Assembly (NCBI GenBank): GCA_002844335.1
Contig: CP019155.1
Coordinates: forward strand, 186,001 to 250,000
Origin: Haloarcula taiwanensis
Lineage (GTDB): Archaea > Halobacteriota > Halobacteria > Halobacteriales > Haloarculaceae
Length of the DNA stretch: 64,000 nt
Direction of reading: 5' to 3'
Positions 1-64,000 of the stretch are shown here, piece by piece (positions within the stretch are counted from its first letter, which is position 1; the number at the start of each line of letters is the position of its first letter). The position numbers were made by a program, and so were the translations under genes. The notes beneath the pieces are model-generated. The model worked only from the letters and a program-made list of their open reading frames with translations. It searched no databases and was not told where the DNA came from.

Positions 1-1
1 G

Positions 2-364
2 TTCGCACCGCGGATGAAGCGCGTCTATGACCAGATGCCCGAACCGAAGTTCGTCGTCTCGATGGGGTCGTGTACCATATCCGGTGGCCCGTTCCAGGAG
101 GGATACAACGTGATCAAGGGTGCAGAGCAAGTCATTCCGGTCGATATCCATGTCCCGGGCTGCCCACCACGCCCCGAGGCACTCATCTACGGCGTCGCCA
201 AGCTACAGGAGCGCATCGCCGAGGGTGAGTCCTCGCCAGTGACGGTCAAGCCCTACGAACTGGAGCAGTTCGGCGATCTCGAACAGGACGAGCTCGTGGA
301 CAAACTCGCCAGCGAAATCGACGAGGACGACCTCGTCATGCGATACGATTGGAATGCGCCATAG
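2..364 (+). CDS. nuoB: NADH-quinone oxidoreductase-like subunit B (NuoB), C-terminal part
   Basis: The gene is cut by the window start: the frame is already open at base 2 (F-A-P-R before the first internal Met). NuoB carries the N2 [4Fe-4S] cluster of complex I-like enzymes at the cytoplasmic face of the membrane. Visible are the later ligand motifs SMGSCT and [10 protein letters not shown]; the first Cys pair lies outside the window. The C-terminus (DDLVMRYDW) has the length and form usual for haloarchaeal NuoB, so the end is intact. No nuoCD follows, although haloarchaeal nuo genes normally run A-B-CD-H onward; the next gene is unrelated and on the other strand 23 bases later. Confidence 0.93.
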
Positions 365-387
365 CTTTCAGAGGCGCCTCGACTTCA

Positions 388-1602
388 TTATTCGTCTGTA
401 ATGATCATAGCAACGCGGTCGCGGCTGAAAAGCTGTTCATCCGGTGGAATCTCCGGATAGTGGTCCTCATTTTCGTAGGTAGGCCACTCGCCAAAGACAT
501 CCGGATACAGTTGTTTGGCAGTCATTTCGATCTGGAAGAGATTCATGATCGGACCCTGGTATCTCATCCCGTGCGCGTACACGCGGTTGTCTTTGACTGC
601 CGTGAGCTCTTTGCCAACGCTGTGTGTGGCAAGTCTCCTCCGGACGTCGTCCATGTCGTAGCGCGGTGTCATTCCCCAGAGATGGAGGATTACGTCAGGG
701 TCTGCCTCCAGCATCGTTTCGTAGCCAACCGAACCCCAGAGACCGTCCCACGTCTCATCCTCGAAAGCGTCGTTGGCTGCGAGCGGACGCGTGTCGGCGA
801 GCCAGAATCCCGGATGGTTGAGGTGATACGTCCAAAACTGGCCGTCGCCAAGTGTAACCCGAACTGCTGTCGGCCGTTCTTCCTGCGGTGGAAGGTTCGT
901 CTGGATGGTTTGTATGAGTCCTTCGTGAACGGATCTGAGCTGTTCGTAACGCTCTCGCTCTCGAAACACGGTGGCGACACGACCGAAGATCTCCCACAGC
1001 GTGTAATACTGGTAGTCCTCACTGTATGGTTCCTGCGGATCACCGTGTGTTCCGCTATAGAAATTTCCGAAAAGGGGTCCGATGTTGTGGATAACCTCTT
1101 CGATATCGCCCATATCCCAGTTCTCCTGGGTAATCGCCCATGCGGGGTCAAGGAAGTGAATGTCGCTATCGAGGCTGTAAAAAAACTCCTTACTGAAATT
1201 ATCGTAAGGATCTGGAAGGTCTTCCCAGTCAAAAGAGACACCCGAAAGTCGCTCGTAGTAGTGGTTCATCGATGGACCGGCCATATCTGGAACGAACATC
1301 GAATTGATCGCGTCATCGCAATCAAGTGCCACTAGCATGTCTGCGTACTGATTGTACATCGTGAAGACATTCTCCGGAACGGAGTCGAACTCGACTTCTC
1401 CGACAGGGGAAACCGACGCAGTGTATGAGCCGCTATCTGATGGCGCTGCTCCGTCCGTGCCGGTATTGCTTGATGTAGCTGTCCTCGCTGATTCAGCACC
1501 GTTGCCGGAACAGCCAGCAACGATCGAAGTGCCGAGGAGCAACCCACTGCCGGAGAGGTAGTGGCGCCGGGTGAAGCTCCCAGTATCTCCTGTTTCGCCC
1601 AT
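388..1602 (-). CDS. Iron/siderophore-type ABC transporter substrate-binding lipoprotein
   Basis: A 404-residue secreted lipoprotein. The N-terminus has a twin-arginine motif (TRRHYLSG), a hydrophobic stretch and a lipobox-like VAGC, then a Ser/Thr-rich linker to about residue 65. The remainder resembles cluster A-II (FepB/BtuF type) binding proteins for ferric siderophores or related chelates: a long central helix region, then a LEADPDVIL motif and a KDNRVYAHG motif near residue 345. No permease or ATPase gene is adjacent, so it must pair with components encoded elsewhere. A DtxR-type palindrome lies three bases before the start codon, which supports iron-controlled expression. Ligand identity is inference. 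Confidence 0.85.
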   Translation of the reverse strand: MGETGDTGSFTRRHYLSGSGLLLGTSIVAGCSGNGAESARTATSSNTGTDGAAPSDSGSYTASVSPVGEVEFDSVPENVFTMYNQYADMLVALDCDDAINSMFVPDMAGPSMNHYYERLSGVSFDWEDLPDPYDNFSKEFFYSLDSDIHFLDPAWAITQENWDMGDIEEVIHNIGPLFGNFYSGTHGDPQEPYSEDYQYYTLWEIFGRVATVFRERERYEQLRSVHEGLIQTIQTNLPPQEERPTAVRVTLGDGQFWTYHLNHPGFWLADTRPLAANDAFEDETWDGLWGSVGYETMLEADPDVILHLWGMTPRYDMDDVRRRLATHSVGKELTAVKDNRVYAHGMRYQGPIMNLFQIEMTAKQLYPDVFGEWPTYENEDHYPEIPPDEQLFSRDRVAMIITDE

Positions 1603-1605
1603 GAT

Positions 1606-1633
1606 TTAGGTTGGCCTAATACTCCCTATATGA
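1606..1633 (-). promoter_or_regulatory. Iron-box (DtxR/Idr-type) operator and TATA box
   Basis: The palindrome TTAGGTTGGCCTAA spans 1606-1619 and matches 13 of 14 bases of the core of the DtxR consensus (TTAGGTTAGCCTAA). On the minus strand a TATA-like element (TCATATAG, 1627-1633) lies 25-31 bases before the ATG at 1602. The transcript is therefore probably leaderless and the operator covers the start site, which fits repression by an iron-loaded DtxR-family regulator. Haloarchaea encode such regulators (Idr/SirR). Confidence 0.75.
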
Positions 1634-1822
1634 CTTTCGCATTACATAGCTGTCTATGGCGGAGATGTAATAGCAGATCCGATTGCAACTCTTGATTAGT
1701 GCTTGTCACAGCAGTCCTCTGAGCAACTCCTCTCAATAACGCAGTTAGTCACTGAACGGTCCCACCAGAGAAGTTCCCAATGACTCCCGGACAGTCAGTT
1801 CGGACTGTCAGTGCCAGTTAGT

Positions 1823-2230
1823 TCACGAAAGGTAATGGCCTAACCAAGAATGGCTTCTGACTTGCTTGCAGTGCAAGCGACTGATCGTGCCATCACTGCA
1901 ATGAGTATAAGTCAATATTCCCTGTGTTAAAATTACAAACACGTTGTTCATATATGTATCTGGAGAATGTGGGGTAAATCGGCCCAGTTTAATCTGTAGA
2001 TTCGGTTTCAATGATGAAATATCGTGCTTATACTTCCATATATTATCAGATTCAAACGAGATATCTGCAGCTGAAAATATAACCAATTTTAAATCTGTAT
2101 AGAAGCTGCCCTGTCCATTCAGTAGGCTATCACCAAGAGCAAAACTTCCCCAGACCACTATCCGCCGATAGCGTGTCGGGTCGCTGGCGAAATATAACGC
2201 CTGTACAGATGTTATTATATTATTATCCCA
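1823..2230 (-). pseudogene. Remnant, possibly of a nucleotidyltransferase-fold protein
   Basis: The frame reads protein-like from a stop at 2231-2233 through R-Y-R-R-I-V-V-W-G-S-F-A-L-G-D and then TDLKLVIF, which resembles the GSxxxG(D/E)...(D)xDL block of minimal nucleotidyltransferases, although the second acidic residue is replaced (DLKL). There is no ATG; only an internal GTG at 2158 can start it. After about residue 65 the translation loses coding character. I read it as a decayed fragment. The rest of 1634-2499 is AT-rich DNA in which I see no gene. Confidence 0.35.
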
Positions 2231-2499
2231 TCACTAGGTGATAGCTTTTTACCCGACGGGGAGTCCGATATCTTGTCAACCTTCGCTACAGCTTTCAGTT
2301 GACTGGGTCTCCAAAAATTGATATTCAATTCCGGATCAGTGGGTAGTATAAAACCTCTCAGCCGGAAGTTTATTCGAAATACCATACTGCGATAGCGCTA
2401 TATCTACTCCGGACTGGAATTAGACGAGCCGTTATTGACACGGGAACGGGTCACGAGCCAATGAACAAGCGGTAGGAGTAGAAAACTCGAACGACTTAG

Positions 2500-3570
2500 T
2501 TACAACTCGACAACGTCACCGCTCTCTGCAGCTTCGTGAATTGCCCGGATGACTCGCATATCTTGGAGACCATGGCGGCCGTCCGGACCAATGTCGGCTT
2601 CGGTCAGAACGCGGTCAGCGAAGTAATCGAACTCTTCACGCATTTCGTCCTCCGCGTCAAAACTCTCGTGTTCGACAGTTATTGTGGTCTCGTTTCGAGA
2701 CAGATGGAGTTTTGCCTTCCCGTGGAACGCTGGACGGATGTCGATTTGTCCGTCGGTGCCAGTTATTTTCAGCTGTGTATCACTGTGGGCGTTCTGGCTG
2801 TCGGTCGTGACCATCTTGACACCGTCCTCCAGCGCAAGCAAGGCCCCAGAGCGTTCATCGGGCACGTCTTCAAACGCCTCCTCATACGAATCCATCTGCG
2901 ATTGCACCGCCAGTGGTTCCCGGTCAAGCAAGAACCGAGTCGTGTTAATCGAGTAAATCCCCAAGTCCATCACTGAGGTGCCATATCCTGACAGATCCGG
3001 ATCGAGACGCCACTGGTCTTTGTCCGGATTCATCTCAAGCAGTGGCTGGCTGTTGTTTCCGTATACGGATACTGGTTCCCCGATAAATCCGTCTTCGATG
3101 AGCTCCTTTGCGCGCCTGACAGCGGGGTCAGTCTGCATCCGATAGGCAATCATCAGCGGCACAGCGGCGTCTTCACAGACCTCGACCATTTCCTCTGCCC
3201 GTCCGACCGTCGCTTCCATTGGTTTCTCACACAGGATCGCTTTGTCTAACTCTGCGGCTGTCTCGGCGTATTCCAGATGTAGGGCGTTCGGTGTTCCAAT
3301 GTAGACCGCATCAAATGCGTTGGCAGCTGCCCCGTTGTGGAACTCTTCGTAACTAATCCCGTGGTTGACGCCGTTCTCATCGGCGAGCCGTTCAGCTTTT
3401 TCCGCCGAGCTACTGACGAATGTTGTGGCCTCACCTAACTCAGAGTCCTGAATCGCGGGGAGCGCCAAGTCGATTGTCCACCAGCCGAGGCCGAGTAGTG
3501 CATACCGAATGGTCCCATCTGTGGTGGTTTGCCAGTCACGCTCGTTGTATGTATCAATCCAGTCTTTCAT
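2500..3570 (-). CDS. gfo6: D-xylose 1-dehydrogenase type Gfo/Idh/MocA oxidoreductase
   Basis: A 356-residue cytosolic NAD(P)-dependent sugar dehydrogenase. The N-terminal Rossmann fold shows LLGLGWWTIDLALPA (about residues 25-39) and the family motif CEKPMEAT near residue 115; the C-terminal alpha/beta domain has DLGIYSINTTRFLL. It closely resembles the haloarchaeal D-xylose dehydrogenase that starts oxidative pentose degradation. The start context, with a short acidic/Trp-containing N-terminus (MKDWIDTYN), also fits that family. It stands alone; no xylonate dehydratase or other pentose genes are next to it. A TTTTAG element about 31-36 bases before the ATG could be its TATA box. Confidence 0.82.
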   Translation of the reverse strand: MKDWIDTYNERDWQTTTDGTIRYALLGLGWWTIDLALPAIQDSELGEATTFVSSSAEKAERLADENGVNHGISYEEFHNGAAANAFDAVYIGTPNALHLEYAETAAELDKAILCEKPMEATVGRAEEMVEVCEDAAVPLMIAYRMQTDPAVRRAKELIEDGFIGEPVSVYGNNSQPLLEMNPDKDQWRLDPDLSGYGTSVMDLGIYSINTTRFLLDREPLAVQSQMDSYEEAFEDVPDERSGALLALEDGVKMVTTDSQNAHSDTQLKITGTDGQIDIRPAFHGKAKLHLSRNETTITVEHESFDAEDEMREEFDYFADRVLTEADIGPDGRHGLQDMRVIRAIHEAAESGDVVEL

Positions 3571-4268
3571 AGGAACTTATTCCAAACGCTGTTCGCTAAA
3601 ACCTTCGGGTTCTGAACATGCAACCGCCATGTCAGTGGTAGCAACACAGGGGACCTCACAATAACTTCGATGAGTCCTCGACGACGTTGCTTGATAGCGT
3701 CTGATATCGTGGCGAGTGGGTGGATCGCCGGAATCGGTCATTGTGGAACCGCGATATTGGTACAACCGACCTTGTTCTTTACATAGGTGTTATTATACTC
3801 TCTCCTATCATCGGAAAAATAGTGAGAAATCACCGGTCAAATGCTCTTTTCCGGCCAGTTAATACGGTATTATGCGAGTAGGTGTAACCTAATGGATATG
3901 AATTCGACAGAATTACGTGCATTTTGTGAACTCTATTATGATATTATATAAATCTGACTTGCAAACTATAAACTCTTGACATGTGGGCAACTGTCCAGAA
4001 TACCATTTGGTCTCGAATCTTGCGGGCGGGGTCTCAACTCAAGTCATGATCGATTGCTGGAGTGGTCTGCCTCGTTTTTACGATTCAAGAGTGCAACTGA
4101 CTGGCTTGTCTCCGAGTATCCCATCTGGTAAAACTACAGCTACAGCGACCTATTCTATATAAATATAGACTCTATATCTGGCCAGAGCGTAGCCGTAGTG
4201 AGCATATATTCATGCTTTTAGACAGTGAAGTGTTACCACATTGATTATCATACAGGGAGTCATAGAAC
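3571..4268. other. Intergenic region between divergent gfo6 and phnM
   Basis: About 700 bases with no convincing gene. It carries the promoters of the two diverging genes. The second half (3780-4260) is AT-rich. An imperfect palindrome TAGG-TGTAA-CCTA lies at 3879-3891. The only open frame (62 codons, 3577-3765 minus) has non-haloarchaeal composition and I do not believe it. Confidence 0.5.
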
Positions 4269-5414
4269 ATGAGTAATAATGCAAATCAGACATTGATATC
4301 AGGAGGAACTGTTGTTACGCCTACGGCGAAAATAGAGAACGGGACGGTGACGTTTTCTGACGGTAAAATTGTCTCAGTGGACGCAGAACCTCACGACACC
4401 CCCGATATTGATGCGACGGGTAACTATGTCCTGCCTGGACTGATTGACCTTCACGGTGATGACATTGAACGGCATCTCTTTCCGAGAGCCGGGGAGCGTG
4501 TCGACACGACTATCGCTCTGGATCGCTGTGATATTGCCAACGCTAGTGCAGGTATTACGACAAAATATCATGCTATCTCGTTCGAAGATGTTCCAGATGA
4601 TAACCGGAGTATCGAATTAGCCCGTCGCCTCGCCGAACAGATACGGGATTTTGACCGCAAAACCGGTGCTCGTGTCGACAACAGGCTACATATGCGGTGT
4701 GAGCTAACAAATGAAGCGGCAGTCGACGCTGTCTCGCAGGGAATCCGATCAGGGGGGGACCTCGTCTCTCTTGTCTCACACATCCCCGGACAGGGTCAGT
4801 TCGCTGGCGAAAATACAATCGCACAACGCTATGACTGCCCCGATAAGGAATTTGAGGCAGGCATTCAGACCCTCGAGACACGCCGCAGCAATGTTTCAGA
4901 CACAGAAATAGTGGCGCGCGCACGAGAGATCACAGATTTAGCGAGCAGTAGAAATATACCGGTTGCCTCACACGACGATGAAACTGTTGCGAGTGTAAAT
5001 AACGCTGCTGCCATCGGGGTGGACATCAGCGAGTATCCGCTCTCTCACCGTGTTGCACAGCGTGCGACCAAGCTAAACCTGACCGTGGCGATGGGCGCGC
5101 CGAATGTGGTTCGCGGTGGGAGTCTGTGGGACGGACCCGACGCGTCTCAGGCGATCAAAGACGGCGTCGTAGACATCCTTTGCAGCGACTTTCGGCCGCA
5201 ATCATTGCTTAGCTCTGTTTTCATTGAAAACAATGACTCTCTGATAGACCGGATGTTACGTGTTTCTACTGCACCAGCTGCTGCTGCCGGGTTATACGAC
5301 CGTGGGCGGCTGGAGTGTGGGGCAAGAGCAGATATTATTATTGTTGATCCTAACCCGGAACCATCCATAGTACGAACGTATGTTGCCGGCGATGAGGTGT
5401 ACCGTTCTGCATAG
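4269..5414 (+). CDS. phnM: Alpha-D-ribose 1-methylphosphonate 5-triphosphate diphosphatase (PhnM)
   Basis: A 381-residue amidohydrolase of the C-P lyase pathway, which removes pyrophosphate from ribose 1-methylphosphonate 5-triphosphate to give the C-P lyase substrate. The metal site signature LPGLIDLHGDDIERH (residues 55-69), the HDDET block near residue 236, and SDFRPQSLL followed by STAPAAAAGL near 340-350 are typical of PhnM; length is normal. No phnGHIJKL genes are adjacent on either side, so here it is an orphan in an AT-rich stretch. Either the rest of the C-P lyase set lies elsewhere or the enzyme has been recruited to another substrate. Confidence 0.9.
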   Translation: MSNNANQTLISGGTVVTPTAKIENGTVTFSDGKIVSVDAEPHDTPDIDATGNYVLPGLIDLHGDDIERHLFPRAGERVDTTIALDRCDIANASAGITTKYHAISFEDVPDDNRSIELARRLAEQIRDFDRKTGARVDNRLHMRCELTNEAAVDAVSQGIRSGGDLVSLVSHIPGQGQFAGENTIAQRYDCPDKEFEAGIQTLETRRSNVSDTEIVARAREITDLASSRNIPVASHDDETVASVNNAAAIGVDISEYPLSHRVAQRATKLNLTVAMGAPNVVRGGSLWDGPDASQAIKDGVVDILCSDFRPQSLLSSVFIENNDSLIDRMLRVSTAPAAAAGLYDRGRLECGARADIIIVDPNPEPSIVRTYVAGDEVYRSA

Positions 5415-5473
5415 CCGACTCACCACGCGTACTGCGTAAAAATTCGCCGCGGAACCAAACGCTTCTGATCCGG

Positions 5474-6109
5474 CTACTCGCTTTCCGGCATTTCCCGCTC
5501 TACGGACCAGTGATACACGGAACACGCGCCTGCAACACCTACGACTATGGAGAACAGTCCCAATACCATGTTCCCGGGGAGTGAGAAGGCGACAGAGGCA
5601 GCCAGGACCATTGCGCCCAGCATCGAAACGGCTGCGTAATACTGATGCCACTGTCGATCGCTCTCGCCATCCTCAGAGCGGTCGAGGTACGTTTCGAAGT
5701 CGTCGGCCTTTTGCGTAAGGGTGATATGCCCACGGTCTTGGTTAAAATCAACGACGCCGATATCGTCCATTTTTGGGAGATGGCACTGGTAAAGACCGAC
5801 ATACACGCGCTTGCGCTCACTTGACGTCAACGCATCAGTCGTGGTCTCGTTCTCGATAGCCGCGACGTGTTCTGCAAGCTCCCCAAGAGAGACCTGTTCG
5901 TCTCGTTCCCGAAGAAAGTGGAGGACCTCTCTGCGCCGACTGTTTTTCAGTATTTCAAAGATGACATCCAGAGATATATCGGGATCGTCCTGCTCCTGCG
6001 TCGCCGCTTGGTCGGCACTGCTTTCCTTCCCCTTCGGCGCTGGGACGGACTCGTCGCTTAGTTTACTCTCCGGTTCTGCTTCCGTTTGTGCGGTGTCTTT
6101 GACTCCCAT
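5474..6109 (-). CDS. Winged-helix membrane protein (DUF7344-like), copy 1
   Basis: I chose the ATG at 6109 (MGVKDTAQ, 211 residues); a start at 6145 would add 12 residues of atypical composition. Residues 1-45 are an acidic, Gln/Ser-rich tail. Residues 50-150 form a winged-helix-like domain (IFEILKNSRRREVLHFL, LGELAEHVAAIE, KRVYVGLYQCHLPKM). Two membrane segments follow (about 160-200). This haloarchaeal family is probably a membrane-tethered regulator; targets are unknown. A clear paralogue lies at 37225-37779, so the two copies bracket the glycan locus. Confidence 0.8.
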   Translation of the reverse strand: MGVKDTAQTEAEPESKLSDESVPAPKGKESSADQAATQEQDDPDISLDVIFEILKNSRRREVLHFLRERDEQVSLGELAEHVAAIENETTTDALTSSERKRVYVGLYQCHLPKMDDIGVVDFNQDRGHITLTQKADDFETYLDRSEDGESDRQWHQYYAAVSMLGAMVLAASVAFSLPGNMVLGLFSIVVGVAGACSVYHWSVEREMPESE

Positions 6110-6900
6110 ATTTACCCACTTCCTGTGTGCTGCGACATCGTCCACCCGTCTGGAATCGCGCTCACACAGCCCCCCGGCTGTATCGACGGATCGTTACGCT
6201 GTCAGCCAGCATTTCAAATCAACATCACCTTGCCACTTAATACTTTGTTATGTAATATATTAGATAATTTTTTGCTGGTTACCGATAAGGGTAGTCAGTA
6301 GTTGCATTGGTATCCTAGGGGTAACGGTGCTCTCTGAGTCAATTTTTGACGATCCTCGGTAAGCTAGAGCTTCGGTGGGCGGTGAGACGTGATGAATAAA
6401 CAGGACGACCGTAACAATCGCTGAAACGCGATAACATCGCGGTTATCCGCAATTCTCTTCCTCACATTGTCTGAGATAAATCGTAGCGTATATCTAGTGT
6501 TCCTGTGGGCTGTACAAGTAACGGAATCTTATGACCCCCAATTGAGCGGCGAGGTATATCGCTGAAATCCTCCTCGATATACGAAGCCTCTGGCGAACTC
6601 CTTCTAGGGAAAGTCCTCAGGAATTGCAACCTTACCGGTTTTGAAGTAACCATATTTGATCAGGAACCTTCCGACGGTCGAATGAGTGGTTGAAACGCAC
6701 CATCCGCAAATTAGATTGAAGAACGGTATTACTCACCATATACTCAGTATGCAGGGTAATCAACCGGAATGGTGTATGGTTACGAAGCGACACCAAGCGA
6801 CACGAGCGAAACAATTAACCACAGGCACATGGAATATCCCTGTACACGAGTCTGTATCCAAAGACGGTAGCTGGGACACTCGTGCATACGAATAGATACG
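6110..6900. other. AT-rich gene-poor stretch
   Basis: About 790 bases between the DUF7344-like gene and a small HTH gene. Open frames here (6462-6653 minus, 6632-6814 minus, 6686-6895 plus) have basic, non-haloarchaeal composition and no recognisable motif. The segment 6237-6275 is very AT-rich. I see no RNA gene or repeat. Confidence 0.5.
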
Positions 6901-7182
6901 ATGGCAGACTTTGATCAGTGGGATGAAGTGAGCTACGTGATCAGTTCACGGTATCGAGTCGAGACTCTCCGTCGATTGTCAGAAGGCCCCGCGACACCGT
7001 CGTTGATCGCGGACGATCGAGACATGAGTATTGCACATGTCTCACGTGCGTTACAAGAGCTCCGTGAGTCGGAACTTGTTGATTTACTAGTCTCGGAAGA
7101 TAGAAAAAAAGGGCGCGTGTACGATATCACGGAGAAAGGTGTCGATATTTGGGAAACAATCGAACGGAAGAACATGGCATAA
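6901..7182 (+). CDS. Small winged-helix transcriptional regulator (MarR/ArsR-like)
   Basis: A 93-residue protein that is essentially one winged helix. Residues 8-35 give the first helices (EVSYVISSRYRVETLRRL), residues 36-65 hold the turn and recognition helix (TPSLIADDRDMSIAHVSRAL), and residues 66-93 form the wing and last helix (DRKKGRVYDITEKG). This layout is common in haloarchaeal single-domain repressors. No cognate operon is obvious: the next gene on the same strand, a surface protein, starts about 400 bases later. The target is unknown. Confidence 0.82.
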   Translation: MADFDQWDEVSYVISSRYRVETLRRLSEGPATPSLIADDRDMSIAHVSRALQELRESELVDLLVSEDRKKGRVYDITEKGVDIWETIERKNMA

Positions 7183-7578
7183 CCGTCACGTCTTGGACTT
7201 GCGTCAGCAAGGATGTGCGAGCGCATCAGCTTAGAACTTTCTCCGTGCTTCTCTTCCATCGAAGGAATGTACAACAAATATAACGCTCTTGCGTATGTGA
7301 TACTTTGTTACAATAGATCTGGGATTGTATCACGAGTGGTGTGTTTTCCGCGGAGCCAGATGCGGCAGTCGTTTAATTGAGACAGCAACGATCGGTATCA
7401 ACTCACTACGACTATGCTGGACGCTGTCACTTTGACGGACGTGTCTGGTGGTAAACGAACGCTACCTGTTCTGAGGTCTATACTGCGGGAATCCGCTCTT
7501 CGATGTTGAATACAAAGAGTGTCTACCAGCGGGTATAACAGCCGTAACAATAATGATTTGTAACATACCTGTGTACGC
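7183..7578. other. Intergenic region before the CARDB surface protein
   Basis: About 400 bases with no convincing gene. An AT-rich element (AATAATGATTTG, near 7549-7560) about 20-30 bases before the next ATG could be its TATA box. Confidence 0.45.
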
Positions 7579-9429
7579 ATGTTGTCAATAGGCTATGGAA
7601 AATTACTGATTGGATGCGTTGCTGGACTGGTGGTCCTTGGAGGTGCTACGTTAGGGCTCGGAATCGGTGGCTTCGCTGATATGCCCGCAGATCCGGAGAC
7701 CACTGCCGGCGAGGACGAACTGGAGATCACCGCTGTGCAGTCTTCAGCCGAGATTCGGCCGGACGAGCCGTTGCGTGTACGCCTTCGAATTACGAACGCA
7801 GGGTCGGAAACGACAACGAAACAGGTAGCGCTACGGCTGAGCGGCGACGGGGAGCAACAGTCTCCCGAAACAGTAACAACAAAACAAGTCGAGCTTTCGG
7901 CAGCTGAACCGACAGAAGTGACCCTGGCTGTCGAGCCTGAGCAACTCAGTTCCGGAGAGTACACGTACGCCGTTGCTGTCGGTGACTCGTCGTCCCCGGA
8001 GACAACTGGAAATGTGGTTGTACTCACTCCCCCCACATTTGTACTCGCCGACACCACTGCAAACGCTACTATCGTCCGCGGCACGAACGCCTCTATCCGG
8101 GCAAACCTGACCAATGTCGGTGCATATCGCGGCGTCCAGACCGTCCGATTCGCTGTCGATACTGACCGAAACGGCCAATACTCCGATACCGAAATCTTGA
8201 ACGAGAGCGTATACTCGCTTGCGGGCGGCCAGAGTCAGGTGAGCACTGCCACGGTCAACACTGCTGATTTGGCCCCAGATGAGTATCAATACAAGATCGC
8301 CACGGAGAACGCAACAACGACCGGGACCCTCAGTGTCCAGCAACCGGCGACGTTCCGGCTACAGAACATGACCGCACCGGCTAACGTAACGAAAGGTGAA
8401 ACTGCCAATGTCTCTGTAGTCGTCGAGAACGTCGGCGATGTGGGTGGTACCGACAACGTCACGCTCCGCAGTGATTCCACGAACACCACCTACTCACGCT
8501 CCGTTTCACTCGCTGCTAATGAGTCGGCGTCGGTGTCTATTGGGGTGCACACGGCGAATTTGAGCCGCGGGATACACAACCATTCGCTCGGGACTGCTGC
8601 TGACAAGGAGACCGTTTCGATGACGGTGGAGGACAGCCATTTCGAGGTGTCGGATCTGGACGGACCGAACGTCCTGTACGTCGGTGATACGGCTGTGTTC
8701 TCCGCGAGCGTAACGAACACTGGCAACGTAACTGCGACCCAATCGATCCAGCATCGCATCGACAGCGATGACGACGACCGACCAGAGACCTATGGAGTCA
8801 ATAGAAACGTTACGCTTGCACCTGGTGAGTCGACCCGTGTTCGCTTCGAGATTGAATACACAGTAACTGACTCGACAGATTATCCAGTAGAACCATTAAG
8901 TCTGCAGACGTACGTTTATGGTATCTACTCAGAGGACGCGCGTGCGTCAACTGCCATGTCGGTCAAACCGTCGTGGGCAAAGGACGGTAGCGGGTCCAGC
9001 AGTTCCGGCAGCAGTACCAGTGTCTCTGAGGGCGATCGCGCCTCGCTTGACGAAATAACCCAGGATAAGTACGGACTCTACTATAACGAGGTTAGCGGCG
9101 AAACGAAGCGCCAGATCGAAGAGATTCATGAACGGCAGCCGTTCGCGGACGGTCTTGCGGCTGCAGAGGTGCGGACGCGTGAGGAGATCGCCCGGCAAGA
9201 GTATGGAGCTGATGTGAAAGCTGGCGATAAGTTTAATTTCACTGGATTGGATATTGAAACACAACAGAAGGTCGAAGCGGACTTCGATTCACAGTTCCAG
9301 ACTGATTCCGGTGACCGAATCGAGTCGTGGGACGAACTGGCAAACGACACCTACGGAGCGTCGTACGAGAACCTGACCGCTAGTCGCCAGGCGGACATCA
9401 GAACGACGTATCAGGATCAATTCGAATAA
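7579..9429 (+). CDS. Secreted or anchored CARDB-repeat surface protein with a three-repeat C-terminal module
   Basis: A 616-residue exported protein. Residues 9-31 form an N-terminal signal/anchor segment (LLIGCVAGLVVLGGATLGLGIGG). Four Ig-like CARDB-type domains of about 100 residues follow (about 45-150, 155-255, 256-345, 350-460), rich in N-x-S/T sequons (NATIV, NASIR, NVTKG and others). A Ser/Gly linker near 470-485 leads to three degenerate repeats of about 40 residues (about 490-530, 535-575, 580-616), each with (S/R/W)(D/E)E(I/L)...YG... and ending QPF, SQF or DQF. Probable cell-surface adhesin or scaffold; the function is not known. Confidence 0.8.
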   Translation: MLSIGYGKLLIGCVAGLVVLGGATLGLGIGGFADMPADPETTAGEDELEITAVQSSAEIRPDEPLRVRLRITNAGSETTTKQVALRLSGDGEQQSPETVTTKQVELSAAEPTEVTLAVEPEQLSSGEYTYAVAVGDSSSPETTGNVVVLTPPTFVLADTTANATIVRGTNASIRANLTNVGAYRGVQTVRFAVDTDRNGQYSDTEILNESVYSLAGGQSQVSTATVNTADLAPDEYQYKIATENATTTGTLSVQQPATFRLQNMTAPANVTKGETANVSVVVENVGDVGGTDNVTLRSDSTNTTYSRSVSLAANESASVSIGVHTANLSRGIHNHSLGTAADKETVSMTVEDSHFEVSDLDGPNVLYVGDTAVFSASVTNTGNVTATQSIQHRIDSDDDDRPETYGVNRNVTLAPGESTRVRFEIEYTVTDSTDYPVEPLSLQTYVYGIYSEDARASTAMSVKPSWAKDGSGSSSSGSSTSVSEGDRASLDEITQDKYGLYYNEVSGETKRQIEEIHERQPFADGLAAAEVRTREEIARQEYGADVKAGDKFNFTGLDIETQQKVEADFDSQFQTDSGDRIESWDELANDTYGASYENLTASRQADIRTTYQDQFE

Positions 9430-9809
9430 CTCCCTCTCGCTGTTACCGAGTAATCGACGTACACAGGCACTTTTTGGATTGACCTAATGAGATATTTATC
9501 GATTTGATGCGTCACTGTATATGACTGCTAACCCTGGAAAGTAAGGAATAACAATAGATCGATTTCTCCAACATGGCGTCAGAGAGGGCCCCATTGGTGG
9601 CCGGTGACCGGCCCTACGACCTACCATGATTACCACTGAACCAGAGGTTGCTGTTGGCGCGTGGGTCTGGCATGCACGCCGACCCCAGATGAGTAGTTCA
9701 CCTGTCGATAACTCTGTGTCAACCGTAGCGGAGTCCCTCCAGCAATGCGACTGTGCTGTGCAACTGACAGAAGCGAAGCGACACGGCTCATACTCGGGGG
9801 GGACATGGC
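9430..9809. other. Intergenic region before the first glycosyltransferase
   Basis: About 380 bases. AT-rich near 9470-9510 (AGATATTTATCG), which may hold a promoter. No gene is supported. Confidence 0.4.
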
Positions 9810-10637
9810 GTGTATAACGGTTCGACAATCGGTGTTGTTGTTCCCGCATACAATGAGGAGGGATTTATTAGTGATGTCATCGACTCACTTCCGGAGTACG
9901 TTGACCAAGTGTTCGTTATCGACGACTGCTCGACAGATGGCACGTGGACCGAGATCAAGGAATACGTGGATACCGAAGTGACACAGGCAGGTGTGACCGG
10001 TGATTCTGCCGAACAAATAGTTGTTGCCGACGGGGCAGGAACAACGATATCTGAAAGCCAGACGTTTCTCGACAAGCGGATCGTCCCGGTCCGTCATCAG
10101 ACAAACGGCGGTCGCGGAGCCGCTATACAAACTGGCTACGAGCTCGCGCTTATGAGCGGCATGGATGCGATTGCAGTCCTCGATGGCGACGGTCAAATGG
10201 ATCCGAACATCCTTGATGAGATTCTCGACCCAGTCGTTAAAGGAGAAGCGGATTATGCGAAGGGCAACCGCTTGATATCACGACGCCACTGTGCCCAGAT
10301 GTCCAACTGGCGGTTTTTCGGAAACGCACTCCTCACGATATTGACAAAGGTCGCGAGCGGACACTGGAAGATGCGCGACCCACAGAACGGATACACTGCG
10401 ATTTCCGCAACGGCGCTCGAACAACTCTCGCTGAACGATTTGTTTGACGACTACGGGTTCCTGAACGATATGCTCATTCAGTTAGACGCCAATGGACTGA
10501 CTGTACGGGACGTACCGATGGAGGCGTTTTACGGCGACGAATCAAGTGGGATCAGATACAGTTCGTTCGTTCCGAAGCTGTCTATGCTGCTCCTGCGAGG
10601 ATTCTTCTGGCGAATCGGTAAGAAGTTCTTCAGATGA
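9810..10637 (+). CDS. GT2 family glycosyltransferase (polyprenyl-phosphate sugar synthase-like)
   Basis: A 275-residue GT-A enzyme that probably moves a sugar from a nucleotide donor to a polyprenyl (dolichol) phosphate or glycan on the cytoplasmic face. GVVVPAYNEEGFISDVI (residues 8-24) is the nucleotide-binding start; VIDDCSTDGTW and the metal motif LDGDGQMDP follow; RDPQNGYTAIS near 190 is typical of DPM/DPG synthase relatives. There is a long insertion between the first two motifs (about residues 45-90). The start is a GTG preceded by a G-rich Shine-Dalgarno-like run; no in-frame ATG is near. First gene of the glycan locus. Confidence 0.88.
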   Translation: MYNGSTIGVVVPAYNEEGFISDVIDSLPEYVDQVFVIDDCSTDGTWTEIKEYVDTEVTQAGVTGDSAEQIVVADGAGTTISESQTFLDKRIVPVRHQTNGGRGAAIQTGYELALMSGMDAIAVLDGDGQMDPNILDEILDPVVKGEADYAKGNRLISRRHCAQMSNWRFFGNALLTILTKVASGHWKMRDPQNGYTAISATALEQLSLNDLFDDYGFLNDMLIQLDANGLTVRDVPMEAFYGDESSGIRYSSFVPKLSMLLLRGFFWRIGKKFFR

Positions 10638-10662
10638 TACGTCGTCCGATTATGTAGTTCCT

Positions 10663-10671
10663 ACTTATATC
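10663..10671 (+). promoter_or_regulatory. TATA box for the DUF1616 gene
   Basis: ACTTATATC lies 23-31 bases before the ATG at 10694, the spacing of leaderless haloarchaeal promoters, within the short 56-base gap after the glycosyltransferase. Confidence 0.5.
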
Positions 10672-10693
10672 GGACCAGTGGTGACCGTATCGC

Positions 10694-11620
10694 ATGAGTA
10701 GATGGTCCGCATCTCTGTTGCGAGTGGCTGATCTGGTGGCCGTCATTCTGCTTACCGTGCTGGCGCTCGCGGCAACTTTCCTGTCAGAGTCACTGCTCCG
10801 AACCGTGGTGACGATACCGTTTCTGTTCTTCGCACCGGGGTACTCGGTGGTGGTGGCGATGTTCCCACACCGGCGCTCGTCACTCGACGGCGAGCAGTTG
10901 TTCGGCTCCGAGGCGCTTCTGTTGGGAATCGCTACCAGCATCGCCCTCGCGATTATCGTCGGGGTGAATCTCGAGTACACGGTCTGGGATATCGCCGCGG
11001 CCCCAGTGATGGTCGCCCTGTCGTCGATAGCGCTTTTGGCGGCCAGTATCGGGATGTATCGCCGACTATCGACTCTCAACGAGACCTCCCCTACTACGTT
11101 TGGTGGCTCCTCGTACCGGGCCAAGACCCCGAATATCGGCGACTCGATACAGCTCAGCTCAGTCGTTGTTGCCGTCGCTGTGCTCGTCGCGGTACTCAGC
11201 GTCGGTGCTGTCGCACTGGACCCGCCCCGCGGTGAGCGGTACACGGAGTTCGGGCTCCTCACCGAGGCGGACAACGGGACGCTCGTCGCTGACAACTATC
11301 CGTCCGAGATGTCGGTTGGCGACCAGGAGACACTGTATTTCACGGTCACGAACCGTGAGATGCAACCCAAACAGTACACCGTCGTGATTACGCTCGTCGC
11401 TACGAACGAGGACGGAGAGGCAATCCAGCGTGCGCAACTGGATTCGTTCAGAAACGAAGTCGCTGCCGAAGAGACGTGGCGGCAGGAACACACGGTCGAA
11501 CCCCTGCTGAGCGGTGAGCGGTTACGACTGACGTATCTGCTTTACGACGGGCCTGTCCCCGAACAGCCCACGGCCCAGAACAGCTACCGGGAACTCCACG
11601 TCTGGCTCGACGTGTCGTAA
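10694..11620 (+). CDS. DUF1616 membrane protein
   Basis: A 308-residue membrane protein. Four or five hydrophobic segments are visible: about 10-30, 33-58 (LLRTVVTIPFLFFAPGYSVVVAMF), 72-92, 98-118 and 153-177. Then comes an extracytoplasmic domain (about 180-305) with an Ig/beta-sandwich look (GDQETLYFTVTNREMQPKQYTV, ending in a YRELHVWLDV strand). DUF1616 proteins are frequent in archaeal glycosylation and surface polysaccharide clusters; the biochemical role is not established. Confidence 0.85.
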   Translation: MSRWSASLLRVADLVAVILLTVLALAATFLSESLLRTVVTIPFLFFAPGYSVVVAMFPHRRSSLDGEQLFGSEALLLGIATSIALAIIVGVNLEYTVWDIAAAPVMVALSSIALLAASIGMYRRLSTLNETSPTTFGGSSYRAKTPNIGDSIQLSSVVVAVAVLVAVLSVGAVALDPPRGERYTEFGLLTEADNGTLVADNYPSEMSVGDQETLYFTVTNREMQPKQYTVVITLVATNEDGEAIQRAQLDSFRNEVAAEETWRQEHTVEPLLSGERLRLTYLLYDGPVPEQPTAQNSYRELHVWLDVS

Positions 11621-11652
11621 CGAAGCTCTGGTGAGGCGCTATACCGCTTGAG

Positions 11653-12798
11653 TCAGGCCGTTCTGTGAGCCGGGGCTGCGGTAGGCAGGTGCGCTCGAAT
11701 GAACGCCTCGTAATCCCGAAGCACGGCTTCGGGGGCGAAATCGCGCGCCCGCTCGACTAATCTCTCTTTGTCCGGTGGGTCGGCCAGAGTGGTACGTATC
11801 CCATCTGCGAGGGCGCTATCGTCCCCGACCGGGACTAGTGGTCCGATTTCGCCACCTTCTAAAATTTCGTAGGGACCGCTAGGACAGTCAGTCGAGACGA
11901 CCGGGCAGCCACACGCTAGCGCTTCGATGAGCACTGTCGGGAGCCCCTCGTGTACCGACGACATTGCTAGCACGGATGCACCGGCCATGTAGCCGTAGGG
12001 GTTGTCGACGTAGCCCGGAAACGAGACTTTCTCGCTGATTCCGAGATCCCGGGCCAACTGCCCGAGTTCGCCACGCTCAGACCCTCGACCGACGATGATT
12101 GCTCGCGTTTGTGGGCGCGCTTTGTGTACCCGTTTGAACGCTTTGAGGAATGAGCCGAAGTTCTTCTGTGGCTCGAGGCGGCCGACGCCGAGTACGACCT
12201 CGTACTCCGGAACGCCGACCCATTCGTGGTCGGCCGGGTCCCGGGACCGCATGCGGACCTCCTCGACGGGAATCGGGTTGTGCAGTACGGTCACGTCCTC
12301 ACGACTGACCCCCACGTGTTCGACGATGCTTTCGGCGGCACCTTCGGAAACGGCGACGAACTGGTCCGCTCGGTCGGCAAGTCGGCCCGCGAGCCACTCG
12401 ACGAACTTCTCTTTCGGCGAGTCCTGCACGCCGAGGGTATTGTGGACCGTCGGAACCGCGACCGCATCGGAGCCGGCCAATCCGTGTGCGACGAGACAGA
12501 CATCGTTGGCGTATGTCATCTGCGAGAAAATCATGCTCGGCGATTCGGTCCTGAGATACCTGCGGAGTGCCGGGACAGCGGCACCGATACCGATTCCCGG
12601 GATAGACGGAGTCTCTAGGTCGATGAGGCGAACGTCGCTTCGCACTTCTTTCTTGAACTCGCCTTCACAAAACGAGACGAGGAGATCGACGTCGTACCCT
12701 TGCTCGGCCAACCCGTTTGCGATTGTCACCGTCACCCGTTCAGCCCCCCCAACCGTCAGGGACGGAACGTAGAACGCCAGCGGCCTCTGCCCTGTCAT
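11653..12798 (-). CDS. GT4-like glycosyltransferase (GT-B fold)
   Basis: I chose MTGQRPLAFYVPSL at 12798 (381 residues), because the 18 codons before it are basic and atypical. N-terminal domain: SLTVGGAERVTVTIANGL, the acceptor-side glycine motif. C-terminal donor domain: VLGVGRLEPQKNFGSFLKAF, then the GT4 signature HEGLPTVLIEALACGCPVVST with the conserved Glu. It is transcribed against its neighbours, convergent with the DUF1616 gene (32-base gap) and divergent from the next GT4 gene. Sugar and acceptor are unknown. Confidence 0.9.
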   Translation of the reverse strand: MTGQRPLAFYVPSLTVGGAERVTVTIANGLAEQGYDVDLLVSFCEGEFKKEVRSDVRLIDLETPSIPGIGIGAAVPALRRYLRTESPSMIFSQMTYANDVCLVAHGLAGSDAVAVPTVHNTLGVQDSPKEKFVEWLAGRLADRADQFVAVSEGAAESIVEHVGVSREDVTVLHNPIPVEEVRMRSRDPADHEWVGVPEYEVVLGVGRLEPQKNFGSFLKAFKRVHKARPQTRAIIVGRGSERGELGQLARDLGISEKVSFPGYVDNPYGYMAGASVLAMSSVHEGLPTVLIEALACGCPVVSTDCPSGPYEILEGGEIGPLVPVGDDSALADGIRTTLADPPDKERLVERARDFAPEAVLRDYEAFIRAHLPTAAPAHRTA

Positions 12799-13041
12799 AT
12801 CGACATCGTCTCGGTCAGTAGGCTTTTTTACTATCTTCCTACCCCGAGGCATCTCTCGTATCTTTGCCGTACCGCACGCTGTGGGATGGTCCGCAAACTG
12901 GTCGGGAGACTACGACGGAATTTGGCGACAAACTCGTCAACGCGCGAATTCCGCTCCGGAGCAGTTACGCGGTTAGGACTGTGATACCCTGGAAAGCACA
13001 GGCTTAACAATAAGTATCGGACAGCAAGCGTCCTGCACAGA

Positions 13042-14244
13042 ATGCGCATCCTACGTGTCGCCCAAGATATCTTTCCGGACAAAGTTGGGGGAGCACCTTA
13101 TCACATACACGCTCTAAGCCGCGACCAGGCCGAGATGGGCCACGATGTGACGGTCCTGACCGTCTCGAACGACCAGTCTCTGCCACAGACCGAACAGAGA
13201 GCCGGGTACACCCTCGTCCGTCTGTCGCCGCGTATCGAACTGTTCGGTAACGCGCTGTTCGCCGGGACGGTGAAGTACCTCCGCAACGCTCGGGAGTACG
13301 ACGTGGTACACGCTCACTCACACCTGTTTTCTTCGAGCAACCTCACGGCGGCTTACAGCCGGGTGACCGACATCCCGCTCGCCGTCACGTGTCACGGACT
13401 CATGTCGCAACGAGTCCCCGAATGGTTTTCGCGGTTCCACCTCAACACTGTCGGACGGTTCACATACAACGCGGCGGACGTACTCTTCTCTTACACTGCA
13501 CTCGAACGCGAGCGCCTCCGGGACCTCGGCGTCTCGTCCGATATCCGCGTCATCCACAACGGGATTGACGTCGACCGATTCACGCCAGTCGGCAAAACGT
13601 ACGACCGGATAACCGATGCGACTGGTCCGGCAGTCGTTTTCGTCGGTCGTCTGGTCGAAGGGAAACGGCCTCGGGACGTTCTGAAAGCGTTTCAGATAGT
13701 CCAAGACAACATCCCCGAGGCCAAACTGTTTTTGTGCGGTGACGGACCGCTTCGGGACAAGCTAGAACAGATTGTCGAGCGAGAGAATATGCGCGAGTCG
13801 ATACGGTTTCTGGAGCGGGTTCCGTATCAGGAGATGCCGGCGGTCTACCGCGCCGCGGATCTGTTTGTACTTGCCAGTAGAACAGAAGGATTCCCGCGAA
13901 GCGTCATGGAATCTATGGCGTGTGCCACGCCCGTTCTCAGCACCCGACTGGAACAGACGGAACAGGTAATCGAGCAGGCTGGCCAGACGGTACCGGTTGG
14001 GGACACGACGGCACTAGCCGAGGCCATGTCTTCGATGCTCGACGATAGAGATGCGCTACGAAAGCTCGGCCAGGCCGGCAGGGAGATTGTGATGCGAGAA
14101 TACGACTGGTCCGAAACGGTCGAGCAGACGACACAGGCCCTCGGTACTATTTCCACGTCGACGCCCTCCCAACAGCAGGTCGACAGCGACCAGGCCGAAG
14201 AGCAGGTGATACCCGCCGGCTCGAACACGGAGCACGAGCAATGA
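13042..14244 (+). CDS. GT4 glycosyltransferase
   Basis: A 400-residue GT-B enzyme, acting in the cytoplasm on a lipid-linked glycan by analogy. Visible are the acceptor-domain VGGAPYHIHALSRDQAEMGH, the central IRVIHNGIDVDRF, the donor-domain VVFVGRLVEGKRPRDVLKAF and the C-terminal RTEGFPRSVMESMACATPVLS. The last 30 residues are a Gln/Glu-rich tail. Its stop overlaps the start of the next glycosyltransferase gene by four bases (ATGA), so the two are translationally coupled. An AT-rich element (CTTAACAATAAG, near 13002) about 30-40 bases upstream is the likely promoter. Confidence 0.92.
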   Translation: MRILRVAQDIFPDKVGGAPYHIHALSRDQAEMGHDVTVLTVSNDQSLPQTEQRAGYTLVRLSPRIELFGNALFAGTVKYLRNAREYDVVHAHSHLFSSSNLTAAYSRVTDIPLAVTCHGLMSQRVPEWFSRFHLNTVGRFTYNAADVLFSYTALERERLRDLGVSSDIRVIHNGIDVDRFTPVGKTYDRITDATGPAVVFVGRLVEGKRPRDVLKAFQIVQDNIPEAKLFLCGDGPLRDKLEQIVERENMRESIRFLERVPYQEMPAVYRAADLFVLASRTEGFPRSVMESMACATPVLSTRLEQTEQVIEQAGQTVPVGDTTALAEAMSSMLDDRDALRKLGQAGREIVMREYDWSETVEQTTQALGTISTSTPSQQQVDSDQAEEQVIPAGSNTEHEQ

Positions 14245-15500
14245 GCCGCTCGGACACGACACACGAAGCTCCCACCGCGGGCACCGACAGCTACGACGAC
14301 GCCTCCCACCAATCCCCGGACGAGACTGTTCGCGTCTGCTTTCTCATCAACAAACTCGCGCCTGACGGCGCACCGACTATCGTCCTGAACCTCGTCGAGC
14401 AAGCGCGAGACCAACCGTTCGATTTCACGGTCTGTTTCTTCGGCGGTGACGACACGCTCCGGACGGACTTCGAAGACGCAGGCGCGCGCGTGGTCGACTT
14501 CGGAGCGGTCGGGGAGTTCCCGCAGTTCGACCCACGCTCGCTCCCGCGTATGCTCCGGTTCTTCCGCCGGACATCGTTCGATATCCTCCACTGCCACTTG
14601 CCGTACTCACAATCGCTCGGACGACTCGTCGGCTCCGTGGCCGACGTCGACCACATCGTGAGCACACAGCACAACGTCCCGGCGAACTACCATCCCATCG
14701 AGCGGGTGGCGGAACGTCTCACCCGACCGCTCGACTCACGGACCGTTGCCGTCTCGGAGGGCGTTCAGACGGCCTTCACCGGTGAGAGCGAAGTCTTTCA
14801 CCACGATGCTGGTGGCCAGTGGAGCACGATTCCCAACGGGATTGACGTGGATGCCTTCGCTGGCTCCGTGGACGCCGCTGACGGACGTGCCGTCCGCCAA
14901 GAGTGGGGCCTTTCGGACTCTGACCCGCTCTATCTCAACGTGGCCCGATACGAGCCCCAGAAGCGACAGCCGACGCTCATCGAGGCGATGGGGGAGGTCA
15001 TCGACAGCGTGCCGTCGGCACACCTTCTCATCGTCGGGTGGGGGTCGCTCGAAGCATCGCTCCGAGAGAAGGTCCAGAGCGCGGGCTTGTCCGAGGCTGT
15101 GACGGTCACCGGACGCGTCCCGGAGATTCACGGGTATTACGCGGCTGCCGATGCCTTTGTCTCTGCATCGGCCTTCGAGGGACTGCCGGTGACTATCCTC
15201 GAAGCCATGACCGCGGAGTGCCCAGTGGTCGCCACGGACATCGACGGCGTGAGGGAAGTCGTCCTCGACGGTGAGACCGGACGGTTGGTTCCTCCTGATG
15301 AGCCAACACAGATGGCAGCGGCGATGCGAGAGCTCGCGGACCACGCGACCCGGGAGCGCTACGGGGAGCAGGGGTGCGACCGTGTCCGAAACGTGTTCAC
15401 CGTCGAACAGATGGTCTCCCGCTACACTCGGCTGTATCGCTCTCTCGACGGCCGACAGGGACGGGAGAACAACGCCGGAGAATACGAAAACGATGCCTGA
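14241..15500 (+). CDS. GT4 glycosyltransferase
   Basis: A 419-residue GT-B enzyme coupled to the preceding gene by an ATGA overlap. Residues 1-30 are an acidic disordered tail; then VCFLINKLAPDGAPTIVLNLV (acceptor domain), DHIVSTQHNVP, TIPNGIDVDAF, LYLNVARYEPQKRQPTLIEAM (donor domain) and the GT4 signature FEGLPVTILEAMTAECPVVAT. It probably adds one sugar in the same glycan as its partner. Confidence 0.92.
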   Translation: MSRSDTTHEAPTAGTDSYDDASHQSPDETVRVCFLINKLAPDGAPTIVLNLVEQARDQPFDFTVCFFGGDDTLRTDFEDAGARVVDFGAVGEFPQFDPRSLPRMLRFFRRTSFDILHCHLPYSQSLGRLVGSVADVDHIVSTQHNVPANYHPIERVAERLTRPLDSRTVAVSEGVQTAFTGESEVFHHDAGGQWSTIPNGIDVDAFAGSVDAADGRAVRQEWGLSDSDPLYLNVARYEPQKRQPTLIEAMGEVIDSVPSAHLLIVGWGSLEASLREKVQSAGLSEAVTVTGRVPEIHGYYAAADAFVSASAFEGLPVTILEAMTAECPVVATDIDGVREVVLDGETGRLVPPDEPTQMAAAMRELADHATRERYGEQGCDRVRNVFTVEQMVSRYTRLYRSLDGRQGRENNAGEYENDA

Positions 15501-15657
15501 CACCGATATGCACGACACTGTCGTCCGCGGTACTGCCGACCCTGGCCGACCCGCGCCGACGGCCCGTTATGCTGCGTTTACTTATTGTTACAAACCCGAA
15601 CAAGCGGACGTGAACCGTGTCACTGGTAGTGACTTCATCTCTCTCCACCAGCGATGA
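15493..15657 (+). CDS. Possible 54-codon linking ORF
   Basis: An ATG at 15493 overlaps the end of the preceding glycosyltransferase, and the stop overlaps the next start (ATGA at 15654). The product (begins MPDTDMHDT) has no recognisable domain and a composition unlike haloarchaeal proteins. It may only couple translation, or be chance. A TATA-like TTTACTTAT within it (near 15577) suggests the next gene has its own promoter. Confidence 0.2.
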   Translation: MPDTDMHDTVVRGTADPGRPAPTARYAAFTYCYKPEQADVNRVTGSDFISLHQR

Positions 15658-17462
15658 GTATCGTAAATAATCTCGAACGCCGTCTCGACAACTGGGTCGG
15701 GTTTACCGATAGCCATCTGCAAGCGACTCTCGCCGTCGTTCTCTCGGGCCTCCTCCTCGCAGAGGGTGCGCTGTTTCTTCGCACCCAACTGGCGACGGGA
15801 TACGAAACGTCAATTGTCGAGTCGCTCCCGTCGGCGTACTGGCTCCTCTTCTATGCGATACTAGCCGGCAGCATCGTACTGCTGTTTGTCGCCGCTACGA
15901 CTGGCACCACGTTCTGGCGACACGGACTGGCCCTCTTGCTGGCGAATTACCTCATATACACGTTCCTGCCAGTTGCCCGAGGGTACAAGCTCTATGGACG
16001 CGGTGAGGCTGACAAACTTCGGCATCTCGGGGACGTCCAGGGTATCGTCGAAACCGGGAGCCTCCCCGGCATCTGGTATCCCGGCGAACACGTTCTGATG
16101 GCGGAACTAAACATGCTGGGCCTTCCGCTGACGAGCACCCAGTACGGCATCAATTTCGCGTTTACTCTACTACATATCGTGGCTATCGGGGCTGTCATCC
16201 GTCTGTTCAGTCAGCGGCGGGAGAGCATCGCAGTCGGACTAGCAGTCGGTGCGCCGCTCCTGTACACCACGTTCCACCTCTCGGCACATCCTGCCATCTT
16301 GTCCTTCATGCTACTCCCGGTCGTTTTGTTCGTACTCGAACGGTACCGCCAGACGAACGAGAAGACGTACCTCATACTTCTCGTTACGCTGGGTCTCGCG
16401 GTCATCTACATGCACCCGATGACGACGCTGTTCATGATTGGGATGATTACGGTGACGGCGGCGTATTCAATTCTGTACCGAGGCCTCTTCGATAGCTCAA
16501 TCGAGACGCTCAGTCTCCGTCTGGGTGCCCTCTTCCTGCCGCTTCAGTTCATCTGGTTACAGGGCTTCCGACAAACGAAGGTGTCCATGTACAACATGTT
16601 CGGACCGGACAAAGGTCCGAGCCCGGCGGCCCAGGAACTGGCGAAAGCCACGTCGGTTTCGTTCACTCCGGTGCAGTTAGCTTGGAAGTTCGTCGACCTC
16701 TACGGCAGCGTGTTCCTCTACTTCCTGATCGCGGGCCTCTTTCTCCTACTCGTTCTCGTGGCCTTCCTCCGCAGAAACAACCGCTACGACTGGGGCCTCG
16801 GCGCGACCCATTTCATGGCCGGTGTAACGCTGGCAGTGCTCTTCTTGCTCCGTGACCTCGTCGTCAAGGGCCACATCCGTCTGTCACGCTACGCCATCCT
16901 CTTTGCCGCAGTGGCTATCGGGATGTTCATTCTCCATCTCTTCGAGCGACAGCGGTCATCTCTGATAGTCTTGTCCGCACTCGTCGTGCTTCTTGCGGCT
17001 GGATTAGGTGCCCAGGCGGCATACGAGCCGAACCGGCATCTCACCCACGCTGAGTACGACGGGACGCAGTATCTGTCGACGAACTACGACCTCGGAGAGC
17101 CCGTATACTCGATGGATACGTCACACAAAATGAAGGAGTTCGTGCTGTCGAGCAATCACGACCGCCTGTGGCCGAGAGGCATCACTACGGAAAACGACGT
17201 TCCGGATGCGTTGGGATACACCGGACCGGATGTGAGGGCGGCGGATACGTACGGCAGTGCGTATCTCGTGACGAAGACGTACGACCGCAAACGACACACT
17301 GCTTCCCACTACACCCCGGAACAGCAGGAGTTCCTCTTCCGGTATGGCGAGTCCCATCTGAATGAGTTAGAACGGGACTCGACGGCGAACAAAATATACG
17401 TGAACGGCGGGTACACAGCTTGGAGAGTATCGCCACAAGTAGATGAGGGGACCGCCGAATAA
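15654..17462 (+). CDS. Multi-pass membrane glycosyltransferase or polymerase-like protein
   Basis: A 602-residue integral membrane protein with about 11-13 hydrophobic segments (for example 24-44, 63-84, 92-107, 166-185, 197-210, 218-230, 242-270, 360-380, 395-412, 420-437, 441-457) and a soluble C-terminal domain (about 460-600). The first loop has RHLGDVQGIVETGSLPGIWYPGEH, reminiscent of the acidic first loop of GT-C type and Wzy-like enzymes. The position in a GT4 operon supports a role in transferring or polymerising lipid-linked sugars outside the membrane. I do not recognise a named family. Confidence 0.75.
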   Translation: MSIVNNLERRLDNWVGFTDSHLQATLAVVLSGLLLAEGALFLRTQLATGYETSIVESLPSAYWLLFYAILAGSIVLLFVAATTGTTFWRHGLALLLANYLIYTFLPVARGYKLYGRGEADKLRHLGDVQGIVETGSLPGIWYPGEHVLMAELNMLGLPLTSTQYGINFAFTLLHIVAIGAVIRLFSQRRESIAVGLAVGAPLLYTTFHLSAHPAILSFMLLPVVLFVLERYRQTNEKTYLILLVTLGLAVIYMHPMTTLFMIGMITVTAAYSILYRGLFDSSIETLSLRLGALFLPLQFIWLQGFRQTKVSMYNMFGPDKGPSPAAQELAKATSVSFTPVQLAWKFVDLYGSVFLYFLIAGLFLLLVLVAFLRRNNRYDWGLGATHFMAGVTLAVLFLLRDLVVKGHIRLSRYAILFAAVAIGMFILHLFERQRSSLIVLSALVVLLAAGLGAQAAYEPNRHLTHAEYDGTQYLSTNYDLGEPVYSMDTSHKMKEFVLSSNHDRLWPRGITTENDVPDALGYTGPDVRAADTYGSAYLVTKTYDRKRHTASHYTPEQQEFLFRYGESHLNELERDSTANKIYVNGGYTAWRVSPQVDEGTAE

Positions 17463-17493
17463 TCCGGCTCGGCACGCTGCTCTCGGAGCGGTC

Positions 17494-18909
17494 TTACTCG
17501 ACTAAGTATCCCAGGTCGGACAGTTGGTCTCTGATGTCGTCGCTGAACTCGGCCGCTTCCCCGTCGACTTTCTGACTGTCGATTTCGCTCAGTCGCCGCT
17601 GGAGGTCCGCCTTGAGTTCGTCCCTGCGGTCGGGGTACGACATAGAGACGTCTGACTGTTCATCGGGGAGTTCGAACAGCACGTCACCTTCCGAACTCTG
17701 CTGATATTTGAACTCGTGGGTCCGGAGCGAACTGAGCGCCGCGTCGTGGAAGTACTCGGTATCGAACGACGGGTCGTGCTCCTGTATCGCCGAGAGTGGG
17801 CCCTGGATGTCGGCGGCACGCTGGCTGAGTGCGGCTGTCCGTCGCTCGTTCCGGAGGTCGATGCCGTCGAAACCGGTCGTATCGCCGCCAGCACACTCGA
17901 CGAGCGTCCGGACGATGTCGACATGCTGGACGAGTTCGTCCTGTTTACCGGCCACTGAATCGAGCCCGTGTACGACGGCCGGGACGTGAACCAACCCGTC
18001 GTGAAGGACGAATTTGTGACCGAGCAGGCCACACTCCCCGAGGAGGTCACCGTGGTCGGCGGTCACGACGAACACGGTGTTTTCGAAGTCAAGCGCCTTC
18101 AGATGGTCGAAGAGCTCTCCAATCAGCGAATCAGAGTACGCGACGAGCGTGTCGTACATCACGTTCAAAGCGCTCCAGTCCGCGTCGCCGAACTCGCTGA
18201 CGTTGGCGATTCCTCGGTGCAGGTCGGCGGTGTGTTCGAAGGCCCGCTCGCTCGCTGCTCGTGGCGATTCGATGAGGTCCGACGCGAACTGGTCCTGCCA
18301 CGCCGGCGGCGGATAGTACGGGAGGTGTGCGCCGTGGTAGTGTGCGGATATGAAGAACGGGTCATCCGTCCCGGCTCGGGACGAGACCTGCTTCTTTACG
18401 ACTTCGTTGACGAAGAAGTCGGGTCGGTGTTTCGTCTTCTCCGTACTGAGACCGCCCGAATGGGACCGCACGTTGCCGAGGAACCGGAGCAGCGTAAGCG
18501 GGCTGACCTCTCTGAACAGGTCGCTCGGATTGATGTGTTTGAACGTCTCGAACCCACGGGAAAGGCCGGTCGATTCGCTGAAGTAATGGTTCGCAGAGAC
18601 ACCGACCGTCTGATACCCGACCTCCCGAAGTCGCTCGGCGACGGTGCTGACGCCCTCTGGAAGCTTGTTCGTACCGTAGCCCGTCCGGTGGTGTTCGGGA
18701 AAGGTTCCGGTGAGTATCGATGCTGCCGACGGCAGCGACCAGTTCGCGGCGGCAATGCAACTACTGAAACTGACTCCGTCCGGCTGATTGGCGATACGTT
18801 CCATGTTCGGCGTCGTCGCTCGCGTGTGCCCGTCCAACGTGGTGCGGTCGTAGCGAATACTGTCGAGAGTAATCCAGATGATATTAGGCGGAGCAGTTGA
18901 CGCGCTCAT
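17494..18909 (-). CDS. Sulfatase/alkaline-phosphatase superfamily enzyme
   Basis: A 471-residue enzyme with the metal site NIIWITLDSIRYD (Asp16) and TADHGDLLGECGLLGHK near 280-296. The position of the sulfatase Cys/formylglycine is Ser58 in WSLPSAAS, and the usual Arg after Pro-Ser is absent. Sulfatases need C/S-x-P-x-R for formylglycine formation, so hydrolysis of sulfate esters is not assured; phosphoesterase or phosphotransferase activity on the glycan is possible. Ends with a DLGYLVE tail. Convergent with the membrane protein gene (31-base gap), divergent from the next sulfatase-like gene. No signal peptide is seen. Confidence 0.87.
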   Translation of the reverse strand: MSASTAPPNIIWITLDSIRYDRTTLDGHTRATTPNMERIANQPDGVSFSSCIAAANWSLPSAASILTGTFPEHHRTGYGTNKLPEGVSTVAERLREVGYQTVGVSANHYFSESTGLSRGFETFKHINPSDLFREVSPLTLLRFLGNVRSHSGGLSTEKTKHRPDFFVNEVVKKQVSSRAGTDDPFFISAHYHGAHLPYYPPPAWQDQFASDLIESPRAASERAFEHTADLHRGIANVSEFGDADWSALNVMYDTLVAYSDSLIGELFDHLKALDFENTVFVVTADHGDLLGECGLLGHKFVLHDGLVHVPAVVHGLDSVAGKQDELVQHVDIVRTLVECAGGDTTGFDGIDLRNERRTAALSQRAADIQGPLSAIQEHDPSFDTEYFHDAALSSLRTHEFKYQQSSEGDVLFELPDEQSDVSMSYPDRRDELKADLQRRLSEIDSQKVDGEAAEFSDDIRDQLSDLGYLVE

Positions 18910-19108
18910 TACTGCGTTAGATTCGGCGTTGGCTGATTGTTAATGACTACGTACACCGACTGTGCATCGCACGTCTGTGAAGTCCAGCGATTCTCCCGCC
19001 GGTGGCCGGCAGACTCTATCGGTCGCTGAAACACTGTACGCGAAGTAGCAGGAGATTGGTCGGTTTTACCTCGTATAACTATACCCGTCGGTGAAAAACT
19101 GGGTGCCA

Positions 19109-20590
19109 ATGTCACCGAAGCAACGGCCGAACGTGCTGTTGATAGTTCTCGATACAGCACGTGCGCGCACGGTGCTTCCGGGTCTCGAATCCGGACTGAT
19201 GCCGACGCTGTCGCGTATTGCGAATGACGGAACGACGTTCACTGACGCGACGGCCACTGCACCGTGGACGCTCCCTTCCCATGCCGGGATGTTCACTGGA
19301 AAGTACGCGTCATCACACGGCGTCCACGCCGGGAACCACATCTTCGACCCGGACTCCGCGCCGCTCGCGTCCCGACTCTCCGACGCAGGCTACCGAACGG
19401 CGGGCATCTCGGGCAACGTCTGGATAAGTCCGGAGTTCGGCTTCGATGCCGGCTTCGACGAGTTCTCGATGAAGTGGGACCTGTTCTGGGACGCCCCCGA
19501 GCTTTCGAGCGTTATCAGCAACCGGAACACGACGGCGACCGGCGACACCATTCTGGACGTGTTTCGGGGGCAAGGCCCGGTCGACCTCCTCAAAGGCGCG
19601 CTTACTACCGGCTACGCGAAGTTCCTCGCGGAGCGCCACGACGATGGGGCACGCCACACTACCTCACGGACGGTCAAATGGCTGGAGCAGAACGGCACGG
19701 CGGACGACCCGTTCTTCTACTTCCTGAACTACGTCGAACCCCACCTTCCTTACGAGCCGCCCGAACCCTTTCTCGACGAGTACCTGCCTGACGGTGCCGA
19801 CCCGTCACGCGTCTCGAACCTCGACCAGGACCCCTGGCAGTACGTCGCCGGCGACCGGGAGCTAACTGACGCGGATATAGAACTATTCAAAAGCCTGTAC
19901 GAGGCAGAACTGGCGTATCTTGACACGCAACTCGGACGGCTGTACGATACACTCGCCGAACAGGGTATTCTCGACGAGACCGCCATCATTCTGGTCGGGG
20001 ACCACGGGGAGAACATCGGCGAACACGGGCTGATGGACCACCAGTACTGCCTCTACGAGACGCTGATTCACGTCCCGCTCATCATCCGATACCCGGAACT
20101 ATTCAACGATAAAGAAGTTTCGGGACCCGTCGAACTCCGGGACCTGTATCCAACCGTTACAGACCTCGCGGGCGCTGAGCCGCCGGCCGATACGGACGTT
20201 TCGACGCACAGTTTGGTTCCCCGAGACGGAACCGTCCCCGTACGGGACAGCGCAATCGCCGAGTATCTCGTCCCGCAGCCGTCGATGGATGCGCTCCGGG
20301 AGGCCGTGGAGTCGTTCGATGAGACCGCGACGCGGTTCGACCGCCCGCTTCGAGCGATTAAAACCACTGACTGGAAATTCATCGAGGCACCGGGCGACAC
20401 CGAACTGTACGACCGCGATGAGGACCCTACCGAACGGATTGACATCGCGTCGATGCACCCGGACATCTGTGAGCGCCTCGGGACAGACCTCCGAGACGAA
20501 CTCGGTCGCCTCGCTCGCGGCACGTCGGACGAAACCACCATCAGCGCGAACAAAAAGGAGCGCCTCGAAGACCTGGGGTACCTCCAGTGA
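19109..20590 (+). CDS. Sulfatase/alkaline-phosphatase superfamily enzyme
   Basis: I chose MSPKQRPNVLLIVLD at 19109 (493 residues) over a start six codons earlier. The metal site has NVLLIVLDTARAR (Asp15) and VGDHGENIGEHGLMDHQ near 298-314. The nucleophile position is Thr54 in APWTLPSHAGMFTG. Thr is the nucleophile of phosphoglycerol and phosphoethanolamine transferases, whereas true sulfatases use Cys or Ser converted to formylglycine. It ends EDLGYLQ. No membrane segment is seen, so it would act in the cytoplasm on precursor glycans or be exported by an unrecognised route. Confidence 0.87.
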   Translation: MSPKQRPNVLLIVLDTARARTVLPGLESGLMPTLSRIANDGTTFTDATATAPWTLPSHAGMFTGKYASSHGVHAGNHIFDPDSAPLASRLSDAGYRTAGISGNVWISPEFGFDAGFDEFSMKWDLFWDAPELSSVISNRNTTATGDTILDVFRGQGPVDLLKGALTTGYAKFLAERHDDGARHTTSRTVKWLEQNGTADDPFFYFLNYVEPHLPYEPPEPFLDEYLPDGADPSRVSNLDQDPWQYVAGDRELTDADIELFKSLYEAELAYLDTQLGRLYDTLAEQGILDETAIILVGDHGENIGEHGLMDHQYCLYETLIHVPLIIRYPELFNDKEVSGPVELRDLYPTVTDLAGAEPPADTDVSTHSLVPRDGTVPVRDSAIAEYLVPQPSMDALREAVESFDETATRFDRPLRAIKTTDWKFIEAPGDTELYDRDEDPTERIDIASMHPDICERLGTDLRDELGRLARGTSDETTISANKKERLEDLGYLQ

Positions 20591-20708
20591 CACTCGCCCA
20601 CTGCGCCGTCCAGATGCTACGAGAACCACAGCTACGCCGGACCACGACGTGGCACCGGACGACACACTCGACCGACTCTCCCGATACATCAGAACACATC
20701 CAACAGGT

Positions 20709-21665
20709 ATGAACGACCCACTCGTCAGTGTCGTCCTCCCGACGTACGACCGTCCGGAAAACCTCCGGAACGCCGTCCAGAGCGTTCAGGAGCAGACGTA
20801 CAGCCACATCGAACTCGTCGTCGTCGACGACCACTCACCGACGCCGGCGGCGGACACGCTCAGTTCCCTCTCGTTCGACGAACTGACCGTCGAGATAATC
20901 AGACACGAGGAAAACAGGGGCGCAAACGAGGCCCGAAACACGGGGATACGCGAATCGACGGGCGAGTACATCGCTTTCCTCGACGACGATGACGACTGGG
21001 CCCCGTCAAAAATCGAAAAGCAAGTGGCGGCGTTCCGCGAGGCCGGCCCGGAGGTCGGTGTCGTCTACACGGGGTCCGAGTACGTGTACGACGATTACGT
21101 GCGTACGGTCGTCTTCTCGCTGGAAGGGGACGTCACCGAAGCGATGCTCCGCGGTCGCTCCCTCGGTGAATTTACCACCCTAATGGTACGTCGGGACGTC
21201 GCTCGGGCCGCCGGGCTCCCCGATACAGACTTCCCGAGCTGGCAGGACCGCGACTGGCTGCTGCGCCTGTCCCGTCACTGCGAGTTCAAAACCGTCCCCG
21301 AGGCGCTCACCACTCGGCGCCGCAAGACCGGAGAAGACAGCATCAGCGACAACTTCGAGGAGAAACGCGACATCTCGTACCCGCTGTTCATTGAAAAACA
21401 TAGGGACCTCGCCGCGGAGTACGGGTGGCGATGTGAGCGGGCGTTCATGGCCGCGACGACCGAATCACTCGGGCAGGAGGCGCTGAAAAACGGCTACTAC
21501 GCTGATGCAAAAAAATACCTCCTCAAAGCGCTCCGATACCATCCACTTGATAGATCGCGGCTCGTGTACGCTCTCGTCGCATACGGCGGGAAGTACACCT
21601 ACAGGGCGGCACACACGCTAGCCAGTCTGCTCCACCGGGTCAGGACGGATACCATCCACAAGTAG
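20709..21665 (+). CDS. GT2 family glycosyltransferase
   Basis: The frame is open from 20289, but the first 140 codons overlap the preceding gene and look non-coding; MNDPLVSVVLPTYDRP at 20709 is the expected GT-A start, giving 318 residues. Motifs: VVVDDHSPTP, then ENRGANEARNTGIRESTGEYIAFLDDDDDWAP (in the family, the Asp-rich block binds metal and nucleotide), and DFPSWQDRDWLLRL, the ED-like acceptor motif. The C-terminal 80 residues are helical (KKYLLKALRYHPL). It probably extends the surface glycan. Confidence 0.9.
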   Translation: MNDPLVSVVLPTYDRPENLRNAVQSVQEQTYSHIELVVVDDHSPTPAADTLSSLSFDELTVEIIRHEENRGANEARNTGIRESTGEYIAFLDDDDDWAPSKIEKQVAAFREAGPEVGVVYTGSEYVYDDYVRTVVFSLEGDVTEAMLRGRSLGEFTTLMVRRDVARAAGLPDTDFPSWQDRDWLLRLSRHCEFKTVPEALTTRRRKTGEDSISDNFEEKRDISYPLFIEKHRDLAAEYGWRCERAFMAATTESLGQEALKNGYYADAKKYLLKALRYHPLDRSRLVYALVAYGGKYTYRAAHTLASLLHRVRTDTIHK

Positions 21666-21801
21666 GAACTGACTAGTAATACTGCCGGTCGGCTCGCTAC
21701 AGTTGCAATCGTGGCTTGAACTCGAACCCTCGCGCGCGCCGTCCGTACAGTTGATTAACACCTCTCTTACTTTGCTCCCGATAGTCTTGGGGACAGATAG
21801 A

Positions 21802-22998
21802 ATGGACTTGGATGTCGAAAACGTCCTCATTTACGTCGACGACGCTGTTAGATACGATTCGATTGCGGACACGCTGTCTGATTTCGGGCCGACGCACAAG
21901 ACCATCGCAGCGTCGACTCATACCCCGACGTCGTTCGGGAGCCTACTGACCGGATTGTTACCGCCGCGGAGCGGAATCCACAGTTTCAAACACACAGTAC
22001 CCCCTGACGTACGGTCCGTCTTCGACATCGAGACACACGAGACGTCGATGGGGTCCGAGGGAGGGATGAACGACGGCATCGCAGATATCTTCGGCTCTCC
22101 GGCGCGGACGACTATCGAGGAAGCGAAGCCGCCGTTCGTCCACGTCGTCCGCCGTCCCGGCGGACATGCGCCGTACAACGGGTTCGAGTGGGACCAGTAC
22201 GAGTACGCGGACGAGACTGCCGCCGAATACTTCGACAGGATTTCGAATCAACCCGAACAGGCACGAATCGATTACGAGCAGGGCGTGGAACGCTCGTTCG
22301 AGGAATTCCAGCGTGTCCTCGGTGTCCTGAAAGAGCGCGGGCTCGCCGACGACACGTTAGTGGTCTACACGAGCGATCACGGTGAACTCCTCGGCGAGTA
22401 CGGGTTCTTCGGCCACACACACGCTGCCACGCCCGAAGTCGTCTACGTCCCGACGACGTTCATCCATCCCGACCTCGAACCCGGACGGGCCGATGGGCTC
22501 TTCCACCACGTCGACTTGGTGCCGACCGTCGCCGACGCGATGGCATGCCCCGTCGACATCGGACAGACGGACGGGGTTATCGATGGCGCTGACCGCGAAA
22601 CTGGATACAATCACCTCCGGCACATCCGGTACGGGACCCTTGCCGACCCGCTCGAACGGCTGCTCCAGCTGACCGGCGGATTTGAGCGGACCATCCAGAG
22701 TCTCTGGGATGCGAACGGTGGTCACGTATTCGTGGAGGGGTCACAGGTCACTGCCTCGCTCATCTACCTCGTCCTGTTGCTACAGAAGCCGTTCGGGAAA
22801 CAGGTCCGACACGGCAATCGTGTCTTCGAATCGTACAAGATGTTCACGCCCGGACACGCGTCGTACGGGCTCCCCGGATTCGACACGTCCGAGGCCCGGT
22901 CGAAAATCGACTCGATTCTCGAGGGCGAGACAGCCGGCAGCGAACACGACATAGATGCAGCCACTGCGGAGCATCTCGAAGAGATGGGATATCTATAG
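21802..22998 (+). CDS. Short sulfatase/alkaline-phosphatase superfamily enzyme
   Basis: I chose MDLDVENVLIYVDDAVRYD at 21802 (398 residues) because the 33 codons before it are not coding-like. The metal site starts with VDDAVRYD (Asp13/Asp14) and YTSDHGELLGEYGFFGHTH follows near 225. The nucleophile position is Thr41 in THTPTSFGSLLTG, so a formylglycine sulfatase is unlikely. It ends EEMGYL. There is a second half with HHVDLVPTVADAM. Same strand as the flanking GT2 and beta-helix genes. Confidence 0.85.
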   Translation: MDLDVENVLIYVDDAVRYDSIADTLSDFGPTHKTIAASTHTPTSFGSLLTGLLPPRSGIHSFKHTVPPDVRSVFDIETHETSMGSEGGMNDGIADIFGSPARTTIEEAKPPFVHVVRRPGGHAPYNGFEWDQYEYADETAAEYFDRISNQPEQARIDYEQGVERSFEEFQRVLGVLKERGLADDTLVVYTSDHGELLGEYGFFGHTHAATPEVVYVPTTFIHPDLEPGRADGLFHHVDLVPTVADAMACPVDIGQTDGVIDGADRETGYNHLRHIRYGTLADPLERLLQLTGGFERTIQSLWDANGGHVFVEGSQVTASLIYLVLLLQKPFGKQVRHGNRVFESYKMFTPGHASYGLPGFDTSEARSKIDSILEGETAGSEHDIDAATAEHLEEMGYL

Positions 22999-23022
22999 CG
23001 GGGACAGCGTTTCGGTAGCCGT

Positions 23023-23031
23023 ATTATAATT
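23023..23031 (+). promoter_or_regulatory. TATA box for the plus-strand beta-helix gene
   Basis: ATTATAATT lies 31-39 bases before the GTG start at 23062, immediately after the stop of the preceding gene, suggesting separate transcription with a very short leader. Confidence 0.5.
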
Positions 23032-23061
23032 TTCACCCGGGGAGTCCTGCACGCAGATATT

Positions 23062-24330
23062 GTGGCCGATAACACAGCGAACCACGCGTACAACCGACCG
23101 CCCCGGGGTGCACAGGATTGGGACGTACTGCTCAACGAGAACTTTTCGCGGATAGACGGCGACGTCGAAATCCGGGACACAGAGGAGAACCGCAGTCAGT
23201 ACACGCCGAAGACCGGTGCGAAGTACCTCGCGACAGACACCGGACAGGTGTACATCGGCGACGGGAACGAGTGGCAGCGACGCGCATCGGTCAACGTCGT
23301 TCGGAACGGTTTCACTCGGACGGCCGACGGAACGGTGATTGCTCCGCCGGGCGAGCTTCAGGCGGCAATCGATGCGACCGCGACGAACTCCAACTTCGGT
23401 CAGCAACCCACACAGACTATCAGTCTCGTTTCCGGGCGAACGTACGAAATATCCGATACAATCACCCTCAAATCCGGTGTCCGGCTGGATTGCAACGGCG
23501 CCAGAATCGTCCCCTCCGGCGATTTCAACGTTTTCGAACTCCACCGTGAGACACAGCTAGTCCGTCCCCACATCGACACGCGGAACATGGACTGGCAGTC
23601 GATTCAAGTCCTTGTCGGAACCAGGGAGTCCGACAAGCTAGAACCGTCGAACCGAGCCTGGGTACAGGACGCCTATCTGCTCGGTGAGCCGGGACGGGGC
23701 ACCGGCTTGCAGTTTCGCGGACAGGACGGACCGTGTTCGATGCAGGCAGCCAGCGGGATACTCAACGGATTCGACACCGCACTGGAGTTCTACGCGGCGG
23801 GCGGCGACACCAGCGGTCAGGGCGACTGGTCGAACGGCAACCATTTCGAGGGCACTATTCGGAACTACCGTGTCGCGATTAGCATGCGGTCGGACGGTGC
23901 GGCGGTCAGCGGGAACACGGTCAGGGCGCAAGTACAGGCAAACAGCAAGCGGAGCGAATGGCTCCTGTGGATGGCTGACGACCCCCGAAGCGACCGAGAC
24001 AGCGAGAACTACCTGATGAAGGGCAACACCCTCTTCGTGTACCCGTGGGACGTGAACAACTACAACGCGAATAACCCCTATAGCTCTGATTCGGACCGAC
24101 GGGCGCCGATATGGTATCTCGGTCGAGGGACCCGCTACGGGAACTCCATCTACGATTTCAGCGGCCTGCTAGGCAACGAGTTCATCGTGAACAACTCCGA
24201 CAATCCCGACCGAAACGGAATCTTCACCGCACACGGCGGCGAGGTCACTGGAACGACACAGCTCCGGTTCAACCCCGCATACGACCGAAACGATAGTCGC
24301 AGATGGCACCCGGAGTCCGAGAACAGCTGA
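23062..24330 (+). CDS. Tailspike-like beta-helix protein, copy 1
   Basis: A 422-residue protein starting at GTG. Residues 1-75 form a head region (DWDVLLNENFSRID ... KYLATDTGQVYIGDGNEW) like the N-terminal attachment parts of phage tail fibres and spikes. Residues 90-400 look like a right-handed beta-helix (LQAAIDA, GVRLDCNGARIVPSGDFNVF, repeated short strands, GNEFIVNNSDNPDRNGIF). It shares YAAGGDTSGQGDWSNGNHF with its convergent neighbour. No signal peptide is visible. A role as a glycan-binding or glycan-cleaving protein is inferred from fold and neighbourhood only. Confidence 0.75.
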   Translation: MADNTANHAYNRPPRGAQDWDVLLNENFSRIDGDVEIRDTEENRSQYTPKTGAKYLATDTGQVYIGDGNEWQRRASVNVVRNGFTRTADGTVIAPPGELQAAIDATATNSNFGQQPTQTISLVSGRTYEISDTITLKSGVRLDCNGARIVPSGDFNVFELHRETQLVRPHIDTRNMDWQSIQVLVGTRESDKLEPSNRAWVQDAYLLGEPGRGTGLQFRGQDGPCSMQAASGILNGFDTALEFYAAGGDTSGQGDWSNGNHFEGTIRNYRVAISMRSDGAAVSGNTVRAQVQANSKRSEWLLWMADDPRSDRDSENYLMKGNTLFVYPWDVNNYNANNPYSSDSDRRAPIWYLGRGTRYGNSIYDFSGLLGNEFIVNNSDNPDRNGIFTAHGGEVTGTTQLRFNPAYDRNDSRRWHPESENS

Positions 24331-24377
24331 AACCGGGGGCTTCTGGACAGCGGTCGGTACGAATTACGAGTTACGCG

Positions 24378-25637
24378 TTACGCGTTCCGTGACTCGTGGT
24401 GCCAGTTCCGGCTGTCGTTGCGCTGGTAGTTCGGCGGCTGGCTCCACTCCGTCGTCCCCGTTACGTGCCCGCCGTGACCGGTGAGAATACCGTTTCTGTC
24501 GGGGGTGTCGGCGTTGTTGACGATGTACTGGTTGCCCATCAGGCCACCGAAGTCGTACAGCGAGTTCGCGTACTGCTTGCCCTTCCCGATGTACCACACC
24601 GGGGGCTTGCGGTCACTGCTGTCGTAGTACGGGTTCTTTTCGTAATTGATGTTGTCCCAGGACTTCACCAGCATGGCGTTGCCCTTCTTCACGTAGGAGG
24701 AGTCGCCGCGCTGAGAGCTGGAGCGGGGGTCGTCTTCCATGTACCAGAGCCATTTACTGACTCGCGGGTTCGGCTGGGCCTGCAGGCGGAAGGAGTTGCC
24801 TGTGACGGCTGCACCTTCCGACCGCATCGAGACCCCGATTTCGTAGTTCCGGATGAGCCCCTCGAAGTGGTTGCCGTTCGACCAGTCGCCCTGACCACTG
24901 GTGTCGCCACCCGCCGCGTACAGGTCTATCGCACGCTTGAACCCGTTGATAGTCCCGGTCGCCCACTGCATCGAGCAGGGGCCACCGCTTCCGCCGCGGA
25001 ACTGGAGACCCGTTCCTTCTCCCTTGTCGCCCATGAGGTAGGCATCCCGGACCCAGGCCCGGTTCGCGGCTTCGAGTTTCGCAGCGTCGTCGGCACCGAC
25101 GACGATTTGGGTCGAACTCCAGCCCTGGTTCCGGGAGTCGATATGTGGCTCTATGAGCTGGCTCTCCCGGTACATCTCGATGACGTCGAAGTCGCCGGAG
25201 GGGACGATTCTGGCGCCGTTGCACTCCAGTCGGACGCCGCGCCGGAGCTTAATCGTGTCCGACACGGTGTAGTTCTCGCCCGAGACCAACCGGACGGTCT
25301 GGGTCGGCCGCTTGCCCCATTCGGCGCCGTTCGACGCGTCGTCGATTGCGGACTGGAGGTCGCCGGGCGGGGCAATTATCGTCCCGTCGTCGGCGGTCTT
25401 CGACCCCGTAGACGAGGGTGTGATGTCCCCGATGGGGTTCCACGTGTCGCCGTCTCCGAGATACACTGTCCCCGTATCCGTCGCCAGGAACTTCGCACCG
25501 GCGCTGGGCGAATACTGGTCCATGTTGGATTCGGCGTCCCGGAGTTCGACGTGGTTGTCGAGCTTCTTGAAGTTCTCGTTGAGCGGTACGTGCCAATCTA
25601 GCGTGCCCTCCGCGGGCGTGTTGTATCGTTCTGCCAT
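24378..25637 (-). CDS. Tailspike-like beta-helix protein, copy 2
   Basis: The frame extends upstream, but MAERYNTPAEGTLDWHVPLNENF at 25637 aligns with copy 1 and leaves only four bases after the stop of the upstream lipoprotein gene, giving 419 residues. Domain order is the same: head region 1-75, then beta-helix (GVRLECNGARIVPSGDFDVI, YAAGGDTSGQGDWSNGNHF, GNQYIVNNADTPDRNGIL). The two copies are convergent with stops 47 bases apart and look more than half identical. Coexpression with the CBM6 lipoprotein suggests both proteins bind the same surface polysaccharide. Confidence 0.75.
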   Translation of the reverse strand: MAERYNTPAEGTLDWHVPLNENFKKLDNHVELRDAESNMDQYSPSAGAKFLATDTGTVYLGDGDTWNPIGDITPSSTGSKTADDGTIIAPPGDLQSAIDDASNGAEWGKRPTQTVRLVSGENYTVSDTIKLRRGVRLECNGARIVPSGDFDVIEMYRESQLIEPHIDSRNQGWSSTQIVVGADDAAKLEAANRAWVRDAYLMGDKGEGTGLQFRGGSGGPCSMQWATGTINGFKRAIDLYAAGGDTSGQGDWSNGNHFEGLIRNYEIGVSMRSEGAAVTGNSFRLQAQPNPRVSKWLWYMEDDPRSSSQRGDSSYVKKGNAMLVKSWDNINYEKNPYYDSSDRKPPVWYIGKGKQYANSLYDFGGLMGNQYIVNNADTPDRNGILTGHGGHVTGTTEWSQPPNYQRNDSRNWHHESRNA

Positions 25638-25641
25638 TGTC

Positions 25642-27816
25642 TTATTGGGTACCCCCGTACCCACCCATCCCGTAGCCTTCGCTGCCGAAGTCGTCGGTCG
25701 CGGTCTCGGTCTCCGTCGGTGTCGGCGTCGCCGTTTCCGTCTCTGTCGGCGTGGCCGTTTCAGTCGGTGTGGCCGTCTCGGTCTCCGTCGGCGTCGCGGT
25801 CTCGGTCTCCGTTTCGGTCGCCTCCCGGAACTCGAACCAGTTGAAGTCGATACCGGACCCGACCGCCTTGACCTGGATGACGTGTTCGCCACCGGAATCG
25901 ACCGTCACGTCCGGCAGCGTCGCCGTCTCCCAGGCGGTCCAGTCGCCCGTGTTCGGGACGGCCACCGTGCCAACCCGTTCGCCGTCGAGCGACACCCGCA
26001 GTTGCCTGTCGTCGCGGGTCGTCGCCACGCGGACGTCGACGTCGTAGGTTCCGGCCGGCACCTCCACGGTGTATTCGAGCCACTCGCCGTCCTCGAAGTA
26101 GCCGACGTTGTACTCGCCGGAGACGTCCTGTGTCTGCCGGATGTCCACGTCGGAGTCGCGGTAGTCGAGGTCGTACTCGCTCCCGGCGGTGGTGTCGTGG
26201 TACGCCACGCCCTCGCCGCCGAGGTCGTAGTTCTGGGCCTGCACTCGGCCCGGCAGAACCGGGACGCCGTCGTACGGCTGGTTGCCGGCGACGACGAACT
26301 CGGCCCAGTTGAAGTCGATGCCGGAGCCGACGGCCTCGACCCGGAGGACCTGCTGTCCGTCGGCGTCGATGGTCACGTCCTCCAGGGTCGCGGTCGTCCA
26401 CGCCGTCCAGTCGCCCGTGTTGGGGACGTCGACTGTACCGAGCGTCCGCTCGCCGAGCGTGAACCGGAGCTGTCTGTCGTCCCGGGTCGTCGCCACGCGG
26501 ACCCTGATGTCGTACTGGCCCGGCGAGACGTCGGCGGAGTATTCGAGCCACTCGCCGTCCTCGAAGTAGCCGACGTTGTACTCCCCGGTGCTGTCCTGGG
26601 TCTCCCGGATGTCGACGTCGGTGTCGCGGTACCCGGTGTCGTACTCGTTGCCGGCCGTCGTATCGGAGTAGGCGACGCCCTCCCCACCAGTGTCGTAGTT
26701 CTGGGCCTGGATACGGCCGGGAATCGTCGCGGCCGTCCCGTTGTACGGGTCTTGTACGTCGACTTTCTCGAATTCGACCCAGTTGAACTCCACGCCGGAA
26801 TCCAGCGCCTCGACCCGCAGCGTCGATTGCTGTTCGGCCGTTATCTCGACGTCCTCGACCGTGACGGTCTCCCACGAGGTCCAGTCGCCCGTGTTGGGCA
26901 CGGTGACGGTCGCGAGGGTCCGGTCGCCGAGGGACAGTTCGAGTTGGCCGTCCGAGAGCGCCGACGCCACTCGCAGGCTGATGTCGTACGTCCCCGGCGA
27001 GACGTCGGTCGTGTATTCGAGCCACTCCCCGGCCTGGAAGTAGCCGACGTTGTACGTCCCGGACTCGTCCCCGGTCGGTCGGATGTCCACGTCGGTGTCC
27101 CGGCTGGCGGACCCGTAGATGTTCCCGGCGGACGTGTCGTGATACGCCTCGCCTTCGCCGCCGATGTCGAAGTTCTGGGCCTGGATACGGCCCGGAATCG
27201 ACCGGACCGTCCCCTCGTACGGGGACTGGGACTGCGTCGTGGTGCCGGTCGAGAGGGCCAGCGAGTAATCGCCACCGCCCCGACCGACGTCCATGACTTG
27301 CAGATAATGTGTCGCGCTGGTAGAGAGTGATTCCGGGAGATACACCGGGGCCGCCGAACTCGCGTACGCCTGTGACACCAGTTCACCGTCGGGGTTGAAC
27401 ACCCCGAGGGCCGCGGGCCCCGTGTCGGGGCCGGGCGTGAACGTGACAGTCACGTCCTCGGTGTCGGGCCGAAACGCGAAGAGATCGGACGAGCCCGGAG
27501 ACAGCGTCGTCGAGAGCCGAGAACCCACGTCGAGGCTGCTGACCGACTTCGCCACGCTGGCGTCCCCGGCCACCTCCGAAACGTCGACCGCGGCGAGCTG
27601 GGACGTCACTGCGGGCTCGCCGCCGTAGCCGAACTGTGCCGCCGAACTGCCCGTGGTAGGACCACCTTTACCGGTACATCCCGCCAGGGCCGCGGTGGCA
27701 ACACCTGCTAATTTCAGGCACGTGCGGCGGTCTACGACGGTCGCGTCTGTCGGAATCCTGTCCTCCCGCGACACCTCCTCACTGTCGTGCGAGCGATTCT
27801 GTTCTTCGTTGGTCAC
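25642..27816 (-). CDS. Triple-CBM6 surface lipoprotein with Thr-rich stalk and GYG tail
   Basis: A 724-residue exported lipoprotein. VDRRTCLKLAGVATAALAGC is a Tat-type signal with lipobox (Cys near residue 47). Residues 60-200 form a beta-rich domain (VTVTFTPGPDTGPAALGVF). Three carbohydrate-binding CBM6 modules follow (about 205-345, 355-490, 495-625), each with IPGRIQAQN-like start, DTDVDIR, YNVGYF..GEWLEY and SG(V/I)(E/D)FNW(V/A/F)EF end. Then a TETETATPT stalk and the tail GSEGYGMGGYGG. No catalytic domain is present; it probably anchors or organises polysaccharide at the envelope. First gene of an apparent operon with beta-helix copy 2. Confidence 0.88.
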   Translation of the reverse strand: MTNEEQNRSHDSEEVSREDRIPTDATVVDRRTCLKLAGVATAALAGCTGKGGPTTGSSAAQFGYGGEPAVTSQLAAVDVSEVAGDASVAKSVSSLDVGSRLSTTLSPGSSDLFAFRPDTEDVTVTFTPGPDTGPAALGVFNPDGELVSQAYASSAAPVYLPESLSTSATHYLQVMDVGRGGGDYSLALSTGTTTQSQSPYEGTVRSIPGRIQAQNFDIGGEGEAYHDTSAGNIYGSASRDTDVDIRPTGDESGTYNVGYFQAGEWLEYTTDVSPGTYDISLRVASALSDGQLELSLGDRTLATVTVPNTGDWTSWETVTVEDVEITAEQQSTLRVEALDSGVEFNWVEFEKVDVQDPYNGTAATIPGRIQAQNYDTGGEGVAYSDTTAGNEYDTGYRDTDVDIRETQDSTGEYNVGYFEDGEWLEYSADVSPGQYDIRVRVATTRDDRQLRFTLGERTLGTVDVPNTGDWTAWTTATLEDVTIDADGQQVLRVEAVGSGIDFNWAEFVVAGNQPYDGVPVLPGRVQAQNYDLGGEGVAYHDTTAGSEYDLDYRDSDVDIRQTQDVSGEYNVGYFEDGEWLEYTVEVPAGTYDVDVRVATTRDDRQLRVSLDGERVGTVAVPNTGDWTAWETATLPDVTVDSGGEHVIQVKAVGSGIDFNWFEFREATETETETATPTETETATPTETATPTETETATPTPTETETATDDFGSEGYGMGGYGGTQ
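25690..25822. repeat. Imperfect tandem repeat encoding the Thr/Glu/Pro stalk
   Basis: Repeated 6- to 18-base units of the GTCGGTGT/GGTCTCCGT type encode alternating TETETA and TPT blocks at the end of the CBM6 lipoprotein. Such repeats can change length by slippage and so alter stalk length. Confidence 0.7.
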
Positions 27817-28108
27817 ACTCCGGTAATCCCTATTTACTATTTTATTCGTTGTTGCGGGTTAGGTGGCTTTTGAAGTACTTGCCACCCATGCAATCTATCT
27901 TGCATATCATTATTAAAAGAAAATTACAAACGAAAATGACAGTAAAACTATCGAACGCCAGCCGATATTGCCGAGCAGGACCAGAAGTAAGAAGGTATTA
28001 ACAGCAAGATGCGGCAGAGTGTAACGCTGGCGACCTCAGTTCCCGACTCGCTTACCGGGCCTCAGTCGCGTGGTTCCGGTCCGGCGACGACGCGACCTGG
28101 GTCTCGAG

Positions 28109-29023
28109 TCAGTTCACGTAGCCGAGATGCCCGAGTCGCTCGCGGGCGGTCTCTTCGTCCTGTTCGGACGTGTCGGAACCGGCGAGATTCTCAGAAGTGA
28201 TTTCTGGGCGATCGCCGCGCTCGTATGTCAGCCACGGGACCGTGACCAGCCCGTCGGCGTACACCCCACCCGGGTGTCCATACTCCCTTATCGGCACCGG
28301 AAAACTCCGCTCACCGATGACCTGCCCGTGGTCCGCGGTGACGACCGTCTTCCCCGAAAACTCGTCGAAGAGCCGCTCGACCTCGGGCAACACCACGTCG
28401 AGGTTCTCCCTGAACGCACGCTCGACGACCTCGTCGGAGACGTCTATTTCCCCGCTGAGGAGCTTGTGCCACTCGAAATTAAGCCTGTCTAGGTCGAAAT
28501 TTTCCTGTCCAGTCGGCCCGAGGAACGGGTAGTGTGGCTGGAGGTAGTGGACCAGCAGTCGCTTGTTGGGGTACCGCTCTTTCGCCTGTATCGCGGCTTC
28601 GGTCATCGTTTCTGGGAGGACCGTCCGGTACTCCTCGTCCCAGCCGTCCTCCCTCCACACGTCGACGATGTCGTGAAACCGCGTCTCTACCCTGTCTCGA
28701 TGCCTGTGCAACATCGGGCTTCCCGTTACGTACACCGTATCGAGGAACTTGCGCCCGTGAAAGTTCGCTTTGAGGAATTCCTTTGTGTCGGAGGCCCTCG
28801 ATTCTACTGACTCCAGTGTCCCGGGAAGCGAGCTCTGCTGCTTGAACATGTCGTAGCGACACGCATCCAGAATGAGGAGGTGGTCCCAGTCCCTAGCAAA
28901 GACGTCGATGCCGTCGCGGTTGTACGGCCACGTCCGGAGTCGGCGATAGTAGAGGCGGTTGACCTCCTGGAAAATCTTGTGTGGTTCATCGAGGCCATGT
29001 TTCAAAGACTCCAGCGTGTACAT
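28109..29023 (-). CDS. Short alkaline-phosphatase superfamily protein
   Basis: A 304-residue protein. Residues 1-45 are a helical N-terminus; the metal site begins with WDHLLILDACRYDMF (Asp near 53) and closes with VVTADHGQVIGE near 240. The segment SRASDTKEFLKANF (about 75-88) takes the place of the nucleophile loop. It ends ERLGHLGYVN, the same tail as the three larger enzymes of this locus. Family and size suggest a phosphoesterase or transferase acting on glycan or lipid intermediates; substrate unknown. Confidence 0.8.
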   Translation of the reverse strand: MYTLESLKHGLDEPHKIFQEVNRLYYRRLRTWPYNRDGIDVFARDWDHLLILDACRYDMFKQQSSLPGTLESVESRASDTKEFLKANFHGRKFLDTVYVTGSPMLHRHRDRVETRFHDIVDVWREDGWDEEYRTVLPETMTEAAIQAKERYPNKRLLVHYLQPHYPFLGPTGQENFDLDRLNFEWHKLLSGEIDVSDEVVERAFRENLDVVLPEVERLFDEFSGKTVVTADHGQVIGERSFPVPIREYGHPGGVYADGLVTVPWLTYERGDRPEITSENLAGSDTSEQDEETARERLGHLGYVN

Positions 29024-29192
29024 CCCTGACTGGTGGGACCGCTGTCGGACGTATTGTTATACCGTCTAAAACCGGCCCACTTTGCTACTGTAATCCCGGG
29101 CCCGCTCCCAATCCGAATGCGATAGGCCGCCCCCGACTCGTCCTCGCTGTGCAGTGTCCACGACCCGGGGGTGACGCCGAACGCTCCTGTGA

Positions 29193-29690
29193 TTACCCGG
29201 TCGGGTCTTCGATGTCAACCCGGCACCGACGCTGTAGCGACTCTTCTTCCTTTGCCAGACACGACAACGAGATGATGGTGTCTCTGTTCAGGAGAGATGT
29301 TTGAAACGAAATGTGGTCGCCCACTGTAACTCCGTTGTACAGCGTTCTTGACGCCCGGTACTCTACCGATCCGGTCCGGCTGAACATGTTGATAGTACCG
29401 TCAGCGTGGTCGACTGTGACTTGGAATTGTACAGAGTCGTATGTTTCCCGCAGCGAAGTTGCGACCGCTGTCGAGATCTCCCCGGGTGATTGCCCAAGTT
29501 GGCCCTCGTGCTTTGACGAAACGGTTGTCTCGTCATTGTCAATGGAGGCGATTTCAGTCGTCTCCCCCTCTGCAATGCCGACGAACCGCTTTTGAACGAT
29601 CTCACCTTGATTAACGAGCAACAGCTGATCTAACCAGCGCCCACCCTGTAAGAACGGGAGGACACCAGCAAGTACTGTTCGACGCTTCAT
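29193..29690 (-). CDS. Uncharacterised exported haloarchaeal protein
   Basis: A 165-residue protein starting MKRRTVLAGVLPFLQGG, a short basic plus hydrophobic N-terminus that could be a Tat-like or Sec signal. The remainder is beta-rich with no motif I recognise (EISTAVATSLRETYDSVQFQVTV, TGSVEYRASRTLYNG). It lies 58 bases after the flippase gene on the same strand and is probably cotranscribed with it. Confidence 0.6.
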   Translation of the reverse strand: MKRRTVLAGVLPFLQGGRWLDQLLLVNQGEIVQKRFVGIAEGETTEIASIDNDETTVSSKHEGQLGQSPGEISTAVATSLRETYDSVQFQVTVDHADGTINMFSRTGSVEYRASRTLYNGVTVGDHISFQTSLLNRDTIISLSCLAKEEESLQRRCRVDIEDPTG

Positions 29691-29748
29691 CGCGCTTTAC
29701 CTTTCCGTTCGCCGAGCCAATTGATCTGGATTACCTGTTTCATTTTGA

Positions 29749-31254
29749 TCACGCCAACGTATCGAATATGGATTCGAGGTTCTGCTTGACTTCCCAATTG
29801 AAACTAAACATGAGAGCCAGAGCCAGGGCCACATAGACTCCGATACCGACCAGAACCATCAGAATAAACTCCAATACCGGCGCGTTGAGAGTCACTGTCT
29901 GATAGACGTAGGTCACCGCAGCTGCCATCCCGAGACTTGCTGCCAGTGGATACGAGACCTCCCTGAGCACTCGAACCGGAGACGCCTCAATTGTCCGGGA
30001 AATAAGATAGGTGTCTATCGGCATCATCGGGAAGATGTAGATGCCCGTAATGAGGGCCGCGGTCCCCTCGATTCCGTACATCATCGTGGCTGGATAGATG
30101 AATATCGCAATGAGAGTCACACGTACAGCGGAGAGTTTAGCAATATAGTCTGGCCGTCCGACCGCTTTCCAGACTGGCCCCATCGTCGCACCCATCGAAC
30201 GCAGTAGCCCATAGATAGCTAGCAACTGCATTACGGGGACCATCGGCCGCCACTCTGGAGTGAAGAATGCTTCGACGAATGCGGGTGCGACCGCCGCGAT
30301 ACCCATAGCTGCTGGGAACGAGGCCAGAGTGGTCATCCTGAGCGTCTGGAGATATCCGGATCGGAGCTTATCGACATCGTTCTGGACCTTCGAATATGCC
30401 GAAAACGTCACACTGGAAATTGTCTGTGTGATTTCGGTCGCCGGTGCGTTCGAGAGCCGGTAGGCAAGCTGATAAAACCCTAGTGCACTCGCCATGAGCG
30501 CCCAGCCGACAAATGCATCATCCCCTCTACTGTACAGGAAATAGAGGATCGAGTTGGCTGTAACCCACTTCCCGAAACTGTACCGCTTTTTCGCAACACC
30601 GAGGTCAAACGACGGCCATGGCCGGTATCCGTCTGCGATATACGAGACGAGAAACCGGGCGGCATCGCCGGCGATGAATCCGATTGCCAGTGCATAGACG
30701 GTTGGATCATACAGAGCTATACCCACGGTGACGACGAAGTATGCCACCGCACCGCTGACTCTGTAGACGAACTCTTTGTGGAAATCTAGACTCTTCTGAA
30801 AATAGACGACAGCAGGGTTTTGTAACCCAACAATAAACGGCGAAAGGGCGATGACCCGAAATAGGTCGGTCGCCGCAGGTTGGTTAAATAACGAAGCTAT
30901 AAACGGTGCCCCAAGGAACAGGATTACGCCAATTACCGTCCCTCTCGCTGTCTCAATTGTCCAAGCCGTGTTGAGTTCGTCGTCGACATTGTCCTCCTCG
31001 GCCTGTATCAGAGCAGACTTGATGCCCAACTCCGAGAATTTCTTGAGTGAGGATAGCGTCAACAGCGCGATTCCCATCAACCCGAATGCACGTGGGGACA
31101 ACAGTGAAGCGACGATGACTAGCAACAGCAACTCTAACCCCCGTTCAGTGACGTTCATGACGCCGACCCAAACGCCACTTTTGACAGCCTGTTCCATGAC
31201 ATCGTCACTGGCAGGGAGCAGTCGCTTTATCAGCCGTTTTAGTTTATCTAGCAT
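29749..31254 (-). CDS. Polysaccharide/oligosaccharide flippase (Wzx/MOP family)
   Basis: A 501-residue membrane protein with 12-14 hydrophobic segments and the family start VKSGVWVGVMNVTERGLELLLLVIVASLLSPRAFGLMG (about 25-62). GIKSALIQ, FYQLAYRLSNAPATEITQTISSV and the ALSPFIVGLQNPAVVYFQKSLDF block are typical of MOP-family exporters of the RfbX/Wzx group. It should move a lipid-linked glycan across the membrane for the enzymes of this locus. Confidence 0.9.
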   Translation of the reverse strand: MLDKLKRLIKRLLPASDDVMEQAVKSGVWVGVMNVTERGLELLLLVIVASLLSPRAFGLMGIALLTLSSLKKFSELGIKSALIQAEEDNVDDELNTAWTIETARGTVIGVILFLGAPFIASLFNQPAATDLFRVIALSPFIVGLQNPAVVYFQKSLDFHKEFVYRVSGAVAYFVVTVGIALYDPTVYALAIGFIAGDAARFLVSYIADGYRPWPSFDLGVAKKRYSFGKWVTANSILYFLYSRGDDAFVGWALMASALGFYQLAYRLSNAPATEITQTISSVTFSAYSKVQNDVDKLRSGYLQTLRMTTLASFPAAMGIAAVAPAFVEAFFTPEWRPMVPVMQLLAIYGLLRSMGATMGPVWKAVGRPDYIAKLSAVRVTLIAIFIYPATMMYGIEGTAALITGIYIFPMMPIDTYLISRTIEASPVRVLREVSYPLAASLGMAAAVTYVYQTVTLNAPVLEFILMVLVGIGVYVALALALMFSFNWEVKQNLESIFDTLA

Positions 31255-31479
31255 CGTCGTCCAAACTCCTCGTCACGTCTGTGTCGAGCCACTCTGCTAA
31301 ACTGAAATGTGTTCTGCCGACGTAATACTCTATATTGCTGTGCCTGCATAGACTCTCCGTTGCTACACACTTTGGATACCCTCTGTTTGTTATGAACGGG
31401 ATAACTGCGACACCGCTGAACTATCAGGGCGTCTCCTGACGACCCCCTCTTGGTTGCAACTGGTCGAGTGTACTGGGGT

Positions 31480-32616
31480 TTACTGATTGTCAGCGGTGAG
31501 GACTTGTCCACTTTCAACCATCGACTCCAGCGGGTTATCGTCGATTTCCAGCGGGAAATCGACTCGCCCACACCGGCGAGCGGATTCCCAGCACCCGAAT
31601 ATCAGCTCTGTTGCCTGCAGTGCATTGTCTGCTGAAAGCTCGGGTTCACGGCCTGTGGCAAGTGCGTCGACGGTGTCCGCAATGGCACGGTCGATATAGG
31701 TTTCGGGTCTTGTGTTCTCTACAGTGACTCCCGGTATTCGAGCGCTGAGCTTCTGTTTTGCAGCGTCGAATATTGTTTCGTTGGGCCCATGCACATCCTC
31801 TCCATCAGTGTCGATTGTTGCCCAGCTTTTCCCGGTCCGGAGCCGTAGGGGAACCTCGCCGCCGATTTCTATTACTCCGTCTGTACCAAGCAGTCGCATA
31901 TGACAGTCGACAATGCCACCGTCCCCTGTCGATGCAAGCCCGTTGACACCGTTTGTATACCGCCATTGCGCGATGGCCTGATTCTCGTTGTGGGCCCCGA
32001 ACTGTACGTTTTCCTCGCTGTATTCGATCCCAGCCATCACCCACTTCGACATTGCTTGATCAGTGAAATACCCACAGAGGTCAAACAGGTGTGACCCGTA
32101 GTCGAACAGATTTTTTCCACCAAGTTCAATTCGCTCTAATGAGCCTATCTTTCCGTTTTCAAGCAGCGACTTGGCCTTCCGGAAGGGCTTCCCGAATCGC
32201 CGTTGATGATTGAACGTGAGTTGGATGCCGGCCCGCTTACAGGCCGACACCATTGTCTGACAGTCCTCCCATCTCGTTGCCATCGGCTTTTCGCAGTGGA
32301 TCGCGTCCATTACCCCGCTATCAGCACACGTCATCACGACAGGTGCATGGATATGGGGCGGAACACAGACACTGACGATGTCGGGTTCGACAGCAGCGAG
32401 CATCTTTTCAGTATCTGTGTAGATGTTTCCGTCTGGGAGATTCCATCGTTCACCGAAGTTCTTGGCATTTTCCGGGACGACGTCGGCACATGCGGTAATT
32501 TCACACGAACCTAGCCGCCTGTACGCGCCTGCATGTCTGTATGCCATTGCGAACCCGTCGGTATCCGGGTCGTCCGGATCTGCGCCAGTCCCAATGACTG
32601 CGACAGTGTACGTCAT
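31480..32616 (-). CDS. Gfo/Idh/MocA sugar (nucleotide) dehydrogenase
   Basis: MTYTVAVIGTGADP at 32616 is the natural start (378 residues); 23 upstream codons are discarded. Rossmann motif VAVIGTGADPDDPDTDGFAM with a loop insertion, CEKPMATRWEDC near 110 (catalytic Lys), and NHQRRFGKPFRKAK near 140. The family oxidises or reduces hydroxyls on free sugars or UDP-sugars. Context suggests it makes a modified sugar for the surface glycan. It differs clearly from the xylose-type enzyme at 2500-3570. Confidence 0.87.
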   Translation of the reverse strand: MTYTVAVIGTGADPDDPDTDGFAMAYRHAGAYRRLGSCEITACADVVPENAKNFGERWNLPDGNIYTDTEKMLAAVEPDIVSVCVPPHIHAPVVMTCADSGVMDAIHCEKPMATRWEDCQTMVSACKRAGIQLTFNHQRRFGKPFRKAKSLLENGKIGSLERIELGGKNLFDYGSHLFDLCGYFTDQAMSKWVMAGIEYSEENVQFGAHNENQAIAQWRYTNGVNGLASTGDGGIVDCHMRLLGTDGVIEIGGEVPLRLRTGKSWATIDTDGEDVHGPNETIFDAAKQKLSARIPGVTVENTRPETYIDRAIADTVDALATGREPELSADNALQATELIFGCWESARRCGRVDFPLEIDDNPLESMVESGQVLTADNQ

Positions 32617-33114
32617 CGGTTGAGAGTGGGACAGTAGCCCCAATAGTAGTAACCTCGTACTGCTAACTCTGGCAGTCTGCAACAACCGGCCGCTCTCTTA
32701 ATACGACTGGGTCCATATCTGAAACTCTGTATCAGTACGCACCCATCTCATGGGGTTTTGGAACACGCACGGTGTGGTTATATGACTACTAACTCGGACT
32801 TGTCGGACTCCCAATCAGAACACTCATATCAGCAACTACGTAGATGTTCGGTCGTGACTTGATTCTCCCTTCTCGAGTACACATACGACGACAGCCACAA
32901 GTCGGCGTTTACTTTCTGTGCCCTCTATATACGTGGTAGCTAGGCCCATGTCCAAACCACATGGCGATCAACAGCAGGATATGCTACAGCATGACTGACA
33001 GTATGGCCTGTTTACTAAAACGCGCCCCGTCATTGGATTCCTGATAGCGATGGATCAAAATAGCCGCCGACATAGCGTAGCTACAGGAGCAAGAAGGACT
33101 ATTCCACGGTACTG
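32617..33114. other. Intergenic region upstream of the sugar dehydrogenase
   Basis: About 500 bases. It contains the divergent promoters of the dehydrogenase and of the small GYG-tail protein. I see no further gene, repeat or RNA. Confidence 0.45.
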
Positions 33115-33288
33115 ATGCCTTCAGATGATGAGACCAAGACCATGGAGTCGGAGCAGGCCACCCGGCGGACCGTTCTTGCCCTCGTCGCGACTGGTCTCTC
33201 GTTTATCGCTGCAGTGCTTGTGAAGCGAGAGCTATTCTATCGTGGATACGGTGAGGATGGATATGGTGAACATGGCTTCGGCGAGTGA
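33115..33288 (+). CDS. 57-residue Tat-like single-pass protein with GYG tail
   Basis: Too short for most gene finders but convincing. An acidic start (MPSDDETKTMESE) leads to TRRTVLALVATG, then a hydrophobic segment (residues 19-36), then K-R-E-L and the tail YRGYGEDGYGEHGFGE. The tail resembles the last residues of the triple-CBM6 lipoprotein (GSEGYGMGGYGG). The protein looks like a membrane peptide presenting a Gly-Tyr tag outside. It lies alone between divergent and convergent glycan genes. No function known. Confidence 0.65.
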   Translation: MPSDDETKTMESEQATRRTVLALVATGLSFIAAVLVKRELFYRGYGEDGYGEHGFGE

Positions 33289-33383
33289 CTAACACAGAAT
33301 CTCCTCCGACTTTGTCCACGGATAGAATCGCTGCAGTAGCTGTCAGGTTGCCCCAATCCAGCACTGACGGAATCAGTCTAAGA

Positions 33384-34190
33384 TTATTCTGACGGGTCTG
33401 CGGACTGGGAAGGCCGATCAATCTCTGGTACCTCGCCCCTATCCGCTTCTTGCTGGGGGTGACTAAGGAACCCTCGAAGACGCCCGGCTGTCTTCGCAAC
33501 GGTACTCCCCGCCTCTACCACGGTAGCTGTTGGCGTTATTCTGATGTAATTCAGTGGGTCAAATGCTTCACAGGAAATGTTCTTTAGTTGATCAGCTCGC
33601 GAGATGTTACACTTTGACCAGTAGTATGGACTCTTCGTTTCGAGTTTATACTGCTTCCGCCAGTATTCGGTAATAGAAGACGCGTACGGATGATCGACAA
33701 TGAGTTCGGGATCGTAGAGAATATCAAACTTGCTGCTGACTCGCCTGGCAAGTTCTTTTTCTTCGTGACCCCACCCCATCTGCTCGTCCCATCCACCGAC
33801 GGTCCTGAATACGTCCCTGTGAACGCCCATGTTACACCCCCAGAAGTGTCTGACGTAGCACGCATCGTCTCCCCAATCGTAATGACCGGTGAAATGTCGG
33901 GCAAATACGTCATCTGCTGGGTGAACGGTTCGACCGGCGTAGGCCGCCTCTGTTTCGAGGACTTCGTTGGCTTTTCGAAGATATCCCGGTCGAACTCGTG
34001 AATCATCATCGAGAAACACGATTTTGTCGCTTGAGGCACGTCTGATCCCTTCATTCCGTGCTCTGGTTACTGGGCTCTCATCGCAGACGATAACCTCGAA
34101 GTCGTCGAATGCCTGTTGCTCGAGGCACTGAATTGCTTCAATCTCATCCCGCGGCTTCAGTGTCGCGATGACAACGCTGACCGATACCAT
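33384..34190 (-). CDS. GT2 family glycosyltransferase
   Basis: A 268-residue GT-A enzyme. MVSVSVVIATLKPRDEI, then VIVCDESPVTRARNEGIRRA, the metal block VFLDDDSRVRPG, and the acceptor site VGGWDEQMGWGHEEKELARRV (EE in place of ED). The C-terminal 70 residues are less conserved. It should add a sugar to a lipid-linked or protein-linked glycan. Encoded separately, with about 210 bases upstream. Confidence 0.88.
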   Translation of the reverse strand: MVSVSVVIATLKPRDEIEAIQCLEQQAFDDFEVIVCDESPVTRARNEGIRRASSDKIVFLDDDSRVRPGYLRKANEVLETEAAYAGRTVHPADDVFARHFTGHYDWGDDACYVRHFWGCNMGVHRDVFRTVGGWDEQMGWGHEEKELARRVSSKFDILYDPELIVDHPYASSITEYWRKQYKLETKSPYYWSKCNISRADQLKNISCEAFDPLNYIRITPTATVVEAGSTVAKTAGRLRGFLSHPQQEADRGEVPEIDRPSQSADPSE

Positions 34191-34276
34191 GTAATCCTTC
34201 TATGAAGTTGATATCGCCTTCAATATATTAGTATAGCCTACCTGTCACTATTAGGCACAACATTCGTGAGTTTGGC

Positions 34277-34552
34277 CTACGCCGGCATGGTTGCAATAAC
34301 TGCCTGTACCCACGATACAACCCCGTAAACAAACACCACAAACCCACTCATGGAAACCCAGCGCAGTCGCCTGTGATTCTTCGGCCTAGGGCCGTCTGGT
34401 TTACTGAGCTCAACTGCAAAGAGAAACCCCGCATAGCTGAGCAAGTAATACAATAACGGGTTCCACCGACCAATAAACATCATACCTCCCAGCGTCGTCG
34501 ATAGCCAGACGACGAACACACCCACAAACTGTCGGACCCAGCTAGCGCACAT
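34277..34552 (-). CDS. Small membrane protein
   Basis: A 91-residue protein with three hydrophobic segments (about 6-28, 30-47 and 68-88) separated by an acidic/basic loop (ELSKPDGPRPKNHRRLRW). I do not recognise a family. It sits within the glycan locus and may be a membrane partner; real coding is likely from the hydrophobic pattern and codon positions. Confidence 0.5.
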   Translation of the reverse strand: MCASWVRQFVGVFVVWLSTTLGGMMFIGRWNPLLYYLLSYAGFLFAVELSKPDGPRPKNHRRLRWVSMSGFVVFVYGVVSWVQAVIATMPA

Positions 34553-34813
34553 AGCTACGCTAATATACCCCTCCTGTTTTGTTATACTACTGCTAGCGCG
34601 TGCTGTTGGCCGATAATCTGAACGGTGCTTCCAGTAGCAGTTCCCGTATGAATAGCTGTGGTGTACGATGTTCTAGCTTGGGCACTACTGAGAAGCCACA
34701 GAAATTGGATCATTGAATTTGGCGCCCGAAAACAATGAGTCGAATCACATATAATTCGCCATCGGCTCACCGGGACCAACACAACGGTGATTTGGGAGCG
34801 CTTTAGAGGCGGA

Positions 34814-35569
34814 CTATTGTTGGATATTCCCGCCGCTAGTGGGCGGCGCGGCTGCTTCCTTTGAAAGACGCTGTTCTGCAGCATCTCTGTCTTCAGGATA
34901 TCCAACGTCGATACGCCATCCGTTAAGACGAACGGCGTCGATGGTTCTTCCGCTGTCCATCAGTAAATCAATGGCATCGCTGAGTTCGTACTCGCCCCGA
35001 TCAGAGGGCTGAACCAGGCGACATGCTTTGAATATTGCTGGAGAAAACGTGTAAAAGCCGGTCATGACCAGATTAGATGGAGGGTCGTCCGGCTTTTCTA
35101 CCACATCGGTTATCTCACCGTATTTATTCGTCACGCAAACGCCATACCGAGATGCCTCGCCCTCCGGGACCTCTTCTACCAGAAATGCGCAGTCGACGCG
35201 TTGCTCTCGTTGTCGTTGCACGACTGTGTCGAGGTTTCCTCGAAACACATTGTCTCCCAGCATCAGCATAAAATCCTTCTCAATTTCCTGTTCGGCCTGT
35301 AATAAAGCGTGTGCTAGCCCAGCAGGCTCCTCCTGATGAACATACGTTATCGGGACACCATCGTACGAGTTCCCGTAGTAGTCGATAATCTGCTCTTGGC
35401 GATATCCGACGACGATAACAAACTCGTCCGCATCAAGTGAAACGAGTTCGTCAAGACAGTGTGTCAAAAGCGGCTCTCCGTTTACCTTGACTAACGCTTT
35501 TGGAAGGTTATCAGTCAGTGGCTGGAGTCGTGTTCCCCTCCCAGCTGCGAGGACTACTGCTTTCATCAC
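34814..35569 (-). CDS. Glucose-1-phosphate nucleotidyltransferase (AglF/RmlA-like)
   Basis: A 251-residue nucleotidyltransferase. KAVVLAAGRGTRLQPLTDNLPKALVKVNGEPL is the nucleotide-binding signature (residues 3-34), FMLMLGDNVFRGNL holds the metal Asp, and YGVCVTNKYGEITDVVEKPDDPPSN and GYPEDRDAAEQRL complete the family pattern. It activates hexose 1-phosphate as UDP- or dTDP-sugar, supplying donor sugars for the locus, like AglF in Haloferax. The nucleotide preference cannot be read from sequence. Confidence 0.88.
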   Translation of the reverse strand: MMKAVVLAAGRGTRLQPLTDNLPKALVKVNGEPLLTHCLDELVSLDADEFVIVVGYRQEQIIDYYGNSYDGVPITYVHQEEPAGLAHALLQAEQEIEKDFMLMLGDNVFRGNLDTVVQRQREQRVDCAFLVEEVPEGEASRYGVCVTNKYGEITDVVEKPDDPPSNLVMTGFYTFSPAIFKACRLVQPSDRGEYELSDAIDLLMDSGRTIDAVRLNGWRIDVGYPEDRDAAEQRLSKEAAAPPTSGGNIQQ

Positions 35570-35669
35570 TCACACGCTTTCCCAGGTGCCACATTGTAAT
35601 GCTGCTACTAATCAGAGCTTATCACATGTAAGCAAACCGCACATCCTTTCGGTCACCAGCGCCGTTCAG

Positions 35670-35870
35670 CTATCGGCGTAGATCTCGAAGTGAGTCCGAA
35701 TGAATAACAATGAACTCTTCTTCACCAAGTTGTGACTCGTGCTCTGGCAAAAATATCAACTGTGAATCTGTGGAAGATTTGACAACAGTGAGTTCTTCCA
35801 TCTCGTAACCTAGGTCCGATTCCCAGTCCGGGTCTGTTGCTACGTCCTCCCACTCCTCTGAGGTCATCAT
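35670..35870 (-). CDS. Small acidic haloarchaeal protein
   Basis: A 66-residue protein with typical haloarchaeal composition (MMTSEEWEDVATDPDWESDLGYEMEEL...EEEFIVIHSDSLRDL). No family known to me. The acidic composition and the beta-strand-rich centre (LTVVKSSTDSQLIFLP) argue that it is real. Confidence 0.6.
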   Translation of the reverse strand: MMTSEEWEDVATDPDWESDLGYEMEELTVVKSSTDSQLIFLPEHESQLGEEEFIVIHSDSLRDLRR

Positions 35871-36867
35871 TCAGTCGCTACTCCATTCAAATGTCCTGAT
35901 ATTGACAAACTCAAACACTTGTGTGTCAACCGCGAATCCTGACTCCGGTCCAGTAGTCCTGATCTCATATTAAGACGATATTTATACTCTCTCTCTACCG
36001 CGCTGACATCGAGCATATCTCGGAAAGGTGTAATTACTATATTAAAGATTGCGTCTCTATACACGGCATTCTTATGTAAATTACAACCCAGTTACTTACC
36101 AGCCTATCCTGCGACTTCGCACTCAACAAAACTCATAATCCCAGGAAGTAAGATCAAATTACTTCGCTATTCGCTAGGTTTGGACTGTGGATGACACTGT
36201 TCTGTGACGTATGTGGATACTGAACTTAGCCACAGGATCACTCAAACTTCTCTGTACATCCATACCAATAGTTCTGTATCTACGGGTCCTAATTGACAAT
36301 CTCATGCGGGCTATTTTAACTGTAATCGTTACGCCTGAATCTCCAAACCAACAACGTCCTCTCAAATACTGTCAGTGGGTGCCTTCGTTGGCTTTGGCAC
36401 TTAATCAATCTGAGCAGCTACTGTCGCTCTAGTACGTCGTGGTGGTAAGCTCAGCTATGCCAGAATAACACAACTATAACAATACATCCTTGCGTGTAAG
36501 AGTCTAACGGAGAGGGCAGCTACCCGACATCCACAACACCGGCCCAATCCTTACCACCCCCCTCAGGGACGCTCGTGCCCTGTATAGTCGCTGTCGACTC
36601 GGATCGCTCTCTCCACTTTGACAGTGAGCTGGAGCGGCTTCGTTCACACCGCCTTTCCGGCTCACTCCGGTCTTAGCTCCTTAGCTATGCCTACTGGCGT
36701 CAGACACTTTGCTATGGCTTCGCCGACCCCACGAAGAATTGTTGAGTCACTACCGTCCTCTTCAAATTAAAATCAAGTCATGAGAAAGTCACTGATATCT
36801 ACCAGACCAGGCGCGGCTGACACCCGAAATCGTAACTGACGAACAGATATTATAGCCTTACTAATAT
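35871..36867. other. Gene-free stretch with a possible mobile-element remnant
   Basis: About 1 kb of mostly AT-rich DNA. The open frames 35867-36064, 36174-36365 and 36211-36432 lack haloarchaeal composition. A GC-rich island at 36540-36720 contains short inverted repeats and, on the minus strand, a structured sequence (GGAGTGAGCCGGAAAGGC and following) that resembles the right end of IS200/IS605-type elements. No transposase frame survives. I regard this as a possible remnant or structured RNA only. Confidence 0.25.
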
Positions 36868-37035
36868 ATGTATGACCACTCCCCCAGCCAACGTCTGGAC
36901 AAGCGCTCACAGTATCACAAAATTCAGACACTTATAACGAAATCCCGAAAGCCCGATGCAAATATGCTCTGGACATCGACAACTGACAACCGTCTAGAAG
37001 AAGCTGACTACCTCAAATATGAACTCAATTACTAA
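36868..37035 (+). CDS. Possible 55-residue ORF
   Basis: ATG at 36868, stop at 37033-37035, product MYDHSPSQRLDKRSQY...EEADYLKYELNY. Composition is mixed and there is no motif. It is the only continuous frame before the small gene at 37062 and may be a fragment of an old gene. Confidence 0.2.
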   Translation: MYDHSPSQRLDKRSQYHKIQTLITKSRKPDANMLWTSTTDNRLEEADYLKYELNY

Positions 37036-37036
37036 A

Positions 37037-37051
37037 CTGTAACAGTTACAG
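37037..37051. promoter_or_regulatory. Perfect palindrome before a 39-residue ORF, probable operator
   Basis: CTGTAACAGTTACAG is a perfect inverted repeat with 7-base arms and a one-base centre. It ends 10 bases before the ATG at 37062 and follows an AT-rich TATA-like AATTACT (37027-37033), so it covers the expected transcription start. Confidence 0.5.
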
Positions 37052-37061
37052 GTAGCGGTGT

Positions 37062-37181
37062 ATGCCGGAACATATCTCCGACAGCGAAATGGAACGGATC
37101 TCGGAATTCGCGAGCACTCCGATGTACAAACGGTCGCCTGATCAGTTACTGCCGGACAGTGCGGCCGACGACGAAGAATAA
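37062..37181 (+). CDS. 39-residue acidic small protein
   Basis: MPEHISDSEMERISEFASTP followed by MYKRSPDQLLPDSAADDEE. The composition, the helix-forming first half and the short motif KRSPDQLLPD look like a conserved haloarchaeal small protein. It is framed by a palindrome upstream and a hairpin-T-run terminator right after the stop, so it appears to be its own transcription unit. Function unknown. Confidence 0.6.
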   Translation: MPEHISDSEMERISEFASTPMYKRSPDQLLPDSAADDEE

Positions 37182-37182
37182 C

Positions 37183-37205
37183 ACACCCTTGGGGGGTGTC
37201 TTTTT
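37183..37205 (+). terminator. Hairpin plus T-run terminator
   Basis: ACACCC (37183-37188) pairs with GGGTGT (37194-37199) around a five-base loop and is followed by CTTTTT (37200-37205). It starts two bases after the stop of the 39-residue ORF. Confidence 0.65.
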
Positions 37206-37224
37206 GATCAGCCTACAGTTCCGT

Positions 37225-37779
37225 TCACGGCTCACCGATGTCGAAGGTTTTATCCTTTTTTCTTCGGCGCATGGAGACCGCGTGAGCAATAGAAAGCACG
37301 AGAAATGAACTGATGACGACTAGTCCGATGACTAACGGATTAACGGCACTGAGCAGAGGCACACCGACGATCGCTGCTATAACCAAAACGGCATTCAAGA
37401 AAGCTACAGCGCCATAGTACTGATACCACTTTGACTCGTCATCGCCATTGCTGATGAACGGTTCAACTTCCGGCGCATCCTCTCGAAGAGCTATCTCACC
37501 CGTATCGGCGTCATAAGTTATTAGCCCTGCCTCTTGCAGCTTCGGAGCATGGGTCTGATACAGCGAAACGTACACCCGCTTTCGGGCCTGCGAGGAGAGT
37601 TCTTCAACGGTTGTATCGTTTTCCCACGCGGCCAATTCCTCAGCTAAATCGGTCAGCTGTACTGGTTCCATCTGTTGGCGCAGATAATAAAGTGTGTATC
37701 GACGCCTAGAACTGCTGAGGATATCGAACATTTGGTCGCGCGAGAGCTCTTGTTCTTCTTCTGCCATCGGTGCACTCAT
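37225..37779 (-). CDS. Winged-helix membrane protein (DUF7344-like), copy 2
   Basis: A 184-residue paralogue of the protein at 5474-6109. Residues 12-95 form the winged-helix-like domain (MFDILSSSRRRYTLYYL, LTDLAEELAAWEN, ARKRVYVSLYQTHAPKL), followed by an acidic loop and the WYQYYGAVAFLNAVL membrane start, two hydrophobic segments (about 120-158) and a basic end. It lacks the long acidic N-terminus of copy 1. A TATA box CATATATAC lies at 37824-37832. Probably a membrane-bound regulator; target unknown. Confidence 0.82.
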   Translation of the reverse strand: MSAPMAEEEQELSRDQMFDILSSSRRRYTLYYLRQQMEPVQLTDLAEELAAWENDTTVEELSSQARKRVYVSLYQTHAPKLQEAGLITYDADTGEIALREDAPEVEPFISNGDDESKWYQYYGAVAFLNAVLVIAAIVGVPLLSAVNPLVIGLVVISSFLVLSIAHAVSMRRRKKDKTFDIGEP

Positions 37780-38265
37780 GACCTCTCTTGCTGCATTGGT
37801 TTATGTTCAGGCCGCGAGAGCGACATATATACACGAAACCCGGGGTACCGTTTTGTTACACCCCCGTTACCCTCTAATTCCTCAGTAAGAAATAGCTACT
37901 TGTATGACGTACTAGAATTCTGTCCGTCACTGACTGGCCACAGTCAGCATATAATCTCTGTACCTGTGATGTGGACGTATTCGCTATACTACACGCCGCA
38001 ATCACAAAAATTGAGTATAGATAACATGTAAGTATGAAGGCGAAAGCGCCGTACGGTAAGTTTGTGCTCGGTTGAGACACCCCTCTGATTCACACTACCA
38101 GACCCTGGATCTGCTTCTATTAATACATATATAAGTATTAGAACTGTACTATCAGATTCTACCGAGAGCAGACAGAAATTACGTAGTATCCTATTAATAA
38201 TATATCGGGGATATACGACACTGGTTATGTACTCGCTGAAGGAACAGTAGGAAGTTGCCAGCCAG
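37780..38265. other. Intergenic region with the copy-2 promoter
   Basis: About 490 bases, AT-rich. Contains the TATA box of the DUF7344-like gene (37824-37832). Open frames here (37674-38031 plus, 37989-38384 minus) are not coding-like. Confidence 0.45.
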
Positions 38266-38529
38266 CTACGTGGGCGTGATCTCGATTGTCTCGCTGTCTC
38301 GGATCCGAACGGTGTACCCACTGTATGTGAAACTGATCTGTATATCGTCGTTGGACCGCCCTGTGACGAGCGCGTCGAGGGCATCCGGGTCGATCTGATT
38401 ATATAACGGCGGGAGGCTCGTTTCTGTGACGGATTCTTTGGCTGCTATCGCGGTCACAATCGCTTCACTCGGTGATTCGTACTGGTTTGCCCAGAAGACA
38501 GTTTCTGTCTCGTTCCACTCCAGACTCAT
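38266..38529 (-). CDS. HalOD1 domain protein
   Basis: An 87-residue protein that is one HalOD1 output domain (PSEAIVTAIAAKESVTETSLPPLYNQIDPDAL, then ISFTYSGYTVRI). HalOD1 is a haloarchaeal domain often found alone or at the end of two-component regulators. It lies 70 bases downstream of the large response regulator, same strand, so the two may act together. Confidence 0.85.
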   Translation of the reverse strand: MSLEWNETETVFWANQYESPSEAIVTAIAAKESVTETSLPPLYNQIDPDALDALVTGRSNDDIQISFTYSGYTVRIRDSETIEITPT

Positions 38530-38599
38530 TATTCCTTGTATGGACGTGCTACCGTATCAGGATATACTCTATCAGACTAGCAAACTGAAATTACAGACG

Positions 38600-41500
38600 C
38601 TAACTATCTAGATGCTGGGTCGTTCCACCCTCGCTAAACAATTGTTCGAGTAGTTTCCGGACAGCGACCCGAAGATGATGGCTAAACGTTGGTTGTGATA
38701 TATCGAGTGTATCGGCGATCTCCTGTCCGGTCTTGTCTCGGGGAGATTGATAGAACCCGCTATAGTAGGCTGCAAGCAGGACCTCGAACTGTCGGGTGGT
38801 TAGCTGTGCCGTCAGCTCCGAGTGGAATGACTCGCGGGTCTGGACACCACGTTCCCGCTTGTGACGGCTCACGAGCTCGATATCTGGACACGAACGCCGT
38901 AATTCGGCTATGAGCTGGCGAATATCGACAGTCTGTGGGACCTCAAGCTGTATCTCTAGCGTCTCACCGTCGGACCGGAGTAACTGCGGGGCCCCTCCCT
39001 GCTCGGCGACTGTCAGTGCAAGCTGTGTTCCCGATACTGCCGCCTCGAACAACCTCGTGTCTTCTGTATCAGTCAAACACTCTAATCGCTCAAGTCGGGG
39101 GAGGGTGTCCAAACACGCTTGTAAGTCATCGGGGGAAGCGTCAGTGCTGAAAAACACGATACAGCTGGTCTCTCCCTGTGGAACGATACCCTCGAATGTG
39201 ACCTCTGCATCGGCGATGCCCGCGATCCGATGAATGATATCGTCGGACTCCGTTGCTTCCAACTGGAGTTCGACGGCCCGATCTGCGACGAGCCCTTGCT
39301 TCGTTTCAATACTATTAATGGCGTATCCGACGGTCTCACTCACCTCTTCGAGTACCGACTGTGTCGGCAGATCGAAAGTGTCCGGCGTTTTCGCGTATAC
39401 GGTCAGGATGCCGTAGGAGAGTTGCTGATAGCTAAGTGGAATACTGACGACTGACTGGAACCCTCGTTCCAGTAGCCGTCGTTGCCACCCTTTGCCCCTG
39501 AGGCCGTCCGCGATGTTGTTGTTCAGCGTCTGTTCGTTAGTCCGGGCTGTCTGGACTGCTGGTGGAGGCGGCGTCTCATTCGAGGGCGTGCGGGATTCTT
39601 GCAAAAAACCACGGTCGGTTCCTGCCCACGTCCGTGGTGTGACTCGATCGTTATCGGATTCGTATTCGCCGATCCAGGCAAACGAACAGATGTCTGACGC
39701 GACCAACTGATCACACACCGCTTGCTCTATTTCGGAGCGACTGTCTGCCCTGAGCACTCGCTCGTGAATTTTCTGGCTTAGCTCCGTCAACCGATTCATC
39801 TGCTCAAGCTGAACCGTCTGTTGCTCAAGATCGCGCTGCCTGTCCTCGAGTTCCGTCTCGTAGGTTAGCCTATCGAACGCCGTTCGAATCGTCGCCCCGA
39901 GGAGCTCTGTAATCCGGTGCGTCTGGGTATCGAACACGCCGCCGGTGGTGTCACCTGCCCGAATGACGCCGTGGTCCCCCAGCGGGACGAACACGGCTTT
40001 CCCGTCAGCTATGGCCTGTTCATTCGCATCACCGGTCGACTCCTCGTCACGTACTATCGTTTCTTCGGCGAAAAAGGCCGAACTCACAGGGCTATCGTCG
40101 TCCGCCGGAATCGCTCTGTGCCCTTCGGTATCCGTGGCCGCAAGCGGGCGGAAAGCGTTCGTATCGCTGTCGAACGTATACAGCACAACCTCGGGGAGCC
40201 CGATGATATCGCGCGCCCGGGAGACGACGATCTTCGCGGCTTCCTCTTCCGATGTCACACCCAAGAGGTCCGTTGCCGTTTCGTACAACTGCGTAAAGCC
40301 CATCTCCGCCCGCTGTGTCTGTAGTTCGTTTCCGACCCACTTGCTCAGCAGGTCTACGAGTGTCACGTCCCAGTCTGAGAACCCAGTTCCGCTGCCCCCA
40401 GATCCGTAGAAACAGAGCGTCCCGTAGATACTCTCGCCAACAGTGAGTGGCGTCCCGAGGTACCGATTGACTTCGCCGTCCCATATGTGGTCTCGACCAC
40501 TGCCGCCACATTCGGCATTGACATCTGTCATCACGACCGTCTCTTCTCTCGTAATAACCTTCGCACAGGGCGTTTCTGACAACGGAATGGTCCCTCCCGA
40601 AAAGATCGTTTCGTCAGGTGTCTGAAGTACTTCGAAACCGTATTCCATCCCATTGATCTGCGACAGCGTCGCATACTCGGTTCCCAGTACGCTGCGGCCC
40701 ACTTGCATGAGTTCAGCTATCTGTTCTCGTAGCGCCCCTTCTCGCGTGGTGAACACTTCGGTAATCGTCCGCAGGACCTCTTCGCGCATTTCGAGCTCGG
40801 CACGCGTGGCTGTTGAATGGAGCCCGTCAGCGACGATTTCCGCAAGCTCTGACAGCACAGTCTGCTCCGCCTCGTCAAAAGCGTATGGTGTGTCCGCGTA
40901 TATCGAAATGACACTCGGCACTGATCCCGTGTACTGGATCGGGAGGACGATCATCGATCGGAAACCGTACTCCGATGCGAGCTCGCGCCAGGGCTGGCCC
41001 GACGATTCGACCCGGATGTCGGACATCACCTGATGTTCGCCGGTTTCGATAGCGTGGCCGAACGGCCCGTCGTCGAACGCCGAGCGGCCGTATTTAGAGA
41101 GCATTGCTTCGACGTATTCGAAGGCGTCCCCACCGCCCGCAGTGGGGACGATATCACCCGATTCGTCCTTCTCGCCAATCCAGGCGAACTGGTAGGCGTC
41201 CGAACTGGTAAGAATCTCACAGACGGCTTCTTTGATTTCCTCTGCTGTAGAGGCCCGTAGTACCTGCCGATTAATCTCCCGGAACAGTGAGTTAATCCGT
41301 GATAGCCGCGCAGTTTCTCGGCGGAACCGGTATGACTCGACCGCGTTCTCGATTCTGTTCGTGAGCACTGCGTATTGCTCCGGACCGCCACCTTTGACGA
41401 AGTAATCAGTGACGCCAGCGGAAACCGCTTCGCTGGCGAGTTTCTCGCTCCCTTGGCCTGTCAACAGAATAAACGGGAGGTCTCCGTTAGACTGTCGCAC

Positions 41501-41764
41501 CGTCTCTACGAACTCAATCCCGTCAGTCTCGGGCATCTCGTAGTCACTGACGATGCAGTCGATCGACTCGGAATCGAAGTAGCTGAGTGCATCCTCGACA
41601 CTTGCGGCCTCGATGACATCGATACGGTCGTTTTCGTGTTCCAGCAGCTCCGCTGTCGTCCGCCGGAACTCCCCGTAGTCATCGACTAACAGTACCTTGA
41701 TTCTCGAAGCGACCGTCCCACTGTCCGCTGATGCCGGCCCGGTTTCACCGGCCAACTTCCGCAT
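38600..41764 (-). CDS. Response regulator with several GAF modules and bacterioopsin-activator HTH
   Basis: A 1054-residue soluble regulator. A receiver domain (about 22-145) has Asp28/Asp29, the phosphoacceptor Asp74 (IVSDYEMPETDG) and Lys125 (YFVKGG). Four GAF-like sensor modules follow (about 170-320, 340-480, 495-640, 670-815), two of them sharing the SFAWIGE/QFAWIGE motif. A bacterioopsin-activator-type domain (about 835-975) and an HTH_10 (LTARQFEVLLAAYYSGFY...TGQEIADTLDISQPTFSHHL, about 990-1040) end it. It should bind DNA in response to several small-molecule or redox inputs. The partner kinase is not in the window. Confidence 0.92.
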   Translation of the reverse strand: MRKLAGETGPASADSGTVASRIKVLLVDDYGEFRRTTAELLEHENDRIDVIEAASVEDALSYFDSESIDCIVSDYEMPETDGIEFVETVRQSNGDLPFILLTGQGSEKLASEAVSAGVTDYFVKGGGPEQYAVLTNRIENAVESYRFRRETARLSRINSLFREINRQVLRASTAEEIKEAVCEILTSSDAYQFAWIGEKDESGDIVPTAGGGDAFEYVEAMLSKYGRSAFDDGPFGHAIETGEHQVMSDIRVESSGQPWRELASEYGFRSMIVLPIQYTGSVPSVISIYADTPYAFDEAEQTVLSELAEIVADGLHSTATRAELEMREEVLRTITEVFTTREGALREQIAELMQVGRSVLGTEYATLSQINGMEYGFEVLQTPDETIFSGGTIPLSETPCAKVITREETVVMTDVNAECGGSGRDHIWDGEVNRYLGTPLTVGESIYGTLCFYGSGGSGTGFSDWDVTLVDLLSKWVGNELQTQRAEMGFTQLYETATDLLGVTSEEEAAKIVVSRARDIIGLPEVVLYTFDSDTNAFRPLAATDTEGHRAIPADDDSPVSSAFFAEETIVRDEESTGDANEQAIADGKAVFVPLGDHGVIRAGDTTGGVFDTQTHRITELLGATIRTAFDRLTYETELEDRQRDLEQQTVQLEQMNRLTELSQKIHERVLRADSRSEIEQAVCDQLVASDICSFAWIGEYESDNDRVTPRTWAGTDRGFLQESRTPSNETPPPPAVQTARTNEQTLNNNIADGLRGKGWQRRLLERGFQSVVSIPLSYQQLSYGILTVYAKTPDTFDLPTQSVLEEVSETVGYAINSIETKQGLVADRAVELQLEATESDDIIHRIAGIADAEVTFEGIVPQGETSCIVFFSTDASPDDLQACLDTLPRLERLECLTDTEDTRLFEAAVSGTQLALTVAEQGGAPQLLRSDGETLEIQLEVPQTVDIRQLIAELRRSCPDIELVSRHKRERGVQTRESFHSELTAQLTTRQFEVLLAAYYSGFYQSPRDKTGQEIADTLDISQPTFSHHLRVAVRKLLEQLFSEGGTTQHLDS

Positions 41765-41790
41765 ACTACATCAATTACGAGACAGAGGGT

Positions 41791-41797
41791 ATAAACG
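41791..41797 (-). promoter_or_regulatory. TATA box of the large response regulator
   Basis: CGTTTAT on the minus strand lies 27-33 bases before the ATG at 41764, giving a leader of only a few bases. The rest of 41798-42319 has no gene I can support. Confidence 0.55.
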
Positions 41798-42319
41798 TTT
41801 GACTTGGTTACAACGCCGCCATGATTCTACGTCTGCTAGCAGCTGTCTCTCTTGGAAAAGTCGGCTCCTGACAAGCAAGTGAACAGTTCTTATCGTTTAG
41901 AATGTGTATGGATACGACAACTTTCGCACCAGTGGCTCTAGTTGACCTCTCCTCTCAGACCGGTCTCTGTCTGGAAATCTTGGAAGACTCAAAGTACCCT
42001 TTCATTATCCATTTCCGGTGAGTGGTGGTCTGTCTTCAATACAGCCTTTCTGCGGAAGGTGACTGAAAAACGAATACGGTGTCGCGTATTGCGGACGTGT
42101 ACTAGTGCCGCTAACACATCAGGTAAAATTCATTACCGAATACATAACACATATATTACATCGATGGTGGCTGGCAGACAAACTCCGTCTTTATTTTTGT
42201 AGCTCAGTGTCAAAATCACACACTAAGGGTGTATCTATTTATATGGAGCGTCGACGCACAGCAGACTGTGGCCACGCGCCGTCAAAAACTATTACTGAGC
42301 AGGCCGGAACAACTGGACA

Positions 42320-42967
42320 ATGGCTGCTGACTCCGGTTGCAAAGTAGACGCGGTCATCGACAAGTACGCGTTGGCGTCGGCAGACCCCGTCTATGACTCC
42401 CTCGACGATGGGCTGCTCGCACGCTGGACTGGTGCTGATGACCGAACCGAAATGGGGTATCGGTCGTTGACAGCGTGGTTCAACAAACGACTTCTTAAAC
42501 AAGTCTACACTGAACACGGGCGTGACGCCCTCGATACCCGCATAGACAGTGACTACGAGACATTACGGGGCAAAGACGATCTGCAACGAGACGAACTGAT
42601 AGAGCGACTCCAGGCGACTGGCATTCCGGGTGCATCGATCCGCAATGACATGGTTTCGTGGGGGACGATGCGGACGCATCTCAACGAGTGCCTCGACGGG
42701 GAAAAAGAGCCCCGGGAGGCAACAAAGAACTGGGAGCGCGAAAGTGTGGCAACGGCCAAAACTGTCGCCGAACAGAAGGCCGAAACAGCATTGTCTTCGC
42801 TCGCGAAGAAGGGCGATATCGACGGCGGTGACACCGCGGAGATAGAGGCTCAGATACAACTCGGATGCCCGGATTGTCCGACCCGTGTTCCGTTTGCTGT
42901 CGCACTTGAGCGTGGGTACGTCTGCAAGCAACACCGGAGCGCGAACCTGTCAGCACACAACTCATGA
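42320..42967 (+). CDS. rdfA: Rod-determining factor RdfA
   Basis: A 215-residue protein with the haloarchaeal RdfA pattern: KVDAVIDKYAL, then LLARWTG and YRSLTAWFNKRLLKQV, and a central segment of about 60 residues ending NDMVSWGTMRTHL. The C-terminus has a zinc-finger-like CPDCPTRVPFAVALERGYVCKQH. In Haloferax, RdfA is required for rod shape and is encoded beside an SMC-like protein (Sph3). Here the next start overlaps the stop by four bases (ATGA), so the pair is translationally coupled. An AT-rich TATA-like element (AAAAACTATTA, near 42284) lies about 25-35 bases upstream. Confidence 0.85.
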   Translation: MAADSGCKVDAVIDKYALASADPVYDSLDDGLLARWTGADDRTEMGYRSLTAWFNKRLLKQVYTEHGRDALDTRIDSDYETLRGKDDLQRDELIERLQATGIPGASIRNDMVSWGTMRTHLNECLDGEKEPREATKNWERESVATAKTVAEQKAETALSSLAKKGDIDGGDTAEIEAQIQLGCPDCPTRVPFAVALERGYVCKQHRSANLSAHNS

Positions 42968-44754
42968 GCTGGACCATCGAAATCGAACGAATCGCGGGGA
43001 TACTCGACGGATCGGCGACGATAGAACCGGGACTGAATGTTGTCCGTGGCTCAAACTGGCAGGGGAAATCGAGCTTCATCGAATCTATCAAGACGGCCCT
43101 TGGCACTTCTACTGAACTGACTGAAGGGGCGGATGACGGTGCGGTGCATCTCGAAACGCCAACCGGTGCCTACGATGTGACGCTCAGCCGTGAGAACGGT
43201 ACCGTGGTCCGACGGGGTGAACCGTATCTCAGTGACGAGTACGACGTGATCCGCGCTGAACTGTTTGCGTGCCTGGACGAACGAAACGAGGTCCGCCGTG
43301 CCGTCCGAGCAGGAGAGAACTTGGAGGACGTGCTGTTGCAGCCGCTCGACTTCCAGAATATCGACTCACAGATCGAGACGTTACAGCGGGAGCGCGAACA
43401 GATTGAAACGGAACTCACGCAGGCTCGCGAAGCGAAAAAGCGGATTCCAAGCGTTCAGGAGAAAGTGACACGACTGGAAGACGAAATCGAAGACCTGCGG
43501 GCCAGACGCGAGACAATCGACGACGAGGCGGGAAGCGACGACAGCTCTGAGTCCGTGCGCCGACAGCTCAGTCAAGCACGGACTGAACAGAATCAGGCCA
43601 AGAACCGCGTCGAACGACTGGAGCAAAGTATCGAGCGGACGGAACAGCGTCTCTCTGACCGCAAAGACGCCCTCGACGCCCTCGAAATCCCGGAGTACGA
43701 TGATATTGAAGACAGGCTCTCGGAGGCGCGGGAACGGCTCTCGGAGGTGGAGCGCGACGCTGAGGTGCTCCAGTCTGTGTACTCGGCCACCGAGATGGTA
43801 CTCAGCGAAGACCGGCTCGACTTGCTGGCCGAGGTGGAGCGGGATATCGCCGGGGACACCGTCGCCTGTTGGACCTGCGGCAGTGAGACCACACGAGCAG
43901 ATTTGTCTGACCAACTGGACACAATCGGAAGCGAACTCACAGCGCTTCGCGCACAGAAGGAGACCTACCGAGATACTGTCGAGGAACTGGAAACACAGCG
44001 CGAGGAAATTAGTCAGGCTCGCCGGCGAAAGGCCGATTTAGAAGAAGATATCGCTGAGTTGAAAACGACGCTGGCCGACCGGAAACAGAGCCTCGATACA
44101 GCCAGAAACAGGCTTGAACAGGCTCAAGAGGACGTAGAGCGGCTTTCCGACCACGTTGATGCGGCTGTGGCGGAGCTTTCGGATGTCGAAAGTGAGATCA
44201 AGTACCGAGAGGCTGAGCTCGAAGACACTGCCGACGAACTGGCGCAGCTCGAAACGAGAGCGGCCCGCGTCGACACGCTCGAGACTGAGCTTGAATCGCT
44301 CCGGGACGACCTCGCGGAACTTCGAAACCGGAAAGACCGAATCAAGCGTGAGTCACGGGAAGCGTTCGACACCGCGATGCAGGACATCCTCTCCCGATTT
44401 GGGACGGGGTTCGAAACGGCTCGCCTCACCGCTGACTTCGATATCGTGGTCGCTCGCGACGGCCAGGAAGCGAGCTTAGATGCCCTCAGCGAGGGGGAAC
44501 TCGAACTGATCGGCTTTGTAGCAGCGCTGGCCGGCCGCCAGTCGTTCGACGTTAGCGACACTGTCCCGCTCATGCTCGTTGACGGGCTGGGTGGTCTCGA
44601 TGACGACAATCTGCACACCCTCATCGAGTACTTGCGGCAGGGCACCGAGTATCTAGTATTCACTGCGTACCCGGAATACACTGCGTTCGACGGACGCGAG
44701 ATCGACCCGACACAGTGGTCTGTTGCGAACGAGAAAGCGGCGTCGGCTGACTGA
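42964..44754 (+). CDS. Archaea-specific SMC-related protein (Sph/Rad50-like)
   Basis: A 596-residue ABC-type ATPase with a long coiled coil. The Walker A region is GSNWQGKSS (residues 29-37); coiled-coil arms span about 125-285 and 315-470; the hinge has a zinc-hook motif CWTCG near 299; the signature ALSEGELELIGF and Walker B LMLVDGLGGLD follow near 505-550. This is the haloarchaeal SMC-like family (Sph1/Sph3), which works with RdfA in Haloferax cell-shape control. Translationally coupled to rdfA. Confidence 0.88.
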   Translation: MSWTIEIERIAGILDGSATIEPGLNVVRGSNWQGKSSFIESIKTALGTSTELTEGADDGAVHLETPTGAYDVTLSRENGTVVRRGEPYLSDEYDVIRAELFACLDERNEVRRAVRAGENLEDVLLQPLDFQNIDSQIETLQREREQIETELTQAREAKKRIPSVQEKVTRLEDEIEDLRARRETIDDEAGSDDSSESVRRQLSQARTEQNQAKNRVERLEQSIERTEQRLSDRKDALDALEIPEYDDIEDRLSEARERLSEVERDAEVLQSVYSATEMVLSEDRLDLLAEVERDIAGDTVACWTCGSETTRADLSDQLDTIGSELTALRAQKETYRDTVEELETQREEISQARRRKADLEEDIAELKTTLADRKQSLDTARNRLEQAQEDVERLSDHVDAAVAELSDVESEIKYREAELEDTADELAQLETRAARVDTLETELESLRDDLAELRNRKDRIKRESREAFDTAMQDILSRFGTGFETARLTADFDIVVARDGQEASLDALSEGELELIGFVAALAGRQSFDVSDTVPLMLVDGLGGLDDDNLHTLIEYLRQGTEYLVFTAYPEYTAFDGREIDPTQWSVANEKAASAD

Positions 44755-44865
44755 GTTCTCTCGCCCTTGAATCTCATTATCGACGCCCAGTCTCTTGCTC
44801 GGCTGCACACCGCTGTTGTCTGAGAAACGACTGGACACTCCTAGGTGTAACTCAAGTTTTAGGAT

Positions 44866-44873
44866 AATTATAC
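44866..44873 (+). promoter_or_regulatory. TATA box for the zinc-ribbon gene
   Basis: AATTATAC lies 38-45 bases before the ATG at 44911, giving a short leader, so the gene is probably transcribed separately from the rdfA pair. Confidence 0.5.
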
Positions 44874-44910
44874 AAAGGAACTATGGGTGTTTGGCATACT
44901 CTTCCGCCAA

Positions 44911-45735
44911 ATGGCGAGCATACGGGTAAAAGACTGGACAAAAGAAAAGCTGAGAAAGATACGGAACGCGGAGTCGCATTCATCGTACGATTCGGTTATC
45001 AAAACAATACTGAAAGACCGCAAAATCGCGAAGTACGCGGACGAGGACTCCAACACTGCGATAGGCGAGTCCGCCCAGTCACAGGATGCGGACATCGACA
45101 AAGCGTTCGACGACCTGACTGTGCTGGCGGAACTGACTGGGAGTCACGACGATGTGTTGTTCCTGTGGTGTCCAAACTGCGGGAACGAACTCGTCCATCT
45201 CACAGCCGAGCGGCCGCTTGGTCTTTCTGTGTTTGAGATGGAGTGCCAGCGGTGTCTTACCCACCTTGACAGCCAAGCCATCGTAGCTATCGAGTTGCGG
45301 TATCCAATCGAACAAAAGATGATCGAGGGACAGCTCGGGGCGGATCTCAAATCCTGCGTGATGGACTACTGGGACCGGACACTGAAGACGGCAACTACTG
45401 AGACGGTCGAAACAGAGCCTTCCGCTGCCCGTCTTGTCTGGCAGTTCGACCAGTACCACAAGCAGTTCGACTGGGATTGTCCGACTGCTGTCCCGACCGT
45501 CAGCTTTGTTCCCGGCGTCACGTATCGCAACACTGTGACTGACGAGCGAATCGAAGCTGTCGAAGCTGTCACCGAGAACCGGAACGCGATGGACTCCTAC
45601 AAAATCAGACGCTACACTGCGGACGGTGGTGTCATCTCGGACCAGCTTGACAGCAGTACGCTCGTCGACTGGATTGTCAACCGAGAGCTGGTTGTTACCG
45701 ATAAGTCCATCGAAACGACCGAACTCACGACGTAG
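44911..45735 (+). CDS. Ribbon-helix-helix-like protein with zinc ribbon
   Basis: I chose MASIRVKDWTKEKLRKI at 44911 (274 residues) instead of a GTG eight codons earlier. Residues 1-45 (VKDWTKEKLRKIRN...SYDSVIKTILKD) look like a ribbon-helix-helix DNA-binding or antitoxin-like segment. Residues 85-125 hold a zinc-ribbon pair CPNCG ... CQRC. The rest is beta-rich without a known motif. It follows the rdfA-SMC pair; whether it acts in cell shape is unknown. Confidence 0.7.
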   Translation: MASIRVKDWTKEKLRKIRNAESHSSYDSVIKTILKDRKIAKYADEDSNTAIGESAQSQDADIDKAFDDLTVLAELTGSHDDVLFLWCPNCGNELVHLTAERPLGLSVFEMECQRCLTHLDSQAIVAIELRYPIEQKMIEGQLGADLKSCVMDYWDRTLKTATTETVETEPSAARLVWQFDQYHKQFDWDCPTAVPTVSFVPGVTYRNTVTDERIEAVEAVTENRNAMDSYKIRRYTADGGVISDQLDSSTLVDWIVNRELVVTDKSIETTELTT

Positions 45736-46206
45736 CGAACCGCGCGGTACCTGTCTTAGCTCATTGCCAGTGGATCTGGTCTATAGTAACACTGAAACGA
45801 TTTACACACTTCGCACTGCCATCGTGCGATCAAGTGTGTATTGATTTCCAATGGCTACTATAGCTTTCAGAACTGGTCTGGTGGGAGCCGAGATGAGCGC
45901 CCTCTCCGAAAGGCCCCCTCTTCGCCCGATCCGGGATCTGCACTCTGTACAACACTCTGAGTACCGTGTAGCGTATCTCAACTCATATACCCGGACGGGT
46001 TCGACACTGAGTAGCATTCTCGGTATCCTAGTGGATATTCTCTCGTCGGATATAAGGAATATCGAGGCTTCCGAAGACACCCATGACGTTTGTCGACAAC
46101 AGTTATACCGTACCAGTGACCTACGTCACAGTATGATTAGGCCGGTTGGATGCAGGCGTTTCGTTAGTCGCATCTCCGTGTGTCTGTCGGAGGCGGGAGC
46201 GTAGCA
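45736..46206. other. Intergenic region
   Basis: About 470 bases. A frame of 117 codons (45851-46204) runs through it, but its composition is basic and unlike the neighbouring genes, with no motif. A GGAGG element at 46189-46193 precedes the GTG start of the NadE-like gene. Confidence 0.4.
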
Positions 46207-47055
46207 GTGAGTAAATCAACGCACCCTCGTACGCTCAAACTCCCGCGTGAGCAACACGGATTGGCGACGTCGACGGCAGCGACGAGACGGATACAGGGGA
46301 TTCTCCCAGCGTTTCTGGAAAAGAAGCTCATCGACGCGGAGGCCAATGGACTTGTCGTGCCCCTTGACGGCAGTGTCGAATCGGCGGTTGCGGCGGCATT
46401 GGCCGTCGACGGCATCGGGGCCGAACACGTGACTGGACTCGTGATGCCGGTACAGTTAAGCGACGAAGGACCTGCCCGGACGGCTGAAACCGTCGCGTCG
46501 CTGCTTGACATCGACTGCCACCGAATCCATCTGCAGCCAGTGCTTACGGCGTTCCAACGAGCCGTCGGTGAGACCGGTGAGCCGACCGACGACCTCGTGG
46601 CGATGCAAAACGCCAGCGAGCGCGTCCGAATGGCGTGTAAGTACTACGTCGCAAACAGCAAAAATGAGCTGGTCGTCGGGACGGTCTCACGGACTGACCG
46701 GCTGCTGGGCTCCGTTGCGAAACACGGCGAGAACGGCGTGGATCTCTCACTGTTTGGCGATCTCTATCGGACTGAGATCGAGTCCCTGGCTGCTGCACTT
46801 GCGGTCCCATCGGACCTCCTCAACCAGTCCACACATCCGGTGAAAGACACTGGTGCAACCGATGCCGCGGAACTGGGCATAGACCAGCAAGCTCTCGATA
46901 GCATCCTCCACTTCGCGATTGATAGAGACTATTCCGCGTCGATGGTGGCCGACAAAGTCGGTGTTGGCGAATCTGTCGTCGAGCGTACGATTCAGTGGTG
47001 TGCCAGCACGCGCCACAAGCGACACACGCCGCCAAAGCCGTCGATGGATACCTGA
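46207..47055 (+). CDS. NAD synthetase (NadE)-like protein with altered PP-loop
   Basis: I chose the GTG at 46207 (MSKSTHPRTLKLP, 282 residues) because of the GGAGG upstream. Aligned by eye with archaeal NadE, the helices and LVMPVQLSD, YFVAN-like YYVANSKNELVVGTVSRTDRL, LYRTEIESLAAAL and KHKRHTPPKP blocks are preserved. The PP-loop, normally LSGGIDS, reads LDGSVES here: Ser to Asp, Gly to Ser and Asp to Glu. That motif binds the ATP pyrophosphate, so NAD synthetase activity is doubtful. Possibly a regulatory or repurposed paralogue. Confidence 0.75.
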   Translation: MSKSTHPRTLKLPREQHGLATSTAATRRIQGILPAFLEKKLIDAEANGLVVPLDGSVESAVAAALAVDGIGAEHVTGLVMPVQLSDEGPARTAETVASLLDIDCHRIHLQPVLTAFQRAVGETGEPTDDLVAMQNASERVRMACKYYVANSKNELVVGTVSRTDRLLGSVAKHGENGVDLSLFGDLYRTEIESLAAALAVPSDLLNQSTHPVKDTGATDAAELGIDQQALDSILHFAIDRDYSASMVADKVGVGESVVERTIQWCASTRHKRHTPPKPSMDT

Positions 47056-47200
47056 CACTTTCATCCGTCGGCCTGTGATGTATTGCGCCACCCCGGGGGC
47101 CGCAAATCTCCCGCAAGAGGGATGGCCAACAGTATGAGACACGCCGTGGTACGTCTGTGAGCAAAGCAGTTAACAGCTATACTCCGCGATTCTCACACCC

Positions 47201-47398
47201 ATGCAGGCCGACCCCCAGGAGATAATCGACACCGGCGACAGGCTACTGTCTGAGTATCCCGAACTGTTTACTGAGCAGTACGAGACAAACACTCGACTCG
47301 TTCAGCGACTTGCCAGCGTGGATTCGTTTCGTACCCAGACCCGACTCACCAGATACATCACCCGTGAGAAACGGACACGAAACGGCCCGAAAACGTGA
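47201..47398 (+). CDS. Diverged ribosomal protein S17e-like protein
   Basis: A 65-residue protein. The pattern G-x-L-L-x-x-YP-x-x-F-x-x-x-(Y/F)E-x-N-x-x-(L/V)V-x-x-L...(V/I)(D/E)S...R...YIT(R) follows archaeal S17e across its whole length (TGDRLLSEYPELFTEQYETN, then YITREK). It is not the housekeeping copy by sequence: many normally conserved residues (for example the R-N-R-I-A-G-Y block) are changed to TRLTRY. An AT-rich TTAACAGCTATAC (47169-47181) precedes it. Role unknown: perhaps an alternative ribosomal or RNA-binding protein. Confidence 0.6.
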   Translation: MQADPQEIIDTGDRLLSEYPELFTEQYETNTRLVQRLASVDSFRTQTRLTRYITREKRTRNGPKT

Positions 47399-47489
47399 GA
47401 CCACCGCGAACCACACGCGACACACGGAGTGCCACACGTCTGTGCCCGGCTTGTCTGCACTCGGTGGTCGCCCCTATATGAGGACCTTC

Positions 47490-47496
47490 TTTATAC
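47490..47496 (+). promoter_or_regulatory. TATA box of the deaminase gene
   Basis: TTTATAC lies 22-28 bases before the ATG at 47518, giving a leaderless transcript. Confidence 0.6.
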
Positions 47497-47517
47497 AGAG
47501 ACCGTCTTGCAGAACGT

Positions 47518-48852
47518 ATGCTACTCACTGGGACTGTCGTTGCAGATTCCGAGACTGTCCTGCAGGACGGGGCGGTCGTCGTCTCCGGGGACCGTATCGA
47601 GGCTGTTGGTTTACGGGCCGAACTCGAATCGCAGTACGCCGATCACGAACACCAGTCCTACGACGTGTTATTGCCGGGACTCGTCGGCGGCCATATCCAC
47701 TCCGTACAGAGTCTCGGCCGCGGCATCGCCGACGACACGGAACTGCTCGACTGGCTGTTCGACTACATTCTGCCGATGGAAGCCTCCCTGACCGCTGCGG
47801 AGATGGAGGTCGCGGCGAAACTTGGCTATCTGGAAATGATCGAAAGCGGGACCACGACCTGTATCGACCACCTCTCGGTCGCACACGCGGACCGCGCTTT
47901 CGAAGCAGCGGGCGAGATCGGTATTCGTGGCGTGCTCGGTAAGGTGCTGATGGACCAGCGCTCACCGGACGGCCTGCTAGAGGAGACACAGGCCGCACTG
48001 GACGAGTCTGAGCGCCTTATTCAGCAGTATCACGGTGCCTACAACGACCGGATCCGGTACGCCGTCACCCCGCGTTTTGCCGTCTCCTGCAGTGAGGCCT
48101 GTCTCCGGGGCGTGCGCGAACTGGCGGATAAATACGACGGCGTCCGCATCCACACCCACGCCAGTGAGAATCAGAGCGAAATCGAGACGGTGAAAGAGGA
48201 TACCGGGATGCGCAACATCCACTGGCTCGACGAGGTGGGACTCACCGGCGAGGATGTGGTCCTTGCGCACTGTGTCTGGACCGACGAGAGCGAGCGCGAA
48301 GTCCTCGCTGAGACGGGAACCCACGTCACACACTGCCCGTCATCAAACATGAAACTCGCCAGCGGCATCGCGCCCGTCTGGGACTATCGCGACCGCGGTA
48401 TCAACGTCGCTATCGGCAACGACGGCCCGCCCTGTAACAACACGCTCGACGCATTCACCGAGATGCGACAGGCGAGTCTCCTCCAGAAAGTCGACCAGCT
48501 GGACCCGACGGTGACGCCGGCGGCAGAAATCTTCGAGATGGCGACGCGAAACGGCGCGAAAGCCGCTGGGTTCGAGGAACTCGGCGCGATTCGGGAGGGA
48601 TGGCGCGCTGACATCGTCGGTCTCGATACGGACCTCACGCGCGCGACGCCGCTGCACGACGTGCTCTCCCATCTGGTGTTTGCGGCACACGGCGACGACG
48701 TTCGGTTCACGATGGTCGACGGGAACGTCCTCATGGAACACGGTGACGTAACGACTATCGACGCCGACGCCGTCCGCTCTCGGGCCTCGACGATGGGGCT
48801 GGAGATGGACCTCGAAGACGAGCGCAAGTCCGCACAGGAACAAAAGCCCTGA
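47518..48852 (+). CDS. Amidohydrolase-type deaminase (guanine/S-adenosylhomocysteine deaminase family)
   Basis: A 444-residue metal-dependent deaminase. Metal and substrate motifs: GLVGGHIHSVQSLGRG (near 58), HTHASENQSEIE (near 210), VVLAHCVWTD, CPSSNMKLASGIAPV and IGNDGPPCNNTLD (near 300). This is the ATZ/TRZ and MtaD group, which deaminates guanine, methylthioadenosine, S-adenosylhomocysteine or cytosine. The position beside RidA and Mo hydroxylases suggests a purine deaminase (guanine to xanthine); the substrate is inference. Confidence 0.85.
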   Translation: MLLTGTVVADSETVLQDGAVVVSGDRIEAVGLRAELESQYADHEHQSYDVLLPGLVGGHIHSVQSLGRGIADDTELLDWLFDYILPMEASLTAAEMEVAAKLGYLEMIESGTTTCIDHLSVAHADRAFEAAGEIGIRGVLGKVLMDQRSPDGLLEETQAALDESERLIQQYHGAYNDRIRYAVTPRFAVSCSEACLRGVRELADKYDGVRIHTHASENQSEIETVKEDTGMRNIHWLDEVGLTGEDVVLAHCVWTDESEREVLAETGTHVTHCPSSNMKLASGIAPVWDYRDRGINVAIGNDGPPCNNTLDAFTEMRQASLLQKVDQLDPTVTPAAEIFEMATRNGAKAAGFEELGAIREGWRADIVGLDTDLTRATPLHDVLSHLVFAAHGDDVRFTMVDGNVLMEHGDVTTIDADAVRSRASTMGLEMDLEDERKSAQEQKP

Positions 48853-48872
48853 GTGGCCCTCGGCGGGTGCCC

Positions 48873-49256
48873 TTACTCGCTCGTTGCGATGGCTTCGATT
48901 TCGACGCCGACACCCTTTGGCAGGTTAGCGACCTCAACTGCGCTCCGGGCCGGCGGCGCGTCGTCGAAGAAGCCGGCATATGTGTCGTTCATCGCCTCAA
49001 AATCGTCGATATCGTCGAGATAGACGGTCACCTTCAACACATCGCTCATTGCAAGCCCCTCGGAAGCCAGCACCGCTTCGACGTTCGATAGCGCCTGTTC
49101 GGCCTGTGTCGCTATCGGTTCGTCGTCGAGCAGGTCGCCGTCGGGCGTCATCGGAATCTGGCCCGCGGTGAACACGAGCGAGCCGTTCGTCGTTGCCTGA
49201 CTGTACGCGCCGACCGCATCGGGAGCATCGGTCGTGCTGAGTATCCGTTTCATCAA
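48873..49256 (-). CDS. ridA: RidA family enamine/imine deaminase
   Basis: A 127-residue YjgF/UK114 family protein. GAYSQATTNGSLVFTAGQIPM (residues 16-36) and PPARSAVEVANLPKGVGVEIEAIA (near 100-124) are the family signatures, including the Arg that binds the carboxylate of 2-aminoacrylate-like intermediates. Such genes often accompany purine and pyrimidine catabolism, where they hydrolyse reactive imines or aminoacrylates. Convergent with the deaminase (20-base gap). Confidence 0.93.
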   Translation of the reverse strand: MMKRILSTTDAPDAVGAYSQATTNGSLVFTAGQIPMTPDGDLLDDEPIATQAEQALSNVEAVLASEGLAMSDVLKVTVYLDDIDDFEAMNDTYAGFFDDAPPARSAVEVANLPKGVGVEIEAIATSE

Positions 49257-49285
49257 TCTGGAGTTCCACCATCAGCATCTTAAAT

Positions 49286-49903
49286 TCACAGGCCGTCGCG
49301 GCGGTCGGTGAACTCGGCACGGTCTGCAGCAGTGTCGATATCCCAGTGGATGCCAGGGTCTGCAACATCGATGAACGCTGTCTCCTCGTTGGCTTCGATG
49401 ACGTCTCGGCCACCGCGGTCGCCGGAGACCGAGGCGAGGGCATCGAAGTGGCAGCCGTCGAAAAGCACCGGATTACCCCGCTGCCCATCGTATTTGGGAA
49501 CGACAATGCTTGCCGAGCCTGTACGGTACGTTTCGATAAGTGTCTCGATGGTTTCGACGCGTACGAACGGCATATCGCCAAGCAGGAACAGGGCGGCGTC
49601 CCAGTCGGCCGAACGGGCGAACTCGACGCCGTGTCGAACTGATGCACTCTGGCCTGCCGCGTAATCGCTGTTGTGGCGGTGGGACAGCGAGAGTCCATCG
49701 AGCGCCTCAGCGACAGCCTCGTCCTCGTAGCCGAGGACGGCGACAACGTCCGTCAATGATGACTGGCTGGCGGTTTCGGCCACCTGTCGGACGACCGCTG
49801 TTCCGTCGATAGTCGCCAGCAATTTGTTACCCGGTCCATACCGTGCGCTCCGACCAGCGGCGAGGATAACACCGCCGACTCCGGGATGGTCCTGACAGTT
49901 CAT
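49286..49903 (-). CDS. mocA: MocA-like molybdenum cofactor nucleotidyltransferase
   Basis: A 205-residue nucleotidyltransferase of the MocA/MobA fold. GVILAAGRSARYGPGNKLLATIDGTAVVRQ (about 10-38) binds nucleotide; LLGDMPFVRVETI near 100 has the metal Asp; PVLFDGCHFDAL and the GGRDVIE block end it. The MocA family converts Mo-molybdopterin to molybdopterin cytosine dinucleotide, which xanthine-dehydrogenase-type hydroxylases of bacteria and archaea use. Location beside YqeC and the XDH genes supports this assignment. Confidence 0.85.
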   Translation of the reverse strand: MNCQDHPGVGGVILAAGRSARYGPGNKLLATIDGTAVVRQVAETASQSSLTDVVAVLGYEDEAVAEALDGLSLSHRHNSDYAAGQSASVRHGVEFARSADWDAALFLLGDMPFVRVETIETLIETYRTGSASIVVPKYDGQRGNPVLFDGCHFDALASVSGDRGGRDVIEANEETAFIDVADPGIHWDIDTAADRAEFTDRRDGL

Positions 49904-49945
49904 GCTTACCTTCCTCTCGAACCGAGACTGGCTGTTTCCACGAAG

Positions 49946-50731
49946 TCAGCCATCGCTCTCTGCCTCTTGCAGATCTGCTTCTGAGACGACTTCACAGATA
50001 TCGGAGGTGAACGACGTGATGACGCCCTGAGAACACCGCTTCGTCTGTGAAAGCGAGTACGTGAGTACGTCTCTGGCGGTCCGCTGCTGTGGCTCGGTAT
50101 CCGCTTTGTTGATTAACGGTATCACAGACGCCCCGGCTGGCGCGTTTCGGAGGCCACCGTCGGGATGTGTGAGCACTGTTCCGACAGCGTCTGGCGTGAT
50201 CGTCTCGCCAACATTGATATCGGTGATGTCTGCGACCCGCTCCGGCCGATGGACCACATCCGTCGTCAGCGGTTCACCGACGGCGGTGACCGAGGCGACC
50301 GGGACGACGTGGCTGGCCGTGCTCGGGACGACTGGCTCCCCATCTCCAGGTGCTTTGAACTCTCGCCTGCGTGCCCCGTCAGCCTTGATGAGGAGCCAGT
50401 CGAACAGTCCAACACTGGATAGTTGTTCTACTATACTCGCCTCCAATCCGCGAACCTTCCGGTCAACTCGCGCCGGGTCGGGTACTTCCTCGCGAGCGAC
50501 GGCAATTGGTGGGTCGTGTGCTTCGAGGTCAGCGCGCCACGCGTCCGGATCGATGAGCGTCAGCGGCAGGTCAGACGGCGGTGGCATCGCCGTTGTCGTC
50601 GTGTAGCCCACGTCGTACCTCTCGTCGGTGCCCTCCACCGTCAACTGTCCCATCGCGGTTTTCTTTCCGCCGGCCCCGACAAAAGCGACAGCGGCGCTGG
50701 ACCCCAAGCCCAGCGCAGCAGCCAGATGCAT
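49946..50731 (-). CDS. yqeC: Selenium-cofactor protein YqeC-like
   Basis: I chose MHLAAALGLG at 50731 (261 residues), because the 28 upstream codons run into the promoter of the divergent tusA. A P-loop-like VAFVGAGGKKTAM (about 15-27) opens the domain; WLLIKADGARRREFKAPGDGEPVVP (near 115-140) is the typical YqeC block; INKAD lies near 210. YqeC is one of the accessory proteins found with SelD and YqeB in selenium-dependent molybdenum hydroxylase systems; its reaction is unknown. Confidence 0.85.
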   Translation of the reverse strand: MHLAAALGLGSSAAVAFVGAGGKKTAMGQLTVEGTDERYDVGYTTTTAMPPPSDLPLTLIDPDAWRADLEAHDPPIAVAREEVPDPARVDRKVRGLEASIVEQLSSVGLFDWLLIKADGARRREFKAPGDGEPVVPSTASHVVPVASVTAVGEPLTTDVVHRPERVADITDINVGETITPDAVGTVLTHPDGGLRNAPAGASVIPLINKADTEPQQRTARDVLTYSLSQTKRCSQGVITSFTSDICEVVSEADLQEAESDG

Positions 50732-50825
50732 ACGGTCGCTCCGCGGAAGACACACAAATAGCTTACCGGGGCAACGGTATGTGGCGGCGATAGTGTTTTT
50801 GTGACATGATGACACACGTACCGGT

Positions 50826-51074
50826 ATGGCTCGCGTAGACGTTCGTGGTGAAATCTGTCCCCGTCCGGCGCTTATCGTCCGACAGGCGCTTTCGGATCTC
50901 GATACCGGTGAGACGCTCGTCGTGCGGGGCGATTACCCCCCCGCTGAAGAGAATCTCCGGAGGATGTGTACGACGCACGGTATCGACGTGACGACAGCGG
51001 AGACCGCTGGCGAGTCCGACGAGTTCGAACTCGAACTCCGGGTGACCGAGATGGCGTCGCTATCGGAGGCCTGA
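50826..51074 (+). CDS. tusA: TusA/SirA-like sulfur carrier
   Basis: An 82-residue protein with the TusA signature VRGEICPRPALIVRQAL; Cys11 is the expected persulfide (or selenopersulfide) carrier. The remainder fits the two-layer alpha/beta fold (TLVVRGDYPPAEENLRRMC). The selD start lies two bases after its stop, and the promoter is shared with divergent yqeC (94 bases). TusBCD relatives are encoded in the same island, so TusA may pass sulfur or selenium to them or to SelD. That role is inference. Confidence 0.9.
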   Translation: MARVDVRGEICPRPALIVRQALSDLDTGETLVVRGDYPPAEENLRRMCTTHGIDVTTAETAGESDEFELELRVTEMASLSEA

Positions 51075-51076
51075 GT

Positions 51077-52114
51077 GTGGGAACCGACGCTCCGACTGCG
51101 GACGACGAGACGACGCGCCTGACGGAGTACACCGAACTCCACGGCTGTTCCTGCAAAGTCGGCCAGAGCGACCTCGATTCGCTGCTCGCCGATGCCGGCC
51201 TCACCGGTGAGAACGACTCGTTGCTGTTCGGCATCGGCGAGGACGCCGCTGCCCGGAAACTTACCGACGATATCGCGTTGGTTTCGACGGTGGATTTCTT
51301 CACACCTATCGTCGACGACCCGTACGACTTCGGTCGTATCGCCGCTTGTAATGCCGCTAGCGATGCGTTCGCTACAGGTGCGGTCGAGAACATCGACTGT
51401 CTGGTCACTCTCGGCCTCCCGCGAGACGTAACCGAGAGCGCAGCGCCCATCCTCGCCGGCATGGCTGACGCGCTGGACACGATGGACGGCGTCATCGCTG
51501 GTGGCCACACCATCATGAGTCCGTGGCCCTTCGCCGGCGGAGCGATTTCGGCGACAGCACGACCCGACGCCCTGCTCACTTCACACGGGGCTAGCCCCGG
51601 CGACCGACTCTACCTGACCAAACCGCTCGGGACGCAACCGGCGATGGGGGCGACCCGCGTAACCGACGAGCAGTTCGTTGAGATAGTCACCGACGCCGCT
51701 GAGCGCCCGCTCGACAGTATTGCTTCGGAAGCCATCGCGTGGATGACGACTACGAACCGGGACGCAATGGTCGCGTGCCGCGAATATGCAACCGCCGCAA
51801 CCGACATTACCGGCTTCGGCCTCGCCGGCCAGAGCCGCGTGATGGCCGCCCGCTCGAATGTCGGTATCGAACTGACGCACCTCCCGGTCATCGCAGGAAC
51901 GCCCGGTCTCTCGACGCTTTTCGGATACGGGCTAACTGACGGAGAGAGCGCGGAGACCAGCGGCGGCCTGTTCGTCTCCGTCCCACCGGCTGCGACTGCT
52001 GCCGTCGAATCGGCGTTCGACGACGCCGGCGTGTTCTATCGAGCTGTCGGCCGCGTTACGGCCGGACGCGGCGTCACGATTGACGACCCGACTATCGAAG
52101 AAGTTCGTTCATAA
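51077..52114 (+). CDS. selD: Selenide, water dikinase (selenophosphate synthetase, SelD)
   Basis: The frame is open further upstream but overlaps tusA; I chose the GTG at 51077 (345 residues). Catalytic loop: LHGCSCKVGQ with Cys24 and Lys27, equivalent to Cys17 and Lys20 of E. coli SelD. VSTVDFFTPIVDDPYDFGRIAACNAASDAFATG is the ATP-binding, metal-binding block, and GGHTIMSP and TDITGFGLAGQSRVMA follow. It makes selenophosphate from selenide and ATP. No selenocysteine or selenouridine gene is visible here; neighbours point to selenium in a molybdenum hydroxylase. Confidence 0.93.
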   Translation: MGTDAPTADDETTRLTEYTELHGCSCKVGQSDLDSLLADAGLTGENDSLLFGIGEDAAARKLTDDIALVSTVDFFTPIVDDPYDFGRIAACNAASDAFATGAVENIDCLVTLGLPRDVTESAAPILAGMADALDTMDGVIAGGHTIMSPWPFAGGAISATARPDALLTSHGASPGDRLYLTKPLGTQPAMGATRVTDEQFVEIVTDAAERPLDSIASEAIAWMTTTNRDAMVACREYATAATDITGFGLAGQSRVMAARSNVGIELTHLPVIAGTPGLSTLFGYGLTDGESAETSGGLFVSVPPAATAAVESAFDDAGVFYRAVGRVTAGRGVTIDDPTIEEVRS

Positions 52115-52131
52115 CGTCAAGTAGGAGCCTG

Positions 52132-53712
52132 CTACCGCAACCGGAGCACTGCCTCCAGCACCCCACCGCCGAGACACAGTGCCTTGTCGGAAATCTTCGT
52201 TGGGTCGACAGACTCGCCACGGGGATCGACGTCGCCGAGCTTAGTGCCCTCACTGACGCTGAGGCCGTCGTGAACGAGGCCGCGAACCAGCCCGTCTATC
52301 TCTGTCTCGACCGGCAGTTCACCGACCGTGCCGACCACATCGCCGGCTGTGACAGTATCGCCGATGGCGACCGTGGGGGTCCACTCACCGTCGGTCGGTG
52401 CACGGAGCACCCGCTCGTGGGTGTAGCCGCGCCGCTCGCCGGGCTCGCCGTCGTACTCGCTCGCTGCCCCCTCGTAGAACACCCGGCCGAGCTCGTGCCC
52501 GCGGTCGGTCTCGACGACCGCGTCCACGTCCTCGCCGGCCTCGAAACCAGGTCCCATCCCAATCACTACGTCGGCGTCTCCCCGTCGCGTGCCGGTGTCG
52601 AACGTCCCTTTCGCCATGATAGCATCGACGAGGACTGCAGCGTTGAGTTCGTCGGCGACGGCCGCCTCAGGGTCGACGAGGACCGGGACGACATCGTCGG
52701 CAAGCAGTTCAAGCGCCTCGTCGATGTCCGCTGCTGCCCGGCCAGTGAGTCCCTCGACCGTCACTTCGTCTTCGTACAGTGCAGCGCCGAAGGCGACTGC
52801 CCGCCGGACTACCGTTGGCTGTTCGACCTCTGTGACGATAACCGGAAAGCCAGCCTGCTGCAGGCGATAGACCACGCCGCTCCCGAGGTCGCCGCCGCCG
52901 CGGACGACGACCAGGTCGTCGAGGTTCAGTCGTGTCGACCGCTTACCGGTGGCGTCGTGGCGGTCCATGGTGACCTCGGAGAGGATCGAGAGCGCGACGG
53001 CGGCCGGGCCGCTCCCGCCGAGGTCGAGTCCAACCGGAGTTCGGACCCGGCTGAGTTCCCGACGGGCGTAGCCCGATTCGGCGAGTGAGTCGAGGACGTG
53101 ATTGGCCTTTGTCTCGCTGGCGACGAGGCCGACGTAGCCGGCCTCACCGTCCAGCGCCGCTGCGACGGCCTCCTGATCGAACGTCCCGCTTCGCGTCGCG
53201 ACAGCCACCGCCGTCTCCGTCCCCATTGGGAGGTCGCCGAGCACGTCGCCGTAGCCGCCGTGAATTACGTCCGTCTCGTCGGGGAACTGCCCCGGATCGG
53301 CGTACGCCTCGCGGTCGTCGACCACGGTGACGGCGTAGCCCAGTCGCTCGGCCAGCGGGGCCAGTTCGACGCCGACGTGGCCGCAGCCAGCGATATAGAG
53401 CCGTGCCTGCCCGCGAACCCGGTCGATGAACACGTCCATCTCGCCGCCACAGACCATTCCCGTGTTGCCGCCGGGTTCGAGTTCGTACGTCCGGACGCCG
53501 GGGTCGTCGGCTCCTGAAAGCACTGACCGGGCGTCCTGTACGGCGAGATGCTCGACCGTGCCCCCTCCGATGGTCCCGTACTCGTCGTCGCCTGTGACTA
53601 TCATCTTGTCCCCTACGTCTCGCGGTGCGCTGCCGTCCTTGCGGACGATAGTCAGGAGTGCTGCCGGTTCTCCCTGCGCGGCCAGTTCGTCGAGCCGTTC
53701 GAACAGACTCAT
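52132..53712 (-). CDS. XdhC-YqeB fusion protein
   Basis: The frame is open further upstream but the natural start is MSLFERLDEL at 53712, overlapping tusB by four bases; 526 residues. Residues 1-245 are XdhC/CoxI: IVRKDGSAPRDVGDKMIV, GGGTVEHLA, and a Rossmann motif YIAGCGHVGVELAPLAERLG at 106-125. Residues 262-526 are YqeB: DLVVVRGGGDLGSGVVYRLQQAGFPV (266-291), VIGMGPGFEAGEDVD and a biotinyl-like VAIGDTVTAGDVVGTVGE near 475. XdhC inserts sulfurated Mo cofactor into XDH; YqeB marks selenium-dependent hydroxylases. The fusion joins these two steps. Confidence 0.9.
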   Translation of the reverse strand: MSLFERLDELAAQGEPAALLTIVRKDGSAPRDVGDKMIVTGDDEYGTIGGGTVEHLAVQDARSVLSGADDPGVRTYELEPGGNTGMVCGGEMDVFIDRVRGQARLYIAGCGHVGVELAPLAERLGYAVTVVDDREAYADPGQFPDETDVIHGGYGDVLGDLPMGTETAVAVATRSGTFDQEAVAAALDGEAGYVGLVASETKANHVLDSLAESGYARRELSRVRTPVGLDLGGSGPAAVALSILSEVTMDRHDATGKRSTRLNLDDLVVVRGGGDLGSGVVYRLQQAGFPVIVTEVEQPTVVRRAVAFGAALYEDEVTVEGLTGRAAADIDEALELLADDVVPVLVDPEAAVADELNAAVLVDAIMAKGTFDTGTRRGDADVVIGMGPGFEAGEDVDAVVETDRGHELGRVFYEGAASEYDGEPGERRGYTHERVLRAPTDGEWTPTVAIGDTVTAGDVVGTVGELPVETEIDGLVRGLVHDGLSVSEGTKLGDVDPRGESVDPTKISDKALCLGGGVLEAVLRLR

Positions 53713-53954
53713 ACGAAGCTCTTGACCTCCTGTTCGACGAGGCACTCGACCACGTCGTCGTAGGATATCCGGTCGATGTCCGGCGGGAGTGAAACGCCAC
53801 GCACGTCTACGTCTCTCGCGACCGCTGAGACGGAGGCGTCGATATCCGGCGTGAGGTAGACGCCGTCCTGAATCAGCACGACGCGTGCCTCGGGGTCCCC
53901 GGCGGCGGTACGCAGCCCGATTTCCGCCATCGGTTTGTCGATGAGATACAGCAT
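53709..53954 (-). CDS. tusB: DsrH/TusB-like protein
   Basis: An 81-residue protein with the DsrH pattern MLYLIDKP, VVLIQDGVYLTPDI and the C-terminal DRISYDDVVECLVEQEVKSFV. In E. coli TusBCD forms a hexamer that takes persulfide sulfur from TusA. Start overlaps the downstream XdhC-YqeB gene (ATGA) and follows tusC with a two-base gap. Confidence 0.82.
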   Translation of the reverse strand: MLYLIDKPMAEIGLRTAAGDPEARVVLIQDGVYLTPDIDASVSAVARDVDVRGVSLPPDIDRISYDDVVECLVEQEVKSFV

Positions 53955-53956
53955 TG

Positions 53957-54310
53957 TCAGAAGTCCAGTGTTCGGTCGGCGTCACGGATGCGGGCGGTAA
54001 CGCGGTCGTCCGACCAGACGGCCACGTCGTCGTCGATTTCGCTCTTTTCGATACTGCGCTCGGCCATCGCCGCGCCGTCCGCGACCATCTGTCCGTCCTG
54101 TTCTTCCAGATCGGCGACATGCCCGCTCATGTTGAGCGCGTTGCGGTCGACGGCCTCCCGAGCGCCGTACACGCCGTCCTGTGTGAATATCACGGTCACG
54201 TCGTGCATGTCGAAGCCGGCCGCGATACCACGGGCGGCGCGCAGCCCCTCCGGGATATGGACACGTCCACACGGCGCACGGGTAAGCAGGACGACGACAT
54301 CCTGTTTCAT
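53957..54310 (-). CDS. tusC: DsrF/TusC-like protein
   Basis: A 117-residue DsrE-fold protein: VVVLLTRAPCGRVHIPEGLRAARGIAAGF, then VTVIFTQDGVYGAREA. It lacks the second Cys of TusD, as is usual for TusC, but carries Cys14. Overlaps tusD by four bases (ATGA). Acts as a subunit of the sulfur-relay hexamer. Confidence 0.82.
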   Translation of the reverse strand: MKQDVVVLLTRAPCGRVHIPEGLRAARGIAAGFDMHDVTVIFTQDGVYGAREAVDRNALNMSGHVADLEEQDGQMVADGAAMAERSIEKSEIDDDVAVWSDDRVTARIRDADRTLDF

Positions 54311-54678
54311 AGCGAGACCACCCGGTCGACCTCGCCGATGATGTCCGCAAGGTCCGGCAGCAGTCCGACTTCGACGCCATCGGGGTAGTCGGCGGGCGCG
54401 TCAATGCCGCGTGCGTCGACACAGAGTCCACAGCAGATAACCTCCGCGCCGTCCGCGATAAGTTCCTGAAACTTCTCTGTCGGCATCTCGTCGTACAGCC
54501 CGCTGTCCGAACAGCCCGGCAGGGTCTGGTCCGCGACAGGAACGAGCGCGCCGTCGAGGTAGTGGAAGTAACTCACCTCGTGACCCTGGTCCAGCGCCGC
54601 CCGCCCCAGTTCGTAGGCGGTACGCCACCGCTCACTGTCGAAGGGACCCCCTGTCAGCAGAAAACCGATGTACGCCAT
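54307..54678 (-). CDS. tusD: DsrE/TusD-like protein
   Basis: I chose MAYIGFLLTGGPFDS at 54678 (123 residues); the 33 codons upstream contain the xdh terminator. Catalytic motif GAEVICCGLCVDARGI with Cys86 in the position of the active Cys of TusD, plus Cys82 and Cys83. TusD accepts sulfur from TusA. A TATA box (CTATTAAGA) lies at 54703-54711. First gene of a coupled set tusD-tusC-tusB-xdhC/yqeB. Confidence 0.87.
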   Translation of the reverse strand: MAYIGFLLTGGPFDSERWRTAYELGRAALDQGHEVSYFHYLDGALVPVADQTLPGCSDSGLYDEMPTEKFQELIADGAEVICCGLCVDARGIDAPADYPDGVEVGLLPDLADIIGEVDRVVSL

Positions 54679-54702
54679 ACTGTCGAGGTTTTCCCGACCA
54701 GC

Positions 54703-54711
54703 TCTTAATAG
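54703..54711 (-). promoter_or_regulatory. TATA box of the tusDCB-xdhC/yqeB operon
   Basis: CTATTAAGA on the minus strand lies 25-33 bases before the tusD start, so this operon has its own leaderless promoter after the xdh terminator. Confidence 0.5.
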
Positions 54712-54727
54712 TTTGCTCGACACACCG

Positions 54728-54757
54728 AAAAAACACTCCGTGTGTGATATTACACGG
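54728..54757 (-). terminator. Hairpin plus T-run terminator of the xdh operon
   Basis: On the minus strand CCGTGT (54757-54752) pairs with ACACGG (54743-54738) around an eight-base loop and a T6 run follows (54733-54728), 20-50 bases after the stop of the Mo subunit. Confidence 0.6.
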
Positions 54758-54779
54758 AAGAAAACTGCCCGAAACAAAC

Positions 54780-57260
54780 CTATCTACCATCGGCAGACTG
54801 GTCGTCGAGTGCCGCCTTCAGGTCGTCCGCAGTGAACGGTAGCTCGGTCAGCCGAACGCCGACGGCGTCGCGGATCGCGTTCGAAAGCGCTGGCGGGACC
54901 CCGTTTGTCGGGAGTTCCGCGATAGACTTCGCGCCGAACGGACCCGTGGGTTCGTGTGTTTCCACGAGAATGGTCTCCATTTCTGGGTGGTCCGTCGTCC
55001 GCGGCATCCCGTACTGTCGAAAGCCGAGTACTTCGGGGTTCCCGTCCTCGTCGAAGGTCAGGTCGCCGCTCGTGGCGTATTCGAGGCTCATGTGCTCACC
55101 GCCCTCAATCTGGCCTTCGACCAGCGCGGGGTTGATGGCGACGCCGCAATCCGCCGCGAACACCAGTCTGTTGAGTTCGTACTCGCCGGTCTCCGTATCG
55201 ACAGTCACGTCGACGAACTGCGCACCGTACGGCGGTGGACTCTCGTCGGTCGAGTGGTTGCCGTCCCCGAGGATGTGTTCGCGCTCGTCGTCGCCGTAGG
55301 CGGCCTCGTAGCCGATCTCTGCCAGCGAGACGCGGCTCCCGGTCTGCTCGCTGTACACGCCGCCGTCGCCGGTGTCGAGCGCTTCCGGGGGCTCGTCGAG
55401 CAGTTTCGACCCCCATTCCAGCACCCGTTCTTTCGCGTCTTCGGCGGCCTTCTTCACCGCTCGACCGCTGATGTACGTCGTCGAGGAGGCGTACGCGCCG
55501 TAATCGAACGGCGTCAGGTCGGTGTCGGCGGCGATGACGACGACATCGTCCGGCGTGCAGCCCAGCACCTCTGCGGTAATCTGGGAGAACATCGTGTCCG
55601 CGCCCGTGCCGGTGTCGACGCCGCCGACCTGCAGGTGGAAACTCCCGTCCTCGTTCATCTGCACCTGTGCCGCGCCGAGTTCCTTTCCCGCGACGCCGCT
55701 TCCCTGGGCGATGAGCGCCATGCCGACCCCGCGCTTGCGGTGGTCCTCGTCAGGCTGTTCGAGGTCGTCGTAGCCAATAGCTTCCTTGCCGCGCTTGACG
55801 CACTCGCGGATGCCACACGAGCGAATCGTCCGGGTGAACCGGTCATCGTCTTTCAGAATGGCGACGCTTCGGTCGCGGTCACCCTCCCGAACCGCGTTCT
55901 GGAGACGGAACGCGATGGGGTCGAAGTCGAGGCGGCGGGCCACCTCGTCCATGTGTGCCTCAACGGCGAAATGGCCCTGCGGCGCGCCGTACCCTCGCAT
56001 GGCCGCCCCCATCGGAAGGTTCGTATGCACCACATCACCGGAAAAGCGGACGTTCGGGACGCGTGGATAGAGCGGGAGCGGCTTCGTTCCGACGTTGTTC
56101 GCGACGGTCATACCGTGGGTCCCGTAGGCCCCTGCGTTCGACAGCGTATAGAGGTCCATTGCCTCGATGTCGCCGTCGTCAGTCACTGCGGTCTGCATCC
56201 GCATCCGCATCGGATGTCGAAAGCGAAGCGCGGTGAACTCCTCCTGTCGGCTCATCTCCAGTTTGACCGGCCGGTCGGCTGCCAGATGCAGTGCGAACGT
56301 TATCGGCTCGATTGCCATCTCCTGTTTTGACCCGAATCCAGCGCCAATTCGCGGTTTCTTCACCCGCACGTCACGGATGGGAATGTCGAACAAGTGGGCT
56401 ATCTGGCGACGGGTGTGAAAGGGGACCTGCGTCGCTGTGATGAACGTGTGCCGGTCGTCCTCGTCCGTGTACGCGATGGTCGTGTGCGGTTCCGGAACGC
56501 AGTGGGACTGGTACGGTGTCTCCCACTCTGTCTCGATGACGTGCCGGTCGTCTTCACTCTCCGCTCGTTCGAACGCCGCGTCAACGTCACCGAGTTCCCC
56601 TTCGAAGTGTGATTCGACGTTTCGGCTGTAGTCTGCGCCTGACTGCTTGTTCTCCACGTCGTCGGCTTCGAACAGTTGGGGCGCGTCCTCGTCGAGTGCT
56701 TCTTCAGGATCGAAGACGGCGTCCAGTTCCTGGTACTCGACTTCGACTTTCCGTGCGGCTCGGTCGGCCGTTTCCGGGTCGTCAGCTGCCACTGCGGCGA
56801 CCGGGTCACCGACGAAGCGGACGTGTTCACGCAACACTTTCAGATCCCACGGACTCGGCTCGGGGTAGGACTGTCCCGAACTGGAGTACAGCTTGTCCGG
56901 AACCACGTCGTCGAACGGCGTGATGACGGCGTCGACGCCGTCCATCGCCTCGGCGTCGCTGGTGTCGACTGATTCGACGTAGCCGTGAGGGATGTCACTG
57001 CGAATCACTTTCCCGTGAGCGAGGTCCGGGAACCGGTCCCGGTAGTCCGCCGTGTAGCGGGCCTGCCCGGTGACAATTTTCCGTGCGTCGTCTTTCTCTT
57101 CGTTCACGGTAATCGCGTCGCGCTCGGATTCGGCTTTCCGGTCGGGTTCGCGTGCGATGTCTGCCGCTGCCTCCTTCTCGGCTTCGGCAGACTCCGCTGC
57201 CTCTCTCTCTGTCCTGTCGGGCTGCTCGCCTGTCTCCTGGACCCGGTCGGAATCGCTCAC
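54780..57260 (-). CDS. Molybdenum hydroxylase large subunit, copy B (xanthine dehydrogenase family)
   Basis: I chose the GTG at 57260, which overlaps the stop of the [2Fe-2S] gene by four bases; 826 residues. Residues 1-60 are an acidic disordered tail. Then ARKIVTGQARYTADYRDRFPD starts the a/b hammerhead domain. Molybdopterin contacts: PRIGAGFGSKQEM, GAAMRGYGAPQGHFA, VGGVDTGTGADTMFSQ and TGPFGAKSIAELPTN with the base-catalyst Glu near the end. It hydroxylates an N-heterocycle such as a purine; TGPFGAKS differs from the classic GEPPFFLA of XDH, so substrate is open. Electrons go to the [2Fe-2S] partner. Confidence 0.9.
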   Translation of the reverse strand: MSDSDRVQETGEQPDRTEREAAESAEAEKEAAADIAREPDRKAESERDAITVNEEKDDARKIVTGQARYTADYRDRFPDLAHGKVIRSDIPHGYVESVDTSDAEAMDGVDAVITPFDDVVPDKLYSSSGQSYPEPSPWDLKVLREHVRFVGDPVAAVAADDPETADRAARKVEVEYQELDAVFDPEEALDEDAPQLFEADDVENKQSGADYSRNVESHFEGELGDVDAAFERAESEDDRHVIETEWETPYQSHCVPEPHTTIAYTDEDDRHTFITATQVPFHTRRQIAHLFDIPIRDVRVKKPRIGAGFGSKQEMAIEPITFALHLAADRPVKLEMSRQEEFTALRFRHPMRMRMQTAVTDDGDIEAMDLYTLSNAGAYGTHGMTVANNVGTKPLPLYPRVPNVRFSGDVVHTNLPMGAAMRGYGAPQGHFAVEAHMDEVARRLDFDPIAFRLQNAVREGDRDRSVAILKDDDRFTRTIRSCGIRECVKRGKEAIGYDDLEQPDEDHRKRGVGMALIAQGSGVAGKELGAAQVQMNEDGSFHLQVGGVDTGTGADTMFSQITAEVLGCTPDDVVVIAADTDLTPFDYGAYASSTTYISGRAVKKAAEDAKERVLEWGSKLLDEPPEALDTGDGGVYSEQTGSRVSLAEIGYEAAYGDDEREHILGDGNHSTDESPPPYGAQFVDVTVDTETGEYELNRLVFAADCGVAINPALVEGQIEGGEHMSLEYATSGDLTFDEDGNPEVLGFRQYGMPRTTDHPEMETILVETHEPTGPFGAKSIAELPTNGVPPALSNAIRDAVGVRLTELPFTADDLKAALDDQSADGR

Positions 57261-57826
57261 TGCTCGCCCTCCATGCAGCCGCAGTCGGTGCGTGAACACG
57301 TGGCCTCGGTGGTGACGCCGTCGTCGCTATCGAGTGCCCGTCCACCGTCCGCGGCGACGGCTGTCCCGCTGTCCATCTTTTCGGCGGCGTCCAGCACCGC
57401 TTCGACGATTTTCTTGTAGCCGGTGCACCGACAGAGATTGTCCGAGAGCGCTTCCCGAACCTCCTGTTCGGTCGGGCCCGGGTTCGCTTCCAGTAGCGCC
57501 GTCGAGCGCATAATCATTCCCGGAATGCAAAACCCACACTGGAGCGCAGTATTCTCCACGAATGCCTGTTGCACCGGATGCAGATCGTCCTGTGTACCAA
57601 GCCCTTCGATTGTCTCGACGGATGCGTCCTGCACTTTCGTCAGCGGCTCGACGCAGGCTTTCACCGGCTCCCCGTCGACGTGTACCGTACAGAAGCCGCA
57701 CGCGCCGGTGTCACATCCCCGCTTCGCGCCGGTGTACCCGTTCCGTCGAAGGACATCGAGAAGCGAATCGGATTTCGATGCGTCGACAGTCCGTTCCACA
57801 CCGTTAATTTCCAGTTCGATTTCCAT
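57257..57826 (-). CDS. [2Fe-2S] subunit of Mo hydroxylase, copy B
   Basis: Start at 57826 (MEIELEINGV, 189 residues); MSH three codons earlier is an alternative. The first cluster uses Cys38, Cys43, Cys46 and Cys58 (KRGCDTGACGFC ... ACVEP); the second uses Cys97, Cys100, Cys132 and Cys134 (QCGFCIPG, CRCTGY). After residue 155 there is a Gly/Asp-rich tail with three extra Cys (ATCSRTDCGCMEGEQ, 177/182/184) not present in most relatives. TATA-like CTATTTATC (57874-57882) precedes the gene. Confidence 0.93.
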   Translation of the reverse strand: MEIELEINGVERTVDASKSDSLLDVLRRNGYTGAKRGCDTGACGFCTVHVDGEPVKACVEPLTKVQDASVETIEGLGTQDDLHPVQQAFVENTALQCGFCIPGMIMRSTALLEANPGPTEQEVREALSDNLCRCTGYKKIVEAVLDAAEKMDSGTAVAADGGRALDSDDGVTTEATCSRTDCGCMEGEQ

Positions 57827-57950
57827 ATGGCTCATCAGCTCGCTGGCTATGTCAGGTACGTGACGAACAGAACGATAAATAGCTATCGCGGATTTGCGAT
57901 ATGGCACGCCGCCACACCGGGTTTTGCCGTGACTGGCACTCCGTCCCGAG

Positions 57951-60401
57951 TCAGGGGTTGCGCTCGTCCAGCTGTGCCTTGATTTTCTCGGCGGTAATGG
58001 GCATCTCCCGGACACGGACGCCGACGGCGTCCCGGACGGCATTTGACAGCGCGGGCGGGACTGTGTTCGTCGGGACTTCGGCGACCGATTTCGCGCCAAA
58101 CGGCCCGGTCGGTTCGTGGGTCTCGACCAGAATGGACTCGATGGGCGGCGTCTCAGTCGCCGGCGGCAGGCCGTACTCGTCGAAATCAGCTACCTCTGCC
58201 CGTCCCTCGTCGTCGAGCGTGATGCCCTCGCTGACGGCCATCTCGTAACTCATGTGATTCGCGCCCTCGATCTGGCCCTCGGCCATGCCGGGGTTGATGG
58301 CGACACCGCAGTCGACGGCGACGACCAGTTTATGAACTTCGAACTCGCCGGTGGTCTCATCCACCGTCACGTCGGCGAACTGCGCAGCGAACGGCGGGGG
58401 ACTCTCTTCGGTGCAGTGGCTCCCCTTCCCTAAGATGTGTTCGCGCTCGTCGTCGCCGTAGGCGGCCTCGTAGCCGATGTCTTCGAGTGTGACCGAATCG
58501 CTGCTGGCCTCGCTGTACACGGTCCCGTCGCCGGTTTCCAGCGCCTCGACTGGCTCCCCAAGCAGTTTCGATCCCCAGTCGAGAATCCGCGCTTTCGCAT
58601 CCTCAGCGGCCTTCTTGACGGCCATGCCGCTGATGTACGTCGTCGAAGAGGCGTAGGCCCCGTAGTCGAAGGGCGTTACATCAGTATCGGAGGATTTGAC
58701 GATTATGTCGTCCTCGTCACAGCCCAGCACCTCGGCGGCAATCTGGAGGAACGCCGTGTCAGCGCCCGTCCCGATGTCGACGCCGCCGACCTGCAGGTGG
58801 AAACTCCCGTCCTCGTTCATCATTATCTGAGCGGCCCCGAGTTCGTCGCCAGCGACGCCGGTCCCCTGTGCGGATAGTGCCATCCCGATGCCGCGGTGCA
58901 GGTGGTCCTCGTCGGGCTGTTCGAGGTCGTCGTAGCCGATGGCGTCCTTTCCGCGCTCGATACACTCGTCAAGGCCACACGAGCGGATACGGCGGTTCGC
59001 CCCCTCGCCGCCCATCATCCCCGCGATCTCGTCGAGGTCGCCGACTTCCATGTGATGCCGCCGCCGGAATTCGATGGGGTCGAGACCGAGGTCGCGGGCC
59101 ACCTCGTCGAGATGGCCTTCCAGCGCGAGCGTGCCCTGTGGCGCGCCGTAGCCCCGCATCGCGCCGGTCTGTGGCGTGTTCGTGTGGACGATGTCCGCCT
59201 CGAAGCGGGCGTTGGGGACCTTCGAGTACAGCGGCAGGGGCTTGCTGCCGACGTTGCCCGCGACAGTCATGCCGTGGCTTCCGTACGCGCCGGTGTTCGA
59301 CAGCGCGTAGATGTCGATTGCCTCGATGTCGCCGTCGTCGGTGACGGCGGTCTTCGCTTTGACTTTCATCGGATGGCGCGACCGCATCGCGTAGAACTCC
59401 TCCTCGCGGCTGGCCTCGTACAGGACCGGGCGGTCGGTGGCGAGCGAGAGCGAGAGCGGAATCGGCTCGACGACCATCGCCTGTTTCCCGCCGAAACCGC
59501 CGCCGACGCGGGGTTTCTGGACGCGGATGTCACGGATGGGGATGTCGAACAGGTGGGCGAGTTGTCTCCGGGTGTGGTTGGGAACCTGTGTGCTGGTGAT
59601 GAGGACGTGGCGGTCGTCCTCGTTCGTGTACGCCAACGAGGTGTGTTTCTCGACGTTGGCGTGGGACTGCCGGATTGTCTCCCATTCGGTCTCGTGGACA
59701 TGGGTCTCGCCGTCGAGCGCCGCGTCCACGTCGCCCAGTTCGCCCCCGATATGTGCCATCCGGTTGCGGTCGTAGTCGTGGCCGACAATTTCGTTTTCTA
59801 CCTCGCCGTCCTCGAACAACTGCGGCGCGTCGTCGTCGAAGGCCTCCTCCGGGTCAGTGACGTAGTCGTCCTCCTCGTAGGACACCTCGATAGCCTCGGC
59901 GGCGGCGGACGCGGTCGCCCGGTTTTCGGCTGCGACGGCGGCAATCGGGTCCCCGATGTACCGGACGTGTTCGTTCAGCACGTGCATGTCCCACGGGCTC
60001 GGTTCCGGATAGGACTGTCCGGCGCTGGTGTATTTTGCGTCCGGCACTGCGTCGGATTCGGGTGTCAAGACCGCGTCGACGCCGTCCATTGCCTCGGCTT
60101 CACTCGTGTCGATGTCGGTCACGCGGCCGTGTGGGATGTCGCTCCGGACGACCGCCGCATACGCGAGATCTGGATATTGTTCCTCGTAGTCGGCGGTGTA
60201 CTTCGCCTGTCCGGTGACGAGCTTCCGGTCGTCGTACTTTTCTGTCCGGTGGGAGACACTGGCCCGTTCGTCGGGTGCCTTGTCGTTGTTCTCGGGTTCG
60301 TCCCATTCGAGCGGGTGCTCTTCGGACTGCCCATCCTCGACAGCCTCGGACTGCGAGGCCGTCCCCCCGTCGGCCGTGGGTGTCTCGTCGTCGCTACTCA
60401 T
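57951..60401 (-). CDS. Molybdenum hydroxylase large subunit, copy A (xanthine dehydrogenase family)
   Basis: I chose ATG at 60401, overlapping the [2Fe-2S] stop; 816 residues. Acidic tail 1-60, then DDRKLVTGQAKYTADYEEQYPD. Motifs: PRVGGGFGGKQAM, GAMRGYGAPQGTLA, VGGVDIGTGADTAFLQ and TGPFGAKSVAEVPTN. It resembles copy B over the whole length, with FGGKQ (classic) instead of FGSKQ. Both lack an FAD subunit gene beside them. It should act on a related N-heterocycle or the same substrate with another partner. Confidence 0.9.
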   Translation of the reverse strand: MSSDDETPTADGGTASQSEAVEDGQSEEHPLEWDEPENNDKAPDERASVSHRTEKYDDRKLVTGQAKYTADYEEQYPDLAYAAVVRSDIPHGRVTDIDTSEAEAMDGVDAVLTPESDAVPDAKYTSAGQSYPEPSPWDMHVLNEHVRYIGDPIAAVAAENRATASAAAEAIEVSYEEDDYVTDPEEAFDDDAPQLFEDGEVENEIVGHDYDRNRMAHIGGELGDVDAALDGETHVHETEWETIRQSHANVEKHTSLAYTNEDDRHVLITSTQVPNHTRRQLAHLFDIPIRDIRVQKPRVGGGFGGKQAMVVEPIPLSLSLATDRPVLYEASREEEFYAMRSRHPMKVKAKTAVTDDGDIEAIDIYALSNTGAYGSHGMTVAGNVGSKPLPLYSKVPNARFEADIVHTNTPQTGAMRGYGAPQGTLALEGHLDEVARDLGLDPIEFRRRHHMEVGDLDEIAGMMGGEGANRRIRSCGLDECIERGKDAIGYDDLEQPDEDHLHRGIGMALSAQGTGVAGDELGAAQIMMNEDGSFHLQVGGVDIGTGADTAFLQIAAEVLGCDEDDIIVKSSDTDVTPFDYGAYASSTTYISGMAVKKAAEDAKARILDWGSKLLGEPVEALETGDGTVYSEASSDSVTLEDIGYEAAYGDDEREHILGKGSHCTEESPPPFAAQFADVTVDETTGEFEVHKLVVAVDCGVAINPGMAEGQIEGANHMSYEMAVSEGITLDDEGRAEVADFDEYGLPPATETPPIESILVETHEPTGPFGAKSVAEVPTNTVPPALSNAVRDAVGVRVREMPITAEKIKAQLDERNP

Positions 60402-60948
60402 CGCAGCCACCTCCGCAGCAGCGGGTCGACTCGTTCCCATTCGGCGGCACAGTGGCCGAGTGGCCGCCGTCGGCGGCGACCGACTGCGCCCCGCGCATTC
60501 GCTCTGCCGCGTCGAGCACGGCTTCGACCGGCTTCTGATACCCGGTGCAGCGACAGACGTTGTCGTCTAGCGCCTCCCGGACCTCCCGCTCGGTTGGGTC
60601 TGGGTTCGAATCCAGTAGTGCCACCGCCTGAATAACCATTCCTGGGATACAGAACCCGCACTGGACGGCGAAGTTGTCGACGAACGCCTGCTGGACCGGG
60701 TGCAGGTCGTCCTGCGTCCCGAGCGCAGCGACGGTCTGTATCTCACTCCCATCGGCGTCCACTGCGGCCATTCCGCAAGCCATCCGGACGTCGCCGTCAA
60801 CGAACACCTTCGATGCGCCGCAGGTTCCGCCGTCACAGCCACATTTCACGCCGATGTGACCGTGCTGTCTCAATACCGTCGCCAGGTCGTCCGCCGACCC
60901 GGCTTCGACTGTCGTCCGCTCGCCGTTGATTGTGAGTTCGATGTCCAC
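60394..60948 (-). CDS. [2Fe-2S] subunit of Mo hydroxylase, copy A, missing one canonical Cys
   Basis: GTG start at 60948 with a GGAGGG element upstream; 184 residues. The first cluster motif reads KCGCDGGTCGAS: Cys38, Cys43 and Cys58 are kept, but the third canonical ligand (Cys46) is Ser. An extra Cys36 lies two residues before Cys38. The second cluster is normal (Cys97, Cys100, Cys132, Cys134). The tail ends STRCCGGGCDE (three Cys). The DNA reads clearly, so the change is not a frameshift. TATA-like sequence at 61021-61028. Confidence 0.9.
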   Translation of the reverse strand: MDIELTINGERTTVEAGSADDLATVLRQHGHIGVKCGCDGGTCGASKVFVDGDVRMACGMAAVDADGSEIQTVAALGTQDDLHPVQQAFVDNFAVQCGFCIPGMVIQAVALLDSNPDPTEREVREALDDNVCRCTGYQKPVEAVLDAAERMRGAQSVAADGGHSATVPPNGNESTRCCGGGCDE

Positions 60949-61020
60949 AGAGGTCCCTCCAGTTTTCGGTATGCGATACGCACACGCGCCTCTTAGTGAA
61001 CAACTGTACAGCACTCTCTC

Positions 61021-61028
61021 ATATATGT
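61021..61028 (-). promoter_or_regulatory. Probable TATA box of the xdh operon
   Basis: ACATATAT on the minus strand, 73-80 bases before the GTG at 60948, would leave a leader of about 45 bases, long enough for the GGAGGG ribosome binding element before the GTG. Confidence 0.4.
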
Positions 61029-61181
61029 ATGCTTCACAGGTGCGTGATCGCAATATTGCCAGAAGAAATCACGGCCACGGCCCACTACAAGGCACTAGAC
61101 TGACACAGCTACGACAGACGTGCGGGGTAATGTGTGGTATGTGCCATATCTGTGACAGATACTCTCTGTGACTGGACCCGC

Positions 61182-62414
61182 TCATTCGGCGGCCTTCGCC
61201 TGCACGGCGTTCAGCAGTACCTCTGCTCCGGTGACGATGTCATCCCACTCGGTAAACTCGCTCTCGCGGTGGCTAATCCCGTCGACGCTCGGGACGAAAA
61301 TCATGCTCGTCGGGGCTATCTTGTTGAGGTAGTTCGCATCGTGGCCTGCGCCACTGACCAGCCGTGTGTACTCACAGCCGACCGTCTCGGCGGCCTCGAC
61401 GACCGTGTCGATGCAGTCCTGATCGAACGGGTCCGCATCGACTCGCATGATTTCCTCGATCTCGTATTCAAGGCCTTCGCGCTCGGCGGCGTGGGCAATC
61501 TCTTCTCTGATCTGTTCGACAGCCGCATCGACAACGGCATCGTCGTACGAGCGGAAATCGAGCGTGAAATCGACCGTCTCGGGGATGACGTTGATGGCGT
61601 TTGGCCAGACGTCGACGCTGCCGACCGTGCCGACGAGGTCCGTGCCTTCGGTCGCTGTGATTCGCCGCACAGCGCGGGTTACGTCCGCCGTCGCCACGAA
61701 GGCGTCGTGGCGCATATCCATCGGCGTCGGGCCGGCGTGGTTCGCCTGCCCCTCGAAGGTGACGTTCAGCCATGCAAAGCCGAACACGCCTTCGACAGCG
61801 GCGACTGGGATGTCCTGCTGTTCGAGAAACGGGCCCTGTTCCACGTGCATCTCAAAGTAGCAGTGGATGTCGTCGGCTTCACAGGGCGTTTCGCCCTTGT
61901 AGCCGATGCGTTCGAGTTCGTCGCCGAACCGCTTCCCGTCCTTGTCCTCGCGCTCGTACGCGTAGTCGAGATCGAAAATATCACAGTAGACGCCGCTGCC
62001 GAGCATATCCGGCTGAAAGCGGACGCCCTCCTCGTTACTCCAGGCGACGACCTCTAGCGGGCGTTCGGTCGTCACCCCGGCGTCGTTGAACGCCTCAATG
62101 ACTTCCAGTCCACCGAGGACGCCGATAACGCCGTCGTACCGCCCGCCGCTGTACTGGCTATCGATGTGCGACCCGAACAGGACCGGCGCGGCGTCCTCCA
62201 CCGCTCCGTCCCGCCGACCGAAGATGTTGCCCATCGTGTCGATACGGACCTCCAGCCCGGCCTCGCGGAACCACTCGACCAGCGTGTCCCGGGCCGCCTT
62301 GTTCTCGTCGGACAGGCTCGGCCTGTTCACGCCGCCTCGTTCCGTCGCGCCGATCTCGTTGAACGTATCGAAGCGCCGTCTGAACCGCTCGCTGTCGAGA
62401 CTGACCGATGGCAT
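61182..62414 (-). CDS. M20-type allantoate/N-carbamoyl-amino acid amidohydrolase
   Basis: MPSVSLDSERFRRRFD at 62414 (410 residues) is the natural start. Metal site: LFGSHIDSQYSGGRYDGVIGVLGG, then WSNEEGVRF, and HVEQGPFLEQQ; AGHDANYLNKIAPTSMIFVPS near 360-380 is the signature of HyuC/AllC enzymes. They hydrolyse ureido compounds such as allantoate or N-carbamoyl-beta-alanine, releasing ammonia and CO2. Location next to Mo hydroxylases suggests purine or pyrimidine breakdown. Confidence 0.9.
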   Translation of the reverse strand: MPSVSLDSERFRRRFDTFNEIGATERGGVNRPSLSDENKAARDTLVEWFREAGLEVRIDTMGNIFGRRDGAVEDAAPVLFGSHIDSQYSGGRYDGVIGVLGGLEVIEAFNDAGVTTERPLEVVAWSNEEGVRFQPDMLGSGVYCDIFDLDYAYEREDKDGKRFGDELERIGYKGETPCEADDIHCYFEMHVEQGPFLEQQDIPVAAVEGVFGFAWLNVTFEGQANHAGPTPMDMRHDAFVATADVTRAVRRITATEGTDLVGTVGSVDVWPNAINVIPETVDFTLDFRSYDDAVVDAAVEQIREEIAHAAEREGLEYEIEEIMRVDADPFDQDCIDTVVEAAETVGCEYTRLVSGAGHDANYLNKIAPTSMIFVPSVDGISHRESEFTEWDDIVTGAEVLLNAVQAKAAE

Positions 62415-62563
62415 TGGGTAGCTGTTCCGCGGTGTCGTCTTGAAGATTGCGTCGGGGTGGTGCCACACAGATTGACAGACGCAGTGTGGCACGCGCTCGC
62501 CCGCTGTGACACACGGTCGGGACCACCGAAAGAGCCAAACGACCGTTCCGCGAGTCGGCAGAC

Positions 62564-64000
62564 ATGACCGAGCCGAGTGTCGCGTCTATCGCGTTTCGAG
62601 ACGCGCGGGTGCTGGACGGGAGCGGTCGCCCTCCGTTCACTGCGAGCGTGCGTGTCGCCGACGGTCGAATCGACGCTATCAGCGACGCCCCGCTGGACGC
62701 CGACCGCGTCGTTGACCTCAACGGGTTGTATCTCGCGCCGGGGTTCATCGACATGCACGCGCATTCGGAACTGCGGCTGTTCGGACGTCCCGGGGCAAAG
62801 GAGAAACTGACACAGGGGATCACGACGGAAGTCCTCGGCCAAGACGGTGTCAGTGTCGCGCCGGTGCCGCCGAACCTCACCGACGAGTGGGCGGAACGGG
62901 TCAAGTCACTTGACGGCACGCTGGGCGAAACGTGGCCGTGGCACACCGTTTCCGGCTACCTCGAAGCGCTTGAATCCGCCGAACCAGCCGTCAACTGTGC
63001 GTACTACGCCCCACACGGCAACATCCGGTCGATGCTGGCCGGATTCGAGGACCGCCCACTTAGCGGTGAACACGTTGTCGCCGCCGGGCCAGTCACCGGT
63101 CACCGGCTGGATAGACCAAAATCGGACCACGACACAGCGCCCGGTGAACTCGACGCGATTCGACAGGAGCTCGAAGTTGCGCTGGAAGAGGGCGCGTTCG
63201 GTATGTCCAAAGGGATGATATACCCGCCGAGTTCCTACGCTCGTGACGACGAACTGGTGGCGCTGGCGGACACTCTCGCCAAGCGTGACTCGTTTATGAT
63301 CTCACACGTCTGGAACGAGACGGACCGCGTAGTCGAGTCCATCGACCGGTATCTGGACATCTGCCGACGCGGCGGCTGTCACGCCCACGTCTCCCATCTC
63401 AAGGTCGGCGGCCAGCAGAACTGGGGGAATTCAGAGGCTGTCCTCGACCTGTTCGACGATGCCGTTGCCCGTGGCCAGCGGGTCACCTTCGACCAGTACC
63501 CCTACACGGCCGGATCGACGATGCTCACTGCGCTGTTGCCGCCGTGGGCGCGACAGGGTGACTCGGAGGCCATCCGTCACCGTCTCAACTCCGCAGCAGT
63601 TCGGGACCGCATCGCCGCCGACATCTCTCAGCCGGGCGACTGGGAGAACCTCGCGTACGCCGCCGGCTCGTGGGATAACATCCTCATTACGCGGACGGGA
63701 AGCGGGCGCTATCAGGGTGAAACCATTGCGGACATCGCCGCGGAGGTCGACAGCGAACCGGTCGACGCGATGTGTGACCTGCTTGTCGCGGAAGAGTTGG
63801 ACGTGACGATGGCGGACTTCGTGATGGCCGAGGAAGACATCGAGCGGTTCCTCGCCGACGACCGCGGCACGTTCTGCACCGACGGCATCTTCGGCGGGAA
63901 ACCCCACCCGCGGGCCATCGGAGCGTTCGGCCGCATCCTCGAACGCTACGTCCGAGAGCGGGACGTGCTCTCGCCGGCACTGATGGCCCGCAAGGCCGCA
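62564..64000 (+). CDS. D-aminoacylase/dihydropyrimidinase-type amidohydrolase, partial
   Basis: The frame is open from ATG 62564 to the window end (479 codons), so the 3' end is missing. FRDARVLDGSG, the metal motif APGFIDMHAHSE (about 65-76), LTQGITTEVLGQDG, FMISHVWNETD, HAHVSHLKVGG and TFDQYPYTAGSTML match the N-acyl-D-amino-acid deacylase group. It is divergent from the allantoate-hydrolase-like gene. The group also contains enzymes acting on ureido and imide compounds, so the role in heterocycle degradation is plausible. Confidence 0.88.
   Translation, partial: MTEPSVASIAFRDARVLDGSGRPPFTASVRVADGRIDAISDAPLDADRVVDLNGLYLAPGFIDMHAHSELRLFGRPGAKEKLTQGITTEVLGQDGVSVAPVPPNLTDEWAERVKSLDGTLGETWPWHTVSGYLEALESAEPAVNCAYYAPHGNIRSMLAGFEDRPLSGEHVVAAGPVTGHRLDRPKSDHDTAPGELDAIRQELEVALEEGAFGMSKGMIYPPSSYARDDELVALADTLAKRDSFMISHVWNETDRVVESIDRYLDICRRGGCHAHVSHLKVGGQQNWGNSEAVLDLFDDAVARGQRVTFDQYPYTAGSTMLTALLPPWARQGDSEAIRHRLNSAAVRDRIAADISQPGDWENLAYAAGSWDNILITRTGSGRYQGETIADIAAEVDSEPVDAMCDLLVAEELDVTMADFVMAEEDIERFLADDRGTFCTDGIFGGKPHPRAIGAFGRILERYVRERDVLSPALMARKAA

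Follow-up and report, generated by a model that had tools for sequence, protein, structure and literature searches.

A trio of genes for DsrE, DsrF and DsrH was found to precede the gene for the XdhC-YqeB fusion protein in all haloarchaeal genomes in which YqeB was detected; YqeB, SelD and this DsrH share an identical set of 30 of the 391 haloarchaeal genomes, spread over 9 genera; none of the three turned up in the 361 others. Together with a separate TusA, the trio may constitute a haloarchaeal selenium (or sulfur) relay that replaces YedF in the maturation cassette of Mo hydroxylases, and we give this interpretation an even chance of being right. The analysis is centered on a window of 64,000 nt of Haloarcula taiwanensis CP019155.1, and the coordinates of features below are window positions.

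All the genes listed in the initial annotation were recovered in the window in the order given there, with identities from Pfam and NCBIfam. On the minus strand, a MocA/YgfJ-like nucleotidyltransferase (49286..49903), a candidate Mo-cofactor cytidylyltransferase, matches PF12804 (6e-37) and is MobA-like, while its TIGR03310 score of 153 bits is below the cut-off of 186. It is followed by the selenium-cofactor marker protein YqeC (49946..50731, minus strand; TIGR03172, 191.9 bits, cut-off 73), which corresponds to yqeC of H. marismortui pNG700; the open reading frame is open to 50815, and its start was set from the profile hit together with the annotation in H. marismortui. The plus strand encodes a TusA-like carrier (50826..51074; PF01206, 1e-16) with a CPRP motif and the invariant residues Cys11 and Cys48, kept in 30/30 loci, and the selenophosphate synthetase SelD (51077..52114; TIGR00476, 277 bits, cut-off 125), whose GTG start lies 2 nt past the tusA stop in the junction sequence. 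The XdhC-YqeB fusion (52132..53712, minus strand; PF13478 and PF02625; TIGR03309, 376 bits, cut-off 220) combines a Mo-cofactor chaperone with a selenium-cofactor factor, and in haloarchaea it carries an invariant Cys88 in the XdhC part and an invariant Cys513 in the YqeB part.

The trio is encoded on the minus strand. The TusB-like subunit DsrH (53709..53954) has 81 aa without cysteine and scores 24.8 bits against PF04077 (cut-off 24.4); its AlphaFold2 model has a pLDDT of 94.8, and the best PDB folds are TM0979, TusB and DsrH (TusB and DsrH of 2d1p/2hy5). The TusC-like subunit DsrF (53957..54310; PF02635) has 117 aa without conserved cysteine and matches A. vinosum DsrF (2hy5_B, E 6e-7). DsrE (54307..54678; PF02635, 3e-19) is a YchN/YedF-like protein of 123 aa with an invariant CCGLC(x3)RG motif (Cys82, Cys83 and Cys86). 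Its start was placed at the conserved ATG at 54678, though the open reading frame reaches 54777 (TTG).

Two hydroxylases of the molybdenum type are also encoded on the minus strand. The Mo-binding subunit of hydroxylase 2, from the xanthine dehydrogenase family (54780..57260; MoCoBD_1, MoCoBD_2, Ald_Xan_dh_C), is accompanied by a 2Fe-2S subunit (57257..57826; Fer2, Fer2_2), and that of hydroxylase 1 (57951..60401; MoCoBD domains, Ald_Xan_dh_C; XdhA-like by NF043082 with 661 bits, under the cut-off of 780) by another (60394..60948; Fer2, Fer2_2). The surroundings have a purine context: an allantoate amidohydrolase/carbamoylase-family hydrolase of purine catabolism (61182..62414, minus strand; TIGR01879, 426 bits, cut-off 204) and a 5'-deoxyadenosine deaminase-family amidohydrolase (47518..48852, plus strand; NF005557, 706 bits, cut-off 522). 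A RidA-family hydrolase (48873..49256, minus strand; TIGR00004, 151 bits, cut-off 106) is also present. The junctions are -4 nt for dsrE/dsrF, +2 for dsrF/dsrH, -4 for dsrH/xdhC-yqeB and +2 for tusA/selD, and the first three bear out the translational coupling proposed earlier for tusD-tusC-tusB-xdhC/yqeB. Because tusA and selD are on the plus strand and the rest on the minus strand, the island consists of several transcription units rather than one. Scans for sigma-70 promoters were set aside as not informative in archaea.

The order DsrE-DsrF-DsrH with XdhC-YqeB directly downstream is kept in 30/30 YqeB-positive haloarchaeal genomes, and such conservation is more than chance. The 4-nt overlap of dsrH and xdhC-yqeB is present in all 30, that of dsrE and dsrF in 29/30, and the tusA-selD spacing ranges from -14 to +3 nt in 30/30 loci. 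DsrH was searched with the model A2 built from haloarchaeal sequences, because PF04077 is too insensitive as a probe (3/30 true members recovered). The Mo hydroxylases adjoin YqeB in 24/30 loci, with the two modules adjacent in the window, and the trio is retained where the hydroxylases and MocA are relocated or missing nearby (loci L053, L056 and L058-L061). Strong DsrE matches come with the locus only; the 79 genomes without YqeB that have a match carry remote paralogs at best (E 4e-7). Among the proteins compared DsrE is the slowest-evolving, with a mean p-distance of 0.14 vs. 0.22 for XdhC-YqeB. Of the proteins for carriage, activation and chaperoning, only TusA, SelD, DsrE and XdhC-YqeB have cysteines that never vary across the 30 loci; DsrF and DsrH have none. 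The exact co-occurrence of the trio with the trait genes partly reflects co-inheritance of one cassette.

The canonical clients of these proteins were not detected. TusE/DsrC was found in 0/30 YqeB-positive haloarchaeal genomes, as was MnmA above its cut-off, with weak PP-loop matches only; the search for these tRNA-thiolation partners, proposed in the initial annotation, thus found none. Likewise, the selenouridine synthase MnmH and the archaeal Sec synthase SepSecS were found in 0/30, while the positive controls matched. With SelD, YqeB and YqeC all above curated cut-offs in the genome of the window, the earlier assignment of an orphan SelD with YqeB/YqeC to the selenium-cofactor trait holds, the orphan status resting on the searches for MnmH and SepSecS, neither of which was found.

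The trio shows the superfamily architecture of three consecutive subunits DsrE, DsrF and DsrH (PF02635 twice, PF04077). All NCBIfam equivalogs (TIGR03010/3011/3012) were missed, at 19.1 bits against 89.3 for TusD, 25.7 against 94.2 for TusC, and 25.4 against 49.2 for TusB, so the names TusB, TusC and TusD in the initial annotation are valid at the family level only. Comparison by hhalign with E. coli proteins gave 76% for TusC, 60% for TusB and 55% for TusD, and DsrE is nearer to YchN (94.9%) and the C-terminal half of YedF (87.5%) than to TusD. As DsrE is YchN/YedF-like and DsrF and DsrH are without conserved cysteines, "TusBCD" is a loose name. To our knowledge, YchN has no assigned function. 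Side-by-side reading of the sequences places the invariant Cys82, Cys83 and Cys86 in the DsrE Cys region, as CGxC and not as a single Cys. The AlphaFold2 model of DsrE, built with 13 close homologs, has low confidence (pLDDT 58, pTM 0.48), and its best fold match, YchN (E 1e-4, TM about 0.4), goes no further than the sequence comparison does. The top NCBIfam model for TusA is the N-terminal part of YedF (TIGR03527), for which it scores 35.6 bits where 110 are required; TusA and DsrE are encoded by separate genes, so the YedF fusion itself is absent. Two features of the YedF type are seen in 30/30 loci: the CGLC of DsrE and the company of SelD.

According to PMC11448449, no known selenium pathway is less understood than the one by which the element enters selenium-dependent Mo hydroxylases, and selenophosphate is not established as the source of the atom; yqeB of C. 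difficile, like selD, is required for growth on xanthine and urate (PMC11448449). The relay model builds on the genes present, their identical distribution, the coupling of neighbours, the cysteines that are conserved and the lack of detectable canonical clients. TusA, coupled to SelD, would carry selenium or sulfur as a per-selenide or per-sulfide on Cys11 at the SelD step, and the atom would then pass to the CGxC site of DsrE. DsrE would be part of a complex of the heterohexamer type, in which DsrF and DsrH play a structural role, and would deliver the atom to the Mo cofactor on XdhC-YqeB, where it becomes the terminal ligand (Mo=Se or Mo=S). MocA and YqeC may help, and the mature cofactor would go to the two purine-hydroxylase-type enzymes. 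That such a complex forms, which element it carries, which way the atom passes and what accepts it are inferences. Transfer from TusA to DsrEFH runs via one DsrE Cys (PMC13293266), and Moco bound to XdhC is the site of sulfuration in R. capsulatus (PMC2997495). The coupling of TusA with SelD and of DsrEFH with XdhC-YqeB, on opposite strands, is no proof of atom exchange, and selenium and sulfur are not separated as cargo by the sequences. In a narrower version, which is possible but tentative, the DsrEFH complex would serve selenium alone: it would receive the element in activated form and place it as the terminal ligand of the Mo cofactor while XdhC-YqeB holds the latter.

A somewhat unlikely alternative places DsrEFH and TusA upstream of SelD, where they would collect and reduce selenium (selenite, selenotrisulfides) in a YedF-like manner and offer selenide to SelD, with YqeB alone performing the final transfer. 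The tusA-selD coupling in 30/30 loci agrees with it; Haft and Self considered the SirA-like family to act ahead of selenophosphate synthesis (PMC2276186), and the CGxC of YedF was proposed for selenium redox chemistry (PMC5322559). The neighbourhoods examined in H. marismortui and Haladaptatus show no annotated selenocysteine lyase, so another source of selenide would be needed there. The 4-nt overlap, however, ties DsrEFH to xdhC-yqeB and not to selD in 30/30 genomes. It is quite unlikely that DsrEFH carries sulfur, with Mo=S made on XdhC and YqeB/SelD then swapping in selenium, or with Mo=S used under selenium scarcity. The characterised TusA/DsrEFH systems known to us move sulfur (PMC13293266, PMC3397948, PMC4175335), and a cysteine desulfurase sulfurates XdhC in R. 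capsulatus (PMC2997495). XdhC-type sulfuration alone would need neither YqeB nor SelD, yet the trio never occurs without both in the 391 haloarchaeal genomes, and Halorussus salilacus has an annotated XdhC/CoxI protein with no YqeB half matched.

The trio could also be a passenger that travels linked with the cassette but has another task, such as the thiolation of tRNA or sulfur redox chemistry in general. The cassette is located on secondary replicons in several strains (e.g., pNG700) and may move as a unit. This explanation is very improbable, as the overlapping genes are kept in 30/30 genomes across 9 genera, DsrE evolves slowest, the trio stays when other neighbours leave, and neither TusE nor MnmA was found.

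DsrE-DsrF-DsrH is a specific candidate for the loading of selenium onto Mo. Since this carrier set overlaps the gene of the Mo-cofactor chaperone and no other use of SelD or DsrEFH was detected, the loading step is directly testable. If the narrower version with a DsrEFH dedicated to selenium is true, it would be the first DsrEFH specific for that element and would supply the last step lacking in the maturation of selenium-dependent Mo hydroxylases. DsrEFH is in addition a marker for annotating the selenium-cofactor trait in archaea, and the haloarchaeal trio also suggests a role for YedF in bacteria.

No recognisable DsrE, DsrF or DsrH was found near YqeB at about 84 bacterial loci (80 genome loci plus E. 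coli, Peptoclostridium, Collinsella and Enterococcus), so the trio is not general to SelD-YqeB genomes, and its expected conservation near SelD-YqeB elsewhere stands for haloarchaea only. PF04077 detected DsrH in 0/40 bacterial genomes, a weak result because the probe is insensitive. YedF, the TusA-DsrE fusion with the same CGxC, is in the matching place at roughly one in two bacterial YqeB loci, which was counted for the replacement of YedF in haloarchaea. The other half or so are without YedF in the stretch read, and E. coli and others are without DsrEFH beside the trait genes; the relay is therefore not universal. Cys513 of YqeB was dropped as a haloarchaea-specific acceptor from DsrEFH, as a Cys is there in 48/84 bacterial YqeBs and is missing from others (E. 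coli, E. faecalis). In a phylum sample of 139 genomes, full-length YqeB was not detected beyond the class. A YqeB-like match in Thermomicrobium roseum was rejected; it lies in a molybdate-transport neighbourhood with no SelD or DsrE annotated.

The base island in H. marismortui was described by Haft and Self in 2008 and Zhang et al. in 2008, including the TusA neighbour: pNG700 has MocA, YqeC, TusA, SelD, XdhC-YqeB and two Mo hydroxylases. TusA beside SelD is thus on record (pNG700 246720-246968, PMC2432076; pNG7238, PMC2276186), and the novelty claimed at first for the whole Tus set is confined to DsrEFH, which is unnamed in the texts searched and sits in a 1-kb gap between their listed genes. 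E. coli TusBCD shares the family and the gene order D-C-B, and the DsrH model fits TusB, whereas TusD has a single Cys in place of CGxC, and in haloarchaea no TusE/MnmA was found and the equivalog cut-offs were missed. DsrEFH of type I/II from sulfur oxidisers and sulfate reducers likewise has three subunits and TusA alongside, with the catalytic Cys on DsrE only, as is putatively the case in haloarchaea, but the haloarchaeal set was found without DsrC, and its link is with a Mo-cofactor chaperone and not with the Dsr pathway. The best matches among solved structures are the DsrH-like TM0979 (3e-7 for DsrH) and the TusA-like TM0983 (6e-9 for TusA) of T. maritima, a control genome absent from the SelD-positive list. 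YedF is an established marker of selenium use in bacterial genomes and is reported absent from archaea (PMC5322559). It resembles the haloarchaeal proteins in its TusA part (profile match 97.4%) and DsrE part (87.5%), in the CGxC, and in the genomic company of SelD, YqeC and YqeB, while haloarchaea have separate genes plus the extra subunits DsrF and DsrH.

The contig that holds the window (C2, 525 kb; window at bases 186001-250000) is one of four in a 3.72 Mb genome of Haloarcula type, and the XdhC-YqeB fusion protein of the window is 93% identical to its H. marismortui pNG700 counterpart. All genes that the initial annotation had named in the island (window 49286-60948) were recovered where it had placed them, by ORF calls, translations and Pfam/NCBIfam scans. 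On the minus strand, the order is an allantoate-amidohydrolase-like gene, two modules each of a 2Fe-2S and a Mo subunit gene, dsrE, dsrF, dsrH and xdhC-yqeB, followed, past the plus-strand pair tusA-selD, by yqeC, mocA and ridA. The translational coupling claimed for the run from tusD to xdhC/yqeB, here dsrEFH-xdhC/yqeB, is borne out by tight junctions (dsrE/dsrF, -4 nt; dsrF/dsrH, +2; dsrH/xdhC-yqeB, -4); tusA/selD are spaced by +2. A terminator-like hairpin with a T-run precedes dsrE in the gap of ~100 nt that separates it from the Mo genes, and thus dsrEFH-xdhC/yqeB may form its own transcription unit.

YqeB (TIGR03309) and SelD (TIGR00476), both over cut-off, and DsrH, detected with a model from haloarchaeal DsrH sequences, were found in the identical 30 of 391 Halobacteria genomes, as determined by comparing the lists of genomes. 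These belong to nine genera, with half (15/30) from the window's own genus. None of the three was found in the other 361 genomes, including nine of that genus. Strong matches to the DsrE model are confined to genomes with the locus; among those lacking YqeB, 79 have matches, none better than E 4e-7. In the 20 kb around each of the 30 loci, window included, DsrE-DsrF-DsrH always lies immediately upstream of XdhC-YqeB, and TusA, SelD and YqeC are always close. The 4-nt overlap of dsrH and xdhC-yqeB is universal, that of dsrE/dsrF is seen in 29/30, and tusA-selD spacing ranges from -14 to +3 nt in all 30. Mo hydroxylases immediately adjoin the locus in 24/30 and are more distant in six haloarchaeal YqeB loci (L053, L056, L058-L061); therefore, the trio remains with XdhC-YqeB where these enzymes have departed. 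In L059, dsrE adjoins an apparent adenine deaminase and purine permeases (translations judged by eye), and in Haladaptatus an adenine deaminase and a nucleobase permease are annotated near the locus. Pairwise distances of the trio correlate with those of XdhC-YqeB at r 0.90-0.94, versus 0.71-0.80 with the Mo subunit, and DsrE is the slowest-evolving of the proteins compared. The trio is very probably a functional part of the selenium-cofactor cassette. Co-occurrence inside a single cassette does depend in part on linkage.

By profile comparison, haloarchaeal DsrE matches E. coli YchN (94.9%) above the C-terminal, CGxC-containing half of YedF (87.5%) and TusD (55%), while DsrF matches TusC (76%), DsrH TusB (60%) and TusA the YedF N-terminus (97.4%). 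Solved-structure searches agree for DsrF (A. vinosum DsrF, 6e-7), DsrH (T. maritima TM0979, 3e-7) and TusA (TM0983, 6e-9). The predicted DsrH model (pLDDT 94.8) matched the folds of TM0979, TusB and DsrH; that of DsrE was of poor quality. Outside the enzyme subunits, Cys residues invariant in 30/30 are TusA 11 and 48, SelD 24, 26 and 91, DsrE 82, 83 and 86 (CCGLC), and XdhC-YqeB 88 and 513, with none in DsrF or DsrH. This pattern fits a complex with a single catalytic subunit, as demonstrated for other DsrEFH (PMC13293266). Two of the 30 loci (L052 near 723; L062 near 4551) have a second TusA-like ORF a few kb away from the tusA linked to selD. A third DsrE-family gene, of low similarity to the island DsrE, lies about 143 kb from the island on the same contig (L063 about 9683-10018; G000:C2:96682-97017).

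The client search covered MnmH, SepSecS, DsrC/TusE and MnmA. With controls matching, the first three had no match in any of the 30 genomes and MnmA gave only sub-threshold PP-loop matches, in line with the anticipated absence of the tRNA targets. Judged by these four families, the tRNA role known for TusBCD, and the Sec and selenouridine roles known for SelD, are unlikely in these genomes.

Persulfide exchange between TusA and DsrEFH runs via one DsrE cysteine (PMC13293266), XdhC binds Moco during the swap of its oxo ligand for sulfur (PMC2997495), and growth of C. difficile on xanthine and urate requires both yqeB and selD (PMC11448449). DsrE would pass selenium, or sulfur, to Moco held on XdhC-YqeB, a proposal based on gene content, co-occurrence, coupling, conserved cysteines and the missing canonical clients. 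A relay to XdhC-YqeB specifically is an even call. The trio might instead supply selenide to SelD, a less likely reading; the strongest pointer to the Moco step over SelD is that the trio overlaps xdhC-yqeB and it is TusA that is coupled to selD. Selenium as the element delivered to Moco is a tentative reading, since selenium and sulfur are indistinguishable from sequence, and a trio carrying sulfur only is rather unlikely.

In H. marismortui (L065 18464-21498), a phnD-phnE-type ABC transporter lies between mocA/ridA and the deaminase; ridA alone is found there in the window (48852-49286), with a short gap also in haloarchaeal loci L036, L039 and L040. The second-best SelD-linked match of Haft and Self (PMC2276186), the phosphate-transporter subunit pNG7234, suggested as a selenate transporter, is probably from this transporter region. 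Elsewhere in the window, a gene pair near a nadE gene (42320-44754) matches by position and order the H. marismortui genes annotated as RdfA (rod-determining factor) and an archaea-specific SMC-related protein, and a 724-aa protein with three CBM35/CBM6 carbohydrate-binding repeats (25642-27816) shares the stretch at 10.7-32.7 kb with genes for glycosyltransferase, sulfatase-family proteins and polysaccharide biosynthesis.

Sampling 139 genomes of the phylum turned up no full-length YqeB beyond the class. A YqeB alignment, used to scan GTDB genomes, identified 80 bacterial loci, and adding E. coli, Peptoclostridium, Collinsella and Enterococcus brings the number to about 84; the 80 have the YqeBs closest to that of E. 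faecalis and are mostly Bacillota, so other phyla are thinly represented. The Tus neighbourhood expected in other SelD-YqeB genomes does not extend to these bacteria: at the sensitivity used, DsrE, DsrF and DsrH were near none of the about 84 loci. YedF is present in 39, and the E. faecalis order is selD-yedF-DUF3343-yqeC-yqeB. Close to the highly conserved SDKA motif of XdhC-YqeB (window 52132-53712), position 504 is Cys in 69/84 bacterial YqeBs and never in haloarchaea, and position 513 in 48/84 and always in haloarchaea.

The base island including TusA has been in the literature since 2008 (PMC2276186, PMC2432076), and YedF is a known TusA-DsrE selenium protein that archaea are reported to lack (PMC5322559). 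The genes beside yqeB are labelled singly in public annotation, as DsrE family and DsrH/TusB family, and no description of DsrEFH in this system was found in the open-access literature. The two Mo-hydroxylase modules, for which no FAD-binding subunit gene was recognised within the island (window 49286-62492), differ in this respect from E. coli xdhABC.
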